Below, piece after piece: positions 1 to 64,000 of a stretch of 64,000 nucleotides of DNA (position 1 is its first letter; every line of letters begins with the position of its first letter). Made by a program: the position numbers and the translations under genes. The notes under the pieces are model-generated. The model worked only from the letters and a program-made list of their open reading frames with translations. It was not told the DNA's origin and did not search any database. The stretch is from positions 682,001-746,000 of the forward strand of contig NZ_JALKAS010000001.1 of the NCBI RefSeq assembly GCF_023015695.1, in the 5' to 3' direction. Origin of the DNA: Jannaschia sp. S6380 (GTDB lineage: Bacteria > Pseudomonadota > Alphaproteobacteria > Rhodobacterales > Rhodobacteraceae).

Positions 1-124
1 CCATGCGCCGGTCCGGCGGGGCGCAAGCCGTAACCTGCTCCACGGCTGGCCCCAGGACGGACGGGTCGCCGCGCAGCGTGATCATCCCCATGGGCGGTAC
101 GGCGTGGATAGTGACGTCAGACAT
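1..124 (-). CDS. soxG: Sarcosine oxidase gamma subunit, 5' end only
   Basis: Only the first 41 codons are in the window; the gene runs off the left edge. The reading begins MSDVTIHAVPPMG and continues with MITLRGDP. This fits the N-terminus of the small gamma subunit of heterotetrameric sarcosine oxidase, a partner of the alpha subunit in oxidative demethylation of sarcosine to glycine. The ATG at 122-124 lies 8 nt inside the end of soxA, so the two are translationally coupled as the last genes of soxB-soxD-soxA-soxG. The assignment rests mainly on this gene order, because the visible part is too short to show a domain. Confidence 0.8.
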   Translation of the reverse strand, partial: MSDVTIHAVPPMGMITLRGDPSVLGPAVEQVTACAPPDRRM

Positions 125-3092
125 TCTGCTTCTCCCCCTCAGGGTCGTAGAAGACCGGATCGACGATCCGCGCCTCGACGGGATCGGCGCCGATGCGGGT
201 GAACCGGATCGTCTCGCCCATGCGTTCGGGGCCGCGCTCGACCAGGCCCATGGCGATCCCGCGACCCAGCGTCGGCGAAGGATAGGTCGAGGTCACGCGA
301 CCCTGCGTATTGCGCTGCCCGTTCGCATTCGCACCCTCGGCCAATGCGTATGCGCCGTCCTCCAGCACGGAGCCGTCCAGCGTTTCCAGCCCGACCAGCT
401 TCCACCGGTCCGACTTCTGGAACTCGACCCGCTGCTGTCCGCGCTTGCCCAGGAAATCGTCCTTCTTCTTCGAGATCGCCCAGTTCAACCCCAGATCCTG
501 CGGGATGACGGTGCCGTCGGTCTCGTCGCCGATCATGATGAACCCCTTCTCGGCCCGCATGACGTGCAGGGCCTCGGTGCCGTAAGGGGTCACGCCGAAC
601 TCCGCGCCCGCCTCCATCAGCGCCTCCCAGAGTGCCAGGCCGCGTGTGGCCGGCACCGCGATCTCGTAGCTCAACTCTCCCGAGAAACTGATCCGGTAGG
701 CGCAAACGTCGAAGCCGCCCAGCGTCCCGTCGGCCCAGGCCATGAAGGGCAGCGCGTCGGCCGACAGGTCCATGCCGCCCAGCTTCTCCAGCACCTTGCG
801 TGCGTTCGGGCCGACGACCGCGATCTGCGCGAACTGCTCGGTCAGGTTGACGGTATGGACCTGCCAGTCCCACCATTCACATTGCAGCCAATCCTCCATC
901 CACCCGTGGATGCGGTCCGCGCCGCCGGTTGTGGTGTGGCAAAGCCAGGTCTGATCGTCGATCCGGGCGACCACGCCGTCGTCGATCAGGAACCCGTTCT
1001 CGTCACACATCAGGCCGTAGCGGCAGCGGCCCGACTTCAGGGTCGACATCATGTTCGTGTACATCATGTCCATGAACCGCCCGGCATCCGGTCCCCGCAC
1101 GAGGATCTTGCCCAGGGTCGAGGCGTCAAGCATTCCAAGGCTTTGCCGGGTGTTCTTCACCTCGCGAGCGACGGCGTCGGCATGGCTTTCGCCCCCCTTC
1201 GGATAGCAATAGGGCCGCCGCCAGTGGCCGACCGGCTCCCAATGCGCGCCGTGGCTCTCGTGCCATTCGTGCATCGGCGTGCGTCGTAGCGGCTGGAAGA
1301 TCGCGCCGCGCGCCTCGCCCGCCAGCGTGCCGATGGTCACCGGAGTATAGGGCGGGCGGAACGTCGTCGTGCCGACCTGCGGGATCGTCGCGTCCAGACG
1401 ATCGGCCAGAACCGCCAGACCGTTGATGTTGCTCAGCTTGCCCTGGTCCGTCGCCATGCCGAGCGTGGTGTAGCGCTTCGCGTGCTCGACGCTCTCGAAC
1501 CCCTCCTGCGCGGCGAGGCGGACGTCGCTCACCTTCACGTCGTTCTGATAATCCAGCCACATCTTGGCACGCAGCTTGGGCCCGGCGCCGTCGGGCATCA
1601 TCCAGACGGGCAAGATCGCGTCCTCGGGCGTGTCGTGACAGGCCGGCGCATCAATGCCCATCGTCCCGGCAACGTCGATCAGCACCTCCTGCGTCGTCAA
1701 CGCGCCGGAGGCGGCGCCCACGACTTCCACGAACCCAACGCCGTCGGCGCCGGTCGGCGGGGCGTCCGCGTCGGGCCGGAACATCGCGCGCGCCTCGTCC
1801 CACCAGAGCTTGCCACCGCAATGCGACCAGAGATGGACCGCCGGGGACCATCCACCCGACATCGCCACGCAGTCGCAGCGGATCTCCTGCATCACGGCGC
1901 CATCGCCCGCCTGATGGCAGATCGACACGCCGGTGACCCGGTCGTCGCCATGTACCTTGGCGATGCCTCGGCCGGTATGGACGCGAACGCCCATGCTGCG
2001 GATCTCGTCGATCAGAGGCGATTTCGGATCGGGCCGCGCGTCGACGATCGCCGACACGCGCAGACCGGCCCCAATCAGGACCTTGGCGGTTCGATAGGCA
2101 TCGTCGTTGTTGGTGACGATCACCGTCCGCTCGCCGATGGCCACGCCATAATCCGCCACGTAATCCCGCAGCGCCGAGGCCAGCAGGACACCGGGCACGT
2201 CGTTGCCGGCAAAACTCAGCGGTCGTTCGATCGCGCCGGTGGCGACGATCACCTGTCCAGCCCGGATTCGCCAAAGACGTTCGCGTGGCCCGGACTTGTC
2301 TGCCAAATGATCGGTCAGGTTCTCGGTGCACAGGACATAGCCGTGGTCGTAGACGCCAGAGCCTTCGCATCGGTTCAGGAGGGTGACATTTTCCCTGTTC
2401 TCAAGGTCTTGTACGGCGTTCTTCAACCAGTCCGAGGCGGGCAGCCCGTCGATCTCCGCCCCGTCCAGCGGTGCGCGCCCGCCCCAATGGGCCTGCCGCT
2501 CCACCAATGTAACCCGCTTGCCCGCCTCGGCCGCCGCCCGGGCCGCCAGAAGGCCCGCAATACCGCCGCCGACGACCAGCGTGTCACAGTAGGCGTAGCG
2601 GTGGGCGTAGCGATCCGCGTCGCCATCGGTCGGCGCCGGGCCCAGACCTGCGGCCTTTCGGATGAACGGCTCGAACACGTGTTTCCAGAACGGGCGCGGA
2701 TGGATGAAGGTCTTGTAGTAGAATCCGGCGGGCAGAAACTTGGACCCGTAGTCGTTCACGCGCCCGATATCGAAACCCAGCGAGGGCCAGGCGTTCTGGC
2801 TGCGCGCCGCAAGACCCTGCCACAGCGGCTGAACCGTCGCGCGGCGGTTCGGCTCGAACCGGGCGCCTTCGCCGATGGAAAGAAGCGCGTTCGGCTCCTC
2901 CGGGCCGGCGCCGACGACGGAACGGGGGCGGTGGTATTTGAAGCTGCGGCCCATCACCAGACGGCCGTTCGCCAGCAGGGCCGAGGCGAGCGTGTCGCCC
3001 GCGAAACCGCGCATCTCGCGTCCGTCGAACGTAAAAGTCACGGGGGCCGAGCGGTCGATACGGCCGCCGCCGGTCCTGAGGCGTCGGCTCAT
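117..3092 (-). CDS. soxA: Sarcosine oxidase alpha subunit
   Basis: A 991-residue protein, the usual size for the large subunit of heterotetrameric sarcosine oxidase. It oxidises sarcosine to glycine and passes the one-carbon unit to tetrahydrofolate. The N-terminus (FTFDGREMRGFAGDTL) is the ferredoxin-like 2Fe-2S-fold segment of the family. It is followed by a dinucleotide-binding motif VVGGGIAGLLAARAA near residue 175, and the C-terminal half is an aminomethyltransferase (GcvT-like) domain ending in the barrel with PSPTLGRGIAMG. The start MSRRLRTGGG overlaps the soxD stop by 4 nt (ATGA). The same frame is open upstream to 3404, but that extension would lie over soxD and is rejected. Confidence 0.95.
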   Translation of the reverse strand: MSRRLRTGGGRIDRSAPVTFTFDGREMRGFAGDTLASALLANGRLVMGRSFKYHRPRSVVGAGPEEPNALLSIGEGARFEPNRRATVQPLWQGLAARSQNAWPSLGFDIGRVNDYGSKFLPAGFYYKTFIHPRPFWKHVFEPFIRKAAGLGPAPTDGDADRYAHRYAYCDTLVVGGGIAGLLAARAAAEAGKRVTLVERQAHWGGRAPLDGAEIDGLPASDWLKNAVQDLENRENVTLLNRCEGSGVYDHGYVLCTENLTDHLADKSGPRERLWRIRAGQVIVATGAIERPLSFAGNDVPGVLLASALRDYVADYGVAIGERTVIVTNNDDAYRTAKVLIGAGLRVSAIVDARPDPKSPLIDEIRSMGVRVHTGRGIAKVHGDDRVTGVSICHQAGDGAVMQEIRCDCVAMSGGWSPAVHLWSHCGGKLWWDEARAMFRPDADAPPTGADGVGFVEVVGAASGALTTQEVLIDVAGTMGIDAPACHDTPEDAILPVWMMPDGAGPKLRAKMWLDYQNDVKVSDVRLAAQEGFESVEHAKRYTTLGMATDQGKLSNINGLAVLADRLDATIPQVGTTTFRPPYTPVTIGTLAGEARGAIFQPLRRTPMHEWHESHGAHWEPVGHWRRPYCYPKGGESHADAVAREVKNTRQSLGMLDASTLGKILVRGPDAGRFMDMMYTNMMSTLKSGRCRYGLMCDENGFLIDDGVVARIDDQTWLCHTTTGGADRIHGWMEDWLQCEWWDWQVHTVNLTEQFAQIAVVGPNARKVLEKLGGMDLSADALPFMAWADGTLGGFDVCAYRISFSGELSYEIAVPATRGLALWEALMEAGAEFGVTPYGTEALHVMRAEKGFIMIGDETDGTVIPQDLGLNWAISKKKDDFLGKRGQQRVEFQKSDRWKLVGLETLDGSVLEDGAYALAEGANANGQRNTQGRVTSTYPSPTLGRGIAMGLVERGPERMGETIRFTRIGADPVEARIVDPVFYDPEGEKQNV

Positions 3093-3397
3093 GCGCCCTT
3101 CCTTTCGCGAATGCGGGCCAGGATATGCTCCGGCGGTTCGGGCGTCTGCGCGGAATAGGTGCCGAAGACCTCCAGCGTGGCCGTATCGCGCGCGGCCAGG
3201 AACCACTTGCCGCAACCATGCGCATGGCGCCACCGCTCGAAATGGACGCCCTTCACGTTGTCGCGCAGGAACAGGTATTCCTCGAACTGATCGTCGGAGG
3301 AGCCGGGGCCGTGGCGTCGCAGATGCGCCTCGCCCCCGGGGGCGAGTTCGGTTTCCTCGACGGCCAGGTCGCAGTTCGGGCAGGTCAGCAGAAGCAT
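3089..3397 (-). CDS. soxD: Sarcosine oxidase delta subunit
   Basis: A 102-residue protein beginning MLLLTCPNCDLAVEETEL. The CPNC pair near the N-terminus and a later HGCGKWF motif are the zinc ligands typical of the delta subunit of sarcosine oxidase. This small subunit stabilises the alpha-beta complex and has no catalytic role of its own. It overlaps soxA by 4 nt, and a small membrane ORF and soxB lie upstream on the same strand. Length and motifs match the family well. Confidence 0.93.
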   Translation of the reverse strand: MLLLTCPNCDLAVEETELAPGGEAHLRRHGPGSSDDQFEEYLFLRDNVKGVHFERWRHAHGCGKWFLAARDTATLEVFGTYSAQTPEPPEHILARIRERKGA

Positions 3398-3454
3398 CGC
3401 GCACCTCGTGTCCGAGGGGCGCGAGGGCCCGGTGTCAGAAAGCGGGCTGCGGCC

Positions 3455-3634
3455 CTAGCGCTTGGCGTTCGCCGTGGCGACCGGCCCGTCGATGCGCACA
3501 TCGGGCGTGCCGCCGATGCGGAAATCGATCGAGCCGCCGAGAATGGCAAATAGGATGAAACCGGCGGCGACGACGGACCCGCCGAGAAGGAAATTGATGC
3601 CGCGCGGAAGGCGGCGGATAGAATGTGAAGGCAT
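3455..3634 (-). CDS. Small single-span membrane protein in the sox cluster
   Basis: A 59-codon ORF in the 469-nt gap between soxB and soxD, on the same strand. It starts MPSHSIRRLPRGIN and carries one hydrophobic segment (FLLGGSVVAAGFILFAILGG, about residues 15-34) followed by a polar, probably periplasmic tail rich in Gly, Asp and Arg. A positive N-terminus followed by one span is the pattern of a small inner-membrane protein. No family is recognised. Co-direction with sox genes suggests co-transcription but the 232-nt gap to soxB could hold a separate promoter. It may be a chance ORF, though the clean membrane topology argues for a real gene. Confidence 0.5.
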   Translation of the reverse strand: MPSHSIRRLPRGINFLLGGSVVAAGFILFAILGGSIDFRIGGTPDVRIDGPVATANAKR

Positions 3635-3866
3635 GGCAGACGGCCCCCGATCAAATCGTTACGATCCCTCAACCCTATACCATCGGCGAAGTTCCGCCTA
3701 GCCCGCAGCGGGCAAGGAAATCCTCCAGTCCGTGAACATTCCGTTGCAGATCGCCCCCTTGTCGCGGCGTCCAGGGGACGCGCAAGGGCCGAAACGACCG
3801 GCCGGCCGGCGCCATGGGCCAGCCACGGGGCGGGCGCGATCGTCGTCATGCAGGGCCGTGCCGTCA

Positions 3867-5111
3867 TCAATGTGCGACCCCGGCGGCCACGGATTCGTCG
3901 ATGAAGCGTCCTTCGCGGAACCGTTCCATCCCGAACGCCTCCGTCAGCGGGGAATGCCCCCTGGCGATCAGTTCGGCCATGCCCCAGCCGGACCCCGGGA
4001 TGGCCTTGAAGCCGCCGGTGCCCCATCCGCAGTTGACGAAGATCCCCTCCACCGGCGTCTTCGACAGGATGGGTGAGCGGTCGCCGGTCACGTCCACGAT
4101 CCCGCCCCACTGCCGCAACATGCGCAGGCGGGAGATCATGGGGAACGTCTCGACCAGGGCGCGCAGCGTCTCCTCGATATGGTGGAAACTGCCGCGCTGT
4201 GTGTAGTTGTTGTACCCGTCCGTGCCGCCGCCGATCACCATCTCGCCCTTGTCGGACTGGCTCATGTAGCCGTGCACCGTATTCGCCATGACGACCACGT
4301 CCATGCAGGGCTTGATCGGTTCGGACACGAGCGCCTGCAGTGCCACCGATTCCAGCGGCAGCCGGAACCCGGCCATCCGTGCCAGCACGCCCGAATGCCC
4401 CGCGACGACCAGGCCCAGCTTGTCGCAGGCGATGGCACCCAGGGATGTCTGGACCCCGGTGACGCGATCGCCGTCGCGGTCGATGCCGGTGACTTCGCAT
4501 TTCTGGATGATGTCCATCCCCATGTCGGTGCAGGCCCGCGCCAGGCCCCATGCGACCGCGTCGTGGCGCGCCGTTCCGCCCCGCGCCTGCCAGAGGCCGC
4601 CCAGGACAGGATAGCGTGGCCCCTCGATGTTCATGATCGGGCAGAGTTCCTTGACCCGCGCCGGGCCGATCCATTCGGTCGTCACGCCCTGCAGGCTGTT
4701 GGCATGTGCGGTACGCTTGTAGCCGCGAACCTCGTGCTCGGTCTGGGCCAGCATGATGACGCCGCGCGGGCTGAACATGATGTTGTAGTTCAGGTCCTGG
4801 CTCAGGGTCTCATAGAGGCTGCGCGATTTCTCGTAGATCGCCGCCGATGGATCCTGCAGGTAATTGGAGCGGATGATGGTGGTGTTGCGCCCGGTGTTCC
4901 CACCGCCAAGCCAGCCCTTTTCGAGGATGGCGACGTTGGTGACGCCGAAGTTCTTGCCAAGGTAATACGCCGTCGCCAGCCCGTGCCCGCCCGCGCCGAC
5001 GATGACGACGTCATAGCGCGCCTTGGGCGGACGCTTGGCCCAGGTGCGGCCCCAGCCTTCGTGGTTGCGCAGGGCCTCGCGCGCGATGGCGAAGGCGGAA
5101 AAGCGTCGCAT
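3867..5111 (-). CDS. soxB: Sarcosine oxidase beta subunit
   Basis: A 414-residue flavoprotein, the normal size of the sarcosine oxidase beta subunit, which carries covalent FMN and non-covalent FAD and oxidises the amine. The ADP-binding motif DVVIVGAGGHGLATAYYLG lies at about residues 34-52, followed by GNTGRNTTIIRSNYL. The C-terminus has the NCGWGTGGFKAIPGSG segment common to this DAO-like family. The start MRRFSAFAIAREALRNHEGW is the conserved N-terminus of SoxB, so the longer open frame to 5273 is not used. It is the first gene of the sox cluster here. Confidence 0.95.
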   Translation of the reverse strand: MRRFSAFAIAREALRNHEGWGRTWAKRPPKARYDVVIVGAGGHGLATAYYLGKNFGVTNVAILEKGWLGGGNTGRNTTIIRSNYLQDPSAAIYEKSRSLYETLSQDLNYNIMFSPRGVIMLAQTEHEVRGYKRTAHANSLQGVTTEWIGPARVKELCPIMNIEGPRYPVLGGLWQARGGTARHDAVAWGLARACTDMGMDIIQKCEVTGIDRDGDRVTGVQTSLGAIACDKLGLVVAGHSGVLARMAGFRLPLESVALQALVSEPIKPCMDVVVMANTVHGYMSQSDKGEMVIGGGTDGYNNYTQRGSFHHIEETLRALVETFPMISRLRMLRQWGGIVDVTGDRSPILSKTPVEGIFVNCGWGTGGFKAIPGSGWGMAELIARGHSPLTEAFGMERFREGRFIDESVAAGVAH

Positions 5112-5290
5112 CGGCGTCCGTCCCCTGTTCGTCTGCCGCCCCGTTTGCCCCGGCAGGGCAGGGATGGTTGGCATTGCTGCGGCATCTGCGCGAAGTTTCG
5201 CGACATTCCCGACAGCCCGTCGGCTAGAGGTGCGGTCACGAACGCGCAAGGGGGGCTTCTGTCGCACCGGCATTGGCGCTACGGGGGGGC

Positions 5291-6487
5291 ATGACTTTCT
5301 GGATCGTGGCGGGGCTTCTGCTGGCCGCCTGCATCGTACCGATCGCGTCCGCCCTGCGGGCTCGTCCGACGGCCACCGGCCCGGCGGATGTCGCCGTCTA
5401 TCGCGACCAGTTGGCCGAGCTGAAGCGCGACGCCGCGCGCGGCACCCTGCCCCCCGAGGAGGTCGAGGCCGCCCGCGCCGAGGTCGGGCGCAGGTTGCTG
5501 GCGGCGGATCGGGTGTCGCGACGGACGGGACGGCGCGGCAATGTCGTGCTGGGCGCGGCGCTGATCGCGACCGCGGTCCTGACCGTGAGTGTCGGAACCT
5601 ATCTGGCCATCGGCGCGCCCGGCTATGGCGATCTGCCCCTGCAGGCGCGCATCGCGCGGATCGAGGCGGCCCGCGCCGACCGCCCCGACCAGCAAGGCGT
5701 CGAGGCCGGGGTGCCCGACCGGCGCGACACGTCCCGCCCCGACATCATGCGCATGGCCGAACAGTTGAAGACGGTGCTGGCCGACCGGCCCGACGACCTG
5801 CGGGGATGGCGTCTGGGCGTTCAGACCTATTCCGGCCTGGGCGACCTGGAGGCGGCCTGGCGCGCGCAGGAACGTGTCGTGTCGCTGCTGGGCGACGCGG
5901 CGACGGGCGAGGACTACGCCTTGCAGGCCGAGCTAATGGTGCTGGCTGCCGGGGGGTATGTATCCCCAGAGGCGGAGCGCGCGCTGGCGGAGGCACTGCG
6001 CCGCGACCCGGCGAACGGCACGGCGCGCTACTATGCGGGGCTGATGTACGCGCAGGGCGGGCGACCCGACCTGGCCTGGCGTCTGTGGCGGCGCCTGATC
6101 GCGGACAGCCCCGAAGGCGCCCCGTGGCTGGATCCGATCTATGCCCAGATCGAGGACGTGTCGGTGCGCGCCGGAGATCCGACCGCCCTGGCCGATCTGC
6201 CGCGCCCGCGCGGCCCCTCGCCCGAAGATGTCGAGGCCGCCGCGGACATGACCCCCGAACAGCGCTTCGAGATGATCGAGGGGATGGTCACCGGCTTGGC
6301 CCGGCGTCTGGCCGACCAAGGTGGCCCGGCCGCGGACTGGGCGCGTCTGATTACCGCCTATGGCGTGCTTGGCCAGCGCGACGCGGCCGCCGAGATCTAC
6401 GCCGAGGCGCGGACGGTCTTCGCCGACGACCGAACGGCGCTGGACAGCTTGGCGCGGGCGGCCGAGCAGGCGGGGATCGCCCCTTGA
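5291..6487 (+). CDS. ccmI: c-type cytochrome biogenesis protein CcmI
   Basis: A 398-residue protein starting MTFWIVAGLLLAACIVPIAS, a first transmembrane helix. A cytoplasmic loop with YRDQLAELKRDAARGTL and VEAARAEVGRRLL follows, then a second helix (NVVLGAALIATAVLTVSVGT) and a long periplasmic region of TPR-like helices. This layout is that of CcmI, the apocytochrome c chaperone of the Ccm system I machinery. The ATG at 5291 follows a G-rich stretch and gives the standard N-terminus; a slightly longer in-frame start at 5273 is less likely. It is followed immediately by ruvX. Confidence 0.88.
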   Translation: MTFWIVAGLLLAACIVPIASALRARPTATGPADVAVYRDQLAELKRDAARGTLPPEEVEAARAEVGRRLLAADRVSRRTGRRGNVVLGAALIATAVLTVSVGTYLAIGAPGYGDLPLQARIARIEAARADRPDQQGVEAGVPDRRDTSRPDIMRMAEQLKTVLADRPDDLRGWRLGVQTYSGLGDLEAAWRAQERVVSLLGDAATGEDYALQAELMVLAAGGYVSPEAERALAEALRRDPANGTARYYAGLMYAQGGRPDLAWRLWRRLIADSPEGAPWLDPIYAQIEDVSVRAGDPTALADLPRPRGPSPEDVEAAADMTPEQRFEMIEGMVTGLARRLADQGGPAADWARLITAYGVLGQRDAAAEIYAEARTVFADDRTALDSLARAAEQAGIAP

Positions 6488-6960
6488 TCCACGACGATAT
6501 CGAGACGTTCGCGGCCGCCCTGCCCCCGCTCGGCGCGTTGATGGGGCTGGATCTGGGGACCAAAACGGTAGGAATTGCCGTCAGCGATACGATGCGCGCG
6601 GTCGCAAGTCCGCTGGAGACGATCCGGCGGACGAAATTCACCGCGGACGCGATCGCGATCGAAACGTTGATGACGGCGCGGGGTGTCACCGGCCTGATCC
6701 TGGGGCTGCCGCTGAACATGGATGGCAGCGAGGGGCCGCGCATCCAGTCGACCCGTGCCTTCGCCCGGAACATGGCCCGGCGCGTGGATATACCCATCGC
6801 CTATTGGGACGAGCGCCTGTCCACCGTCGCGGCCGAACGCGCCCTGCTGGAGGCGGATACGTCACGGAAACGTCGCGCCGAGGTCATCGATCACGTCGCC
6901 GCGGGATATATCCTGCAAGGCGCGCTGGACCGCCTGCGCCATCTGAAGGGCTCCCGATGA
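6484..6960 (+). CDS. ruvX: Putative Holliday junction resolvase RuvX/YqgF
   Basis: A 158-residue RNase H-fold protein with GLDLGTKTVGIAVSD near residue 21 (first catalytic Asp), GLILGLPLNMDGSEGPR in the middle and YWDERLSTVAAERALLE towards the end, all hallmarks of YqgF/RuvX. The family acts in 16S rRNA 5' end maturation and/or DNA recombination. The best start is TTG at 6484, which overlaps the ccmI stop as TTGA and gives the N-terminal extension IHDDIETFAAALPPLGAL that I recall as common in rhodobacterial homologues. The first ATG, at 6541, would remove that extension. The product overlaps the next gene by 4 nt. Confidence 0.9.
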   Translation: MIHDDIETFAAALPPLGALMGLDLGTKTVGIAVSDTMRAVASPLETIRRTKFTADAIAIETLMTARGVTGLILGLPLNMDGSEGPRIQSTRAFARNMARRVDIPIAYWDERLSTVAAERALLEADTSRKRRAEVIDHVAAGYILQGALDRLRHLKGSR

Positions 6961-7202
6961 CCGACGATCCGACCTCTGACCGCATCTGGGCCCGCGCCGA
7001 GGTGGAAAGCCCCTGCGTCAAGCTGTGCGTGGTTGATCCCAAGTCGCGGCTCTGCATCGGATGCCACCGGACCATGGACGAGATCGCCGCCTGGTCCCGG
7101 ATGACGCCCGAGGCCCGGCGCGAAGTGATGGCGGGACTTTCCGAGCGCGCGAAGGGTGCCCGGCAGCGGCGTGGCGGGCGGGCGGCGCGGCGCGCACCCT
7201 AG
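6957..7202 (+). CDS. DUF1289 domain protein
   Basis: An 81-residue protein with the DUF1289 signature ESPCVKLCVVDPKSRLCIGC followed by HRTMDEIAAWSRMTPEARR. Four cysteines spaced CxxxC...CxxC suggest a metal site. The function of the family is unknown. The ATG overlaps the ruvX stop by 4 nt, so ccmI, ruvX and this gene form one compact operon. The C-terminus is an Arg-rich tail, and the end overlaps the convergent permease gene by 4 nt. Confidence 0.88.
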   Translation: MTDDPTSDRIWARAEVESPCVKLCVVDPKSRLCIGCHRTMDEIAAWSRMTPEARREVMAGLSERAKGARQRRGGRAARRAP

Positions 7203-8017
7203 CCCAGCGTCTTGCGCAGCATGTTCAGCGCGACGAGAAACAGAAAACCCGCGAACACCCGTTTGAGCGGCGCGGCGTTCATGCGGTGCGCCAGCCGTGC
7301 CCCCACCGGGGCCGTCAGGACGGTCATCGCCACGATCACGACGAAGGCCGGCAGGTTTACCAGTCCGACGGTCATCGGCGGGCGAACCCCCTGGGCCGGC
7401 AGGACCAGGAACAGAAGCACCGCCGGAACCGCGATCAGCATGCCGAAACCCGCCGCCGTCGCGACCGCGCGATGGATGACCACGCCGTGCAGCGTCATCA
7501 GCGGTACGCCGAAACTGCCCCCGCCGATCCCCATGAGGACCGAGAGGAACCCCACGACGGGCGAGTAGAGATAGCGGCGCCAGCCCTTCGGCATCTCCGG
7601 CGCAAGGCGCCAGCCCGGACGCGACACGGCCATGTAGACCGACACCACAAGGGCCAGCACCGCAAAGATCGCCGTCAACGTGTCGGACCGCAGCAGCGTC
7701 GCGGTGCCCGCGCCGACGGCCGCACCCGCGACGATACCGGGGCCCCAGCCCCGCAGGATATCGAAGGCCACCGCGCCCCGTCCGGCATGCGCCTTGACCG
7801 ACCGCCAGGAGGTCACGACGATCGTGGCGAGAGATGTGGCGACACAGATCTGCATGACGTTGGGCCCGTCATATCCCAGCACTTGGAACACGTAGTAGAA
7901 GGCCGGCACCAGGACGATGCCGCCGCCGACGCCCAGAAGGCCGGCCAGCACCCCCGCGAATGCCCCGACCCCGAGAAGGAACGCCACCAGGGGCAGAAGG
8001 GTCGACAACTCGGGCAT
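7199..8017 (-). CDS. TSUP/TauE-SafE family membrane permease
   Basis: A 272-residue, strongly hydrophobic protein with about eight predicted spans. It shows the family's Gly-rich repeats GVLAGLLGVGGGIVLVPAFY near the N-terminus and SVLMGIGGGSFGVPLMTLHG in the second half. The TSUP family exports or imports sulfite, sulfoacetate and related organosulfur anions across the inner membrane; the substrate cannot be told here. It stands alone between two convergent or unrelated genes, so the context gives no further hint. Confidence 0.87.
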   Translation of the reverse strand: MPELSTLLPLVAFLLGVGAFAGVLAGLLGVGGGIVLVPAFYYVFQVLGYDGPNVMQICVATSLATIVVTSWRSVKAHAGRGAVAFDILRGWGPGIVAGAAVGAGTATLLRSDTLTAIFAVLALVVSVYMAVSRPGWRLAPEMPKGWRRYLYSPVVGFLSVLMGIGGGSFGVPLMTLHGVVIHRAVATAAGFGMLIAVPAVLLFLVLPAQGVRPPMTVGLVNLPAFVVIVAMTVLTAPVGARLAHRMNAAPLKRVFAGFLFLVALNMLRKTLG

Positions 8018-8088
8018 GATCGGATCTCGCGAAACTCAGGCGGGACCGCCTTAGCGCCCCTACGCCGGTCCGGCCAGCCGGTATCGCT

Positions 8089-9078
8089 TCAGGCCGCGAC
8101 CTGGCGGACATGCGACAGCGCGTCCAGGAGCGTGTCGATCCCGGCCCCGGGCCGGCTGGCGCCCTCCGACAGGCTGCGGCGCCAGGCTCGCGCGCCCGGC
8201 ATCCCGGCGAAGAGGCCCAACATGTGGCGCGTGACCTGCCCCAGCTTGCCGCCCGCCGCCAGATGACGTTCGATATGGGGCACCATCCGCAGCGCCGCCG
8301 CCTCCCGGTCCGGGCACGGATCGTCCGCGCCAAAGACCCGGCTGTCGGCCCGCAGCAGGACGGCCGCGGGATCGTGATAGGCCACACGCCCGATCATCAC
8401 GCCGTCGACGTGAGAAAGATGCTCAAGGGCCGCATCGAGCGACGCGATCCCGCCGTTGATCGCGATCGAGAGACCGGGGAACTGCCGCTTTATCGCGTGG
8501 ACGAGGTCGTAGTCGAGGGGCGGAATGTCGCGGTTTTCCTTGGGGCTGAGGCCCTGCAGCCAAGCCTTGCGCGCATGGACCGTCACCTGTCCGATGCCGG
8601 CATCGGCCATCCGGGCTAGCAGATCGGGCAGGACGACCTCCGGGTCCTGATCGTCGACGCCGATCCGGCACTTCATCGTCACCGGCACACCGCCCGCGGC
8701 CGCCGTCATCGCCGACAGGCAGCGTTCGACGAGATCCGGTCGTTCCATCAGGACCGCGCCGAAGCAACCCGATTGCACACGGTCGGACGGGCAGCCGACG
8801 TTCAGGTTCACCTCGGCATAGCCCCGCGCGACGCCCATCGCGGTGGCGCGGCCCAGCTCGGCCGGGTCGCTGCCGCCCAATTGGAGGGCCACCGGGTCTT
8901 CGGACGCGTCGAAATCCAACAGATGTTCCGCCCCACCGCGGACGAGCGCAGCGGCAGTCACCATCTCGGTGTAAAGAAGCGTGCGGCGCGTCAGCACACG
9001 GTGAAACGCCCGGCAATGCCGATCGGTCCAATCCATCATAGGGGCCGTGGACAATCTAGCGTGTTGATTTATTTGCAT
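8089..9078 (-). CDS. dusA: tRNA-dihydrouridine(20/20a) synthase DusA
   Basis: A 329-residue FMN-dependent enzyme that reduces uridine to dihydrouridine in the D-loop of tRNA. Family motifs are APMMDWTDRHCR at the N-terminus, NLNVGCPSDRVQSGCFG (catalytic Cys) near residue 93, and INGGIASLDAALEHL further on. The first ten residues (MQINQHARLS) are encoded at the very edge of the mobile element: the ATG lies in AT-rich ICE sequence, 113 nt from the divergent integrase. This is the expected result when an element integrates into the 5' end of dusA and supplies a substitute start. The native 5' fragment should lie at the far end of the ICE, beyond this window. Confidence 0.94.
   Translation of the reverse strand: MQINQHARLSTAPMMDWTDRHCRAFHRVLTRRTLLYTEMVTAAALVRGGAEHLLDFDASEDPVALQLGGSDPAELGRATAMGVARGYAEVNLNVGCPSDRVQSGCFGAVLMERPDLVERCLSAMTAAAGGVPVTMKCRIGVDDQDPEVVLPDLLARMADAGIGQVTVHARKAWLQGLSPKENRDIPPLDYDLVHAIKRQFPGLSIAINGGIASLDAALEHLSHVDGVMIGRVAYHDPAAVLLRADSRVFGADDPCPDREAAALRMVPHIERHLAAGGKLGQVTRHMLGLFAGMPGARAWRRSLSEGASRPGAGIDTLLDALSHVRQVAA
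9010..9078. other. Likely attachment-site region in the 5' end of dusA
   Basis: The stretch encoding the conserved MMDWTDRHCR (9010-9039) is chromosomal dusA, whereas the codons for the first residues (9040-9078) run into AT-rich sequence upstream of the integrase. The recombination core is expected in or next to this interval, as for other dusA-specific integrases. The exact core cannot be fixed because the second copy is outside the window. Confidence 0.4.
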
Positions 9079-9191
9079 TTTTTGTGTATCTTCAAACTGT
9101 TGGCGGCGACGGCTGCTACGCTGGAATACGCCCCGATATCCCCGAATTTGCCCCTCTACGACGACTCACTGCACATACAGCGCACACGAAA

Positions 9192-10280
9192 ATGGCCACC
9201 ATCACCAAGCTTCCTTCCGGTGCCTACCGGGTCCAGATCAGACGAAAGGGCCGCTACGCGAGCGAGACGTTCCTTCGCCGTGACGACGCCCATCGCTGGG
9301 CCCGCCAGGCGGAGACCCGGGTCGATCAGGGGCTGGCGCCAAACAAGTCGTCCGTCTCCCGCCTCCAGACCTTCGGCGACCTCATCGACCTTCATATAGC
9401 TGATATGTGCGAGGTAGGGAAACCGCCGCGTCGCAGCAAGGCCGCGACGCTCACGACGCTCAAGCGCGATCTCGGGAAGGAGAAGATCGGCCACCTCGAC
9501 CGGCAAAAGCTGATCGACTACGGCAAGCTCCGCGCGGAGCAAGGTGCGGGCCCGGTGACGCTCGGGATCGACATCGGCGTGATCAAGATGATCATCACCC
9601 ATGCGGCGGCTGTGCATGGCCTCGATATCTCTCCGGAGCCCGTCGATCTGGCGCGTGTCGCGCTGAAGCGGCTGGGGCTGATTGGCAAGGGCACGGAGAG
9701 GGATCGGCGTCCCAGTACGGACGAGTTGAACCGCCTATTCCGCTGCTTCGATGACAACGAACGCCTCACGACACCGATGACGCGGATCGTGAAGTTCGCG
9801 GTCGCCACGGCCATGCGGCTCGACGAGATCTGCCGGGTCGAATGGAGCGATCTCGATGTCGACCGCCGCATGCTCCTGATCCGCGACCGCAAGGACCCAC
9901 GCAACAAGACCGGTAACGACCAGCGGATCCCCCTTTTCGCCGCAACCGGGTTCGATGCCTGGGCGCTGGTCACGGAACAGGCCAGGCATTTGGGTCACAC
10001 CAAAGGGCGGATCTTTCCCTACAACTCCAAGTCGGTCGGGACAGCCTTCCGGCGCGCCTGCGTGGAAATGAGTATCAAAGACCTTCATTTCCATGACTTG
10101 CGCCACGAAGGCACAAGCCGCCTCTTCGAGGCAGGCTTCGCCATCGAACAGGTCGCCCTCGTCACCGGTCACAAGGATTGGAAGATGCTGCGCCGCTACA
10201 CGCATATCAGGCCTGAAGCACTGCATAGGCTGGCCGCCTCGCGCGCGCCATTCTCGTCCGGGAACCTCGCGGCCGAGTGA
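9192..10280 (+). CDS. int: Tyrosine recombinase (ICE integrase, dusA type)
   Basis: A 362-residue site-specific recombinase. The N-terminus has an AP2-like arm-binding segment (MATITKLPSGAYRVQIRRKG), then a core-binding domain, and a C-terminal catalytic domain with Arg in TAMRLDEICRVEW, HDLRHEGTSRLFEAG (His-x-x-Arg) and GHKDWKMLRRYTH (His/Trp and the nucleophilic Tyr). It would integrate and excise the element at dusA. The ATG at 9192 gives the conserved MATI start; the frame is open to 9084 but that extension is not family-like. It is divergent from dusA, as in other dusA-borne elements. Confidence 0.93.
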   Translation: MATITKLPSGAYRVQIRRKGRYASETFLRRDDAHRWARQAETRVDQGLAPNKSSVSRLQTFGDLIDLHIADMCEVGKPPRRSKAATLTTLKRDLGKEKIGHLDRQKLIDYGKLRAEQGAGPVTLGIDIGVIKMIITHAAAVHGLDISPEPVDLARVALKRLGLIGKGTERDRRPSTDELNRLFRCFDDNERLTTPMTRIVKFAVATAMRLDEICRVEWSDLDVDRRMLLIRDRKDPRNKTGNDQRIPLFAATGFDAWALVTEQARHLGHTKGRIFPYNSKSVGTAFRRACVEMSIKDLHFHDLRHEGTSRLFEAGFAIEQVALVTGHKDWKMLRRYTHIRPEALHRLAASRAPFSSGNLAAE

Positions 10281-10310
10281 TCCGAGAGCCAGAGGGACGC
10301 CGTCCCGGCC

Positions 10311-10347
10311 CGTGACGGGTTTGGAGGTCGAGAGAGAGGCTCCCGGC
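10311..10347 (+). repeat. Leader repeat, copy 1 (upstream of the DUF932 gene)
   Basis: A 37-nt sequence starting CGTGACGGGTTTGGAGGTCG and ending GAGAGAGGCTCCCGGC. It recurs with a single base change at 12815-12851, in the leader of the ParB gene. Weaker similarity continues on both sides, including GTCGCGGAG just before each gene. It may be a shared 5' untranslated regulatory element or a protein-binding site. Confidence 0.75.
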
Positions 10348-10369
10348 CGCCCGTCGCGGAGGTTTTCAA

Positions 10370-11560
10370 ATGAACACCGAAATCATCGACGCCGGGCGTG
10401 ACATGAGCGGCGGCTACAAGGTGGATGTGTCGCGCGGCACGCACGTGGACCGCGTTTCGTCCGAATGGTTCTCGAGGCCGGATGACGAGCGGTATCTGTC
10501 GCTCGACGATCTCTTTGCCTCGGTCAAAGGCCGGGCGGAGCGGAGCCGGACGCGCACGGTGGAGAGTGCGGCGATCCGGGTCGAGGCGGATCGCGAAAAC
10601 CCGGAAAAGCTCGGGCTTGTCCTGCCGGGCGCCGATGAGCCAGTTGCGCCGACCCATTGGTCCTTCGGCCAGCTCTCGAGCCTCGTCGGTGCGCCCGCGG
10701 CCTATCTGCGGCAACTGCCCGCGCCGCTGGCGGGGATCAACCTGCAGTATGGGCTGACCAACCACCGGGCGGAGCAGATCAAGACGATGGAAGTGGCGGA
10801 TGGCCGTACGGAACTCCGTGCCGTGACCGGCCCAGACTATGGCCGCATCTACGACCATGAACTGGTCTCCGCCGTGCAGCGCATCGCAGGCAACGGCACC
10901 GGCGACACCCGGTGGAAGGTCCCCGGCGTGCTCGACTGGTCGACCGGTATCTACAACCCGCGAGTGGACGTGACCAAGGAGACGACGACGCTCTACGCCT
11001 CGGACCGCGACGTGTTCCTGTTCCTCGTCGATGACCTCAACCCCATCGAGGCGGGACTGCTGCCCGACGGCTCACCCGACCTCTATTTCCGGGGATTCTA
11101 CTGCTGGAATTCCGAGGTGGGGGCCAAGACGCTCGGCATCGCCAGCTTCTACCTGCGCGCGGTCTGCCAGAACCGTAACCTCTGGGGCGTCGAAGACTTC
11201 CAGGAGATCACGATCCGGCACTCGAAATACGCCGCCTCCCGCTTCGCCCACGAGGCCGCGCCTGCGCTAAGCCGCTTCGCCGAGTCCTCGCCCGCACCCT
11301 TCATCGACGGCATCCGCGCGGCGCGGAGTAAGATCGTCGCGCGGTCGGACGAGGACCGTCAGGATTTCCTGCGCAAGCGCGGGTTCTCGAAGGCGGAGAC
11401 GGGGCGAATCGTCGAGACGGTCCTGGCCGAGGAAGGCCGCCCGCCTGAGAGCGTCTTTGACTTCGTGCAGGGGATCACGGCGGTCGCCCGGTCGAAACCG
11501 CAGCAGGATGCGCGGTTGGTGATGGAGGGGAAGGCGAAGGCGTTGCTGGAGAAGGTCTGA
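10370..11560 (+). CDS. DUF932 domain protein
   Basis: A 396-residue protein of the DUF932 (phage/plasmid-like) family. This family is very common in ICE and plasmid maintenance regions and has no established biochemical role. Family-typical segments are WSFGQLSSLVGAPAAYLRQL, LRAVTGPDYGRIYDHELV and the C-terminal region with FDFVQGITAVARSKP. It follows the integrase and has the same duplicated leader sequence as the ParB gene, suggesting common regulation. The start ATG follows a CGGAGG motif at 10359-10364. Confidence 0.85.
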   Translation: MNTEIIDAGRDMSGGYKVDVSRGTHVDRVSSEWFSRPDDERYLSLDDLFASVKGRAERSRTRTVESAAIRVEADRENPEKLGLVLPGADEPVAPTHWSFGQLSSLVGAPAAYLRQLPAPLAGINLQYGLTNHRAEQIKTMEVADGRTELRAVTGPDYGRIYDHELVSAVQRIAGNGTGDTRWKVPGVLDWSTGIYNPRVDVTKETTTLYASDRDVFLFLVDDLNPIEAGLLPDGSPDLYFRGFYCWNSEVGAKTLGIASFYLRAVCQNRNLWGVEDFQEITIRHSKYAASRFAHEAAPALSRFAESSPAPFIDGIRAARSKIVARSDEDRQDFLRKRGFSKAETGRIVETVLAEEGRPPESVFDFVQGITAVARSKPQQDARLVMEGKAKALLEKV

Positions 11561-11628
11561 GGGAGGTGGTTTGTTCTCAGAGCTTTAATGCCAAGAGTTG
11601 AAGTGTCGCATGAGGACATCGAGGGGCG

Positions 11629-12318
11629 TCAGAGCCCCTCGATCGTGAATTCGGGTGCACCTTGCCAGACCAGCTTCCAGCTCGCGCCAGGGCGGACATT
11701 CTGGATGATCCCGGGATCGAAGGCGACGAAGCACCGTCCGCCCGGGTAGCGTACGGAGGGATAGATCAGCCCGCGATGCCCCTCTGATCTCAGATCCGCG
11801 GCAAGGCGCTGCCCGGCCGGGTAGCCCCGCTCGGGGGCCGGATCGAGCGCGGGATGCGCCTCCCCGTGCAGATCCGGGAAGTCCCCGATGAAATCCGCCA
11901 GCAATTCCACGTAACGGGCCTCGTCCTCGTAGCGGCCGATGAAGCCCAGTTCGCGGGTCCGGTGAAACCCGACCTCTTGCGCGCTCGTCAGCATCTCCCA
12001 GGCGCAATACCAGGCACCGCGGTCACCAGTATTGAAGCGGTTGCCCGAGGGTCTCGTGTACGTGAAGGCCGCGTTGATATGGCTCTGTCCATAGAGGGTC
12101 AGGTCATGAGACCGCCGCGCGAAAGCGAGTTCGCGGCGGTCGAGCGCGGGGCTGCCCTGCGCCTCGGCGATCAGGCGGGCACTGGTCTCGCCCTCGATCT
12201 CGGCGAGAATCGCGGCCTCCTCGTCGCTGTCGACCAGTCCCCGCAGCACGGGCGGCTTGTGATGGGTCTCGGAGATCAGCCGGACAAGGGCGCGGTCATT
12301 GACCGACGTGATCCTCAA
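11629..12318 (-). CDS. RES-domain toxin (NAD+-degrading)
   Basis: A 229-residue RES-domain protein. The three residues that name the family are visible: Arg in SGNRFNTGDRG, Glu in SAQEVGFHRT and Ser in IYPSVRYPGG. RES toxins consume NAD+ and stop growth unless bound by their Xre/MbcA-type antitoxin. The cognate antitoxin gene lies directly upstream and overlaps by 4 nt. An N-terminal stretch of about 60 residues precedes the domain. It probably acts as an addiction or abortive-infection module on the ICE. Confidence 0.88.
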   Translation of the reverse strand: MRITSVNDRALVRLISETHHKPPVLRGLVDSDEEAAILAEIEGETSARLIAEAQGSPALDRRELAFARRSHDLTLYGQSHINAAFTYTRPSGNRFNTGDRGAWYCAWEMLTSAQEVGFHRTRELGFIGRYEDEARYVELLADFIGDFPDLHGEAHPALDPAPERGYPAGQRLAADLRSEGHRGLIYPSVRYPGGRCFVAFDPGIIQNVRPGASWKLVWQGAPEFTIEGL

Positions 12319-12704
12319 ACCCCGCCCCGCAGCGCATCGACATAGCCCCGCACGCGCAGGATCTTGGGCAATCCCCCTTCGATCATCGCGTCAACAGGCC
12401 GCGCGCCGTCGAACTCCGGACCCCGGTTAGGCAGCTTCACCCAGTCCCGCGAAATCGGCTGATTGAAGTAGAGCTCAAGCGACTTATAGAGGCCGATCAG
12501 CGCGCTCAAACGCAGCATCTGATCCCGCGTCAAATCCCCAGCAAACCCCGGCTTCTTGGCCCGCTTCCAGGTCGAGTCCGACATATCCGCCAGCGCCGCC
12601 GCTTCACGCAGGGTGAGCGACCAGGCCTCCGCGATCCGCGCGAAGGCCTTGAGAGCGACACCCTGCCGATCCGGCGCCGGACGTTCCAGAACAAGGTTTT
12701 CCAT
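12315..12704 (-). CDS. Xre/MbcA/ParS-type antitoxin of the RES toxin
   Basis: A 129-residue protein with an N-terminal helix-turn-helix (LTLREAAALADMSDSTWKRA) and a C-terminal DUF2384-like toxin-binding region (DAMIEGGLPKILRVRGYVDA). It neutralises the downstream RES toxin and represses its own operon. The ATG at 12704 follows a purine-rich GAAGGAGC ribosome-binding site; the open frame to 12881 would overlap the divergent ParB leader and is not used. The AT-rich 12720-12775 stretch upstream is the likely promoter. Confidence 0.87.
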   Translation of the reverse strand: MENLVLERPAPDRQGVALKAFARIAEAWSLTLREAAALADMSDSTWKRAKKPGFAGDLTRDQMLRLSALIGLYKSLELYFNQPISRDWVKLPNRGPEFDGARPVDAMIEGGLPKILRVRGYVDALRGGV

Positions 12705-12814
12705 GTGTTGGCGCTCCTTCCTAGCTTGACTGATGATATAAGGCCATATGGATTGATTTGCAAGTTCATATGGCCTGCTCGGTGCCTCCAGAGTGAGAGG
12801 GGTGCCGGGTTTTC

Positions 12815-12851
12815 CGTGACGGGTTTGGAGGTCGGGAGAGAGGCTCCCGGC
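12815..12851 (+). repeat. Leader repeat, copy 2 (upstream of the ParB gene)
   Basis: Second copy of the 37-nt leader sequence at 10311-10347, differing at one base. Here that base makes a perfect small hairpin, CGGGAG-AGAGG-CTCCCG (12834-12850). It lies 24 nt ahead of the ParB start. Confidence 0.75.
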
Positions 12852-12874
12852 TGGCCTGTCGCGGAGATATCCCG

Positions 12875-15004
12875 ATGACAAAGCAACAAAAAATCACCCT
12901 CAGCGCCTCGCGCGACGTCCCCTTCAACAAGCTGATGCTCAGCCAGTCGAACGTGCGCCACGTCAAGGCGGGCGTGTCGATCGAGGAACTGGCCGAGGAC
13001 ATCGCGCGACGGACGCTGCTCAGCTCCATCACCGTGCGGCCCGTGCTGGACGACTGCGGCGCCGAGACCGGCATGTACTCGATCCCCGCCGGCGGGCGGC
13101 GGTTCCGGGCGCTCGAACTGCTCGTTAAGCAGAAGCGCATGAACAAGACAGCACTTGTCCCCTGCATCGTCCGCACCGATGGGCTCGCAGAAGAGGACAG
13201 CCTCGCCGAGAACGTCCAGCGTGCGCCGCTTCATCCGCTCGACCAGTTCCGTGCCTTCCAAGCGATGCGCGAGAAAGGTCGCACCGAGGAGGAGATCGCC
13301 GCAGCCTTCTTCGTCTCGGCCAGCGTGGTAAAGCAGCGGCTGAAGCTCGCCGCGGTCGCGCCGTCGCTGCTCGACGCCTATGCCGAGGAAGAGATGACGC
13401 TCGACCAGCTCATGGCCTTCACGGTCAACCCCGATCACGCGCGGCAGGAGCAGGTCTGGGCGGCGATACAGCGGCACTATTCGCGGCAGCCCTACGAGAT
13501 CCGCCGCATGCTGACCGAGGGTGCGGTGCGCGCTTCGGACAAGCGGGCGCAGTTCGTCGGGCTCGACGATTACGTCGAGGCCGGGGGCGAGATCCTGCGC
13601 GATCTGTTCCAGCAGGATGACGGCGGCTGGCTGCAGGATGCCGCCCTGCTCGACGTCATGGTGCGCGAGAAGCTCGCCGAGGAGGCCGAGGGGGTGCGTG
13701 CCGAGGGCTGGAAATGGGTCGAGGTCGATACCGAGTTCCCCTATGGCCATACCTTCGGGATGCGCCGGGTCAATGGCGAAGCGGTGCCGATGAGCGACGA
13801 GGAGGAGGCCCGCTACCAGGCGTTGAAGGCCGAATACGACGCGCTCGAGGCCGAGCATGCGGAGGCCGACGAGTTGCCGGACGAGGTCGATGCCCGGTTG
13901 GGCAAGATCGAGGAGGCCATGGAGGCACTCGAGGCCCGTCCCATCCGGTTCGAGGCCGAAGACCTCGCGCTGGCCGGGGCCTTCGTCAGCATCGACAGTT
14001 CCGGGCGGCTGCGGGTTGAGCGCGGCTACGTGCGGCCCGAAGATGAGCCGATCGACGAGGAGGAGGACACCGGCGAGGTCGCACCGGAAGCGGCGCCGGT
14101 CGAGGACACCGTCGACACCGTCGCGCCTGCTACGGATGAGGAGGAAGAAGACGAAGGCCTCAAACCGCTGTCCGACCGCCTTGTCATGGAACTGACGGCC
14201 CATCGCACCCTGGCGCTGCGCAATGCGCTGGCCCAGGACCCGCAGGTCGCCTTACTCGCGGCCCTGCACGCGATGGTCCTGCGGCTCTTCTATCGCTACG
14301 CCGTCGACAGCTGCGTCGAGATCGAACCGCGCAACGCCGCCTTCGGATCGCAGGTGCCGGGCCTCGGCGACACGGCCTATGCGCAGGCCATCGACCAGCG
14401 CCACGAGACCTGGGCGCGGAACCTGCCGAAGGCATCCGAAGACCTCTGGGAGGCGCTGACCGAGTTCGACAGCTGCAGCCGCGAGGCGCTCTTCGCCCAT
14501 TGCGTGGCGATGAGCGTCAATGCCGTCCACGATCCCTACCAGCGCCGCCCGCGGGCCATCGCGCATGCGGATGTGCTAGCCGGGACCGTCGGACTCGACA
14601 TGGCCAATGCGGGCTGGACGGCCACGGGTGACAGCTACCTCGGCCGCGTGACCAAGGCGCGTATCCTGGAGGCCGTGCGCGAGGCGAAAGGCGAAGACGC
14701 CGCTGACCGGATCGCCGGGCTGAAGAAGTCGGAGATGGTGACGGCTGCCGAGGACCTGCTCGTGGGCACCGGCTGGCTGCCCGAACCTCTGCGCACGCCG
14801 CCGCTGCCGGAAGAGGATGCCCCGGAGATCGAGCTGGTCGACGAGGCGGACCGCTCCGACGATGACCCTTCGGAAGACGATCCCGATAGTGGCGAAGCGC
14901 AATCGGCGGAAGACGGCGGCGAACCGGCTATCGGAGATTACGACCCGATGGAGGAAGATGATCCCATCGCCGGTGACGCCTTCGCCCGGACTGCCGCCGA
15001 GTGA
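12875..15004 (+). CDS. ParB/RepB/Spo0J family protein
   Basis: A 709-residue ParB-fold protein. The N-terminal domain carries the CTPase-type motifs GGRRFRALELL and DSLAENVQRAPLHPLDQFRAF. It is followed by a helix-turn-helix (EEEIAAAFFVSASVVKQRL). A long acidic, low-complexity middle and C-terminus (repeated Glu/Asp runs) is typical of the large ParB-like proteins of alphaproteobacterial ICEs. No ParA is beside it, so classic partitioning is uncertain; a role in DNA binding or stabilisation of the excised circle is an inference. A hairpin terminator follows. Confidence 0.87.
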   Translation: MTKQQKITLSASRDVPFNKLMLSQSNVRHVKAGVSIEELAEDIARRTLLSSITVRPVLDDCGAETGMYSIPAGGRRFRALELLVKQKRMNKTALVPCIVRTDGLAEEDSLAENVQRAPLHPLDQFRAFQAMREKGRTEEEIAAAFFVSASVVKQRLKLAAVAPSLLDAYAEEEMTLDQLMAFTVNPDHARQEQVWAAIQRHYSRQPYEIRRMLTEGAVRASDKRAQFVGLDDYVEAGGEILRDLFQQDDGGWLQDAALLDVMVREKLAEEAEGVRAEGWKWVEVDTEFPYGHTFGMRRVNGEAVPMSDEEEARYQALKAEYDALEAEHAEADELPDEVDARLGKIEEAMEALEARPIRFEAEDLALAGAFVSIDSSGRLRVERGYVRPEDEPIDEEEDTGEVAPEAAPVEDTVDTVAPATDEEEEDEGLKPLSDRLVMELTAHRTLALRNALAQDPQVALLAALHAMVLRLFYRYAVDSCVEIEPRNAAFGSQVPGLGDTAYAQAIDQRHETWARNLPKASEDLWEALTEFDSCSREALFAHCVAMSVNAVHDPYQRRPRAIAHADVLAGTVGLDMANAGWTATGDSYLGRVTKARILEAVREAKGEDAADRIAGLKKSEMVTAAEDLLVGTGWLPEPLRTPPLPEEDAPEIELVDEADRSDDDPSEDDPDSGEAQSAEDGGEPAIGDYDPMEEDDPIAGDAFARTAAE

Positions 15005-15048
15005 CCTTCGAGCAGGTCGGAGCTCCTTCCCCCCGAGTTCCGGCAGCC

Positions 15049-15079
15049 GGGGTCCGCCAGAAATGGCGGGCCCCTTTTT
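15049..15079 (+). terminator. Rho-independent terminator after the ParB gene
   Basis: GGGGTCCGCCA pairs with TGGCGGGCCCC (one G-U pair) around a GAAA tetraloop, followed by TTTTT. It ends 25 nt before the primase ATG, so the primase is either separately transcribed or attenuated by this hairpin. Confidence 0.85.
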
Positions 15080-15104
15080 CAATCCACGACAGGAGGCACA
15101 GAGC

Positions 15105-16148
15105 ATGCACAGCCCCGCCGCCGACATCGCCCGCCGCCTTGCCGAAGATGCCGAGGCCGTCTGCCGTCACTACCTCACGAACGGCCGCAAGCAAGGCCGC
15201 TACTGGATCGTTGGCGATGTGCAGAACAAACCAGGCCGCAGCCTCTATGTCAGACTGACCGGTCCGATCTCTGGTCCCGGCGCCGCCGGAAAATGGACCG
15301 ATTCCGCAACCGGGCAGCATGGCGACCTTCTGGACCTGATCGCCCTGAACATGGGGATCACCACGCTGAGGGACACGCTGGACGAAGCGCGCAGGCTTCT
15401 CAGCCTGCCGCAGACAGACAGGGACCGCGCCGCCAATCCGCCAGCCAGTCCTGGCTCACCTGAGGCGGCACGGCGGCTCTGGGCCATGGGCCAGCCGATG
15501 TCGGGCACCTTGGCCGAACGCTATCTCGCCGGACGCGGCCTCACCGGGCTGGGCCATCTCGACAGTCTACGGTTTCACCCGAACTGCTTTTATTGGCGCG
15601 AGGATCACGCACTGAACGATCCGCCCGAGACTTGGCCCGCCCTGCTCGCCAAGGTAACGGACCTCGATGGACGGCTCACCGGCCTGCACCGCACCTGGCT
15701 TGACCCCGCCACTGCGGACAAGGCCCCGGTCATTCCACCGCGCAAGGCGATGGGCAATCTCCTCGGCTATGGTGTTCGCATCGGCAAACCGGTCAGCGTG
15801 CTGGCCGCAGGCGAAGGGCTTGAGACCATGCTCTCCCTGCATCTGGCCCTGCCGGAGTTGCCTGTGGTGGCGGCTCTGTCCGCCAATCATCTCGCAGCCC
15901 TGCAGCTGCCCGCCGATCTTCGCAGCCTCTACATCGCCGTCGATGCCGACCCGGCAGGCCTGTCCGCCGCGGACCAACTGGCGTATCGGGCAAGACAGGT
16001 CGGGATCGACGCGATCCACCTCTCCCCACGTCTCGGCGATTTCAATGACGATCTGTGGGCCAATGGCCGCGACGAATTGCGCGCGCATCTGCGGCCGCAA
16101 CTGGCGCCCGAGGATGCCGTGACCTTCCTCGACCACGCCATCGATTGA
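15105..16148 (+). CDS. Toprim-domain DNA primase-like protein
   Basis: A 347-residue protein. The N-terminal part has a CHC2-type-like fold region (RYWIVGDVQNKPGRSLYVRL and GKWTDSATGQHGDLLDLIAL), and the C-terminal Toprim domain shows the Glu in VLAAGEGLETMLSL and the Asp pair in YIAVDADPAGLSAA. This matches the TraC/DUF7146-type primases carried on conjugative elements, which prime the complementary strand after transfer. The ATG follows AGGAGG at 15091. Proteins of this type are standard neighbours of ParB and DUF2493 genes on such ICEs. Confidence 0.87.
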   Translation: MHSPAADIARRLAEDAEAVCRHYLTNGRKQGRYWIVGDVQNKPGRSLYVRLTGPISGPGAAGKWTDSATGQHGDLLDLIALNMGITTLRDTLDEARRLLSLPQTDRDRAANPPASPGSPEAARRLWAMGQPMSGTLAERYLAGRGLTGLGHLDSLRFHPNCFYWREDHALNDPPETWPALLAKVTDLDGRLTGLHRTWLDPATADKAPVIPPRKAMGNLLGYGVRIGKPVSVLAAGEGLETMLSLHLALPELPVVAALSANHLAALQLPADLRSLYIAVDADPAGLSAADQLAYRARQVGIDAIHLSPRLGDFNDDLWANGRDELRAHLRPQLAPEDAVTFLDHAID

Positions 16149-16256
16149 TCGGGATCGGCGCAGCCGGCCAGCGCCTCCGCGATCAGAGCCACGCCTTCCG
16201 GCCTTCCGAGAGCGGGCAAAACGGAGCAGAACCCAGACGGGCCCGCAACGGCAATG

Positions 16257-16278
16257 GCCGTCCTCCGCTGCGCTTCGG
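16257..16278 (+). repeat. Short dispersed repeat, copy 1
   Basis: GCCGTCCTCCGCTGCGCTTC plus GG, recurring at 18423-18445 with one inserted G. Both copies lie in non-coding leaders, ahead of the DUF2493 and DUF736 genes respectively. Confidence 0.6.
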
Positions 16279-16399
16279 TTCCACCCCATCGCGCGGGCGC
16301 GACGGGGACCCCTGAGAATGCAGACCCGCCCGGCCCCCGCTTTTCCGTTGCCCGGGAAGGCCGCGAGAGGCGCGGTCTTCGACAACCGGAGACGACATC

Positions 16400-17326
16400 A
16401 TGACCGACACACATCTTCAGACCCGATCTTCCACCGCCGTCGTGCTCGAGGAACTTCAGCTCTACGGCTGGCGCCCCTTCACCAACGAGCCCGATCCCCG
16501 TCCCTTGCCGGAGCCCGACGCCATTCGCACCGCCGTCGCCGACATTTTCGACGCGCTCTTCTCGACGCTGTCCGACACGCGGTTGGAACCCGACCTCGAA
16601 GATCTGCTCTGGTCCACTACGAACCTGTTTCACCGCATGGCGACGCGGACAGGCCGGGATCTCGACAGCAACGAACAGGCCCAAAAACGCGCACAGCGCG
16701 AACAGGACGGGTCCGAGGTCCGGTCGGTCGAACTTGAGACCCTGATCGCCGAAGGCCTCACGCTGATCGAGCGGCGCAATGCCTTTGAGGCCATGCGCGA
16801 TCTCGCGGCCGAGTTGTTCGAGATCCATCTCGGCCAGACCTGGCATCCGCACACGGGCAGCCATGTGAGCCGCCGCACCCTGACCGCCTCTTTGATCGAC
16901 AGCCGCGATCACTTGGCCGCAAAACGTAGGGTCGATCTGGAACCACTCCTGCCCCAAGGCGTTAAGATCGCGTTTAGCGGCGGACTGGACTGCAATGATC
17001 ACACGGCCATCTGGGCTGCCCTCGACCGCGTCCATGCGAAACACGCCGACATGGTCCTGTTGCACGGCGGCGCGCCACGCGGGGCCGAACGCATCGCTGC
17101 AGCCTGGGCCGACAACCGCAGCGTGATACAGATCGTCTTCAAGCCCGACTGGACGCGGCACGGCAAATCGGCCCCCTTCAAGCGCAACGACCATTTACTC
17201 GACACCCTGCCCATCGGCCTCATCGTCTTTCCGGGCTCGGGCATCACCGAAAACCTCGCTGACAAGGCCCGCGCGATGGGCATTCCCCTCTTCGACTTCC
17301 GGCCGAAAGCCGCCCCACCGGCATGA
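16400..17326 (+). CDS. DUF2493 (SLOG-like) protein
   Basis: A 308-residue protein whose C-terminal third is a DUF2493 Rossmann-like domain: KIAFSGGLDCNDHTAIWAAL, then MVLLHGGAPRGAERIAAAWA and LIVFPGSGITENLADKARAM. DUF2493 belongs to the SLOG superfamily of nucleotide-binding proteins; its role on ICEs is unknown. The N-terminal 180 residues are helical and not recognised. It stands between the primase and a small membrane protein, followed by a strong hairpin terminator. Confidence 0.85.
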   Translation: MTDTHLQTRSSTAVVLEELQLYGWRPFTNEPDPRPLPEPDAIRTAVADIFDALFSTLSDTRLEPDLEDLLWSTTNLFHRMATRTGRDLDSNEQAQKRAQREQDGSEVRSVELETLIAEGLTLIERRNAFEAMRDLAAELFEIHLGQTWHPHTGSHVSRRTLTASLIDSRDHLAAKRRVDLEPLLPQGVKIAFSGGLDCNDHTAIWAALDRVHAKHADMVLLHGGAPRGAERIAAAWADNRSVIQIVFKPDWTRHGKSAPFKRNDHLLDTLPIGLIVFPGSGITENLADKARAMGIPLFDFRPKAAPPA

Positions 17327-17342
17327 CCGGATTTTCGCCGAC

Positions 17343-17376
17343 GCCCGCCCCGGACCCTCCCGGGGTGGGCCGTTTT
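17343..17376 (+). terminator. Rho-independent terminator after the DUF2493 gene
   Basis: GCCCGCCCCGG pairs with CCGGGGTGGGC (one G-U pair) around a six-base loop, followed by CGTTTT. It lies 17 nt past the stop codon. Confidence 0.8.
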
Positions 17377-17445
17377 CTGCTATGATCTGCCCGTGCCAAT
17401 GGAGGAGGTGGCGGCGCGATCCTTGTTCTCAGAAAGGAGTGCCTC

Positions 17446-17898
17446 ATGTTTTTCTCCACCCTCTTCACGCTGTTCGGCCTTGGTGCCCTCTGCTGGATCC
17501 TGTTCAATCTGGCCGTCTACGCCCTGCCCTTCGCGATCGGGCTGACGTCCGGCATGTATCTGTATGACTCCGGCCAAGGCGTCTTCCTGTCGATCATTGC
17601 GGGCCTCTTCATCGGCGGCTTCGTCGCCGCTCTGGGGGAATTCGCCTTTGACCGCATCCGTTGGGCCCCGCTCAAACTCGCCATCGGTCTTATCTACGCG
17701 GTCCCCGCCGGGATCGCCGGGTTTCATGCGGCAAAGGGTCTTGCCGAATTCGGCAGCGCCGACGCCGTCACCATAACCTTCTTGTCCTGGCTGGGCGCGC
17801 TCATTATCGGCGGGACCGCTTGGGCGCGGGTGTCGGGCTGGTCCGAGGTCAACGCCATGTCCGACCCGCATCCGCACAGGTCTTTCGACGAACACTGA
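17446..17898 (+). CDS. Small polytopic membrane protein of unknown function
   Basis: A 150-residue hydrophobic protein with four likely spans, including LFGLGALCWILFNLAVYALP, FLSIIAGLFIGGFVAALGEF and FLSWLGALIIGGTAWARV, and a short polar C-terminus. An AGAAAGGAG ribosome-binding site at 17430-17438 precedes the ATG. It lies between the DUF2493 and DUF736 genes, a place where related ICEs often carry a small membrane protein. No domain is recognised. Confidence 0.75.
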   Translation: MFFSTLFTLFGLGALCWILFNLAVYALPFAIGLTSGMYLYDSGQGVFLSIIAGLFIGGFVAALGEFAFDRIRWAPLKLAIGLIYAVPAGIAGFHAAKGLAEFGSADAVTITFLSWLGALIIGGTAWARVSGWSEVNAMSDPHPHRSFDEH

Positions 17899-18541
17899 AC
17901 GCCCTGTGAAGCTTGCACCGGTGCGCGCCGTCCGCCACGTCGTCAGCGTGCGCCGCAACCGATTGCTGCAAAAGGTCTCGATCCTCGCCGTCACCGAAGC
18001 GTTGCGGTTGGGCAGGATCGGCTGAGCAAAGCCAGATCACTGAGACCCACGTTGTGGCGCATGGCCCCGGTCGCGCATGCACTTGAAACAACGGCAGACC
18101 GAACATCACGGCAGACAAACATAGACACGGCGAGAGGGGGCAATCCCGGATTAGCGAGGCGCGTCCGGGACATGCACCGTTTCCGCCTGCACGCCATAGC
18201 CTGTCTTTGCACGACGCATGCTGCCGGGGTCTTGCGCGGTCCAAAGGTAGCCTGTCATTCCCTCTTCCATGGCTTGCGCAACGCGTCCCTTGCGGGCCTC
18301 TCAGCGGCTGATCTGACCCGGATCGGCTAACGCCTCGACCGCCTAGGCCGCAACGGCCGGTCCGGACTTTCTTCCCCTGGCGGATGCCCGCCATTCCTCG
18401 CGCTGCAAGAAAGACCGGCCTTGCCGTCCTCCGCTGGCGCTTCGGGCCACAGGGGCTGCGTCGACGGATCGCCCCGGTCCTGACGATCGCCATCGAGGCC
18501 GCGAAGGGCGCGGGCTCGGACAAGCCAAAAGGAGATATGAC
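17899..18541. other. 643-nt stretch without a convincing gene
   Basis: No ORF here on either strand has a family-like protein or a good start. It contains the second copy of a dispersed repeat (18423-18445) and ends with an AAAGGAG ribosome-binding site for the DUF736 gene. It may hold a promoter or the remains of a lost gene; nothing more can be seen. Confidence 0.6.
18423..18445 (+). repeat. Short dispersed repeat, copy 2
   Basis: Matches 16257-16278 apart from one extra G. It lies about 97 nt ahead of the DUF736 start. Confidence 0.6.
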
Positions 18542-18880
18542 ATGGCCACCATCGGAACCTTCAAGAAAACCGGCAGCGAATACGTCGGAGAAATCGTCAC
18601 CCTCAGCGTCCAGGCGAAAGCCGTCCGCATCGTCCCCGAGGACAGCACCCCCAACGACAACGCCCCCTCCCACCGCGTCTTCGTCGGCCGTGCCGAGATC
18701 GGCGCCGCCTGGTCCAAGCGCTCGACCGAGGGCCGCGACTACCTGAGCCTCAAGCTCGACGACCCGAGCTTCACCCAGCCAATCTACGCCAACCTCTTCG
18801 ACGACACGGTGATCGAAGGCGGCGAAGAGACCTTCAGCCTCATCTGGTCGCGCCCCAACACCCGCCGCAACGGCGACTGA
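18542..18880 (+). CDS. DUF736 family protein
   Basis: A 112-residue protein beginning MATIGTFKKTGSEYVGEIVT, the standard DUF736 start, with VFVGRAEIGAAWSKRS and DYLSLKLDDPSFTQPIYANL. DUF736 proteins are small, highly expressed-looking proteins nearly always found on alphaproteobacterial ICEs and plasmids; their role is unknown. Length equals the family norm. A hairpin follows. Confidence 0.92.
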   Translation: MATIGTFKKTGSEYVGEIVTLSVQAKAVRIVPEDSTPNDNAPSHRVFVGRAEIGAAWSKRSTEGRDYLSLKLDDPSFTQPIYANLFDDTVIEGGEETFSLIWSRPNTRRNGD

Positions 18881-18890
18881 CAGCAGATGA

Positions 18891-18915
18891 CCCCGCCCGG
18901 GATCACCGGGCGGGG
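18891..18915 (+). terminator. Hairpin after the DUF736 gene
   Basis: CCCCGCCCGG pairs perfectly with CCGGGCGGGG around GATCA. There is no U-tract after it, so it may be a weak terminator or an mRNA-stabilising structure. Confidence 0.65.
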
Positions 18916-19113
18916 TGAACTTTGCCTCCGATGAGTTATCCAGATAAGGTTCGCGGTCTGATTTGCGACTGACACGTACAACTCACGGAGGACATTGAAG
19001 CGGCTATCCAGCGCCGCGGTGCAACTTCTGAGAAAAGGAAACATGACAGAGGCACAACATTTTGCGCCCAATGCCCTCTTGGCAACGAGATCGGTGATAC
19101 TTACATACCAAGG

Positions 19114-20055
19114 ATGAACAGTCTTGGTCTCGCACCCTCACTGATAAGTAACAGTGCCGAGCCGCTGCGATGGCTTTACGTCTCGCGGCGCTTCAAGGCA
19201 CTTCAGGCAAATCTCGCCCTTCAGGCCGCCACCATCGACGATGCAAACACCAAGGCTCGGGGAGTCATCAAGACACTGAACCGCAATTTCAGGGGCGAGA
19301 GTATTGTCGGACATTATGTGGTGGCGGGGTCTTGGGGAAAGAACACGGCAATTCATCCGCCAACCGACATCGATCTGTGTTTCATCCTTCCAGTCGAAGT
19401 CTATCACCGTTTCAACGCCTACAGCGGCAACAAGCAGTCGCAGCTGCTGAACCATGTTAAGGATGTTCTGACCACGACCTATTCACAGACCGCCATCCGA
19501 CAGGATGGACAGGTCGTCGTGGTCGGCTTCAACAGCATCACGATCGAGGTTGTTCCTTCGTTCATAGCCGCAGATCGCGGTCTGATAACCTGCGATACGA
19601 ACAACGGCGGACGCTGGAAGCAGGTCGATCCACTGGCCGAGATCGGCGTTCTCGATCAATCTGACAACTCGCTGCGGGGCAACCACCGCAAGCTGGTACG
19701 AATATTCAAGCAGTGGAAGCGGCACTGCAACGTGCCGATCAAGTCCTTCCACCTTGAACAGCTAATCGGCGAAGCCCTGCCCCGTATGACTTGGGGCAGT
19801 CATGACGAGTTCTGGTTCGACTGGGTCGTGCGGGATGTCTTCGCGCACATGATTGCGCGCGCGGGCGGCGGATTCTCTATGCCGGGCGGCATCAATGAAT
19901 GGATCGATCTCGGCGATGCGTGGAAGTCAAAGGCAGAGAGCGCACATCAGTGCATGCTCAAGGCGTGCGAGTATGAGCGCGAGAATTTGAACCTTTTGGC
20001 GGGTAGTGAATGGCAGAAGATATTCGGAACAGTGATCCCCGAAATGGTGATCTGA
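19114..20055 (+). CDS. CD-NTase-type nucleotidyltransferase (SMODS), CBASS-like
   Basis: A 313-residue nucleotidyltransferase. The active site is GSWGKNTAIHPPTDIDLCF at about residues 71-89 (Gly-Ser, then Asp-x-Asp), with a third acidic residue in SITIEVVPSF near residue 150. This is the layout of SMODS/CD-NTase enzymes, which make cyclic oligonucleotide signals after phage infection. Its C-terminus overlaps the start of a SLATT membrane protein by 46 nt. A CD-NTase with a SLATT partner is a known predicted CBASS-like pair, in which the nucleotide opens a membrane effector. No ubiquitin-like or HORMA accessory genes are present, so this would be a minimal two-gene form. Codon use is AT-richer than the ICE backbone. 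Confidence 0.85.
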   Translation: MNSLGLAPSLISNSAEPLRWLYVSRRFKALQANLALQAATIDDANTKARGVIKTLNRNFRGESIVGHYVVAGSWGKNTAIHPPTDIDLCFILPVEVYHRFNAYSGNKQSQLLNHVKDVLTTTYSQTAIRQDGQVVVVGFNSITIEVVPSFIAADRGLITCDTNNGGRWKQVDPLAEIGVLDQSDNSLRGNHRKLVRIFKQWKRHCNVPIKSFHLEQLIGEALPRMTWGSHDEFWFDWVVRDVFAHMIARAGGGFSMPGGINEWIDLGDAWKSKAESAHQCMLKACEYERENLNLLAGSEWQKIFGTVIPEMVI

Positions 20056-20555
20056 AGGCGGCGCATAGGGCGCTTGTGAAGGAATGCCGTGAACAAGCGC
20101 GCAACACGCTTTACACGTCCACGAGCTTCTTCATCTGGCTGCGCATCCTGAAGATCGCGCGAGCCGTATTGTGGGTTTTCGCAGCAGCCTCGGGCGCAGC
20201 GGCTGCGAGCACGGTGCTATCATCGCGGGAGGATATGGAGATTGTGATCGCGGGATTGGCCTTGCTGGCCGTGATCCTGCCAGGCGCAACCAAGGCGCTG
20301 AACCTCGACGATGCCATCAAGGCCTATGCCGAAAAGGCAGGGGCTTTCAAAAACGCCGAAGGCGCTCTGCGCCGCACGGCCAACGTGTGGTCGAACAAGC
20401 CATACGATGAATTCGAGAAGGAGGCCAAGTCAGCGCTGTCCCAACTGGACGAAGCTCGTAAAGGCTCACTGACACCGCCCGAGTGGTGCTTCAAGGCGGC
20501 GCAGCGCAAAGTGAAATCCGGCGACTACGACCCGGACGAAGAAAGGCACGGTTGA
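20010..20555 (+). CDS. SLATT-domain two-span membrane effector
   Basis: A 181-residue protein with two transmembrane helices (around ILKIARAVLWVFAAASGAAA and EIVIAGLALLAVILPGATKA), then a long helical C-terminus (AYAEKAGAFKNAEGALRRTA). This is the SLATT arrangement: two spans followed by a soluble helix. SLATT proteins are predicted pore-forming effectors driven by nucleotide-sensing partners. The start lies within the last codons of the CD-NTase gene, so the two are translationally coupled. Membrane permeabilisation on infection is inferred. Confidence 0.82.
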   Translation: MAEDIRNSDPRNGDLKAAHRALVKECREQARNTLYTSTSFFIWLRILKIARAVLWVFAAASGAAAASTVLSSREDMEIVIAGLALLAVILPGATKALNLDDAIKAYAEKAGAFKNAEGALRRTANVWSNKPYDEFEKEAKSALSQLDEARKGSLTPPEWCFKAAQRKVKSGDYDPDEERHG

Positions 20556-20646
20556 ATTTTCTCCAACTCAAAGGTCCTTGCGACTGCGGAGCACAACTGT
20601 TCTGCGACCTCCTCGAAAAGGTTGCGAATCTGGACCACTTTAGTGA

Positions 20647-20661
20647 TATGACTAAGTCATA
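20647..20661. promoter_or_regulatory. Palindromic operator candidate of parDE
   Basis: TATGACTAAGTCATA is a perfect 15-nt palindrome about the central A, lying 15 nt ahead of the antitoxin ATG and just upstream of the GGGAGG ribosome-binding site. Ribbon-helix-helix antitoxins bind such sites to autoregulate. Confidence 0.65.
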
Positions 20662-20675
20662 CCCGGGAGGTAAGC

Positions 20676-20945
20676 ATGACCGTCAAGACAACCCTCAGCT
20701 TCACCGACCGCCACCATCGGTTCCTGACCGACAAGGTTGGCCAAGGCGTCTTCGCCTCGCAAAGCGCGGCTGTGGCAGCGGCTCTGGAGCAGATGATGCG
20801 CGATGAAGAGGAGCGCGAACTGGTCCTTGGGGCGATGGCCGAGGAGATCCTAGCGCGGCTCGACACGCCGCGCGCCGATTATGTCCCCGCCGAGGACGCC
20901 TTTGCCGCCGCGCGGTCCCGGCTGCAGGCTGCGCGTGGGGCGTGA
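20676..20945 (+). CDS. parD: ParD-like antitoxin
   Basis: An 89-residue protein with a ribbon-helix-helix start (MTVKTTLSFTDRHHRFLTDK, then GVFASQSAAVAAALEQMMRD). The acidic helical tail would wrap the toxin. It neutralises the downstream ParE toxin and represses the pair through the palindrome at 20647-20661. The GTGA overlap with the toxin start indicates coupling. Confidence 0.87.
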   Translation: MTVKTTLSFTDRHHRFLTDKVGQGVFASQSAAVAAALEQMMRDEEERELVLGAMAEEILARLDTPRADYVPAEDAFAAARSRLQAARGA

Positions 20946-21259
20946 GCTATCGCATCCGGTTCCATCCGGCGGTCGCAGAGGATCTCGACGCGATCACACA
21001 CTGGTTGATCGACTATGCCGGCCCGCAATCCGCCGCGCGCCGACTGGACGAGATCGAAGCCACCATCGCCAGCCTTGCCGACCTGCCACACAAAGGCAGC
21101 CGCCGGGACGAGATCGCCCCCGGGCTGCGTGCCATTCCAGCAGGCCGCAAGGCCGTGATCGCCTTCACTGTCGACGATGATGCCCGCGAGGTTCATATCC
21201 ACGCCGTGACCTATGCCGGGGCCGACTGGATCATGCGCAGTAAAGCGCGCGGGCGGTAG
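20942..21259 (+). CDS. parE: ParE/RelE-superfamily toxin
   Basis: A 105-residue toxin of the ParE type: YRIRFHPAVAEDLDAITHWL, SAARRLDEIEATIASLADLP, and VIAFTVDDDAREVHIHAVTY. ParE toxins poison DNA gyrase, while other members of the fold cleave mRNA; sequence context favours ParE because of its ParD partner. Starts with GTG at 20942, overlapping the antitoxin stop. It maintains the ICE through addiction. Confidence 0.87.
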   Translation: MSYRIRFHPAVAEDLDAITHWLIDYAGPQSAARRLDEIEATIASLADLPHKGSRRDEIAPGLRAIPAGRKAVIAFTVDDDAREVHIHAVTYAGADWIMRSKARGR

Positions 21260-21263
21260 CAGG

Positions 21264-22499
21264 ATGGCGCACAAACCTGTCCACAAATGGGCCTTCAAAC
21301 CCGGCATGCGCGCAAGCGCTTTCGGATGGCGCGGCTCCGCCAAGGCGACCCAGCGGTTGAAATCGGCCAGCGCGGAGATCCGGGCCGTAAATCGCGCGGA
21401 GCCTGTCACGGCGGCGGACGGCGTGGTCGCATTGGCCGCGCGGATCTGGCCCGCGTTTGAGCATATCGACACCTCGTCGGGTGCGCTTGGCACCGCCGTG
21501 CGCCGCACACTTGATGACCTTGTGCCGATCCTGATCGCCGCCCCTGCCGATGAAAAGACGCGCGCAAAATGGCTGGAGCAGTTGCGCGCAGCGATCGAGG
21601 ACGATGGCGTTGACTACCTCGCCCCGATCTCGGAGCGGTTCGGCGAGATCGCGGCTTATCCCGCGCTCATGACCCTGCATGCCGACCGTGATCTCGCCCT
21701 GATCCATCGCGCCTGGTCAGATTGGGAGCGGTATGCCCACGTCGGCACGGCGACGCTCACGCTGTCCTGCCTTCTCGAGGCCGGACGCTATGACGAATTG
21801 TTGGCGCTCCTCGCGGTCAAGAAGACACGGCTGGGGTTCGATGACAAGTTCGGCGCCGAAGCCCTGCTTCGACAGGGCCGCGAGGATGACGCATTGGTCT
21901 ATGCCGAGGCGCTTCTGGAGGGAGATCGCCAGACATGGGGCCATCACGACATCTGCCGGTTTTGCGAGGTTATCCTGGTACGCCAAGGCAAGGCGGACGA
22001 GGCCTATCGCCGTTTTGGCCTGCCCACAGCGAGCGGAAACACTTGGCTGGCGATGTGGCGCGATCTGGTCAAGCGCTACCCTGACCGGGATGCCCGTGCA
22101 TTACTGGAAGACCTGATCGCGCTCCACGGGCGCAAGGGCAAATGGTTCGCCGCAGCCAAGACTGCGACGTATTTTGACATCGCGCTCGACTGCGCAGCGG
22201 ACAATGAGGCCGCCCCCTCAACCTTGATCCGCGCCGCCCGCGATTTCGCGATCAAGGAACCGGCCTTCTCCGCCGAAGTCGCTCTGCACGCCATCAGGCA
22301 TCTTCTGGCTGGCCGTGGCTATGAACCCAGCCCGTTAGACATCGACGAAGCCGTCGATCACCTGATGACCGCCAGCACGCGGATCGACCGTCGGGACTGG
22401 GCCATAACTGCGCTTCAGCGACTGGTGGAGACCACGCCCGGCGATGATTTGATGCAACAGCGCCTTGGCCAGAAACTGACCAAACTCAGTTCTGAATAG
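21264..22499 (+). CDS. Unknown helical-repeat protein
   Basis: A 411-residue soluble protein I do not recognise. From residue about 130 on it consists of Ala/Leu-rich helix pairs such as GTATLTLSCLLEAGRYDELL, DALVYAEALLEGDRQTWGHH and VALHAIRHLLAGRGYEP, which suggests a TPR-like solenoid and so a protein-binding role. The start MAHKPVHKWAFKPGMRASAF is basic. It begins 4 nt after the ParE stop with only AGCAGG ahead of the ATG, so it may be a third gene of the toxin-antitoxin operon or simply read through from it. Confidence 0.75.
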   Translation: MAHKPVHKWAFKPGMRASAFGWRGSAKATQRLKSASAEIRAVNRAEPVTAADGVVALAARIWPAFEHIDTSSGALGTAVRRTLDDLVPILIAAPADEKTRAKWLEQLRAAIEDDGVDYLAPISERFGEIAAYPALMTLHADRDLALIHRAWSDWERYAHVGTATLTLSCLLEAGRYDELLALLAVKKTRLGFDDKFGAEALLRQGREDDALVYAEALLEGDRQTWGHHDICRFCEVILVRQGKADEAYRRFGLPTASGNTWLAMWRDLVKRYPDRDARALLEDLIALHGRKGKWFAAAKTATYFDIALDCAADNEAAPSTLIRAARDFAIKEPAFSAEVALHAIRHLLAGRGYEPSPLDIDEAVDHLMTASTRIDRRDWAITALQRLVETTPGDDLMQQRLGQKLTKLSSE

Positions 22500-22607
22500 C
22501 GGATTGATCCCTGTCGAGAAGCAGCCTGCACGGCGCGATGAAACCAACCAATGCCCTGACCTGACCTCGCAATTTTCGACCCAACAGACGACCGCCCAGA
22601 CGATCGA

Positions 22608-22847
22608 TCACGATGATCGGGAACGCACATCTCCTTCGGCGCGTTCTTCGATCAGCTTCGCCGGTGCCACATCCAGATGTGCCGCGACCCGTTGAAGGGT
22701 CTGCAATGTGACGTTCTGCTGACCGCGTTCCATTGCGCTGACATGGGCGCGGTCGACATCCATCGCCGCCGCCAACGCGGCCTGTGTCAGCCCGCGCAGT
22801 TGGCGGTAGTGCTTGAGATTCCTTGCAAAAACAACGCGGATGTCCAT
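22608..22847 (-). CDS. qseC: QseC-like Xre regulator
   Basis: A 79-residue helix-turn-helix protein: LKHYRQLRGLTQAALAAAMD, then VDRAHVSAMERGQQNVTLQT. It is divergent from a small acidic DUF2285 protein, exactly as qseC is divergent from qseM on ICEMlSymR7A, where QseC controls the anti-activator gene. The intergenic 140 nt holds dyad sequences that are candidate binding sites. The family assignment as an Xre repressor is firm; the QseC role rests on size and gene order. Confidence 0.72.
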   Translation of the reverse strand: MDIRVVFARNLKHYRQLRGLTQAALAAAMDVDRAHVSAMERGQQNVTLQTLQRVAAHLDVAPAKLIEERAEGDVRSRSS

Positions 22848-22884
22848 CCGCGAGTAAAGAACCTATCGCGTATTTTGGTGCGAC

Positions 22885-22920
22885 GTATTATAATACTCAT
22901 CTGCGGTTTGACTGACCGCA
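22885..22920. promoter_or_regulatory. Candidate QseC-type operator region
   Basis: Two dyads lie between the divergent regulator genes: GTATTATAATAC, a perfect 12-nt palindrome at 22885-22896 that includes a TATAAT box on both strands, and TGCGGT-N7-ACCGCA at 22902-22920. Autoregulatory Xre proteins bind such sites, and the first would block both promoters at once. Confidence 0.5.
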
Positions 22921-22987
22921 ATCCGACCTTGCACATGCAATCTGATGTGCTGTTATGAGCCTTAACGCCCAACGGCGAGGGGGAATC

Positions 22988-23260
22988 ATGTCTGCCACCG
23001 GCACCACGCCGATCGCTGATCTCGCACCACAAAGCGATGAGCTGACCGATTACGACCACGCGCATATGACGCTGTACTTGCGCCTGTTTGATGCCGCCGA
23101 AAGCGGTGCCAGCCTGCAGGAAGTAAGTGAGATTTTGTTCGGTATAGATCCCGCCGAGGAACCAGAGCGTGCCAAAAAGATATACGACAGCCACCTCGCC
23201 CGCGCCCGCTGGATGACGGAGCACGGCTATCGCAAGCTGCTTGAGGGCCGGACTGGCTGA
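22988..23260 (+). CDS. qseM: QseM-like DUF2285 anti-activator
   Basis: A 90-residue protein made of one DUF2285 helix-turn-helix-like domain: MTLYLRLFDAAESGASLQEV, then SEILFGID and ARARWMTEHGYRKLLEG. It is acidic (16 Asp/Glu against 9 Lys/Arg by my count), whereas the DUF2285 part of the downstream activator is basic. In ICEMlSymR7A the anti-activator QseM is such an acidic lone DUF2285 domain that binds the DUF6499 part of FseA and blocks excision and transfer. The ATG at 22988 follows GAGGGGG; an upstream in-frame ATG at 22955 lacks such a site. Function is inferred from family, charge and gene order. Confidence 0.72.
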   Translation: MSATGTTPIADLAPQSDELTDYDHAHMTLYLRLFDAAESGASLQEVSEILFGIDPAEEPERAKKIYDSHLARARWMTEHGYRKLLEGRTG

Positions 23261-23300
23261 ACTTTGCCCGATCCATCTGAGATCGGCGAACACCCGCGCA

Positions 23301-23317
23301 GGTTGCGCAAAGCAACC
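23301..23317 (+). other. Small hairpin between the anti-activator and activator genes
   Basis: GGTTGC-GCAAA-GCAACC, a six-pair stem 40 nt after the DUF2285 stop, without a U-tract. It may end or attenuate the first transcript, or mark a regulator-binding dyad ahead of the split activator gene. Confidence 0.4.
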
Positions 23318-23391
23318 GTTCCTGCCGTCGTTTTGACGCGTCACCAAGCTATACTCATTGTTCATCGAAACAGCTAACGCGGAGCTTCGCC

Positions 23392-24136
23392 ATGACCAAG
23401 GATTGGCAAGACGAAACGGCGTACAAGCATTTCGACAGTCTCGACCTGTCCGGGCTGGCCTGGGAATGCTTGCGCCGCAATTCCGACTATCGCGCCAATT
23501 ACCCGCAAATGCGGGATGGATTGAAATCACCGGCCGCATGGGGGTTGCGATTTCCCCGTTGATCCGGACATCGACGCACCCAATGCACCCGTGTTCTGGA
23601 CGCCATCAATCGCCCCGGCAGCGGTCGGGTATGTTGTGCCAGTCCCTGACGGCGACACCGCCGCGCCGCACATCGATGCAGATGATCTGACCGTCATCGG
23701 AACGCAGGACGGCTTGATCTATGTGCGCCTCGCAACAGGCGCATTGCTTGTGCTGGATGCCAAAAGCCTCCAACGCCCGATTGGGATTCTGGTGCCGCTG
23801 GACGAACATTGGGGGGCACGGATCGACATACTCAAGGCGCTCCGCGCGCAACTGTTGTACCGCAAACGATCCCCTCCGCCCCTGACGTCGCAGCAGCAGC
23901 GACGCATCCAGCTTGCACTGCGCACGCTCGACGCGCGCCGGGACCATGCCAGCTACCAGACGATCGCGCGGCACTTGTACGGCGCCGAGGCTGTGTCGCG
24001 CGAGCATTGGAAGACCAGCTCCCTCAAGGCCCAGATCACCCGACTGTCGGCCCATGGTACGCATCTCACCACCAAAGGCTATCGCTATCTCCTTCTCGGC
24101 AAAGGACCCACGGGGCGCTCCAAGCCGCGCAAGTGA
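23392..24136 (+). CDS. fseA: FseA-like excision activator, split by a +1 frame change (DUF6499-DUF2285)
   Basis: Two ORFs encode one protein. The first (23392-23562, 56 codons) is a DUF6499 domain: MTKDWQDETAYKHFDSLDLS through AAWGLRFP, then a stop at 23560. The second, in the +1 frame, continues without loss as VDPDIDAPNAP and PVFWTPSIAPAAVG and ends in a basic DUF2285 domain (HWKTSSLKAQITRLSAHG, GYRYLLLG). The second ORF has no ribosome-binding site of its own. Skipping one C in the CCCC at 23554-23557 restores a 247-residue fusion. ICEMlSymR7A FseA is made by exactly such a programmed +1 frameshift joining the same two domains and activates excision genes. A mutation or sequencing error that inactivates the gene remains possible. 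Confidence 0.8.
23551..23562 (+). promoter_or_regulatory. Probable +1 ribosomal frameshift site
   Basis: The in-frame reading is TTT CCC CGT TGA. A peptidyl-tRNA on CCC (23554-23556) can re-pair with CCC one base on (23555-23557), after which GTT GAT CCG is read. The stop codon is one codon further in the original frame. The shift falls at the conserved RFP-VDP junction of the domain pair, where no residue is lost. Confidence 0.65.
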
Positions 24137-24312
24137 TCACCGCGCAGTCCCGGCATATCGAACCCCCATCAGCCCCTGATCCTGTTGGCCTTTGGGGGTG
24201 ACGTTTTCACGGCGCGATCTTCGTCATCCCTCCCCAGGGCGCACTTGCGTTTTGATGACCTCCGACAGCCCGCGACGCGCCGTCGCGCGGCCTAGCCACC
24301 GGAGATACTCAA

Positions 24313-24594
24313 ATGCCCGACCCAAATGAAGGACTCCCGCCCCGCTACCTCAGAACCCCGGAAGCCGCCCGCTTTCTCGGCCTCTCCGGACGCACTCTGG
24401 AAAAACACAGGACCTACGGGACCGGCCCGCGGTACTCGAAAATCGGCGGGCGTGTCGTCTATGCGGTCGACGATCTGCAGGCCTGGGTCACCAGGGGCGA
24501 GAAGACCTCGACCTCAGACGAGACCGAAGACCGCGTTCTGCCCGCCAAACGCCATGCCGCCGTTTCGCCGGCCTATCTGCGGCGGGGGCGCTGA
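24313..24594 (+). CDS. rdfS: MerR-like excisionase, probable recombination directionality factor
   Basis: A 93-residue protein with a winged helix-turn-helix of the excisionase type: YLRTPEAARFLGLSGRTLEK, HRTYGTGPRYSKIGGRVVYA and DDLQAWVTRG. Excisionases bind the attachment-site arms and bias the integrase towards excision. On ICEMlSymR7A the RDF gene rdfS is switched on by FseA and leads the operon DUF2840-traF-transglycosylase-relaxase; the same order follows here. An ACCGGAG motif precedes the ATG. The family is clear, and the RDF role is inferred from context. Confidence 0.75.
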   Translation: MPDPNEGLPPRYLRTPEAARFLGLSGRTLEKHRTYGTGPRYSKIGGRVVYAVDDLQAWVTRGEKTSTSDETEDRVLPAKRHAAVSPAYLRRGR

Positions 24595-24598
24595 GCCG

Positions 24599-25057
24599 AT
24601 GCAGACACTTGTCCACCTCACCTGGATCGAAGGGCGTATCGAGCGCTGGATCCGTTTCGGTCGGATTGCCGAGGAAACCATCCTGACGCGCACGGAAAAG
24701 CGCGTGGCCTTCGCCCCCGGCGCAATCTTCGCGCTCGTCCGCTGGTCGTCGAACGACTATGGCACCGTTGAAAGCCGGATCGACATTCTGCGCGCCGTTG
24801 GTGCAGGCGAGCCCTGCTCCACGGTGCCCTGTGTCACGCCAGGCGGAGAGCTTTTGCTGCGCCTTTCCGGTTGGCCCAAGGTCGAGGCGGCCCTGCGGTC
24901 CGTCGATATCGTGGAAAGCTGTGGCATCGCACCGGAAGATGTCAGCCCCGACCATTGGCGGCACGTCCACAACCGCCTGACCGCTGCATTGGAGCCTCGG
25001 CCCTACACCCCTGCCCGGCACGCGGCCTGGCTCAAGCGTCGCATGGTGACGTCATGA
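24599..25057 (+). CDS. DUF2840 protein
   Basis: A 152-residue protein matching DUF2840 (LTWIEGRIERWIRFGRIAEE, ALVRWSSNDYGTVESRIDIL, LSGWPKVEAALRSVDIVE). The family is of unknown function but is almost always found just ahead of traF on such ICEs. Its start is 4 nt after the excisionase stop, and its end overlaps traF by 4 nt, so all three are coupled. The frame is open further upstream over the excisionase gene but that extension is rejected. Confidence 0.88.
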   Translation: MQTLVHLTWIEGRIERWIRFGRIAEETILTRTEKRVAFAPGAIFALVRWSSNDYGTVESRIDILRAVGAGEPCSTVPCVTPGGELLLRLSGWPKVEAALRSVDIVESCGIAPEDVSPDHWRHVHNRLTAALEPRPYTPARHAAWLKRRMVTS

Positions 25058-25581
25058 GCGCGGCGGCCCCTCCCCTCCTCGCGGCCGGTTTGTCCCTCGG
25101 TTTGCTTGCAGTCGCACAGATCGACCGCGCACCGCGATTGATCTGGAATGCGTCAGCAAGCGTGCCGGTCGGACTCTACGTTGTTCGAGCGTCGAACCCG
25201 CCATCGCTGGGCGAACTCGTCGCCGTGCGCCTGCCGGAAGACCTGTCATCCCGGGTGGTTGAGCGCGGCTATGTCGGTGCGGATACCTTGCTGTTGAAAC
25301 GCGTCGCGGCCGTCTCGGGCATGACGGTCTGTCGGAACAATCTCGAGATCACCATCGACGGCAGAGTAGTTGCCCGGGCAGCATCGGCTGACCAACAGGG
25401 CCGCCCGCTTCCGCGTTGGACGGGATGTGTCACGCTCGCCTCGGACGAGGTCTTCCTGCTCCTTGTTGGTGTCGCCGACAGCCTCGATGGACGCTATTTC
25501 GGGCCCTTGTCAGCGGACACGATCCTCGGACGTGCCATCCCTCTTTGGACATTTGGAGGGGCGGAAGATGCGTCGTCTTGA
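25054..25581 (+). CDS. traF: Conjugal transfer protease TraF (S26 family)
   Basis: A 175-residue membrane-anchored serine protease of the S26 signal peptidase family. An N-terminal span is followed by the catalytic Ser in NASASVPVGLYVV and the Lys in TLLLKRVAAVSGMTV; a later box YFGPLSADTILGRAIPLW is typical. TraF matures and cyclises the TrbC pilin, and trbC is present downstream at 38281. It overlaps both neighbours, showing tight operon packing. Confidence 0.92.
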   Translation: MSAAAPPLLAAGLSLGLLAVAQIDRAPRLIWNASASVPVGLYVVRASNPPSLGELVAVRLPEDLSSRVVERGYVGADTLLLKRVAAVSGMTVCRNNLEITIDGRVVARAASADQQGRPLPRWTGCVTLASDEVFLLLVGVADSLDGRYFGPLSADTILGRAIPLWTFGGAEDASS

Positions 25582-26272
25582 ACGCGGTCACTGCCGTCAG
25601 CACGCGGGCGTCGCGACCGCGCTTGTACTGATCCTCTGCATGCCGATCACCGTGGCACCGTCCGCCGTGATCGCTCAGGACCGCAGTGTTCCAGCATCTG
25701 AGCAGCAACCCATCGACATCCATATTGCAGAAGCCGCGCGCAGGTTCGGCATCCCGCAGCCCTGGATTCGTGCCGTCATGGAGGTCGAAAGTGCGGGCAA
25801 TCCACGCGCGGTCAGCACCGCAGGCGCCATGGGGCTCATGCAGATCATGCCCGGCACCTGGGCCGAATTGCGCGCAGCCTATGGGTTTGGCGATGATCCC
25901 TTCGATCGACGCGACAACATTCTGGCCGGTACCGCCTATCTGCGACAGATGTACGACCGGTTCGGGTCGCCCGGCTTTCTCGCGGCCTACAATGCCGGGC
26001 CTGCGCGCTACCAAGAGCACCTTGATACCGGCCGCGCCTTGCCGCGTGAAACCCGCAATTACCTTGCCATCCTCGCGCCACTCATCGGCGACGGGACCAA
26101 CGTTGCGCAGGCAGTCAGCCGCCCGCACAGGACGCAGGACTGGCGCGACGCCCCGCTGTTCGCGGCAACGGCTGAGGCGGGTCAAACCCAAGTTGATGAC
26201 GCCCAACGGATTGCGTCTGACGCATCTCAGTACGGCATCTTCGTGCCTCTCAGCCGGGGGCAAACGCCATGA
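25568..26272 (+). CDS. Lytic transglycosylase of the transfer region
   Basis: A 234-residue secreted lytic transglycosylase. A signal peptide (TALVLILCMPITVAPSAVIA) precedes a SLT domain with the catalytic Glu in RAVMEVESAGNPRAVS, then GAMGLMQIMPGTWAELR and AGTAYLRQMYDRFGSPGFLA with AAYNAGPARYQEH. It opens peptidoglycan locally for the mating apparatus, like VirB1. The gene overlaps traF by 14 nt. Confidence 0.92.
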   Translation: MRRLERGHCRQHAGVATALVLILCMPITVAPSAVIAQDRSVPASEQQPIDIHIAEAARRFGIPQPWIRAVMEVESAGNPRAVSTAGAMGLMQIMPGTWAELRAAYGFGDDPFDRRDNILAGTAYLRQMYDRFGSPGFLAAYNAGPARYQEHLDTGRALPRETRNYLAILAPLIGDGTNVAQAVSRPHRTQDWRDAPLFAATAEAGQTQVDDAQRIASDASQYGIFVPLSRGQTP

Positions 26273-26339
26273 TCCGCGGCATCGCACCATTGCGAGGTCT
26301 GGAAAGCCCGGTCGCAGGAATGTGCCGGGGCGGGTCGAC

Positions 26340-26519
26340 GCGCAGGGTCTCAACAGAAAGAGCGCGAGATAAAAGAGGTGCCGCAAGCGGACCTCAAGCT
26401 GTTGTTTCTCTGCGAGGATTTGTGCGGCATATCCAAGCTGCATGCCGCAGGACTTCGTCTAAAGTACTGATTTTGAGATATTCTTTGTGCGGCAGCTGGT
26501 CCTGCAAGCGAGTGCGGCC
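26340..26519. other. Candidate origin of transfer (oriT)
   Basis: The gap between the transglycosylase and relaxase genes is AT-richer than its surroundings. It holds an inverted repeat TGCGGCAT-N11-ATGCCGCA (26423-26449) and an 11-nt direct repeat TTTGTGCGGCA (26419-26429 and 26484-26494). A further pair GCAGGAC/GTCCTGC lies at 26447-26453 and 26499-26505. An oriT next to its relaxase gene with such repeats is the usual arrangement. The nick site cannot be named. Confidence 0.6.
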
Positions 26520-28277
26520 ATGACCCGGCGCGACGATGACCTGCGCATCCGCCCCGGGCGTATCCGCGACGGCGGCAGGACCTCGAAGCATTCGACACGC
26601 TTCGTCAACGAGGTGATGCGTGCCGCGCGGAAATCCGGACATACCGGCTATCGTATCGGCGCGGGCAGCACGCGTTTCGGCAACACCTCTTTCGGGCGCG
26701 GACGGTTTGTCCGAACCGCCAACGGTCTGACCCGTACCTCCCGGCGCGTCGTCGTGAAGGCCCGCGTCGTGCGCCACCAGGGCAAGCGCTTTCGCTCCGC
26801 GCCGATGGCCAAGCACCTCGGCTACCTGCAGCGCGACGGCGTCGGCCAGGACGGGCGCGACGCCGACTTGTTTGGGCCTGAAAGCAATGATCTCGACCGG
26901 GGCGGCTTTGCGGCGCGCTGCGAAGACGACCGGCATCATTTCCGATTCATCATCTCGCCGGAAGACGCGGGCGACCTCGAGGATCTGCGTGCCTTCACCC
27001 GGGATCTGATGGCCCGTGCCGAACGGGATCTCGGCACAAGATTGGACTGGGTCGCCGTCGATCACTGGAACACCGACAATCCGCATGTCCACATTCTGGT
27101 GCGCGGCAAAGTCGACGATGGGCGCGATCTCGTCATCTCACGCGATTACATCAGCCGGGGGTTTCGCGCGCGCGCAGAAGACCTCGTACAACTGGAACTG
27201 GGCCCCCGCAGCGAGCGCGAGATTTCCCAAGCCCTGGAAACGCAGGTCACGGCGGAGCGCTGGACCGATCTAGATCGCGGCCTGCGATCCCTGGCGGATG
27301 ATCATGCCGGCACCGCCGACCTGCGCCGCGGCACGCCGGCGCCCCGCGATCCGGAACTGCGCCGCTTGATGATCGGCCGCGCCCAGACACTGGAGAGGCT
27401 CGGGCTGGCCGAACAAATCGCCCCTGCCGTCTGGGAGTTGAAACCGAATGCCGAAGAGACTCTGCGCGAGCTTGGGATGCGCGGCGACATCATCAAACGA
27501 ATGCACCGCGCCATGGGCGCCGACCGTAATCGCGCAGCGGGTGATTTCGCCATCGAAGGCACGCCCATCGCGCCGATCCTCGGGCGGCTTGTGGAACGCG
27601 GCTTTCATGACGACCACGCCGGTAGTGGCTACGCGATCATCGACGGAGTTGACGGTCGCGTACATCACCTACGCTTCCGGGATCTCGATGCGACCGGCGA
27701 CACGCCGCAAGGTGGCATTGTCGAAACCCGGCTCTGGACAGGGAAGACGGACGGGACACAGCAACTGTCGCTTGTCGGTCGTTCCGATCTGTCGCTGGCC
27801 GCCCAGATCGCGGCGGATGGCGCCACCTGGCTCGACCGCCTGCATCTTTCCCGAGACCGCGAACCGCTGAGCGGTGCCGGATTTGGCGCAGAGGTTCGCC
27901 AAGCATTGGAACGCCGCTCGGATCACCTTGTCGCCGAAGGCCTCGCCCGACGGCAAGGGCAGCGGGTCACCTTTGCCCGCGATCTGCTGGCCACCCTGCG
28001 CAACCGCGAACTGGACACCATCGCTCAAGACCTCAGCACGCAAACCGGCCTCCCCCGTTACAAACCGACCGAGGGCGAACCCGTCGCAGGGACGTTCCGG
28101 CAACGCCTCGATCTCGCGTCTGGCCGCTTCGCCATGATCGACGATGGGCTCGGATTCTCGCTCGTCCCTTGGACCCCGCAACTCGAACGTCATCTCGGCC
28201 AGGCCGTCACAGGCACGATGACGCCCGGCGGCGGGATCGATTGGAGCCTCGGGCGCAAGCGCGGGCTGAGCCTTTGA
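26520..28277 (+). CDS. rlxS: Relaxase (VirD2/RlxS-like, DUF3363)
   Basis: A 585-residue relaxase. The N-terminal nicking domain has HHFRFIISPEDAGDLED and the metal-binding HxH in NTDNPHVHILVRGKVDD; the C-terminal half is the DUF3363 region. It nicks oriT, stays bound to the 5' end and pilots the strand into the recipient. The catalytic Tyr is not assigned with certainty (a Tyr lies in MAKHLGYLQRDGVG). No strong ribosome-binding site precedes the ATG, but it is the family-like start. It is followed 17 nt later by the coupling protein. Confidence 0.88.
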   Translation: MTRRDDDLRIRPGRIRDGGRTSKHSTRFVNEVMRAARKSGHTGYRIGAGSTRFGNTSFGRGRFVRTANGLTRTSRRVVVKARVVRHQGKRFRSAPMAKHLGYLQRDGVGQDGRDADLFGPESNDLDRGGFAARCEDDRHHFRFIISPEDAGDLEDLRAFTRDLMARAERDLGTRLDWVAVDHWNTDNPHVHILVRGKVDDGRDLVISRDYISRGFRARAEDLVQLELGPRSEREISQALETQVTAERWTDLDRGLRSLADDHAGTADLRRGTPAPRDPELRRLMIGRAQTLERLGLAEQIAPAVWELKPNAEETLRELGMRGDIIKRMHRAMGADRNRAAGDFAIEGTPIAPILGRLVERGFHDDHAGSGYAIIDGVDGRVHHLRFRDLDATGDTPQGGIVETRLWTGKTDGTQQLSLVGRSDLSLAAQIAADGATWLDRLHLSRDREPLSGAGFGAEVRQALERRSDHLVAEGLARRQGQRVTFARDLLATLRNRELDTIAQDLSTQTGLPRYKPTEGEPVAGTFRQRLDLASGRFAMIDDGLGFSLVPWTPQLERHLGQAVTGTMTPGGGIDWSLGRKRGLSL

Positions 28278-28294
28278 GCAGAAAGGACATCACC

Positions 28295-30289
28295 ATGAGC
28301 CGTCAGGACACGTCATCGGCCACCAAGATCCTCTGGGGCCAGATCCTCATCGTCAGCATCGTGGCGCTGATCTTCGTCTGGGCAGCGACGCAATGGGTCG
28401 CGTTTCGTCTCGGGTTCCAACCCCAGCTTGGCGCGCCTCTCACCGCCCTCTTCGGCCTGCCGATCTACCGCCCGTGGCAGGTCTTCACTTGGTGGTACTG
28501 GTACGACGCCTACGCGCCCCGCGTCTTCATGGAAGGAGCCGCAATCGCCGGCGCAGGCGGGATCGCCGCCATTGCCGTCGCGATCTTGCTGTCGGTCCTG
28601 CGGGCGCGCGAGGCGAGCGACGTGACAACCTATGGCTCGGCCAGATGGGCAAGCCCCAAGGATATCACCGCCGCCGGGCTGTTCGCAGACGACGGGGTCG
28701 TACTGGGCCGTCTCGACAAGCGCTACCTCCGGCATGATGGTCCGGAACACGTGCTATGCTTCGCGCCCACCCGCTCCGGTAAGGGCGTCGGCCTGGTGAT
28801 CCCGAGCCTGCTGACCTGGCCAGGCTCCGCGATTGTCCACGACATCAAGGGCGAGAACTGGCAACTGACGTCCGGATGCCGGGCGCGGTTCGGGCGTGTC
28901 CTGCTGTTCGATCCGACCAATGCGGCCAGCGCCGCCTACAATCCGCTGCTCGAGGTCCGCCGCGGCGAGCGCGAGGTGCGGGACGTGCAGAACATCGCGG
29001 ATATCCTCGTCGATCCCGAAGGCCAGCTCGAGCGGCGCAACCATTGGGAGAAGACCAGCCACTCCCTTCTGGTCGGCGCGATCCTGCATGTTCTCTATGC
29101 CGAGAAGGGCAAGACACTGGCAGGCGTCGCCGCCTTCCTGTCAGATCCTCGGCGTCCCATCGCCGCCACACTGACTGCAATGATGCGGACCGCCCATCTC
29201 GGAGATCGCCCGCATCCTGTTGTCGCCCAGGCCGCTCGCGAGCTGCTGAACAAATCCGAGAACGAACGCTCCGGCGTCCTGTCCACCGCCATGTCTTTCC
29301 TCAGTCTCTACCGCGACCCCGTGATCGCCGCCGTGACCCGGCGCTGCGACTGGCGGATCGACGATCTGGTCTCAGATGCGCGGCCGCTCACCCTCTACCT
29401 CGTGGTGCCGCCATCGGACATTTCCCGCACCAAACCGCTGGTCCGGCTGATCCTGAACCAGATCGGCCGCCGCCTGACGGAAGAATTGCACAACACCTAC
29501 CGCAAGCACCGCCTTCTGTTCATGCTCGACGAGTTCCCCGCCCTCGGCCGTCTCGACTTCTTTGAAAGCCAACTGGCCTTCATGGCGGGCTACGGTCTCA
29601 AGGCCTTCCTGATCGCCCAGTCGCTGAACCAGATCGAAAAGGCCTATGGCCAGAACAACGCCATCTTGGACAACTGCCATGTCCGCGTCGCCTTCGCGAC
29701 CAATGACGAGCGCACGGCGAAGCGCCTGTCCGACGCCCTCGGCACCACGACCGAACTGCGGGCGATGAAGAACTATGCCGGCCATCGGCTGTCACCCTGG
29801 CTCGGGCATCTGATGGTCTCGCGCCAGGAAACCGCCCGCGCCTTGCTGACCCCCGGCGAGATCATGCAGCTGCCATCTGACGACGAAATCATCCTCGTGT
29901 CGGGCGCGGCCCCGATCCGGGCCCAAAAAGTGCGGTATTTCCGCGACGCGCAACTGACGGCAAGGATCCACAAGCCGCCTGTCGTCGAAGCACCTGCATT
30001 CGTCCGCCCCGTGGAAACCGATGATTGGAGCTGTCTTCAGCCAGTCGCACCGCCCCAAGAAACCGGCGTGAAAAAGCCCGCTGACGACGGGGATGGTGGC
30101 ATCCGACGAGAGCCTGAGATCCCCGCGCATGAAGACGTGGCCCCGGAACTCCCATTCCCGCGCGAGGAATTCGCGGCCCTCGAAGACGAACCCGACGACG
30201 AGGCCCAACGCGCCCGCCCCATGCAGACCCGGTTCCGCACCGTCGCGCGTCAAGCGGCCCTCGATCCGGATGATGGCATCGATCTATGA
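28295..30289 (+). CDS. traG: Type IV coupling protein TraG/VirD4
   Basis: A 664-residue coupling ATPase. Two N-terminal spans (LIVSIVALIFVWAATQWVAF and AIAGAGGIAAIAVAILLSVL) anchor a cytoplasmic motor with Walker A FAPTRSGKGVGLVIPSLL near residue 160 and Walker B LLFMLDEFPALGRLDFF near residue 410. It links the relaxosome to the Trb channel. An acidic C-terminal tail of about 90 residues carries EPDDEAQRARP. AGAAAGGA precedes the ATG. Confidence 0.94.
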   Translation: MSRQDTSSATKILWGQILIVSIVALIFVWAATQWVAFRLGFQPQLGAPLTALFGLPIYRPWQVFTWWYWYDAYAPRVFMEGAAIAGAGGIAAIAVAILLSVLRAREASDVTTYGSARWASPKDITAAGLFADDGVVLGRLDKRYLRHDGPEHVLCFAPTRSGKGVGLVIPSLLTWPGSAIVHDIKGENWQLTSGCRARFGRVLLFDPTNAASAAYNPLLEVRRGEREVRDVQNIADILVDPEGQLERRNHWEKTSHSLLVGAILHVLYAEKGKTLAGVAAFLSDPRRPIAATLTAMMRTAHLGDRPHPVVAQAARELLNKSENERSGVLSTAMSFLSLYRDPVIAAVTRRCDWRIDDLVSDARPLTLYLVVPPSDISRTKPLVRLILNQIGRRLTEELHNTYRKHRLLFMLDEFPALGRLDFFESQLAFMAGYGLKAFLIAQSLNQIEKAYGQNNAILDNCHVRVAFATNDERTAKRLSDALGTTTELRAMKNYAGHRLSPWLGHLMVSRQETARALLTPGEIMQLPSDDEIILVSGAAPIRAQKVRYFRDAQLTARIHKPPVVEAPAFVRPVETDDWSCLQPVAPPQETGVKKPADDGDGGIRREPEIPAHEDVAPELPFPREEFAALEDEPDDEAQRARPMQTRFRTVARQAALDPDDGIDL

Positions 30290-30298
30290 GGTGACGAC

Positions 30299-30721
30299 AT
30301 GAAGAAAGCCAAGATCACCGCCTATGTCCACGCAGCCCTCTTCGATAAAATCGACGAACTGGCGGCACGGCGGCGCGTCCCCAAAACCCAAGTAGTCGAG
30401 GCGGCCCTGGCGTCGTTCCTCTCACCCGACAGCGCCGAACAGAGCGAGGCCGCGATCGTCCGCAGGCTGGACCGCCTGACAAGGTCGCTCGAGCGGCTGG
30501 AACGCGACCAAGAAATCACAACCGAAGCACTGGCGCTGTTTGTTCGCTTCTGGCTGACGACGACGCCCCCCCTGCCTGATGACACCTACTCAGCGGCCAA
30601 GGCGAAGGGGAAGGAGCGGTATGGAGGCTTCGTCGAGACGCTGGCGCGGCGGTTGGGCAAAGGCACCACACTGATGAAGGAACTTTCGCGTGACTTTCAT
30701 GGTTCAGTGGACTCGCAGTAG
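30299..30721 (+). CDS. CopG/ribbon-helix-helix regulator
   Basis: A 140-residue protein with a ribbon-helix-helix start (KKAKITAYVHAALFDKIDEL, then RRVPKTQVVEAALASFLSP) and a long helical tail with ALALFVRFWLTTTPPLPDDT. In this ICE family it normally lies directly between traG and trbB. Here a 6.6-kb cargo block separates it from trbB, so it marks the left border of that insertion. It appears full length. Confidence 0.88.
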   Translation: MKKAKITAYVHAALFDKIDELAARRRVPKTQVVEAALASFLSPDSAEQSEAAIVRRLDRLTRSLERLERDQEITTEALALFVRFWLTTTPPLPDDTYSAAKAKGKERYGGFVETLARRLGKGTTLMKELSRDFHGSVDSQ

Positions 30722-30937
30722 GCATCATTTACTGCTACCGAACGCATTCAGTTGTTGAACCGCGCATGGCCCCCAAATTTCTGACCCACCACAGTTGCGG
30801 TCAGAGCAACCTCTGCAAGGTTAGTGCTTGAGTGTCGTTGCTGGCCAGTCAATCTTGTGAGTCTAAACCCGAAGGGCTGTCACACTGTTAGAAACCGCAT
30901 CGTTTCTGGTTATCCATTTTGTGAAAAGGATCGTTAG

Positions 30938-33900
30938 TTGTCTAGTAAGGGAAAATTCTGCTGCTTTAGGTGTCCCAAGCCTGATTTCGACATCAAGGCC
31001 ATCGACGAATTATGCCCTGATTGCGGATACCCTTACAACTTTGAGCTTGAAAACCCACCAGAAAAGATCGGCGATTACAGGATTGTTCGTGCCCTTGGTC
31101 GAGGCTTCTATGGAGCGACATTTGTCGCTGAGCGTACGGGTCCGATCCCGCGCAAGTATGTCCTCAAAGTAGTTCCAAAAAAGAATTACCAGGAATTCAA
31201 AAAGGACTTTTCGGAAGAATGTCAAACCCACGCAAGAACTGCGGATGGAGCAGACTTCATTGTGGACATCGTCGATGCATTTGATGGCCAAGCAGTTTTC
31301 GGAGATTGTCATCTTGAGGTACACGTTGCGGTCTTGGAATATTTGAATGGCAAACCACTTCAAAGTTATCTTGATGGGAAATCGAAACTAAGCGCAGGCC
31401 TTGTAGCACAAATAGCATGCGATTTGGTCAAGGTTGTTCATGAGCTTCGAGCAAGAAGCCAGAACCACAACGACTTCCATGCTGGCAACATACTAGTCGA
31501 AGAATTAACACAAGAGCGCTACCGAGACGCAGCTCTTGAGCCGTCAGTACGCGCAGTTGCAATTGATCTTGGGTCGACTTCCGGAGATCGCCGTTCTGGA
31601 GACGGATACAAAAGCGACCTGCATTGGGTCGCAGAACATATCGATATCCTTTCAAGCAAATTGCTTCAGAATGTTGACGGCCATGTAGACGATCTCGATG
31701 CAAGAGTCGCGCTGGCATTAAAAGACGTTGCTGCATCGATTTCTGCACCAGTTGAAACCCAAAGAACGCCACCTGCTGAGGAAATAGTCAGAACCATTGA
31801 GCAAGCCTATTACCGATCTGGGGAACCTTGGAGGCCATGGCGCTCTCCTCTGGTTTTCAAGAACTTTGGCGAATCTTACAATGCGCAGACCTTGGCACCT
31901 TGGCACATTCCGCAGTTGTTAGTGGATCCAGAAGGCGATTGGCAAAGACGAGCAAGCTCGAAGGGACCTCTTATTGTCACTGGCATGCGGGGTTGCGGGA
32001 AAACTATGTTGCTACGATCTCTGCAGTTTCACGCGCGCGCAATGCAAAAGCGCGCTGAGACCGAAGAACAGGTGATCGCTAGACTAACAAGTGATGGCTT
32101 TGTTGGTTTGTTTGTCTCGGCTCAAATTTTGGTGGACCGTGGCACCTCAGTTGAGGCGCCCAACAACAAACTATTCGCCAGACTGTTATTGGCGTATGCC
32201 CTTGAGGCTTCGAGAGCTCTTGCCCATCTAAAAGATATCAAGGCAGAGCTCGTATCCGCGCAATCGCCTAAACTCATATCTAACGTGCTTTCTGACCTGC
32301 TCACTGGCTTTCAAATCGAAGTTCCTGGAAATTCCATTGAGCGGTTTGAGCACACTTTGGTTCGAAAGCTCTTGGAGGTAAGTAAGCCGGACAACTCATG
32401 CACTCTGGACATCCATCCATCAAAGTCTTTTCCTGCGCTTGCCAAAGCGATCGCTCAATGCTCGAAGATCTGGGCTGACTCTCGGATTCTGTTCCTTCTG
32501 GATGACGTGTCAACACGGTACCTACAGCCTGAAAAAATCGAGGAAATTTTCTCCGCAATAATCTTTCAAAATACAGATCAAGGTGCAGATTGCGCATTTA
32601 AGCTCACATCAGAAACTCAAACGATTTTTCTATCCCTGAAGTCATTAGGAGGAGTCGAATATGCTGCCCATTGGCGGGATTTTGAGACCTTCGATCTAGG
32701 TGCGGAAGTATACTCTCGACTTAAAGGAAAGGGAGGAAAAGCCTTTATTGGAGAAATTCTTTCTCAGAGATCCCAGTACTTCCCAAGTCACCCAAAGGTT
32801 CACCCAACAGTAGTGTTGGGCGATAAGAAGCTAAATAAACTTGCTCATGAAATCGTCGTAAACTCTGCTGCATCGGGCCGCAGGAAATCTGTCTATGCTG
32901 GAATCTCTGCTTTGAAAGCAGTTTGTGTCGGCGACATCGGCAGCGTAATTTCCATTTACGAGAGTATTCTACATAAAGGTCAGACTGCTCACCCCGTTTC
33001 TGCAGACGTCCAATCTCAGGTATTCCAAGATCACTGTGCACGCCATCTCTACGTTTTAGACCGAAGGGGGAGCGATCTAAAGAACACCGCAAAGTCTTTT
33101 GCGGAGGCATCGTACCGCGCATTGATAAACTCGCATCGAAAAGGCGAGACTAGAGGCCTTCGGCAATACACATCTATTTACGTAAACGCTTCTGCTGAGG
33201 AAGCAGGTACCCAGAATGAGCGACTGCGTGAATTGGTTGATGCAGGTGTTTTTGTATTTCATGGTGGAACACCTAGAAGCAAAACTGAGCACTCGGATCC
33301 AGTACAGCAGTTCAAACTTGTCTTTCGGAAGCTCTATGGTCTCGCGGACTTCATCCCTTTGGCTGATCGAGACCGGTTTGAGTTGACTGGAAAGGACCTG
33401 TTCGAGTGGCTTTCAAATCCCCAAAAGGGGCCGGACCTCCTAAACAGAAACCTTGGTACCGAGATTGATGATGAATATGAGACGGACGAAGGTGAAACAT
33501 CAGTTATAGAGCCAAGAACCCTTGAGACAGACCAACCCGAGTTCGACCTTGCAGTTCCAACGATTCAATCTCAGGCAGTCACGAAGAAGCATTACCTTGA
33601 TGTCCCGAAGATCTACGAGTTGTCAGACAAGGAAGTAGATAACCTTCAGATAGATGAAATACTGCTTGGCCTGGGCTTCGAAGAGTCGTGCGAGAAATCT
33701 GCGAGTAACTGTTTCGAAAGACTAAACCCGAAAACAGCTAAGTTGATTGAGTACAACCTTTCCGGCCGTGCGGACGCCATCAGAAAAACTGTGCTAGGTC
33801 GCCTAAGCGATGTGGAAATACGGAAGGCAGATGCGAAATCCTTTTTTGAGAAAGGAGCCGATCAAATCTGCAGGCTGGTCGATATTTCTGGACTTGCCAA

Positions 33901-34558
33901 GCCGATAATCTACCGGAGCGTAAAGGAAGCCCTACAGTTGGAAGGGTTCGTATATCTGGCGTTCACTGAGCCAGAAGTGACCTCCCCTAAGGACGAAGAT
34001 CTAGCCAAGATACTAAATGCTCAAGAACAGCAAGAGTCTGTTGTCGACAGTCTGCGTCAGATCGTCGGCAGTGAGTTTCCCCCGTATCATTCGGTTGAGG
34101 TCGACAGCATGGAATCCGATGCCACTCGTAGTCGTGCACTTTTGGCCTTTTCGAGTGCATCTCATGAAAGGCTAGTGCATTTAGTTTCGGAAAATAATTA
34201 CAATCATGCGGACCTAGTAACTAGTACCGCCGATAGTTCGCATGCCAAGATTGCTGCGATGTTAGCCAAAGCGGCGGCCAGAGAAGCGGAATCAAGCGAG
34301 ATTCTCGAGGTCGACCTTATGAATCCTCAGCACATTCTTAAAACGATCGAGCAGTCCTACACGCAAAAGTACCTTGATAGCGGTATGAACTTCGAAATTG
34401 GGCTAACAGGAGGAAAGCTGGATACGGTTGCAAGTGCCGCCTTTTGCTCTCGTTATCCAGTAAACAAAGTCTGGTACGTAAGGCCAAATAAATTCGATCC
34501 CGACAAGTTTTCGCGGGGCGCGAAGGCAACTCGGTACTTCAAAATTTCCGAGGAATAG
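30938..34558 (+). CDS. Zinc ribbon/protein kinase/P-loop ATPase/CARF-like multidomain protein
   Basis: A 1206-residue protein, very probably a defence or signalling sensor. A zinc ribbon (C9xxC12 and C26xxC29) comes first. A kinase-like domain follows, with GRGFYGATFVAER (residues 54-66), K77 in YVLKVVPK, the catalytic loop HNDFHAGNILV (about 177-187) and VAIDLGS (about 207). Next is a P-loop ATPase with Walker A GMRGCGKTMLLRSL at about 349 and Walker B RILFLLDDVS at about 515. The end (residues about 1065-1206) looks like a Rossmann-type CARF/HFX_2341-like ligand domain with IGLTGGKLDTVASAAF and KVWYVRPNKF. It starts with TTG at 30938 after AAAAGGA. I know no named family with this architecture. 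AT-rich codons contrast with flanking genes. Confidence 0.7.
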   Translation: MSSKGKFCCFRCPKPDFDIKAIDELCPDCGYPYNFELENPPEKIGDYRIVRALGRGFYGATFVAERTGPIPRKYVLKVVPKKNYQEFKKDFSEECQTHARTADGADFIVDIVDAFDGQAVFGDCHLEVHVAVLEYLNGKPLQSYLDGKSKLSAGLVAQIACDLVKVVHELRARSQNHNDFHAGNILVEELTQERYRDAALEPSVRAVAIDLGSTSGDRRSGDGYKSDLHWVAEHIDILSSKLLQNVDGHVDDLDARVALALKDVAASISAPVETQRTPPAEEIVRTIEQAYYRSGEPWRPWRSPLVFKNFGESYNAQTLAPWHIPQLLVDPEGDWQRRASSKGPLIVTGMRGCGKTMLLRSLQFHARAMQKRAETEEQVIARLTSDGFVGLFVSAQILVDRGTSVEAPNNKLFARLLLAYALEASRALAHLKDIKAELVSAQSPKLISNVLSDLLTGFQIEVPGNSIERFEHTLVRKLLEVSKPDNSCTLDIHPSKSFPALAKAIAQCSKIWADSRILFLLDDVSTRYLQPEKIEEIFSAIIFQNTDQGADCAFKLTSETQTIFLSLKSLGGVEYAAHWRDFETFDLGAEVYSRLKGKGGKAFIGEILSQRSQYFPSHPKVHPTVVLGDKKLNKLAHEIVVNSAASGRRKSVYAGISALKAVCVGDIGSVISIYESILHKGQTAHPVSADVQSQVFQDHCARHLYVLDRRGSDLKNTAKSFAEASYRALINSHRKGETRGLRQYTSIYVNASAEEAGTQNERLRELVDAGVFVFHGGTPRSKTEHSDPVQQFKLVFRKLYGLADFIPLADRDRFELTGKDLFEWLSNPQKGPDLLNRNLGTEIDDEYETDEGETSVIEPRTLETDQPEFDLAVPTIQSQAVTKKHYLDVPKIYELSDKEVDNLQIDEILLGLGFEESCEKSASNCFERLNPKTAKLIEYNLSGRADAIRKTVLGRLSDVEIRKADAKSFFEKGADQICRLVDISGLAKPIIYRSVKEALQLEGFVYLAFTEPEVTSPKDEDLAKILNAQEQQESVVDSLRQIVGSEFPPYHSVEVDSMESDATRSRALLAFSSASHERLVHLVSENNYNHADLVTSTADSSHAKIAAMLAKAAAREAESSEILEVDLMNPQHILKTIEQSYTQKYLDSGMNFEIGLTGGKLDTVASAAFCSRYPVNKVWYVRPNKFDPDKFSRGAKATRYFKISEE

Positions 34559-34576
34559 TGCTCTGAGGTAGATGCA

Positions 34577-35071
34577 ATGGCAAATTCTCCATATCTAAAA
34601 GACGATGCGCGACTGGGCGACGTTATTGCTGCGATTCAGGCTATGAGCATCTATAAATTTTATAAGCTTGACTTTGCTGGATGGTCTGACCGCATTTCCG
34701 GAGACCCAGGAAAATGCGAACACTGGAAGCAAGTCTTCGTAGAGCACCCTGAGTTCTTCCGATTGGATGCGGCTAGAGAAAAGGCATCGCTAGTAGCGAG
34801 GCGTCAGCATCCTAAGAACTACGATGTTGATGCCAGAAAACAGATTGAGACCGATGAGTTTCGTTCTATGGATGCTTCAAAGAAGGGCCGAATCTCTAGA
34901 AGTCCATTGTCACACGGGGAAATGGCGTCTTTGATCCAAACGGCCGTGGAGCTTCATTCTAGAGCCATGGACCAGGCGAAGGACAGGCGTTGGTGGCTGC
35001 CCGTTCTGACCGCCTTCATTGGCGCGGCTTCGGGTATCGCAGGCACACTGTTGGGAGCGCTGCTCACCTAG
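34577..35071 (+). CDS. Small C-terminally membrane-anchored partner protein
   Basis: A 164-residue protein with a soluble N-terminal domain (LGDVIAAIQAMSIYKFYKLD, CEHWKQVFVEHPEFFRLD) and a C-terminal hydrophobic segment RRWWLPVLTAFIGAASGIAG followed by TLLGALLT. It starts 18 nt after the kinase-ATPase stop with a TGAGGTAG ribosome-binding site, so the two are co-expressed. A tail-anchored partner next to a signalling ATPase could be its membrane effector or a sensor; this is inference. No firm family is recognised. Confidence 0.7.
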   Translation: MANSPYLKDDARLGDVIAAIQAMSIYKFYKLDFAGWSDRISGDPGKCEHWKQVFVEHPEFFRLDAAREKASLVARRQHPKNYDVDARKQIETDEFRSMDASKKGRISRSPLSHGEMASLIQTAVELHSRAMDQAKDRRWWLPVLTAFIGAASGIAGTLLGALLT

Positions 35072-35250
35072 CTGCCGCCGCTTGACGGATTGTTGCAAAC
35101 GGTCACGTCTGACCCTCCGATGCAATTTGTTATTGTTCCTGCAACCACGTCGTGAGAACATAAAGAGAACTTTTGATTTGGGAGAAGCCACATCTAGTGT
35201 CTTCCATGCCTATCTCTACAAGAGTATGGTTTAGGAAAATGAGGCGATCG

Positions 35251-36222
35251 ATGCAGTCGAATCTTACATCTGTTGAACTTTGTGCCGGTGCAGGCGGGCA
35301 GGCTCTTGGCATGGAACGTGCCGGATTCAGTCATCAAGCGCTTGTTGAGATCGACAATCATTGTCGCAACACATTGTTGTTCAATCGTCCGTCGTGGAAC
35401 GTCGTAGACGGCGAACAGGCCGATCTAGCTAGTTTTGATGGCCGCCCTTACAGGGGCGTCGATGTGTTGGCTGGCGGTCTGCCGTGCCCGCCTTTTTCCG
35501 TGGCTGGCAAGCAGCTTGGCCACGCAGATGAGCGCAACCTTTTTCCCGATGCTTTGCGGCTGATCGATGAAATTAGACCACAAGCCGTCATGATTGAGAA
35601 CGTACGTGGATTTCTTGACGCGGTGTTTGCAGATTACCGACAAAAGCTTAAACGACAACTGAGCAAGCTAGGTTATCAAGCTGACTGGCATCTCTTCAAC
35701 GCATCTGACTTTGGTGTGCCGCAGCTGCGACCACGTGTAGTCATCGTCGCCATGCGAAAAGACTTGTCGGAACATTTCTCTTGGCCAGTTTCATCTAGCA
35801 CCTCACCTGCAACAGTAGGTGAAACTCTACGTGATCTCATGGCAGAGAATGGCTGGCGAGGCGCCACGCGTTGGAGTAAGCAGGCCGATGATATTGCCCC
35901 GACCATTGTTGGAGGCTCAAAGAAACATGGCGGTCCTGATCTTGGACCAACACGAGCAAAGCGAGCTTGGGCCACGCTCGGAGTTGACGGCATGGGTATC
36001 GCTAATGAAGCCCCAGAACGAGACTTTGTAGGCATGCCCCGATTAACGGTGCCCATGGTCGCAAGATTGCAAGGCTTCACCGATGATTGGCGCTTTTCCG
36101 GCAAGAAAACACCCGCCTATCGGCAGGTGGGTAACGCGTTCCCACCACCAGTAGCGGAAGCTGTAGCTGTCAAAATACGCGAAGCGATTTTAGCGCGCAA
36201 GTCCGTTCGGGTTGTTGCCTAA
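35251..36222 (+). CDS. DNA (cytosine-5) methyltransferase of an NgoMIV-type system
   Basis: A 323-residue C5 methyltransferase. Motif I is ELCAGAGGQALGMERAGF, motif IV GGLPCPPFSVAGKQLG (catalytic Cys), motif VI MIENVRGFLDA, motif VIII GVPQLRPRVVIVAM, motif IX MVARLQGFTDDW and motif X RQVGNAFPPPVAEAVA. It protects host DNA from the endonuclease encoded next, with a one-base TAATG overlap. Of two in-frame ATGs, the one at 35251 has GAGGCG at good distance; 35239 is possible. By its partner, the target should be GCCGGC. Confidence 0.92.
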   Translation: MQSNLTSVELCAGAGGQALGMERAGFSHQALVEIDNHCRNTLLFNRPSWNVVDGEQADLASFDGRPYRGVDVLAGGLPCPPFSVAGKQLGHADERNLFPDALRLIDEIRPQAVMIENVRGFLDAVFADYRQKLKRQLSKLGYQADWHLFNASDFGVPQLRPRVVIVAMRKDLSEHFSWPVSSSTSPATVGETLRDLMAENGWRGATRWSKQADDIAPTIVGGSKKHGGPDLGPTRAKRAWATLGVDGMGIANEAPERDFVGMPRLTVPMVARLQGFTDDWRFSGKKTPAYRQVGNAFPPPVAEAVAVKIREAILARKSVRVVA

Positions 36223-37067
36223 TGAGCGTTGCATGGCTCACAAAAGCACGTCGTGAGTTCCATGCGACTCTTCTCGGCGGCATCTTAACCAAGAGCGCGG
36301 CAGGCGTCCCAAGTAATGCCGACAAAGCATCCAAACCCAGCAGAGAGATCGCCAGCTCTATTCTTGATCAGCTCGGACCAGCCACAACCGCACTAAAACT
36401 TCCTGGTCAGACAGCTGGCGCTGACTTTGAAAGTGTGTGCGCAAGTTTTGTGCGCGTTTGCTTTGAACGAATGCAGCATCTCCGCCCTGGCTTCTTCACT
36501 GTGACCAAAGGCGGCGGCATCGCAATGTTCGATCAGTATGCACACCTCGATGACCTTGAAGCAATCGCCAAAGCCAATCGAGAAATCGCCACAGCCATCG
36601 GCTCGGACTATTTGATCAAGCCTGACATTGTCGTAACAAGAGCACCCGAGTCAGATGAGGTCATCAATGCAAAAGGTGTATTGGTCGATACTGATACCGC
36701 GCGGCTTTCGAGTTTGCGTGCAGTCAATCAACCGCTTGAAATCCTCCATGCCTCAATTAGCTGCAAATGGACGTTGCGAAGTGACCGTGCGCAAAATGCC
36801 CGCTCTGAAGGTCTTAACTTAGTTCGGAATCGCAAAGGAAGGCTACCGCATATCGCAGTGATTACTGGAGAACCGACACCGGGGCGAGTGGCGTCTTTGG
36901 CCCTTGGAACGGGCGATATTGATTGCGTCTATCACTTTGCCCTTTATGAGCTTCGCAGTGCGCTGGTGGATCAGGGTCGCGATGAGACACTCGAACTCTT
37001 AGACACTATGATTGAAGGCAAACGCTTAAGAGACATCTCGGACTTGCCGCTCGATATGGTGACTTAA
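36222..37067 (+). CDS. NgoMIV-family type II restriction endonuclease
   Basis: A 281-residue endonuclease closely resembling NgoMIV, which cuts GCCGGC as a tetramer needing two sites. Conserved blocks are VPSNADKAS, LPGQTAGADFESVCASFV, GSDYLIKPDIVVTR (catalytic Asp), LHASISCKWTLRSDRAQN (Ser-x-Cys-Lys active site) and GLNLVRNRKGRLPHIAV. The end LRDISDLPLDMVT also matches. Length equals the family norm. It forms a restriction-modification pair with the preceding methyltransferase. Confidence 0.93.
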   Translation: MSVAWLTKARREFHATLLGGILTKSAAGVPSNADKASKPSREIASSILDQLGPATTALKLPGQTAGADFESVCASFVRVCFERMQHLRPGFFTVTKGGGIAMFDQYAHLDDLEAIAKANREIATAIGSDYLIKPDIVVTRAPESDEVINAKGVLVDTDTARLSSLRAVNQPLEILHASISCKWTLRSDRAQNARSEGLNLVRNRKGRLPHIAVITGEPTPGRVASLALGTGDIDCVYHFALYELRSALVDQGRDETLELLDTMIEGKRLRDISDLPLDMVT

Positions 37068-37300
37068 ACACTGCCTAAATGTCTTTGGAATTACGAGCTA
37101 TTTTCCTGTGTGGTTTGCGCCAACGCAGGAATGATCTTTACGTTACCAAAGTGTCCAAAGGCGGTGAGTGATCCCTGCTAGCGGCGTTTCGCAATATCCC
37201 TGCCTTCACGCGCCACACCCCTACTACGCCTTCACAGCTGTTGCCCGTAACCAAATAACGGTCTTCTTGATCGGTCTCGTGATCCATCGCGAGGCCAGTC

Positions 37301-38284
37301 ATGACCGTTACCCCTTTCAAAACCGAGACGTCTTCCCGCGGCGCACGCATGTTGCGCACGGCACTTGGGCCGGGCATCGCCGCCTGGCTCGAGGATGCTG
37401 GCGTCGTCGAGGTGATGCTGAACCCTGACGGGCGGCTCTGGGTTGACCGGCTGGCCGATGGGCTGAGCGACACAGGCGCGGTGCTGTCTCCCGCCGATGG
37501 CGAGCGCATCATCCGTCTTGTCGCCCATCACGTCGGGGCGGAGGTCCATCCCGCGGCCCCGCGTGTTTCGGCTGAATTGCCGGACACGGGCGAGCGCTTC
37601 GAGGGTTTGCTGCCCCCAGTGGTTTCTGCACCCACATTTGCCATTCGCAAGCCCGCCGTCGCGGTGTTCACCCTCGAGGACTATGTCGCAATGGGCATTC
37701 TCTCCTCAGATACGGCTGCGCAGTTGCGCGACGCGGTCACCAGCCGGGCCAATATTCTTGTCGCGGGCGGGACCTCCACAGGCAAGACGACCCTCACCAA
37801 TGCGCTGTTGGCGGAAGTTGCCAAAACCTCGGACCGCGTGGTCCTGATCGAGGACACGCGCGAACTGCAATGCCTGACCCCCAACCTCGTGGCCCTGCGC
37901 ACGAAAGACGGGGTCGCGACCCTGTCCCATCTCGTGCGCGCGTCGCTGCGGCTGCGGCCGGATCGTATCCCCATCGGCGAGGTGCGCGGCCCGGAAGCAC
38001 TGGACCTGCTGAAAGCCTGGGGCACCGGCCATCCGGGCGGGATCGGGACGATCCATGCAGGGTCCGCCATTGGCGCGCTGCGGCGGCTCGAACAGCTGAT
38101 CCAGGAAGCGGTTGTCACCGTCCCACGCGCGCTGATCGCAGAAACCATCGACCTGATCGCCGTTCTGTCCGGACGGGGGGCCGAGCGTCGCCTCTCCGAG
38201 TTGGCGCGTGTTACCGGCCTGACCGCCTCGGGCGATTACGCCCTCACCCCCCTTTTCCCACCAACACAAGGAAGCCATCCATGA
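37301..38284 (+). CDS. trbB: Conjugal transfer ATPase TrbB
   Basis: A 327-residue VirB11-type secretion ATPase with Walker [21 protein letters not shown] box [14 protein letters not shown] and the His/Walker B region [20 protein letters not shown]. It powers pilus assembly and transfer at the inner membrane. First gene of the trb operon here; the stop overlaps trbC by 4 nt. The 233 nt ahead of it have AT-rich sequence joining it to the cargo block. Confidence 0.94.
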
Positions 38285-38607
38285 CCCTTCTGCCATCATT
38301 TCGCACAGCCTTTGGCGCAACCGCGCTCGGCCTCGTCGTCTTCGCCCTGCCTGAGCCGGCGCTCGCCGCCGGGTCCGGCATGCCGTGGGAAGCCCCCTTG
38401 CAAACCATCCTCGAATCGATCGAAGGCCCGGTCGCCAAGATCGTCGCGGTGATCATCATCATCGTCACCGGGCTGACGCTCGCCTTCGGCGACAGTTCAG
38501 GAGGGTTCCGGCGTCTGGTGCAGATCGTCTTCGGCCTGTCCATCGCCTTCGCCGCCTCGAGCTTCTTTTTGTCCTTCTTCTCCTTCGGCGGCGGAGCACT
38601 GATCTGA
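38281..38607 (+). CDS. trbC: Conjugal pilin TrbC
   Basis: A 108-residue VirB2-like pilin precursor: signal peptide ending EPALAAGSGMPWE, then two hydrophobic helices (AKIVAVIIIIVTGLTLAFGD and VQIVFGLSIAFAASSFFLSF). It should be processed by TraF (25054-25581). It overlaps trbB by 4 nt and trbD by 1 nt. Confidence 0.93.
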   Translation: MTLLPSFRTAFGATALGLVVFALPEPALAAGSGMPWEAPLQTILESIEGPVAKIVAVIIIIVTGLTLAFGDSSGGFRRLVQIVFGLSIAFAASSFFLSFFSFGGGALI

Positions 38608-38876
38608 TGGAGAACCACAACGACATTGCCGGCTATTTCGCGCCGGTGCACCGCGCGTTGATCGATCCGATCCTGCTGGCCGGTGCGCCGCGCACGATCG
38701 CGATCACCAACGGCACTCTCGCCGCCGCCATCGGGCTCGGCTTGCGGCTCTGGCTTGTAGGCCTCGCGTTCTGGATTATTGGCCATCTCCTCGCCGTCTG
38801 GGCAGCGAAGCGAGACGCACAGATCGCCGAGGTGGCACGGCGGCATCTTCGTTACCCGTCCTGGTTCGGGGTCTGA
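38607..38876 (+). CDS. trbD: Conjugal transfer protein TrbD
   Basis: An 89-residue VirB3-like membrane protein (GYFAPVHRALIDPILLAGAP, then a hydrophobic stretch LRLWLVGLAFWIIGHLLAVW). It helps place the pilus machinery in the inner membrane together with TrbE. Translationally coupled to trbC. Confidence 0.92.
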   Translation: MENHNDIAGYFAPVHRALIDPILLAGAPRTIAITNGTLAAAIGLGLRLWLVGLAFWIIGHLLAVWAAKRDAQIAEVARRHLRYPSWFGV

Positions 38877-38880
38877 GCCG

Positions 38881-41361
38881 ATGATGCGTCTCGCCGAATA
38901 CCGCTCCAAATCCGCCCTACTGGCCGATTTTCTGCCTTGGGCTGCATTGATCGCGCCCGGCGTCATCCTGAACAAGGACGGCAGCCTGCAACGCACAGCG
39001 CGGTTTCGGGGGCCGGATCTGGATTCAGCCACGCCCGCCGAACTGGTCGCCACGTCGGCCCGGCTGAACAGCGCCCTCCGGCGGCTTGGTTCTGGCTGGG
39101 CCGTCTTCATCGAGGCGCAGCGGATCCCGGCACAGGACTATCCGGCCTCCGAGTTCCCCGATCCTGTCTCCGCCCTCGTCGATGCCGAACGCCGCGCGCA
39201 GTTCGAAGAAGCGGGCGCGCATTTCGAGAGCGCGTATTTCCTGACGCTGATATGGATGCCGCCCGCTGACGACGCGAGCCGCGCCGAGGGCTGGTTGCTA
39301 GAAAACGCACCGGATCGCAGCACCAAGCCTCAGGATCTTGTCTCCAGCTTTGTCAGCCGCGCCGACCGGCTGATCGATCTGCTTGACGGGTTCATGCCGG
39401 AAATCGCCTGGCTCTCCGATGCCGAGACTCTGACCTACCTGCATTCGACCGTTTCGACCCGGCGTCAGCGCGTCCGCGTCCCGGAGGTCCCGATGCATCT
39501 GGACGCGGTGCTGGCCGATGATCCGTTGGTGGGTGGGCTGACACCACGGCTCGGGGCCGCGCATCTCAAGACCCTGACCATCATCGGCCTGCCAAGCGCC
39601 ACCTGGCCCGGTTTGCTCGACGAATTGAACGCTCAGGGTTTCGAGTATCGCTGGTGCACGCGCGCGATCTGCCTCGACAAGACGGATGCCGCCCGGGTGT
39701 TCACCCGTATCCGACGCCAGTGGTTCGCCAAGCGCAAGTCGGTGGCCGCGATCCTAAAGGAGGTGATGACCAACGAAGCCTCGACCCTGCTCGACAGCGA
39801 TGCGGCCAACAAAGCGGCCGATGCGGACGAGGCGTTGCAGGAACTCGGTGCCGATGTAGCGGGCGCGGCCTACGTCACCGCGACGATTACCGTCTGGGAC
39901 GAGAATGCCCGTACCGCCGAAGCGAAGCTCAAGGCAGCAGAGAAGATCGTGCAGGGGCGCGATTTCACCTGCATCCCGGAAACATTGAACGCGCTCGAGG
40001 CCTGGCTCGGCTCCTTGCCCGGCCATCTATACGCAAATGTCCGTCAGCCACCCATCTCGACGTTGAACCTTGCTCACATGATCCCGATCTCGGCGGTCTG
40101 GGCGGGGCCGAACCGGAACGACCACCTCGACGGCCCGCCGCTGTTTCACGCCGAAACCGACGGCACGACCCCGTTTCGCTTCTCCACACATGTGGGCGAT
40201 GTCGGCCATACCTTGATCGTCGGCCCGACCGGCGCTGGCAAATCGGTCCTGCTGACCCTCATGGCGCTGCAGTTCCGGCGCTATGCCAGTGCGCAGGTCT
40301 TCGCCTTCGATTTCGGCGGATCGATCCGTTGCGCCACGCTCGCCATGGGTGGCGATTGGGAGAACCTCGGCGATGCGCTGGCCGACGAGGAACCGGCGGT
40401 TCAGTTGCAGCCGCTGGCGCGGATTGACGAAGCGGCGGAACGCACCTGGGCCCAGGACTGGCTCGCGGGCATCCTCGGCCGCGAAGGCGCGATGATCGAC
40501 CCGGCGGCGCGGGACAATCTCTGGTCGGCGCTGACCTCGCTCGCCTCGGCTCCGCGCGAGGAGCGCACACTCACAGGCCTCTCGGTCCTGCTGCAATCGA
40601 CCGAACTCAAACGCGCGCTGAAGCCCTTCTGCCTCGGCGGGCCTTTCGGCCGGCTTCTGGATGCGGAGGTCGAAGACCTGGGCAGCGCGGACGTGCTCGC
40701 GTTTGAAACGGAGGGGCTGATCGGCTCAGCAGCGGCACCCGCGGTGCTCGCCTATCTCTTCCACCGGATCGAGGCGCGGCTCGACGGACGTCCCACGATG
40801 ATCCTAATCGACGAGGGCTGGCTTGCGCTGGATGACGCCAATTTCGGCGGGCAGCTGCGCGAATGGCTGAAGACGCTCCGAAAGAAGAACGCTTCGGTGA
40901 TCTTCGCCACCCAATCGCTGGCCGATATCGACGGGTCCCTCATCGCACCGGCCATCATCGAGAGCTGCCCCACGCGGATCTTCCTTCCCAACGAGCGCGC
41001 TTTCGAGCCGCAGATCGCGCGCATCTATCAGAATTTCGGGCTGAACGACCGCCAGATCGACATCGTCGCCCGCGCGACGCCGAAGCGGGACTACTACTGC
41101 CAGTCGCGGCGGGGCAACCGGCTCTTCTCGCTGGGGCTCGGCGAGGTGGCGCTGGCCTTCACCGCCGCCTCCTCCAAGGCCGACCAGACCGCCATGGCCG
41201 AGTTGCTCGCCAGCCATGGCCGGGATGGCTTTGCCGCCGCCTGGCTGCGCCATCGCGGTCTTGATTGGGCCATCGACCTGCTCGGGCCCGACATCGCACC
41301 AGCCGATCCGACACCCCCTCACCCTGACCAAAAGGAGACAGAACATGCCCCACAATCCTGA
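38881..41361 (+). CDS. trbE: Conjugal transfer ATPase TrbE
   Basis: An 826-residue VirB4-type ATPase. Walker A is LIVGPTGAGKSVLLTLMAL at about residue 445, Walker B is TMILIDEGWLALDD at about residue 640, with the following FATQSLADIDGSLI box. It begins MMRLAEYRSKSALLADFLPW, the family start; an upstream open frame overlapping trbD is not used. It drives substrate and pilin movement. Confidence 0.94.
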   Translation: MMRLAEYRSKSALLADFLPWAALIAPGVILNKDGSLQRTARFRGPDLDSATPAELVATSARLNSALRRLGSGWAVFIEAQRIPAQDYPASEFPDPVSALVDAERRAQFEEAGAHFESAYFLTLIWMPPADDASRAEGWLLENAPDRSTKPQDLVSSFVSRADRLIDLLDGFMPEIAWLSDAETLTYLHSTVSTRRQRVRVPEVPMHLDAVLADDPLVGGLTPRLGAAHLKTLTIIGLPSATWPGLLDELNAQGFEYRWCTRAICLDKTDAARVFTRIRRQWFAKRKSVAAILKEVMTNEASTLLDSDAANKAADADEALQELGADVAGAAYVTATITVWDENARTAEAKLKAAEKIVQGRDFTCIPETLNALEAWLGSLPGHLYANVRQPPISTLNLAHMIPISAVWAGPNRNDHLDGPPLFHAETDGTTPFRFSTHVGDVGHTLIVGPTGAGKSVLLTLMALQFRRYASAQVFAFDFGGSIRCATLAMGGDWENLGDALADEEPAVQLQPLARIDEAAERTWAQDWLAGILGREGAMIDPAARDNLWSALTSLASAPREERTLTGLSVLLQSTELKRALKPFCLGGPFGRLLDAEVEDLGSADVLAFETEGLIGSAAAPAVLAYLFHRIEARLDGRPTMILIDEGWLALDDANFGGQLREWLKTLRKKNASVIFATQSLADIDGSLIAPAIIESCPTRIFLPNERAFEPQIARIYQNFGLNDRQIDIVARATPKRDYYCQSRRGNRLFSLGLGEVALAFTAASSKADQTAMAELLASHGRDGFAAAWLRHRGLDWAIDLLGPDIAPADPTPPHPDQKETEHAPQS

Positions 41362-42127
41362 GCGCCCTACACGGCCCCGCAAACTTGCCGCCGCATTGAT
41401 GGCCAGCGCCCTCGTCCTGACGCCGGTCCTGACGACACCGGCTCAGGCCTTCTTCTTCGGCGGTGGTGGGCGGATCGTTTACGACCCGCGCAACCATGCC
41501 GAAAACATCCTCTCGGCCGCCCGTGCGCTTGAGCAGATCAACAACCAGATCGCGCAGATCCAGAACCAGGCGCAGATGCTGATGAACGACGCGCTGAACC
41601 TCGCGAACCTGCCACATTCCTCACTGGCGCAACTGCAAAACGCCATCGGCGAAACCCAGCGCCTCTTGGCCGATGCCCAGAGCCTCACCTTCGACGTCGC
41701 CACCATCGAACAGGCCTTCGCGCAGGACTACGGCGCTGCCGCAGCGCAGGGCGATTTCGATGCGATGATCGCCGGCGCGCGCGAGCGTTGGGAGACCTCC
41801 GTCGCGGGCTTCGAGGACGCGTTGCGCGTGCAGGCCGGGGTCGTGGGCAATATCGACGGCGCGCGAACTCAGATGGACGCGCTCATCCGCGAAAGCCAAG
41901 GAGCCGTTGGGGCCCTGCAGGTCGCGCAGGCTGGCAACCAACTGCTCGCATTGCAATCGACACAGATCGCCGATCTGACGGCAGCCATCGCCGCGCAGAA
42001 CCGGGCCGAAGCGCTGGAAGCCGCCCGCATCGCCTCCGCCGAGGCGCAGGGCCGCGAAAACCTCGCCCGGTTCCTCGATTACGGCGGCGGCTACTCCCCC
42101 GGCACAGTACGGCTGTTCGAGGAGTAA
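41345..42127 (+). CDS. trbJ: Conjugal transfer protein TrbJ
   Basis: A 260-residue VirB5-like periplasmic protein with a signal peptide (LMASALVLTPVLTTPAQAFF), a GGGGRIVYDPRNHAENI start of the mature part, and long helical coiled-coil segments rich in Gln and Ala. It is a minor pilus or tip component. It overlaps trbE by 17 nt. Confidence 0.92.
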   Translation: MPHNPERPTRPRKLAAALMASALVLTPVLTTPAQAFFFGGGGRIVYDPRNHAENILSAARALEQINNQIAQIQNQAQMLMNDALNLANLPHSSLAQLQNAIGETQRLLADAQSLTFDVATIEQAFAQDYGAAAAQGDFDAMIAGARERWETSVAGFEDALRVQAGVVGNIDGARTQMDALIRESQGAVGALQVAQAGNQLLALQSTQIADLTAAIAAQNRAEALEAARIASAEAQGRENLARFLDYGGGYSPGTVRLFEE

Positions 42128-42131
42128 GCGC

Positions 42132-42398
42132 ATGGCCCTCGACACCCCGCGAACTCTGCGCCTCGTCGCCTTCGGTGTGGGCGGTCTCGCTGCCCTCGCC
42201 GCCGCTGTGGAACTCACCCGGACGATCCTGCCAGAGAAAGGGCATGTGGTCACGGATAGCGCGCTGCGCAGCACGCTCGCACGCTGCCGTGACCTGACGC
42301 CCGAAGACTACGCCACCGACACCGAATGCCGCGCCGCCTGGGAGGCGGCCCGGCAGCGCTTCTTCGATCTGGCTCCTGAGCCGGCCGGGACGGAGTAA
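42132..42398 (+). CDS. trbK: Putative entry exclusion protein TrbK-alt
   Basis: An 88-residue protein with one N-terminal span (LRLVAFGVGGLAALAAAVEL) and a periplasmic part with two cysteines (LARCRDLTPEDYATDTECRA). It matches the TrbK-alt family found between trbJ and trbL in this ICE type. It is presumed to block redundant transfer into cells already carrying the element. Confidence 0.85.
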   Translation: MALDTPRTLRLVAFGVGGLAALAAAVELTRTILPEKGHVVTDSALRSTLARCRDLTPEDYATDTECRAAWEAARQRFFDLAPEPAGTE

Positions 42399-42402
42399 GG
42401 CA

Positions 42403-43689
42403 ATGGGCGGCGTCAGCGTCATCGACCGGTTTCTCGAGGTCTTCGCCTCCTACATCGATTCCGGTTTCGGACTTCTCGGCGGCGACGTCGCCTTCCTCGC
42501 CACCACGCTGATCGTCATCGACATCACGCTGGCCGCCCTCTTCTGGGCCTGGGGCGCGGATGACGACATCATCGCGCGGCTGGTGAAGAAGACCCTCTTC
42601 GTCGGGGTCTTTGCATACATCATCGGCAACTGGAACACGCTGGCCCGGATCGTCTTTGACAGCTTCGCGGGGCTTGGCCTGGTCGCCACCGGCGGCACCA
42701 TTTCCGCCAGCGAGCTGCTGCAGCCCGGGCGCATCGCGCAGGTCGGGCTCGAGGCCGGGCAGCCGATCCTCGCCTCCATCGCCGACCTCTCCGGGTTCGT
42801 CGCCGTCTTCGAGAACTTCATCCAGATCGGGATCCTGTTCTTCGCCTGGCTGGTGGTGCTGCTCTCGTTCTTCATCCTCGCAATCCAGCTCTTCGTCACC
42901 CTGATCGAATTCAAGCTGTCCACGCTGGCAGGCTTCATCCTCGTGCCCTTCGGCCTGTTCAACAAGACCGCCTTCATGGCCGAACGCGTGCTGGGCCTCG
43001 TCATTTCTTCGGGCGTCAAAGTATTGGTGCTGGCCGTGATCGTCGGCATCGGCTCCACCATCTTCAGTGAATTCACCGCCGGATTCGCGGGCGAACCCAC
43101 GATCAACGACGCGATGTCCGTGGTCCTCGGCGCGCTGGCGCTCCTCGCCCTCGGCATCTTTGGACCGGGCATCGCCAATGGCATCGTCTCGGGCGGGCCG
43201 CAACTTGGCGCAGGGGCCGCGGTCGGCACCAGTATCGCCGTGGGCGGGGCCGCGGTCGCCGGTGTGGCCGGAACCCGGATGGCCCTTGGCACCGGTGGCG
43301 CGGCCCTGCGTGGTGCCAGCGCTGTCGGCAGCGGAACCGCCACTGCATACCAGCTTGGCGCGGCTTCCCGCAGCACAGGCCTCGGAAAAACCGTCGGTGG
43401 CGTGGCAGCGGTCGGCAAGACCGGTGCCGTCGCAGCGTTCAGCCCGCTCCGGCGCGCGATCTCGGAAGGCGCGCAGTCTGGTGCCCGCGCAGCCTATGCC
43501 GCCACCGGGGGACGGATGGCGGGTGGTGCCCTGCCCTCCCCGGCCAATGACGGCCCGCCCGATTGGGCGCGCCGGATGAAGCGCCAGCAATCCCTTCAAC
43601 ACGGCCTTTCCACCGCCGCCCATGTCATCCGCTCCGGAGACCATGGCGGCGGCGGCACGGTCGTCAGCCTCTCCGAAAGGTCCTCCTGA
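42403..43689 (+). CDS. trbL: Conjugal transfer channel protein TrbL
   Basis: A 428-residue VirB6-like polytopic protein. Six or more spans include FVGVFAYIIGNWNTLARIVF, FFAWLVVLLSFFILAIQLFV and KVLVLAVIVGIGSTIFSEF. A C-terminal Ala/Gly-rich tail with Thr/Ser repeats is typical of TrbL. It forms the inner-membrane pore and overlaps trbF by 1 nt. Confidence 0.93.
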   Translation: MGGVSVIDRFLEVFASYIDSGFGLLGGDVAFLATTLIVIDITLAALFWAWGADDDIIARLVKKTLFVGVFAYIIGNWNTLARIVFDSFAGLGLVATGGTISASELLQPGRIAQVGLEAGQPILASIADLSGFVAVFENFIQIGILFFAWLVVLLSFFILAIQLFVTLIEFKLSTLAGFILVPFGLFNKTAFMAERVLGLVISSGVKVLVLAVIVGIGSTIFSEFTAGFAGEPTINDAMSVVLGALALLALGIFGPGIANGIVSGGPQLGAGAAVGTSIAVGGAAVAGVAGTRMALGTGGAALRGASAVGSGTATAYQLGAASRSTGLGKTVGGVAAVGKTGAVAAFSPLRRAISEGAQSGARAAYAATGGRMAGGALPSPANDGPPDWARRMKRQQSLQHGLSTAAHVIRSGDHGGGGTVVSLSERSS

Positions 43690-44372
43690 TGTTCCGACGC
43701 CCCAGTGTTCGATATGGCACCACGCCCGAGCCCGTCACCCCCTACCAGAAGGCCGCCCAGGTCTGGGACGAGCGCATCGGCTCGGCCCGCGTTCAGGCCC
43801 GAAACTGGCGCCTCATGGCAATGGGCTGCCTCGCCCTGTCCGCCGGGCTCAGCGCGGCGCTCACCTGGCAATCGACGCGCAGCAGCGTCGTCCCCTACGT
43901 GGTCGAGGTCGACGATCTCGGTGCGGCACAGGCCGTCACGCCAGCCTTGGCCGAGTATCGCCCGACCGATCCGCAGATCGCCTGGCATCTCGCCCGCTTC
44001 GTCGAGCTTGTCCGGCAGGTCCCGGCCGATCCGATCGTGCTGCGCCAGAACTGGCTTCGTGCTTATGACTTCGCCACGGATCGCGGCGGGATTGCGCTGA
44101 ACGACTATGCCCGCGTGAACGATCCCTTCGCCAGCGTTGGTGACACACAGGTCTCCGTCGAGGTCTCCAGCGTCATCCGTGCATCAGAGTCGAGCTTCCG
44201 CGTCGCCTGGATCGAGCGGCGCTATGAAAACGGTCAGCTCGCCACAACCGAACGCTGGACCGCCATCCTGACCGTCGTGATCCAGCCCCCGCGCGATGCA
44301 GAGCGCCTGCGGGCCAACCCGCTCGGCGTCTATGTCCATGCCATCAACTGGTCGAGGGAGAATGCCCAATGA
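43689..44372 (+). CDS. trbF: Conjugal transfer protein TrbF
   Basis: A 227-residue VirB8-like protein. A short cytoplasmic start (PYQKAAQVWDERIGSARVQA) leads to one span (MGCLALSAGLSAALTWQSTR) and the periplasmic NTF2-like domain (VPYVVEVDDLGAAQAV, NDPFASVGDTQVSVEV). It scaffolds the inner-membrane complex. It overlaps trbG by 4 nt. Confidence 0.93.
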   Translation: MFRRPSVRYGTTPEPVTPYQKAAQVWDERIGSARVQARNWRLMAMGCLALSAGLSAALTWQSTRSSVVPYVVEVDDLGAAQAVTPALAEYRPTDPQIAWHLARFVELVRQVPADPIVLRQNWLRAYDFATDRGGIALNDYARVNDPFASVGDTQVSVEVSSVIRASESSFRVAWIERRYENGQLATTERWTAILTVVIQPPRDAERLRANPLGVYVHAINWSRENAQ

Positions 44373-45349
44373 GACGACTTCGCCCCATCCCCATTCTTCT
44401 CCTAGCGGCCACGGCGCTGACCGCCTGCACGGGGCAACGCCCGCCCGAAATCGCCTATGACGACCAGGTCCCGGCCCTTGCTCCGCCACCGCCGCCGCCC
44501 CCTGTTGAGGGACCACCACGCCCGGTCCACACACCCCCGGCCTGGACGCCCTCCCGCGGCGGCGATCCGGAAGCGGACACACCGGAGGCCCGCATCATCG
44601 CCGCCAATGCCGCCGCCCGCGTCGAACCCCGCCAGCAGGGCTATTACAACGCCATGCAGATCTTTCCGTGGAGCGAGGGCGCGCTCTACCAGGTCTATGC
44701 CGCCCCCGGGCAGATCACGAATATCGCGCTCGAACCTGGCGAACGCCTGACCGGCCCCGGCCCCATTGCCGCTGGCGACACCGCGCGCTGGATCATCGGC
44801 GACACCACAAGCGGGTCGGGACGCAGCGAGCGTGTCCATATCCTCGTGAAACCCACGCGCCCCAACATCGCCACCAATCTCGTCGTCAACACCGACCGGC
44901 GCACCTATCACATCGAATTGCACGCGAACGAAGAGACCTGGATGCCCAGCGTTGCATGGGCCTACCCGGAGGTGCGATCCACGCCCCGCGCCCCGATCCT
45001 CCGGCGTCCGGCGATCCCGCCAGAGGCCGACCGGCACTACCGCTACGGCCTGCAGGGCGACACGCCGCCGTGGCGCCCGGTCTCGGTCTTCGACGACGGG
45101 CGGCGTGTCTACGTCGTCTTCCCGCCGGGCATCGCCCAGGGCGAAATGCCCCCGCTCTTCGTGATCGGCGCGGATGGGCGTGGCCAGATCGTCAACACCC
45201 GCGTGCTCGGGAACGTGCTGATCGTCGACCGTCTGTTCGGTGCGGCGGAGCTGCGCCTCGGCGAAAGCCAGCAACAGGTCGTACGGATCGTGCGGACGGA
45301 TGGCATCCGACGTCAGCCGAGCGGCCCTCGACCGGAGGCGGAGCGATGA
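44369..45349 (+). CDS. trbG: Conjugal transfer protein TrbG
   Basis: A 326-residue VirB9-like outer-membrane complex protein. The N-terminus (PIPILLLAATALTACTGQRP) has a lipobox-like LTAC, followed by a proline-rich linker (APPPPPPPVEGPPRPV). The beta-domain has RTYHIELHANEETWMPSVAW and the C-terminal domain DGRRVYVVFPPGIAQGEMPP. It overlaps trbI by 4 nt. Confidence 0.93.
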   Translation: MRRLRPIPILLLAATALTACTGQRPPEIAYDDQVPALAPPPPPPPVEGPPRPVHTPPAWTPSRGGDPEADTPEARIIAANAAARVEPRQQGYYNAMQIFPWSEGALYQVYAAPGQITNIALEPGERLTGPGPIAAGDTARWIIGDTTSGSGRSERVHILVKPTRPNIATNLVVNTDRRTYHIELHANEETWMPSVAWAYPEVRSTPRAPILRRPAIPPEADRHYRYGLQGDTPPWRPVSVFDDGRRVYVVFPPGIAQGEMPPLFVIGADGRGQIVNTRVLGNVLIVDRLFGAAELRLGESQQQVVRIVRTDGIRRQPSGPRPEAER

Positions 45350-46545
45350 CACACCCACCCGAAATGCCCGAGCGCCCAAAGATTGAAGAGGACATCGCCC
45401 GCGAACTTCGCCTGAGGCCGGACCCACCCCGGGTGATGCGTCTGTCCCGCCGGGCCATCGCGATTGCAACGGCAGTCGGCGGGCTCGGGCTCGGCGCAAT
45501 CCTGATCATGGCACTGCAAAGCAACCGACCGGTCGGAAGTCAGACCGAGCTCTACTCCACGGAACGGATCCAAGCCGCCGAAGGGCTCTCGACGCTGCCA
45601 CGCGACTATGCCGATATCCCGCGTCTCGGACCGCCTCTGCCCGGTGAGCTTGGCCGCGCCATTCTCGGCGCTCAGGATCGGGGTCAGCCTGTGCCTGCTC
45701 CGCCGCTTGCGGGGCCGGTCCCGACGACCGTCGATCCGGACGAACAACGCAGACTTCAGGAGATCGAAGCCGCCCGCCTGAGCGCCCTCTTTGCCGAGGC
45801 CCAGACCGTGCCGCGCGGCGGCACGCCGTCAGTCCCGTCCTTGCCCGCGACGGGCGCGCTCTTCCCCAACAGCCCGAACGCCGGCGCGACCAACGACCCC
45901 GTCTCGAGCCGAGAGACCTTCCTCACGCGGACCGGCGATACGGGATCCGTGAGCGCTGAGCGCATCACGGCACCGCCCAGTCCCTACATCCTGCAGGCGG
46001 GCACCGTGATTCCCGCGGCCCTCATCACCGGCCTTCGCTCCGACCTCCCCGGCCAGATCTCGGCGCAGGTGACCTCGAACGTCTATGACAGCCCCTCGGG
46101 TCGCTACCTGCTGATCCCGCAAGGCGCACGGCTTCTGGGAGAATACGACAGCCGTGTCGCGGCCGGGCAAAGCCGCCTGCTCCTCGTATGGACCCGCCTC
46201 ATCCTTCCGGATGGTCGCTCCATTGTTCTGGAACGCGCGCCCGGTACGGACGGAACCGGCGCGTCCGGCCTCCAGGACCGGGTGAACTACCATTGGGGTC
46301 GCGTTTTCCTCGCTGCTGGCCTCGCCACGATCCTGAACCTCGGCCTGGAGAGCGGAGCCGACAGCGAGGATGATGTCGCCCGTGCCATCCGCGAAGCCGC
46401 ACAGGACACGATCGGGCGGACCGGGGACGAGATCGTGAGACAGCAACTCGCCGTCCCGCCGACACTGACCATCCGCCCGGGCTTCCCCGTCCGCGTCATG
46501 GTCACCCGCGACCTGATCCTCGAACCTCTGGGAGAAATTAGATGA
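45346..46545 (+). CDS. trbI: Conjugal transfer protein TrbI
   Basis: A 399-residue VirB10-like protein that spans the envelope. One N-terminal helix (AIAIATAVGGLGLGAILIMA) is followed by a Pro-rich linker and the C-terminal barrel domain with SPYILQAGTVIPAALITGLR, SDLPGQISAQVTSNVYDSPS and RLLGEYDSRVAAGQSRLLL. It couples inner and outer membrane parts. It overlaps the DUF2274 gene by 4 nt. Confidence 0.94.
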   Translation: MTHPPEMPERPKIEEDIARELRLRPDPPRVMRLSRRAIAIATAVGGLGLGAILIMALQSNRPVGSQTELYSTERIQAAEGLSTLPRDYADIPRLGPPLPGELGRAILGAQDRGQPVPAPPLAGPVPTTVDPDEQRRLQEIEAARLSALFAEAQTVPRGGTPSVPSLPATGALFPNSPNAGATNDPVSSRETFLTRTGDTGSVSAERITAPPSPYILQAGTVIPAALITGLRSDLPGQISAQVTSNVYDSPSGRYLLIPQGARLLGEYDSRVAAGQSRLLLVWTRLILPDGRSIVLERAPGTDGTGASGLQDRVNYHWGRVFLAAGLATILNLGLESGADSEDDVARAIREAAQDTIGRTGDEIVRQQLAVPPTLTIRPGFPVRVMVTRDLILEPLGEIR

Positions 46546-46817
46546 CGAAGCTGAAGCTCGGCCCGATCCATGACGACAAGCCGGTCAAGCTGACCGTCGA
46601 GCTGCCCGCCGACGTGCACCGCGACCTCTGCGACTATGCAGCGGTCCTGGGCCACCAGACAGGCCAGGACCTGGAGCCTGCGCGCCTCGTTGCCCCCATG
46701 CTCGCCCGCTTCATGTCAACGGACCGTGGGTTCGCAACAGCGCGCAAGACGGGGTCGCGGGCCAGCCGCAAGAAGCCTCCGGATGCGCAAGCGCAACCCG
46801 ATGGCGAGCAGGGTTAA
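46542..46817 (+). CDS. DUF2274 protein
   Basis: A 91-residue protein matching DUF2274 (TKLKLGPIHDDKPVKLTVEL, then PADVHRDLCDYAAVLG). It resembles a ribbon-helix-helix regulator and always closes the trb operon in this ICE family. The Lys-rich tail may bind DNA. It marks the end of the conserved transfer region. Confidence 0.87.
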   Translation: MTKLKLGPIHDDKPVKLTVELPADVHRDLCDYAAVLGHQTGQDLEPARLVAPMLARFMSTDRGFATARKTGSRASRKKPPDAQAQPDGEQG

Positions 46818-46919
46818 GCATCTTTGGTCGGAGACTCTGTGGCGGATCGATTTGCACACGGATCGCACATCAGCCCGCCCTAGCCGCATCAGGTCGCTAC
46901 GGAGTCGGTCCGATCCTCC

Positions 46920-47621
46920 ATGGCCAACTTGGCTCCATCGCGCTTAAACTATTTTCTAACGCGAACAGAGGCTGGTGGTTTGGAACGGTACTTCTCAACC
47001 CGTATGCCAGGAATGCAGTTTCTCAGAAATGTCCTGCTCTTCAGTTTGGCTGGATTGCTGCCTGTCCTAGTGTTCTACGTTGCGCTTTCGCCAGGTTTTG
47101 CAACCGCTTTGGCCGACGGAGGACCTGCCCTAAAGCGGTTTCTGAGACAGGTTTTGACGAATGGCCTACCAGTGGTCGTGATCGTCAACTACGTCGGTTT
47201 CTTTCTTTTCGCAGTTTCTAAAGAAAGTTCCGGAGGTGGTCGCGACCCGGGCACCTACATCGTCGTCGATTTCTTCTCCAGACTCGGTCTTTTCGTTGGC
47301 CTTCACGCGTTAATCTACGTTGTTTCAGCCGACTGGTACGGATCGTTTGGCGGAAGCCGTACGACAGCTTTGCGGGTCGTCGCACCGACACTTGCGCGCT
47401 CTGCACTCTTCGAGAACATCTCCGGGGTCTATCTCTATGCGACTCTGGTAAGCGCCATCCCTTTGTACATTTCTGCGGTCCGAAGCTCGCCACGCCTCGC
47501 ACCGGTCATCCGTTTTTTTCCGGATCCGATCGGACCGGTAGCAATCGCGCTTCTGATATTTGCGGCTGGGGCGGCCTGCCTGACAGCTTTGGCGGCCCTC
47601 TTTGTTGGTCTGCAAGCCTAA
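46920..47621 (+). CDS. Polytopic membrane protein of unknown function
   Basis: A 233-residue hydrophobic protein with about five spans, including LLFSLAGLLPVLVFYVALSP, NGLPVVVIVNYVGFFLFAVS, FSRLGLFVGLHALIYVVSAD and AIALLIFAAGAACLTALAAL. No family is recognised. It is the first gene past the trb operon and its end overlaps the convergent dsbB by 4 nt. Its place next to a copper/thiol island may be accidental. A later Met start at MPGMQFLRNV is possible. Confidence 0.65.
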   Translation: MANLAPSRLNYFLTRTEAGGLERYFSTRMPGMQFLRNVLLFSLAGLLPVLVFYVALSPGFATALADGGPALKRFLRQVLTNGLPVVVIVNYVGFFLFAVSKESSGGGRDPGTYIVVDFFSRLGLFVGLHALIYVVSADWYGSFGGSRTTALRVVAPTLARSALFENISGVYLYATLVSAIPLYISAVRSSPRLAPVIRFFPDPIGPVAIALLIFAAGAACLTALAALFVGLQA

Positions 47622-48127
47622 CTGGGCTTTGCAGCTTCAAGCGACTGCCTGTGGGTGATTACTCGAATAATCACCAGGACCCAAATCCAGGCAAGAACTG
47701 CACTCCAAATAGCGTTCCAGCTTGCCATGGACAGAGTTAGGAACTCCCAGGCGACCTCGTCGCACATGACCAGGTTGGACGGACCCGACGATGCTGATGG
47801 TAACAGATCCGACCCGGTCAGACTCGAGAGATCCAGCCCGGACCCGGTGCAAGATGTAGGCCCTTGCCACCAGTCACGTTCGACACCCGTGTGGTACACT
47901 CCGATTATGGCGGTCGTCGCTGCGGACGCCGCGCCAACAGCTAGGAGAACCAATGGAGCAAACCCAATGGCCAACAACACCCCCGCCCCAATCGCCACGG
48001 CATGGGGATATCTCTGCCAAATGCACATAGCACACGGTGCATATCCGAGTGCCTGAAAGATGAATGCTGACAGAAGAAGAACAGCGGATCCCCCCGCAGC
48101 GAGCAACCCAAGTTGTTTGCCTGTCAC
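47618..48127 (-). CDS. dsbB: Disulfide bond formation protein DsbB
   Basis: A 169-residue four-span membrane protein. The first Cys pair is in ALGYAPCAMCIWQRYPHA (CxxC), and the second is formed by Cys in PTSCTGSG and MCDEVAWEF. It reoxidises periplasmic DsbA and passes electrons to quinone. DsbA-like proteins are encoded at 48678 and 59447, so it probably serves them. The middle loop is somewhat longer and Ser-rich. Confidence 0.85.
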   Translation of the reverse strand: MTGKQLGLLAAGGSAVLLLSAFIFQALGYAPCAMCIWQRYPHAVAIGAGVLLAIGFAPLVLLAVGAASAATTAIIGVYHTGVERDWWQGPTSCTGSGLDLSSLTGSDLLPSASSGPSNLVMCDEVAWEFLTLSMASWNAIWSAVLAWIWVLVIIRVITHRQSLEAAKPS

Positions 48128-48215
48128 TTTTGCCTCGCAAAGTCAGATTGATTTGGCCCAAGGTTCGTTGAGCAAAGATCCTGAGCCTTCGCGCGCCATG
48201 CATTGACCTGCATGG

Positions 48216-48515
48216 CTATTCGCCTGTCAGCAGCTTCTTTCGAGCCGTGTAATCCTCAGCGTCTATTTCGCCCTTCGCGAAACGCAAATCTAGTTCGCTC
48301 ATCGCGTCGGACTTCCCCCGCGTGCTCGATCCAACATCCGTATTGCGAACGAACCAAACGACACCCGCAACAACCAATCCCAGAACAACAATCCAAAGGA
48401 TAGGACCAAACATCATGCCCATCCCATATCCCCAGCCCGACATGTGCCCGTAGCCGTCTGGATCGGCCAAGGCAGGTGTCGCGAACAGCGCTGCAAGCAC
48501 CCCCAATCGATACAT
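48216..48515 (-). CDS. SHOCT-domain small membrane protein
   Basis: A 99-residue protein with a signal peptide (VLAALFATPALADPDGYG), a Met/Gly-rich stretch (GHMSGWGYGMGMMFGP), one span (ILWIVVLGLVVAGVVWFV) and a C-terminal SHOCT motif (LDLRFAKGEIDAEDYTARKK). Such proteins are common in metal-resistance and copper loci and may bind copper through the His/Met-rich part. The precise role is unknown. Confidence 0.8.
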   Translation of the reverse strand: MYRLGVLAALFATPALADPDGYGHMSGWGYGMGMMFGPILWIVVLGLVVAGVVWFVRNTDVGSSTRGKSDAMSELDLRFAKGEIDAEDYTARKKLLTGE

Positions 48516-48677
48516 GTTGATCTCCTAATCCAAACGATGTCGCCAACCATCGATCCAAGCCTTTGATACCCGGACAACGTCCTGTTTTCACGACGAGAAA
48601 TGTATCAGTTTGTAGAGTTGACCATGGCCCGAACATAGCGGTACTGCCGGTTCAGTCAGAGTAGGCGAAGTAGCGGA

Positions 48678-49460
48678 ATGGATTCTGGAAAGCGATCGAC
48701 ACTCGTAACACTCGGTGCGATTGTCGCGGGATACGCGGCTTTGCGCACAGTGCCGTCGCTTTTGCCTGAGAAACTGGAACTCGAGCCGCTCGATAACCCC
48801 GATGGCTTTCGGAAATACGTCGCGGGTGACACCTCAGGCGGTTTTGATCCCTTCGTAGGGCTAGGTACCCGCGAAAGCGATGCGGTCATCGCTCGAAAGG
48901 AGGCAGCGTTAGAGCGCGTGTCGAACAATCTATGTGACGCTCTCTACGGCGAACTGGGAACCAGTCCTGCAAGGGTGCCGATCGCGTCATTCTCAGACTA
49001 CTACTGCCCGTACTGCCGCATTCAGACGGAGCGGCTTGCGGAAATGACCAACGCGATGCCAAACGAGGTTGCAGTCGCATGGCACGAGCTTCCCTTGTTG
49101 GGTGATAGCTCGAATCTAGCTGCCAAAGCAGCCCTCGCGGCAAAGCGTCAGGGCGCGTATGTCACCTTTCACGAGAGACTGATGACAACGCCCTTCCAAG
49201 CAACGCCGGAGTATCTTTCGCGTCTCGCGGGCGATCTTAGAGTCGATGAAGAACGTTTGGTCGCGGACATGGAGAGTCCCGAAGTCGTGCGGGAGTTGGA
49301 AAACAGCTCAGCGCTTGCGCGTGTGTTCGCCTTTGTTGGAACGCCGGCGCTGGTCATTGGTCGTACGGTTGTTCAAGGGCAGATCAGCGACACAATGGTG
49401 CGAAAGATCATCGAACTGGAAAGAGAAGAGGGTTGGAACGCAGCGTGCGTCACAGTGTGA
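48678..49460 (+). CDS. DsbA-family thiol-disulfide oxidoreductase
   Basis: A 260-residue thioredoxin-fold protein. An N-terminal membrane anchor (LVTLGAIVAGYAALRTVPSL) leads to a periplasmic DsbA domain with active site FSDYYCPYCRIQTERL and cis-Pro region FVGTPALVIGRTVVQG. It introduces or shuffles disulfides. It heads a plus-strand run with a rhodanese and a ScsB-like reductase, which points to copper-stress repair of periplasmic thiols. Confidence 0.87.
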   Translation: MDSGKRSTLVTLGAIVAGYAALRTVPSLLPEKLELEPLDNPDGFRKYVAGDTSGGFDPFVGLGTRESDAVIARKEAALERVSNNLCDALYGELGTSPARVPIASFSDYYCPYCRIQTERLAEMTNAMPNEVAVAWHELPLLGDSSNLAAKAALAAKRQGAYVTFHERLMTTPFQATPEYLSRLAGDLRVDEERLVADMESPEVVRELENSSALARVFAFVGTPALVIGRTVVQGQISDTMVRKIIELEREEGWNAACVTV

Positions 49461-49511
49461 TCGATTTCAGTCACGGAGGCCGACAAGCGCGTGACGAGAA
49501 TTGGAGATACC

Positions 49512-49964
49512 ATGAATAGAAGACAGTTCTGCGCGCTCACCGCTGCAATGGTGTTGCCTGGTATCGCATGGGCTGCGACCCGCGAAATTTGGTCGGCACC
49601 AGAAGTTGCCGAGGCACTCGACGCGGAAGCAATAACTCTGCTGGATGTACGCACTCGTGCCGAATGGGCAGAGACGGGCCTTGCTAAGGGAGCCTGGCCG
49701 GTCAGCATGCACGAGCGAGGCTTTGAACAGCGGCTCTTTGCGGCACGTGATCTCGCTGCTGGACGGCCCGTCGCGCTGATCTGCGCCACTGGCGGTCGCA
49801 GTGCGCAGCTATTGGCAGCCCTCAAACGTGCCGGATATACCGGCTTTATCGATGTCTCCGAGGGCATGCTTGGCTCGCGCCGCGGTCCCGGTTGGATCGC
49901 GCGTGGTTTGCCGATCACCGATCTCGAAACGGCACTCGCAGCGATGCCGCAAGCGCTGCGCTGA
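49512..49964 (+). CDS. Periplasmic rhodanese-like sulfurtransferase
   Basis: A 150-residue protein with a signal peptide (MNRRQFCALTAAMVLPGIAW) and one rhodanese domain (AITLLDVRTRAEWAETGLAK, active-site Cys in LICATGGRSAQLLAAL). It may move sulfane sulfur or act in periplasmic thiol handling. It is directly followed by the ScsB-like gene, whose ATG comes immediately after its TGA stop. The ATG at 49512 gives the signal peptide at the right place. Confidence 0.87.
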   Translation: MNRRQFCALTAAMVLPGIAWAATREIWSAPEVAEALDAEAITLLDVRTRAEWAETGLAKGAWPVSMHERGFEQRLFAARDLAAGRPVALICATGGRSAQLLAALKRAGYTGFIDVSEGMLGSRRGPGWIARGLPITDLETALAAMPQALR

Positions 49965-52091
49965 ATGGCGGAAGAGGCGGTGACACCGCGAGTGAAATGG
50001 CTTGCTACGCGCGTCATGACCATATTCGCAGTGTGGGTTACGCTCGCACATCTGGACGTCGCGCAAGCCGCCGAGTCGAATGTTTTTGAAAACCCGGCGG
50101 TCGCCGCTCGCCTGATTTCAGCCGAGGATGGCATCACACCGGACGCATCCACCGTCTCTCTCGGACTGGTTCTCGAATATGGTGAAGGATGGAAAGGGTA
50201 TTGGAGAACGCCCGGCGAGGTAGGTCTGGCGCCAGAAGTTGACTGGCAAGATTCTTCCAATCTAGCTTCTGCCGAAATCCTGTGGCCTGCACCGGATCGC
50301 TTTGAGGCCTTCGGCATCGAGAACTTCGGGTATTCTGGCATAGTCGTCCTGCCGATCCGAACGACGCTGAAAGACCGTGGCAAGCCCTTGAAGCTTCGCG
50401 CCAGCGTGACGCTCCTGACATGTTCCGATGTCTGCGTCCCTCATGCCTTCGACCTGGCTCTGGATGTTCCGAGCGGCACTGGCATTGATCAAGTGTCTGC
50501 CGACGCAATCGCAACTTTCGTTGCGCGCGTTCCGGCGAACGCGGACGAAAGCGATATCAAGATCACGGCCGTGGCCCGTGACGAAAGGTCTTCTGCACTC
50601 GTTGTCACAGCCGAAAGCGACCGACCATTCGAGACCGTCGACGTCTTTCCCGAATTCGGGCCTCTGGTGACGTTCGGCAAGCCTGATATCCGGCTCAACC
50701 GCGATCGATCAGATTTATGGGCTCGCATTCCTCTGAACGCGTGGTCGGACGAGCATACAACGCCGTTCCTTACGGTGACAGATAGCGGACGGGCGGTCAC
50801 AGCTCCGGTGGTTTTGAGTACCGACGTCCCTGCCCCGCCCTATGAAAGAGCATCTTCAAGTACGAGCGCACTTCAGTTGGCAACGATCGCTGCGATCGCC
50901 TTTCTGGGAGGTCTGATCCTGAACGTGATGCCCTGTGTATTGCCTGTCCTGTCGATCAAGCTCGCTTCGGTTCTGAAAGCATCAGGCCAATCTCAACGGA
51001 TCATTCGGAACGGGTTTCTGTTTACCGCAATGGGTGTCCTGACATTCGTCTGGATGCTTGCGATGTTCGTTCTTGGCCTCAAATGGGTCGGCGTGTCGGT
51101 TGGCTGGGGTATCCAGTTCCAAAATCCCGTCTTCGTAGCACTGATGTTCATCGTGATTTCCATTTTTTCAGCCAACGTGCTCGGTTTGTTTGAGATTTCC
51201 CTGCCCTCTGGCATCCAGAATCGCCTCGGGGCGAACAGTACAGGTTCCGGGTATGCCGCTGATTTCGGCACTGGTCTGCTTGTCGCCGTTCTGGCAACCC
51301 CATGTTCTGCGCCGTTCCTTGGGACAGCGATCACTTTTGCCTTGGCAGGCAGCGCGACCGATGTGCTGTTCGTCTTCACCGCTCTCGGGATTGGACTGGC
51401 GTCGCCCTACCTGTTCATTGCGGCACGCCCCGCCCTAGTCGAGCGCTTGCCCCGCCCTGGCCGTTGGATGCTGCTCATCAAAGCCGGCCTCGGACTTCTC
51501 CTGGTGGCGACTGCCGGATGGCTGCTTTTCATACTTGTTGGGCTAACGGGATGGCCTGGCGCTGCGTTGGTCGCCGCCTGCACCACTGTTCTGATCCTAC
51601 TGCTCAAGACAGGTCGGCCACACGGAACTTCAAGGAGCAGTCTGATCGCTGCCAGTCTCATACTGCCCCTGATCTGGGTCGGCCTGTTCACGCATCAATC
51701 GAAGCCCGAAAATCCGACAGCGAACACCTACTGGCAGGCATTCGAGCCGCAGCAGATCGCAAGATATGTGTCAGAAGGCCAAACCGTGTTTGTGGATGTC
51801 ACGGCCGATTGGTGCCTGACCTGCAAGGCCAACAAAACGCTCGTCCTGGATCGCGGGCCGATTGCTGGCAGGTTGAGCGACGAGACGGTAATTGCCATGC
51901 AGGCCGACTGGACCCGACCGGATGACGAGATCGCCCGCTTCCTTGAACTCCACGGACGCTACGGCATTCCTTTCAATATCGTGTTCGGCCCAGCGGCGCC
52001 GTCCGGTGTGGTGCTGCCAGAAGTTCTGACGCAAGCAGTTGTCATTGATGCGCTGGCCGCTGCTTCAACACGAAAACCCGGAAACGAATGA
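49965..52091 (+). CDS. scsB: ScsB/DsbD-like membrane thiol reductase
   Basis: A 708-residue protein with three parts. The N-terminal periplasmic domain carries VTLLTCSDVCVPHAFDL. The DsbD-type membrane core contains ILNVMPCVLPVLSIKLASVL and GLLVAVLATPCSAPFLGTA, with about eight spans. The C-terminal thioredoxin domain has FVDVTADWCLTCKANKTLV. It carries electrons from cytoplasmic thioredoxin to periplasmic thiols. The N-terminal domain with CSDVC is that of ScsB-like suppressors of copper sensitivity, which fits the island. The ATG follows the rhodanese stop directly. Confidence 0.85.
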   Translation: MAEEAVTPRVKWLATRVMTIFAVWVTLAHLDVAQAAESNVFENPAVAARLISAEDGITPDASTVSLGLVLEYGEGWKGYWRTPGEVGLAPEVDWQDSSNLASAEILWPAPDRFEAFGIENFGYSGIVVLPIRTTLKDRGKPLKLRASVTLLTCSDVCVPHAFDLALDVPSGTGIDQVSADAIATFVARVPANADESDIKITAVARDERSSALVVTAESDRPFETVDVFPEFGPLVTFGKPDIRLNRDRSDLWARIPLNAWSDEHTTPFLTVTDSGRAVTAPVVLSTDVPAPPYERASSSTSALQLATIAAIAFLGGLILNVMPCVLPVLSIKLASVLKASGQSQRIIRNGFLFTAMGVLTFVWMLAMFVLGLKWVGVSVGWGIQFQNPVFVALMFIVISIFSANVLGLFEISLPSGIQNRLGANSTGSGYAADFGTGLLVAVLATPCSAPFLGTAITFALAGSATDVLFVFTALGIGLASPYLFIAARPALVERLPRPGRWMLLIKAGLGLLLVATAGWLLFILVGLTGWPGAALVAACTTVLILLLKTGRPHGTSRSSLIAASLILPLIWVGLFTHQSKPENPTANTYWQAFEPQQIARYVSEGQTVFVDVTADWCLTCKANKTLVLDRGPIAGRLSDETVIAMQADWTRPDDEIARFLELHGRYGIPFNIVFGPAAPSGVVLPEVLTQAVVIDALAAASTRKPGNE

Positions 52092-52096
52092 CGAGA

Positions 52097-52756
52097 CTAT
52101 TTCAGAACCAGGTTCGCTACTGAAGCGACAATCCTACCATCTGTGTCGTCGCTGTCGGCCGAGATGGCCAGACCAATCAGTGTACCAGGATCATCGCCGA
52201 ACGCTGCTCTGAAATCTCCTGCCAGATCCACGCTTTCCCGATGCTCCCCGGAGCCGCTTGTACGCAGGACTTTGGTACGCAGCCGTGGAGAATATGGGCT
52301 GGGCAAAATGGACCCGACTTCATGTGCCCCACCCCACACATAGATAAGAGCGCGGGCGGATTCTTCGCGCAAAATCCGCCTGGCGTTTCCACCAGAAAGT
52401 GCGTCGGCGCGGGTTTCATCCACAAAGACGAAATAAACTGACAGATTGCGATCGTCGCTCCCCTTGACCGTCAGATCCGTCGCAGTGACGCCCTCTTGCA
52501 CGCGCCACGCCCATCTGGCCTCAACAGCGTCTCGTTCAGATTGATCGACCGGCCGCCACAAGAGTGAAACTGTCCCATCGGAAATCACGTCCAGTTGTCG
52601 TCCTCGCTGGACGTAGTCGTTGGAAAATAGCCTTAAGAACCCCTGCTCTTTCCAGCTGCCGTCGAACTCCACGAGCGCTTCGGCAAACCCCAGCCCAGGT
52701 TGCAGCGCAAGCAACGCCGCGAAGATCGTATTTCTCGTATCAATCACGTTTTTCAC
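52097..52756 (-). CDS. DUF3047 secreted protein
   Basis: A 219-residue protein with a probable signal peptide (FAALLALQPGLGFAEALVEF) and the DUF3047 body with LSVYFVFVDETRADALSGGN and LIYVWGGAHEVGSILPSPYS. The function of DUF3047 is unknown; it occurs beside redox and respiration genes. The best start is GTG at 52756, overlapping the glutaredoxin-MauE stop as GTGA; the frame is open to 52870 but overlaps that gene. It is the last gene of the copper operon. Confidence 0.75.
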   Translation of the reverse strand: MKNVIDTRNTIFAALLALQPGLGFAEALVEFDGSWKEQGFLRLFSNDYVQRGRQLDVISDGTVSLLWRPVDQSERDAVEARWAWRVQEGVTATDLTVKGSDDRNLSVYFVFVDETRADALSGGNARRILREESARALIYVWGGAHEVGSILPSPYSPRLRTKVLRTSGSGEHRESVDLAGDFRAAFGDDPGTLIGLAISADSDDTDGRIVASVANLVLK

Positions 52757-53520
52757 AACCACCCAAGTGCGCGTGCAGGCATCCACAGCCCCATGAAAAT
52801 CATCATCAAATTCTCGGTCAGTGACACAAATCCCAATGGTACGTTGGAGCCGCCGCCGACGCAGGCGCACTTCAAATCCCGCTTGTCGATATAGACCGCT
52901 TTAAAGACCGAAACAGCGCCTATGGTCCCGATAAGCAATGCGACGGGCGCGCTTATCCAAACTAGGGCTCCGGCGACCATGAGAACGCCAGCCAACGCCT
53001 CGCCAAATGGGTAGACATATCCGTAGCGGACCCACCGTTGCGCCAATAGATCGTAATTCAAGAACATCGTGGAGAAGCCTTCGACGTCCTTGAGCTTTTG
53101 AACCGCGAGAAAACACATTGAGACCGCGATGAACCACTCGAAGGCGCGTAAGGTGAAGATGGACCCGAAGGAGGCCCAGCTCAGTCCGAGCGCCATTAGG
53201 AAAGCAACCGAGAAGATCGCGATGACCGGTTGATAGGTGGTTTCGTCCTCTCCTCGCACCTCCTGGCCAAAATGCTTCCGGAGCGCGTCGTACCCACCAA
53301 TACGCTCACCGCTGATGAAGGTTTGAGGCGTCGTCTCGACGCCATATTCCTTCTTGAATGCGTCGGTCTCCGCACGAGACGTGAGGTGGTGGTCCTCTAC
53401 CTCGTAGCCCTCCCGCTCAAGTAAATCCTTCGACTTGAGCCCGTATGGGCAGAGATGATCCTCCATCACCATTCGGTAGAGAACGGCTTTTTTCGCGTCG
53501 GATACCGTATCTTTCGGCAT
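52753..53520 (-). CDS. Glutaredoxin-MauE fusion membrane protein
   Basis: A 255-residue fusion. The N-terminal glutaredoxin domain has LCPYGLKSKDLLEREGYEVE (CPYG) and TTPQTFISGERIGGYDAL. The C-terminal MauE/DoxX-like domain has four spans and ends with CACVGGGSNVPLGFVSLTEN. MauE-type proteins handle disulfide formation in the periplasm; this fusion recurs in copper loci. ATG 53520 follows GGAGCT; a GTG at 53547 would overlap the DUF305 stop (GTGA) and is an alternative. Confidence 0.82.
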   Translation of the reverse strand: MPKDTVSDAKKAVLYRMVMEDHLCPYGLKSKDLLEREGYEVEDHHLTSRAETDAFKKEYGVETTPQTFISGERIGGYDALRKHFGQEVRGEDETTYQPVIAIFSVAFLMALGLSWASFGSIFTLRAFEWFIAVSMCFLAVQKLKDVEGFSTMFLNYDLLAQRWVRYGYVYPFGEALAGVLMVAGALVWISAPVALLIGTIGAVSVFKAVYIDKRDLKCACVGGGSNVPLGFVSLTENLMMIFMGLWMPARALGWL

Positions 53521-53543
53521 GGTCAGCTCCTGTCGGTTTGACG

Positions 53544-54506
53544 TCACGCGTCGCAGCGTGTCCAGCCGATGAACCCGGCTCGGGATCCGGCATCGAGCGT
53601 GTAAATCAGCGTCGACTCGGCAAGTGCGTCGTCCGAAGACCCGTCCTCGGTCGGCGTTATAGAAACCGCCATCCCATCGGTCGAAAGCGAGACAGCATCA
53701 TCGCTCGTAGTCTCCGAAGCAGAGAGGCGGATCAGATCGCCGCTCAGCTTCATCAGAGCTACGGCTTCGCCGTCGACGTCGCCCATGGCAACAGTAGGTT
53801 TGGCCGTGGTGGTGAAGTTGAACGTGCAGGCCGCGCCATCGGGAAACAGCTTGGCGATATCGGCCTCGGTCAGAAATTCCGGATCGATGGCGGCAACCTT
53901 GGCGGTCGAGAGCGCCTCCGAAAGCGGGACGATCTGTGCTTCAGGTGCCTCCTCCTCGGTCCCGTCGCCGTTGGCCTCGATATCCTCGATCAGGTACCGC
54001 ATTTCAGCGATTTCCTTGTCTTGCGCATAAACGATTTCATCAGCGAGCTTCTGGACGCGAGGGTCTGACAGGTTCGATCGCGACGACGTCATGATCGCGA
54101 TGGAATGGTGCGGGATCATAGCGCGCATGAAGCTGGTGTCGCCAACTGTAACCTGGCTTCGAACAAGCCAGAGAGCCCCAGCAAAAACGACGATTGATCC
54201 GAGATAGATTGCAGCGTTCATCGCCTTGCTCTTGTACATACCGAGCATGAAGGTCAGCATTACAAGGGCCATGGCCGCACCCATCACGAAGGCCATGTAA
54301 AAGCGTGTTTCGGACCAGAACAGATGAGTCCACTGGTAGGTATTGAAGTACATCAGAGCGAGCATGATCGCCGTCGACGTGCCGATCATGGCAAAGAATT
54401 TGCCATAGGATGATGTCGAATGCCCCGATGCTCTGTCACGAGCGGTCTGCCGCGCGCCGTGTGAGGCAGTCGCTGCTTGAGTATTCTGATGCGTTGCGTC
54501 AGACAT
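53544..54506 (-). CDS. DUF305 copper-associated membrane protein
   Basis: A 320-residue protein. Three N-terminal spans (FFAMIGTSTAIMLALMYFNT, MAFVMGAAMALVMLTFMLGM, IYLGSIVVFAGALWLVRSQV) are followed by the ferritin-like DUF305 motif FMRAMIPHHSIAIMTSSRS. A C-terminal periplasmic domain (PDGAACTFNFTTTAKPTV) follows. DUF305 proteins accompany copper and silver resistance genes and the HH/M motif may bind metal. CGGAGGATCATC ahead of the ATG at 54506 is a good ribosome-binding site. Confidence 0.85.
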   Translation of the reverse strand: MSDATHQNTQAATASHGARQTARDRASGHSTSSYGKFFAMIGTSTAIMLALMYFNTYQWTHLFWSETRFYMAFVMGAAMALVMLTFMLGMYKSKAMNAAIYLGSIVVFAGALWLVRSQVTVGDTSFMRAMIPHHSIAIMTSSRSNLSDPRVQKLADEIVYAQDKEIAEMRYLIEDIEANGDGTEEEAPEAQIVPLSEALSTAKVAAIDPEFLTEADIAKLFPDGAACTFNFTTTAKPTVAMGDVDGEAVALMKLSGDLIRLSASETTSDDAVSLSTDGMAVSITPTEDGSSDDALAESTLIYTLDAGSRAGFIGWTRCDA

Positions 54507-54537
54507 GATGATCCTCCGGAGTAGTTTCCACAGAAAC

Positions 54538-54559
54538 AACCCTCCAGCGCTGGAGGGTT
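54538..54559. promoter_or_regulatory. 22-bp perfect palindrome between multicopper oxidase and DUF305 genes
   Basis: AACCCTCCAGC is followed directly by its reverse complement GCTGGAGGGTT. As RNA it can form a nine-pair stem with a GCGC loop followed by GTTTC on the minus strand. It could be a terminator/attenuator after the oxidase gene or an operator for a dimeric regulator. Confidence 0.6.
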
Positions 54560-54586
54560 CCGAATAATCAGGATTATCTATTCTTT

Positions 54587-56113
54587 TCAGGTGGCTCTGA
54601 CATCCAGTTCCGTCATCATGCCCGTCGCCATATGCGCCATATGGTGACAATGCAGCATCCACGGCGCCACTTCGCCCGCGTCGAAGGCGACGGTCACCAT
54701 TCCCATCGCGGGGACATGAACTGTATCGCGGACAGCGCCTGCGATGCGGGTTCCGTTGATGTCAACGACCTGGAAGACATGACCGTGTAGATGCATCGGA
54801 TGCGCCATCATCGACATGTTGTGAAACATCATCTCGACGCGTTCGCCCTGAAGGACCGCAATCGGTGTGTGTCGTCCCCAAAGCTGGCCGTTGATCGTCC
54901 AGGAATATGGCGCCATCGACCCGCCAAGCATGATCATATGGGTCCGGTCCGGGCGCTTGATATCGAGCGGGTGCCTCGCGCGGAGAACTAACTCCATCGT
55001 AACATCGCCTGAAAACGCGGGATGGGCGCTGCCGCTTTGGTTTGCCAACTTTGAAACTTCAGCGCCCGCTGGCGCAAGGATGAGCCCGGTCCGTTCCCGT
55101 GCGCCCTCGCGGAGAGCAAGAACCGGCACCGCCAGCCCGCTTTCCGGCATCGTGAGTTCGATATCCAGCCGTTGTCCCATCGCAAGCCCGAACCGCGAGC
55201 CGCGCAGGGGCTCGACCGGGTCTCCGTCCACAGCCACCAGTTCGCCCTGCGCATCTCCGAGATCAATCCAGAACGCAGTCATCGAAGAGGCGTTGATGAT
55301 CCGTAGAAGAACACGCCCCCTCTTATCGACCCGCACAACCTCAGGATCGTCGCGTGTTCGATCGTTCGCGAGATACGCGTCAAACTCGAAATCATTCAGG
55401 TCCATCGGCACGCCGCCATGATCCATGCCAGGCATCGCCATCGCACCATGATCCATTCCTGCCATGCCAGGGATCTGCATGGGGTCCGCGCTGTGGCTGC
55501 CGATTATCCGACGTGGTGTCGTTTCCATCCGGCTGCCATGCTGGACCATGCCGTGATCCATCGCAGCGCCAGAGGTAAAATCCGCCAGAATCTCCTCCCC
55601 GGACCTGAAAGAGAAGTCATGCAGGAACATCACGACCTCCTGCCTGTCGCTTGCTGCGTCCTCGGCGCTGCGCACGATGAGGGGCGCTGCCAGAAGGTCG
55701 ATCTCCTGAGCCGGAACATGGCTGTGCATCCAATAGGTGCCCGGGCGCGGCACGAAATCGAACATCCGGCTGGCCCCCGGTGCGATCATAGGCGCAGTGT
55801 TTGAAACTCCGTCCATGGAGTTCGGCGGAATCTGACCGTGCCAATGCACGATGGTCTCTTCCTTTAAGTCGTTGGTCAGTTGGACCCGAAAACGCGCGCC
55901 GGGATCGAGAACGAGACCGGATCTTCCAGACCCATCCAGAATTCCTTTGACCGTCGCCGCCCTGCCGCCAATGTCGAGCGTTCGCGTGGTGACTTGAAGA
56001 CTGGCCGCGCTCGTCTGCGCGTAAACCGGCCTGCTGACCACAGCCGGAAGAACCGGCATACCGAGCGTCGCCGCAGAGCCGGAGAGGAAGGTGCGCCTCG
56101 AAAGAGACTTTAT
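54587..56113 (-). CDS. Multicopper oxidase (CopA/CueO-like), Tat-type leader with non-canonical start
   Basis: A multicopper oxidase with copper motifs TIVHWHGQIPPN, GTYWMHSHVPAQE, MAHPMHLHGHVFQVVD and PWMLHCHHMAHMATGMM. It contains a Met/His-rich insert (MAGMDHGAMAMPGMDHGG). It oxidises Cu(I) to Cu(II) in the periplasm. The first ATG, at 56059, cuts off a good Tat leader: upstream in frame are SLSRRTFLSGSAATLG codons, but no ATG, GTG, TTG or CTG before the stop at 56126. The likely ancestral start at 56113 now reads ATA. Either ATA is used or the leader is lost; the start is therefore uncertain. Confidence 0.82.
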   Translation of the reverse strand: MKSLSRRTFLSGSAATLGMPVLPAVVSRPVYAQTSAASLQVTTRTLDIGGRAATVKGILDGSGRSGLVLDPGARFRVQLTNDLKEETIVHWHGQIPPNSMDGVSNTAPMIAPGASRMFDFVPRPGTYWMHSHVPAQEIDLLAAPLIVRSAEDAASDRQEVVMFLHDFSFRSGEEILADFTSGAAMDHGMVQHGSRMETTPRRIIGSHSADPMQIPGMAGMDHGAMAMPGMDHGGVPMDLNDFEFDAYLANDRTRDDPEVVRVDKRGRVLLRIINASSMTAFWIDLGDAQGELVAVDGDPVEPLRGSRFGLAMGQRLDIELTMPESGLAVPVLALREGARERTGLILAPAGAEVSKLANQSGSAHPAFSGDVTMELVLRARHPLDIKRPDRTHMIMLGGSMAPYSWTINGQLWGRHTPIAVLQGERVEMMFHNMSMMAHPMHLHGHVFQVVDINGTRIAGAVRDTVHVPAMGMVTVAFDAGEVAPWMLHCHHMAHMATGMMTELDVRAT

Positions 56114-56169
56114 TTTCTTTTGCTTTCAGGAGGGCGCTGTCGCCCGTTGCTACGAGTTGTTGTCTTCGT

Positions 56170-56568
56170 TCAGGATACCGCCGGGCCGCCCGCCAGATCG
56201 CTGAGGATCGGACAGTCTGGGCGATGGTCGCCATGGCAGGACCTGACCAGATGCGAGAGTGTCTCGCGCATGGATTGAAGCTGCGCGATCTTGTCGTCAA
56301 TCGCTGTCAGGTGTTCTTCGGCGACGGCCTTGACCTGAGCACTTTCCCGGCTTTCGTCCTCGTAGAGACTGAGCAATGTCCGACAGTCCTCAATGGAAAA
56401 TCCGAGAGCGCGGGCGCGGCCCAAGAAAGCAAGCTTGTGCAGATCGGTTTCGCGAAATGCTCGATAGCCATTGCCACTGCGTTGTGGGCGCACCAGCCCG
56501 ATATCCTCGTAGTAGCGAATGGTCTTGGGCGGGATGCCAGAGCGTTCCGCGACTTCTCCGATGTTCAT
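56170..56568 (-). CDS. cueR: Copper-responsive MerR-family regulator CueR
   Basis: A 132-residue MerR protein beginning MNIGEVAERSGIPPKTIRYY, with the Cu(I)-binding loop SCHGDHRPDCPIL (Cys-x7-Cys) near the C-terminus, as in CueR/HmrR. It would activate copA and copZ from the 19-bp-spaced promoters at 59123-59153 and 59193-59223. It lies 13 nt after copA on the same strand. The ATG at 56568 is the family start. Confidence 0.9.
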   Translation of the reverse strand: MNIGEVAERSGIPPKTIRYYEDIGLVRPQRSGNGYRAFRETDLHKLAFLGRARALGFSIEDCRTLLSLYEDESRESAQVKAVAEEHLTAIDDKIAQLQSMRETLSHLVRSCHGDHRPDCPILSDLAGGPAVS

Positions 56569-56581
56569 GGGTACGAGTCTC

Positions 56582-59092
<2,511 letters not shown>

Positions 59093-59122
59093 GACGAATC
59101 CCTTCGAATTGGCTTCGATCAT

Positions 59123-59153
59123 GACATAGGGCTTCCAGTCACTGGAAGCTCAA
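59123..59153 (-). promoter_or_regulatory. CueR-type promoter of copA
   Basis: On the minus strand TTGAGC (59148-59153) and TATGTC (59123-59128) are 19 bp apart. The spacer holds the palindrome GCTTCCAGTCACTGGAAGC (plus strand 59131-59149). Overlong 19-bp spacers centred on a dyad are the signature of MerR-family activated promoters. Confidence 0.78.
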
Positions 59154-59192
59154 GAGGGTTTATGGAAATTTCTTGCGGCCGATTTATTATGA

Positions 59193-59223
59193 TTGACCTT
59201 CCACCTGCTGGAATCTCTATCTG
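59193..59223 (+). promoter_or_regulatory. CueR-type promoter of copZ
   Basis: TTGACC (59193-59198) and TATCTG (59218-59223) flank a 19-bp spacer with the dyad CTTCCACCTGCTGGAA. It lies 27 nt ahead of the copZ ATG and faces away from the copA promoter. Confidence 0.72.
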
Positions 59224-59249
59224 GTCTTCAAATCACGAAAGGACTGTGC

Positions 59250-59444
59250 ATGAAATTCCGCGTCCCAGATATGAGCTGCGGCCACTGTACGGCTGCAATT
59301 ACAAAGGAAATCACAGCCCTCGATCCGCAGGCCAAGGTCACTACTGACCTCGAAACGCGCACGGTTGAAGTCACAACGGAACGGCCGAGCACTGCCGTGA
59401 GCGATGCGATCAAGGCCGCAGGATACGAGTCGGCGTTGGTCTGA
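59250..59444 (+). CDS. copZ: Copper chaperone CopZ
   Basis: A 64-residue heavy-metal-associated domain protein: MKFRVPDMSCGHCTAAITKE with the Cu(I) site MSCGHC, then VEVTTERPSTAVSDAIKAAG. It carries Cu(I) in the cytoplasm to CopA and CueR. It is divergent from copA. GAAAGGA precedes the ATG. Confidence 0.92.
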   Translation: MKFRVPDMSCGHCTAAITKEITALDPQAKVTTDLETRTVEVTTERPSTAVSDAIKAAGYESALV

Positions 59445-59446
59445 GG

Positions 59447-60175
59447 TTATTGCCTCGCCGCACGGGCTTCCTCTGCAAGTTGGATCATCTGATCGGCTTC
59501 GATGACGCCAGGCACAAGCGCATCGCCGATCACGAATGAAGGCGTGCCGTTAAAGCCAAGCGCGCGACTGAGTTCCATCGAGGCCGCGATATGCGCGTCG
59601 ATTTCCGGCGCCTCCATATCGCGTCGCAGCTGTGCGATATTCAGTCCGACCTGTTGCGCCACCTGAATGACAGAAGCTTCTTCTGCCCGCCCTGGCATTC
59701 CCATCAGAGCCCAATGAAACTCTTCATATTTGCCCTGCTCCCGCGACGCGAGTGCTGCGCGCGCCGCGAAAACGGAACCGTCGCCAAGGATCGGCCACTC
59801 CCGATAGACCAGCCGGACATTCGGATCTTCTTCGAGCAGTGCTTCAATGTGAGACTTCACGCGACGGCAGTAGGGGCAGTTGTAGTCGAAGAATTCGACG
59901 ACCGTTACATCACCTTCGGGGTTGCCGAGGACCGGCGCATTTGGGTCGTTTTCCAAAAGATCGCGATTGTCCGACAGAACAGTTGCAGCAGCCTCGGCCT
60001 GGCGCCGCTGTTCCCGTTGCTCAATGATCTGCACCGCCTCCAGGACAATTTCGGGATTGTCGCGAATGGCCTCGAGGACCAGCTCCTTGACGCGATCTTC
60101 GCTCAAGCTCTCCGCTTGCGCGGCAATCGGGACAATCAGGGCAGTCACCGCCACCAGTTTCCAAACCAACTGCAT
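59447..60175 (-). CDS. DsbA/DsbG-like periplasmic thioredoxin-fold protein
   Basis: A 242-residue secreted protein with signal peptide (LVAVTALIVPIAAQAESLSE), a helical N-terminal part, active site VVEFFDYNCPYCRRVKSHIE and cis-Pro motif FNGTPSFVIGDALVPGVIEA. It is of the Com1/DsbA type found across alphaproteobacteria and forms or repairs disulfides. Last gene of the minus-strand cytochrome operon, 1 nt after the cytochrome c gene, and convergent with copZ. Confidence 0.9.
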   Translation of the reverse strand: MQLVWKLVAVTALIVPIAAQAESLSEDRVKELVLEAIRDNPEIVLEAVQIIEQREQRRQAEAAATVLSDNRDLLENDPNAPVLGNPEGDVTVVEFFDYNCPYCRRVKSHIEALLEEDPNVRLVYREWPILGDGSVFAARAALASREQGKYEEFHWALMGMPGRAEEASVIQVAQQVGLNIAQLRRDMEAPEIDAHIAASMELSRALGFNGTPSFVIGDALVPGVIEADQMIQLAEEARAARQ

Positions 60176-60176
60176 A

Positions 60177-60662
60177 TCAATCTTCCCTCTTCCGCGTCTC
60201 GCCTTCGGTTCGCGTGGCTTGCATCTCCTGTACGCGCTCCGGCCATGTCGACTGAATGTATCCGAGAATGTTCCAGATCTCCTGATCTGATAGCTGATCC
60301 CCGAAGCCGGGCATGCCGCTGTCGAACTCCATACCCTGGGCCGCCATCAGCTTCCGTCCCCCGAGTTTCGTGTACTCAAAAAGAACCTGATCCCCGTGAT
60401 GCCAGGTGTGGCCGGTCTCGTCGTGCGGAGGTGCCGGCAGACGGCCATCTTCGCCCGGGCTCTGCCAGTCGTCCTGTCCTTCCAGATTGGCCCCATGGCA
60501 GGCCGCGCAATTCTCAATGTAAAGGGCCTCGCCTGCCGAAAGATCCACGTCTTCTGGCATCGCACCGGGACCAGAGCCCGACGCATCTGCCGTCCAGAAA
60601 TAGGCCCCGGCTGCCGCAACGAGAACGAAACCGGCCACTAGGATTGCCGTTCCCCGGATCAT
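60177..60662 (-). CDS. Membrane-anchored cytochrome c
   Basis: A 161-residue protein with an uncleaved N-terminal helix (ILVAGFVLVAAAGAYFWTAD) and one haem site NCAACHGANLEGQ, then a Met ligand probably in SGMPGFGDQLSDQEIWNILG. It overlaps the multicopper oxidase gene by 4 nt, so it may take electrons from, or give them to, that oxidase in copper handling. The electron route is inferred. Confidence 0.88.
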   Translation of the reverse strand: MIRGTAILVAGFVLVAAAGAYFWTADASGSGPGAMPEDVDLSAGEALYIENCAACHGANLEGQDDWQSPGEDGRLPAPPHDETGHTWHHGDQVLFEYTKLGGRKLMAAQGMEFDSGMPGFGDQLSDQEIWNILGYIQSTWPERVQEMQATRTEGETRKRED

Positions 60663-62047
60663 GCCACTTCAATCCAGGTCATCATACCGGCGGCCGCGTG
60701 CGACAGCATATGGCAATGCAGCAGCCACTTTCCGGGGTTGTCCGCCACAAAGGCGATATCTCGGACCTCACCTCGCTCCAGCAGCGTCGTATCCCGAAGC
60801 GGGCCAAGGCTGCCATCAGGCTCAACCTCGTGAAAGTGCATACCATGCAGGTGCATTGCGTGGGGGAACACAGTGTCATTGGTGATCTTCAGACGCACTG
60901 TTTCGCCGTGCGACAAGGATGCCAGTGGCGCACCGTTCATGCCGCCGACACTTCCGTTGAACGCCCAGAAGTTACCGGACTGCATCATGTCGCGCATCGA
61001 CGACATCCGCCGGCCCATCATTGCACCACGCATGCCACCCATCGCGCCGCCTTCCATGAGGAGACTTAGGTCGCGGGCCCCTGCCAGTTGGGGCATGGCG
61101 TGGTTGTTCGGTGGAAGCGGCCCCGGCGCGGCTCTTCGCGACTTGGCACCGTCACCTGTCACTTCGAACGCGACCTGCGAGAAACTCTCATTACGGTCAA
61201 GCTGCACGATATGTCCGGCGCTGCCCGTCTCGGCAATAACATCGACGATAAGGTCAATCCGCTGCGCGGGAGCCAGGATGAAGGTTCCCTCCACCTCCCG
61301 TGGCTGGACCAACGGCATGCCATCCAAGGCGACAATCCAGCCCTCGAGACCGTCTAGCGCCAGTCGGAAAATGCGCGCGTTCGCTGCATTGATCAGGCGC
61401 AGCCGAAGACGCTCGTGACGAATGACCGGTTTGGACAAATTATAGGTGCCATTCGTCGTGATGTAGTTCCCGAGCCGGCCTGCATGGCTCAGATCATGCA
61501 TCGCCCCGAACGTCTCCGCGATCTGAGCCGTGTCGGGATCAATGAGCCAATCGTCGAGGATCAGGACCTCTTCGTGATCGATGTCGAGGGGGTCGGGCTC
61601 TTCGACGATCAAAGCGCCGTGAAGGCCGCGCGCCACCTGCTCAAACGAGCGGTTGTGCGCGTGGTACCAATAGGTCCCTGCATCAGGCACAATGAAATCG
61701 TAGTCGAATGATGCTTCAGGAGCGATCGCTTCCTGAGTGAGACCGGCCACTCCATCCATAGCATTGTCGATGCGGATGCCATGCCAATGTGTCGATGTCG
61801 CGTCGGGCAGACCATTCACCAATCGCCTCTGCACCCGTGCACCCTGCATTACCCGGATTTCTGGCCCCGGCGCCATGCCTTCAAAACCCCAGATACGCGT
61901 TGAGCCGTAGTCCTTAGGCAAAAGCTGAATATCGGCGACACGCGCGTTCAACTCGGGCGAAGCGGCCGCGGCACTTCTCGCCCCAAGGGCAGCGAATGCT
62001 GTTCCTGTCGCGATGAACTGTCTTCGGTTGAGTTTCAGGGTCATCAA
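60659..62047 (-). CDS. Tat-exported multicopper oxidase
   Basis: A 462-residue multicopper oxidase with Tat leader LNRRQFIATGTAFAALGARS. Copper ligands are visible in TSTHWHGIRIDN, GTYWYHAHNRSFEQ, PHAMHLHGMHFHEVE and KWLLHCHMLSHAAAGMM. A Met-rich segment (GGAMGGMRGAMMGRRMSSMR) near residue 340 resembles the Cu(I)-binding insert of CueO. It oxidises periplasmic Cu(I). It is in an operon with cytochromes c, and differs from the oxidase at 54587. Confidence 0.92.
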   Translation of the reverse strand: MMTLKLNRRQFIATGTAFAALGARSAAAASPELNARVADIQLLPKDYGSTRIWGFEGMAPGPEIRVMQGARVQRRLVNGLPDATSTHWHGIRIDNAMDGVAGLTQEAIAPEASFDYDFIVPDAGTYWYHAHNRSFEQVARGLHGALIVEEPDPLDIDHEEVLILDDWLIDPDTAQIAETFGAMHDLSHAGRLGNYITTNGTYNLSKPVIRHERLRLRLINAANARIFRLALDGLEGWIVALDGMPLVQPREVEGTFILAPAQRIDLIVDVIAETGSAGHIVQLDRNESFSQVAFEVTGDGAKSRRAAPGPLPPNNHAMPQLAGARDLSLLMEGGAMGGMRGAMMGRRMSSMRDMMQSGNFWAFNGSVGGMNGAPLASLSHGETVRLKITNDTVFPHAMHLHGMHFHEVEPDGSLGPLRDTTLLERGEVRDIAFVADNPGKWLLHCHMLSHAAAGMMTWIEVA

Positions 62048-62053
62048 GTGCTC

Positions 62054-62959
62054 TCAGTTCTCGGACAAGTCGTTGTCCATGATATAGCTCGCCATCGCAG
62101 CGAGGTCGGCATCACTCAGAAACGCTGTTCCGTAGTTGACAACTTCTGCCATGCTTCCCCCGAAAACATCGCCTTCGGGTGTGATCCCGGTGCGCAGTGC
62201 GTAGGCCAGACTATCCACGTCCCAACCGCCACCTTGTAGATCGGCAGGCAGAATGGAGGGTGCGCTTTTGCCACCCGGCAAGCTGTCGTTGCCAGCAAAG
62301 ATGCGGCTCGCAATCCGTGCGCCTGCCAAGTTCCGATCCGTGTGACAGGCACCGCAATGGGCAGCTCCCCTCACGAGCCACTTTCCGCGATTCCAGGCCT
62401 CGCTGCGGCCTGCCTCTGGAGCTGTATCCGGCTCCGAAAGGTAGGCGGCGCGCCAAAGCTTCAATCCCCAACGTTGATCGAATGGGAAACCGGCCTCGTG
62501 TTCAAGCGACGGTTCTGGAACCGCAGGGACGGTTTGGAATGCGGCCCAGAGGTCGGCGATGTCCTGGTCCGTGAAGCCCGCGTAGAAAGGGTATGTGAAG
62601 GTCGGAAAATACGGGTCACCGCTAGGCGAAACACCCTGCCGGACGGCCCGCGCGAAATCGGACATTGTCCAGGTCCCCATCCCGTGATCGGGATCGGTCG
62701 TCAGGTTCGGCGGATAGAATGTCCCGAAGTCGGTCTCAAGCGGAGCGCCTCCTGCCAGAGGCGCGCCGCCGGCTTCGAAATTGCTGTGACAGGCAATACA
62801 TCCGGAGGCGCGTGCAAGATATGCGCCGCGATCAACATTGCCTTCCAGTTCCTCAAGCGCGCTCGGAGGATCGACTCCGATCGGCCAGGCCATCAGGCCG
62901 GCAACGCCGACCACTCCAAATACACCGACGAGCAGCAAAGACCTGAACAGGCGCGACAC
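62054..62959 (-). CDS. Dihaem cytochrome c
   Basis: A 301-residue protein with an N-terminal span (LLLVGVFGVVGVAGLMAW) and two haem sites, SGCIACHSNFEAGG and HCGACHTDRNLAG. Family-like segments FYPPNLTTDPDHGMGTWTMS and YPFYAGFTDQDIADLWAAF resemble the alcohol-dehydrogenase-type cytochrome subunits. It sits 6 nt ahead of the oxidase gene, and electron transfer in copper oxidation is inferred. Confidence 0.9.
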   Translation of the reverse strand: MSRLFRSLLLVGVFGVVGVAGLMAWPIGVDPPSALEELEGNVDRGAYLARASGCIACHSNFEAGGAPLAGGAPLETDFGTFYPPNLTTDPDHGMGTWTMSDFARAVRQGVSPSGDPYFPTFTYPFYAGFTDQDIADLWAAFQTVPAVPEPSLEHEAGFPFDQRWGLKLWRAAYLSEPDTAPEAGRSEAWNRGKWLVRGAAHCGACHTDRNLAGARIASRIFAGNDSLPGGKSAPSILPADLQGGGWDVDSLAYALRTGITPEGDVFGGSMAEVVNYGTAFLSDADLAAMASYIMDNDLSEN

Positions 62960-62962
62960 GCT

Positions 62963-63580
62963 TCAGTTGTCCTCTGCGCGAAACTTCTGATGACAAGCCG
63001 AACAGGTCTGCGTCACGGCCATGAACCCGGCATTGACCGGCATTTCCGCCAGCATCTCTGTGGTCATCATCTGCGTCGGAGCGCCGCCCATCATGCCTTG
63101 GCCAGTGCCCATCATGGTTTGGTTTCCACCCATCATGACCTGCCCGGTTCCCATCATGCCCTGGCCGGATCCCATCATGCCGCCGCCCGGCATATCACCC
63201 GGTCTTTCCAGACCATTTGCGGCTGCCAGTTTCATTCCTTCGGCAGTGTTCCGGAGGGCTTCTGCCAGCGCCGCAAACTCTTCCCAATCCTCCCAGATCG
63301 TATCAAGCGCCTCGGAGGGTTCCCCATTCGAGCCTTCGGGAAACAACTCGGTCATTTGCTTACCGGCGTGACCAATCATCGTATCGGCGGCATTGCGCAC
63401 CACGTCAGGATCGTACTCGGTCTGACCGCGCATCATAGGTGCGAGACGTTTCATCTCGTCTCCCATCTCGCCCATCGCGTCCATACGCTCTTTCATCACA
63501 CCGGTCGCGCCGGAATGCGCCAATGCGGCCAACCCGACAGATGAAGCAACGAGGGCCGTCATCCAAATTCTTGTGTTCAT
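62963..63580 (-). CDS. Cytochrome c' with methionine-rich repeat insert
   Basis: A 205-residue cytochrome c'. A signal peptide (MTALVASSVGLAALAHSGAT) is followed by the four-helix bundle and the C-terminal haem site QTCSACHQKFRAEDN. Between the third and fourth helices lies an insert of five heptads of the form GMMGTGQ (see repeat at 63087-63191), giving many Met pairs. Usual cytochromes c' are about 150 residues and lack it. A Cu(I)-binding role for the insert is inferred from its sequence and the copper context. Confidence 0.85.
   Translation of the reverse strand: MNTRIWMTALVASSVGLAALAHSGATGVMKERMDAMGEMGDEMKRLAPMMRGQTEYDPDVVRNAADTMIGHAGKQMTELFPEGSNGEPSEALDTIWEDWEEFAALAEALRNTAEGMKLAAANGLERPGDMPGGGMMGSGQGMMGTGQVMMGGNQTMMGTGQGMMGGAPTQMMTTEMLAEMPVNAGFMAVTQTCSACHQKFRAEDN
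63087..63191. repeat. Five 21-bp tandem repeats encoding Met-rich heptads
   Basis: Each unit starts CCCATCATG (at 63087, 63108, 63129, 63150 and 63171) and encodes a heptad with MMG on the minus strand. It lies inside the cytochrome c' gene. Unit number may vary by slippage without breaking the frame. Confidence 0.88.
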
Positions 63581-63604
63581 GTTGCTTTTCCTTCTGCTCG
63601 GTTC

Positions 63605-64000
63605 TCAGTTGATACCGTTCGCCCGTTGCAGCTCGCGCACATATGCGATGATCATTTTCACATCTCCATCCGTCACGCCTTCGACCGCCGGCATGTTTCC
63701 AAAGCGCCAATGATGGGCCCGCACCCCGTTTTTCGCCGCCAGCAGAAACGCTGCGTCGCCATGGTGACTGGGTTCATAGATCTTGTGCACAAGCGGCGGC
63801 GCCACACCGTCCTGACCAGCGGCGTTTGCGCCATGGCAAACAGCACATTTCGCTTCAAAGGCAACTTGTCCGATCATCGCGTTTTCGGAGAAGGTCTCGG
63901 GCACGACGACCTGCACCATAGCACTACCGCTGGACCGAGATTCGACGGTCCCGGACGGATCGTCGCCCTCTTCAGTAGCGCTCCACCAAAAGCCGATGGC
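63605..64000 (-). CDS. Cytochrome c, 5' end beyond the window
   Basis: The reading frame is open to the right edge. The visible 131 residues include the remains of an N-terminal anchor (AIGFWWSATEEGDD), the haem site FEAKCAVCHGANAAGQD and a C-terminal part with HWRFGNMPAVEGVTDGDVKM. It is probably the first or second gene of the cytochrome operon; 24 nt separate it from the cytochrome c' gene. The Met at 63919 could be taken as a start but would drop the upstream coding sequence. Confidence 0.85.
   Translation of the reverse strand, partial: AIGFWWSATEEGDDPSGTVESRSSGSAMVQVVVPETFSENAMIGQVAFEAKCAVCHGANAAGQDGVAPPLVHKIYEPSHHGDAAFLLAAKNGVRAHHWRFGNMPAVEGVTDGDVKMIIAYVRELQRANGIN

Follow-up and report, generated by a model that had tools for sequence, protein, structure and literature searches.

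Genes and Features of the Locus

The DNA analyzed, hereafter the window, comprises 64,000 nt of contig NZ_JALKAS010000001.1 of Jannaschia sp. S6380 (positions 682,001 to 746,000, forward strand), and all coordinates refer to it. Both open reading frames claimed in the first-pass annotation of this DNA were present. The first (30938..34558, + strand), which starts with TTG, encodes a protein of 1206 aa, hereafter the giant, with the order Zn ribbon, protein kinase, ORC-CDC6-like AAA and tandem CARF. After a gap of 18 bp, the second (34577..35071, +), which starts with ATG, encodes a 164-aa protein with an N-terminal winged-helix-like domain and a single C-terminal TM helix, as predicted from the open reading frame, a structural model and hydropathy. 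Next come a C5 cytosine DNA methyltransferase gene (35173..36222, +; PF00145, 4.9e-66), whose true start is probably the ATG at 35239 or 35251, since homology begins at residue 31, and an NgoMIV-type restriction endonuclease gene (36222..37067, +; PF09015, 5.1e-109). A C5 methylase adjoining a type II endonuclease makes this a putative type II restriction-modification (R-M) pair, as judged from the sequence. It has the same composition as the known NgoMIV/NaeI type II systems, but here it lies beside the genes of the kinase-CARF protein and the small protein. The NaeI site is GCCGGC, and the NgoMIV type has this site in common with the NaeI type.

These four genes lay among conjugation genes, as had been proposed for the R-M pair and its neighbors. 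On the left, the gene of a T4SS coupling protein (28169-30289) was followed by a CopG/RHH gene (30299..30721, +), which forms the edge of the cargo slot, and the right edge was a T2SSE-family ATPase gene, TrbB-like by position (37301..38284, +). The slot was indeed AT-rich, with a GC content of 47-53% over the four genes (47-49% at 31 to 35 kb, the giant and the small gene; 53% at 35 to 37 kb, the R-M pair) against approximately 62-66% in the neighboring kilobases, 28-30 and 37-39 kb. Elsewhere in the window, positions 48678-59122 carried genes for DsbA-, rhodanese- and DsbD-like proteins, a multicopper oxidase and a heavy-metal P-type ATPase.

Domain Organization of the Giant

Conservation was counted in 46 full-length members of the family, i.e., 45 other loci and the window. 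The alignment placed Zn-ribbon-like cysteines at residues 8-29 (30959..31024, +), where C9 and C29 were each kept in 45/46 and C26 in 44/46, C8 (31/46) and C12 (32/46) being less kept. The protein kinase domain spanned residues ~45-212 (31070..31573, +; Pfam Pkinase 47-189, E 1e-7); its residues K77, E94, H177, D179, N184, and D210 were identical in all 46 members, and G54 of the glycine loop was variable (21/46). The ORC-CDC6-like ATPase core followed at residues 309-524 (31862..32509, +; PF24389, E 1.2e-22), with the P-loop GMRGCGKT at residues 349-356, Arg351 within it, and a Walker B motif with D522-D523. Here G349, R351, G354, K355, T356, D522, D523, and R527 were identical in 46/46. Pfam and the alignment thus bore out the zinc ribbon, kinase and P-loop ATPase that had been read from the sequence, and both active sites appear intact, as had also been stated, the catalytic residues including Lys77 and the P-loop lysine K355 being kept in every member.

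The C terminus had been described as resembling CARF sensors. An AlphaFold2 model of residues 886-1206 (pLDDT 92) consisted of two Rossmann-like modules only: a first at residues ~886-1050 (33593..34087, +), bearing the motifs GFE and D..GL.K, and a second, delimited by the model and structure comparison, at residues ~1064-1206 (34127..34555, +), bearing the motif LTGGK. The best structural matches of the model were Can1, Csm6, Can2, and Cam1, its VIA-align alignment to Can1 covered model residues 20-303, and the second module gave a local PADLOC match to Csx1/Csm6 (4.6e-4). G913, E915, D982, G1158, and K1160 were identical in all 46 members, with T1157 kept in 44, G985 and K988 in 43, and H1076 in 37. 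The TGGK motif singled out in the first-pass annotation was therefore conserved in T1157, G1158, and K1160, but not in its second glycine (3/46). Structure prediction and fold comparison support the CARF reading, and according to the model the C-terminal fold is CARF, in two modules on one chain arranged like those of Can1.

Can1 is described as having two CARF domains on a single polypeptide (PMC6981274), and the giant is like it (6sce) in this respect. Unlike Can1, it lacks a C-terminal PD-D/ExK nuclease: the chain stops at the second CARF module, and a Pfam scan found no nuclease family in it. It also differs from Can1, Cam1, Can2, Csm6, and Card1 in that its CARF region is joined to a kinase and an ATPase, and in that its genome has no Cas10 match.

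Family Membership and Distribution

The first-pass annotation had recognized no named system of this form. However, the PADLOC model PDLC01925 (CARF6--CARF_STK_AAA) matched residues 5-1205 of the giant with 1767 bits, and the Zn ribbon-kinase-AAA-CARF architecture had been predicted as a family by Makarova et al. in 2014 (PMC4012209). In that description, CARF_STK_AAA is a small family, defined by an arginine inside the P-loop and a wHTH domain fused with CARF, for which a role in kinase-mediated signaling was suggested; its passages on the family name no partner or ligand (PMC4012209). The giant shares the domain order, the full-length profile match, the P-loop arginine and the CARF region with this family, together with the kinase and Zn ribbon as predicted at the sequence level.

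The family is rare, being found in two of the 385 genomes of the class sample, one of them that of Jannaschia sp. S6380 itself and the other with a partial relative. With each species represented by one genome, a scan yielded 51 other loci, spanning many bacterial phyla and some archaea. In a locus of the same class, L002, a kinase-ATPase relative lay in an open frame of 858 aa that stops short of the CARF region; a kinase-ATPase part lacking the CARF sensor may therefore exist as well.

Linkage to Cytosine Methylases

Homologues that never lay near defense loci would have spoken against a defense system, but the family was strongly linked to R-M genes. A C5 cytosine methylase was encoded in the examined flanks of 42 of the 51 loci, bacterial and archaeal. 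The expected number in the 806 kb of flanks was approximately 0.16 at the rate of the class sample (42/115 genomes with any C5 methylase match, 69 matches in total; 3 Mb genome assumed), a comparison valid to the order of magnitude only, since profiles, cut-offs and taxa differ between the two counts. The giant family is thus recurrently linked to C5 methylases.

The explanation we favor, with about even confidence, is that the giant, a CARF_STK_AAA protein, acts as a ligand-gated kinase-ATPase together with a C5-methylase R-M system. Its main competitor, which we regard as rather unlikely, is a stand-alone abortive-infection system, formed by the giant with its partner and merely sharing defense islands with R-M genes. 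The R-M clustering may indeed only reflect such islands, since nine of the 51 loci had no C5 methylase in the examined flank, among them L021, L023, and L029 with 10 kb on each side. Vsr-like genes (22/51 loci) and GHKL-type ATPases (19/51) also recurred, as in defense islands, and the restriction enzyme differed, being NgoMIV-type in the window and NaeI-type in both Salipiger and Loktanella, whereas giant plus small gene were constant between the window and Loktanella. Against this alternative, the C5 methylase recurred in both bacteria and archaea, was located within 2.5 kb of the giant in 36/51 loci and formed the commonest neighbor cluster, the C5 class alone being counted.

In the loci L003, L010, and L004, a GHKL ATPase of ~990 aa was encoded beside a Response_reg_2-type protein (Pfam was run on that of L003) and the methylase.

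A Phosphorylase-Like Partner in Most Relatives

Directly upstream of the giant, on the same strand, 36 of the 51 loci (36 of the 50 with upstream sequence) carried a gene for a phosphorylase-like protein of ~400 aa. In 35 of these 36 loci, no more than 13 bp lay between its end and the start of the giant match, the two abutting or overlapping in 20; in the remaining one (L030) the distance was 98 bp. The gene is not essential, since 14 of the 50 loci with upstream sequence do without it. In two Sphingomonas loci, L008 and L021, the giant and its phosphorylase-like partner were found near homologues of TraG, CopG, TrbB, and TrbE of the element in the window, so that conjugative elements of this type seem to have carried the family repeatedly.

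Pfam gave no match for two representatives of the phosphorylase-like protein. Nevertheless, an alignment of 24 of them found the pyrimidine-nucleoside phosphorylase 1brw (E 1.8e-43), the homology to pyrimidine-nucleoside and thymidine phosphorylases (1brw, 1azy) extending over nearly the whole length. The positions aligned to Arg168, Ser183, and Lys187 of 1brw, which we take to be its base contacts, were invariant in 24/24, as were the counterparts of Ser83 and Thr92. At the positions of Lys81 and Thr120, presumably phosphate contacts, the residue was replaced in 24/24, and at that of Ser110 in 22/24.

No such gene was located beside the giant in the window. When the genomes of the window and of the 15 loci lacking the gene were searched, nine of the 16 gave a distant phosphorylase match of 98-115 bits (three positive controls scored 497-544 bits) and seven gave none. 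In other conflict systems, domains of the nucleoside phosphorylase type are predicted to generate second messengers (PMC7159879). Beyond the 2014 description, the recurrence of cytosine methylases and of a nucleoside-phosphorylase-like enzyme near the family suggests a candidate defense signaling system.

The 164-aa Protein and Its Lineage

Unlike most CARF_STK_AAA relatives, the lineage of the window has a winged-helix-like, tail-anchored protein instead of the phosphorylase-like gene. The 164-aa protein contained one hydrophobic stretch, at the C terminus from about residue 141 (hydropathy 1.76), and a long helix at residues 113-163 in its model; the anchor is predicted at residues ~139-163 (34991..35065, +), in agreement with the tail-anchored neighbor noticed earlier. 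The N-terminal domain was modeled as a winged helix, with weak and tied fold matches. The membrane attack that had been suggested finds no support in this modeled architecture, a winged-helix-like domain plus one TM helix.

A coupling of the two genes had also been claimed, and the homologue search upheld it within the clade of the window but not as a general partnership. The 164-aa protein was encoded beside the giant in one of the 51 other loci (Salipiger) and, additionally, on a Loktanella plasmid, and both of these giants belong to the clade of the window. Its family also occurs without the giant. The 164-aa protein is thus a mark of this clade and not a family-wide partner. A relative of it was found directly after DrmMI in a DISARM locus of Sinorhizobium meliloti (L055, 10001-10489), on a plasmid typed as conjugative.

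Furthermore, a DNA block at 30774..35074 (+), comprising the giant, the small gene and ~165 bp upstream, was shared with the Loktanella salsilacus plasmid (82.6%), and the remainder of the region 29501-38500 matched this plasmid over only 98 bp, inside the methylase gene. The methylase of the window was 62-69% identical to those beside the Loktanella and Salipiger giants. In the lineage of the window and Loktanella, the giant and the small gene therefore constitute a two-gene unit that adjoins a restriction enzyme of differing family.

The small gene was directly upstream of the C5 methylase gene and co-oriented with it in the window, in Loktanella and in Salipiger. This position and the modeled winged helix favor a controller, i.e., a giant and a membrane-bound winged-helix-like protein that together govern the R-M pair, either its expression or its activity, with no killing response. 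CARF and AAA regulators near R-M genes have been described for the RtcR-like family (PMC4012209). Yet a 1206-aa protein that carries an entire kinase and an entire ATPase is oversized for such a role and the small family is found away from R-M genes too, and with fold matches of the quality given above we consider this unlikely.

Possible Sources of a Ligand

Given the CARF fold, the ligand would be a nucleotide or oligonucleotide. No match to Csm1 (E up to 1e-5) or Cmr2 (E up to 1e-10) was found in the genome of the window, which is rated 99.96% complete. Among the genomes of 50 relatives, Csm1 exceeded the cut-off in two, with weak matches below it in four more, and Cmr2 was present in one. 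With Cas10 (Csm1, Cmr2) nearly absent, it is unlikely that type III CRISPR feeds the giant. SMODS cyclases were found in six of the 50 relatives' genomes and in that of the window, where the cyclic-nucleotide system noted earlier at 19 kb proved to be a CBASS-like pair (19114-20555), in which the gene of a SMODS/CD-NTase cyclase (313 aa) overlaps that of a 2TM effector (181 aa). The giant was rejected as an effector adjoining this CD-NTase, the cyclase being 11 kb off and overlapping the gene of its own 2TM effector. No ligand-making enzyme adjoining the family in general was found. A role as accessory effector for type III CRISPR or CBASS, in which the giant would use their cyclic oligonucleotides, is thus very unlikely in spite of the Can1-like tandem CARF fold and the CD-NTase upstream, considering these few Cas10 and cyclase genomes and a cyclase already paired with its own effector.

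Discussion

For a ligand-gated kinase-ATPase working alongside a C5-methylase R-M system, we infer the ligand, the kinase target and the defense activity as follows. During infection or DNA breakage, a small nucleotide or oligonucleotide would be released or generated and would bind between the paired CARF modules; a change of state in the AAA core would follow, and the kinase would phosphorylate a target. The tail-anchored 164-aa protein is the most local candidate for this target or for a membrane docking site. The outcome might be a second line of defense, or control of the R-M genes, once restriction alone fails. In most relatives, where the phosphorylase-like gene occupies the partner position, the protein it encodes may serve to produce, bind or remove the ligand.

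A more specific version, which we offer as speculation with a low probability, is a guard linked to methylation. The family would sense a pyrimidine-derived nucleotide signal arising from cytosine methylation or DNA breakdown, and the phosphorylase-like partner, with its base site kept and its phosphate site altered, would make or remove that signal. The lineage of the window would have exchanged this partner for a membrane-tethered winged-helix protein, and the unit would follow the specificity of the methylase, the restriction enzyme being freely replaced.

The linkage to the methylase and the phosphorylase-like enzyme offers handles on the chemistry of the ligand, on a candidate kinase target and on a candidate coupling to R-M. 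If the favored explanation is true, a CARF-controlled kinase outside CRISPR would be added to the known sensors.
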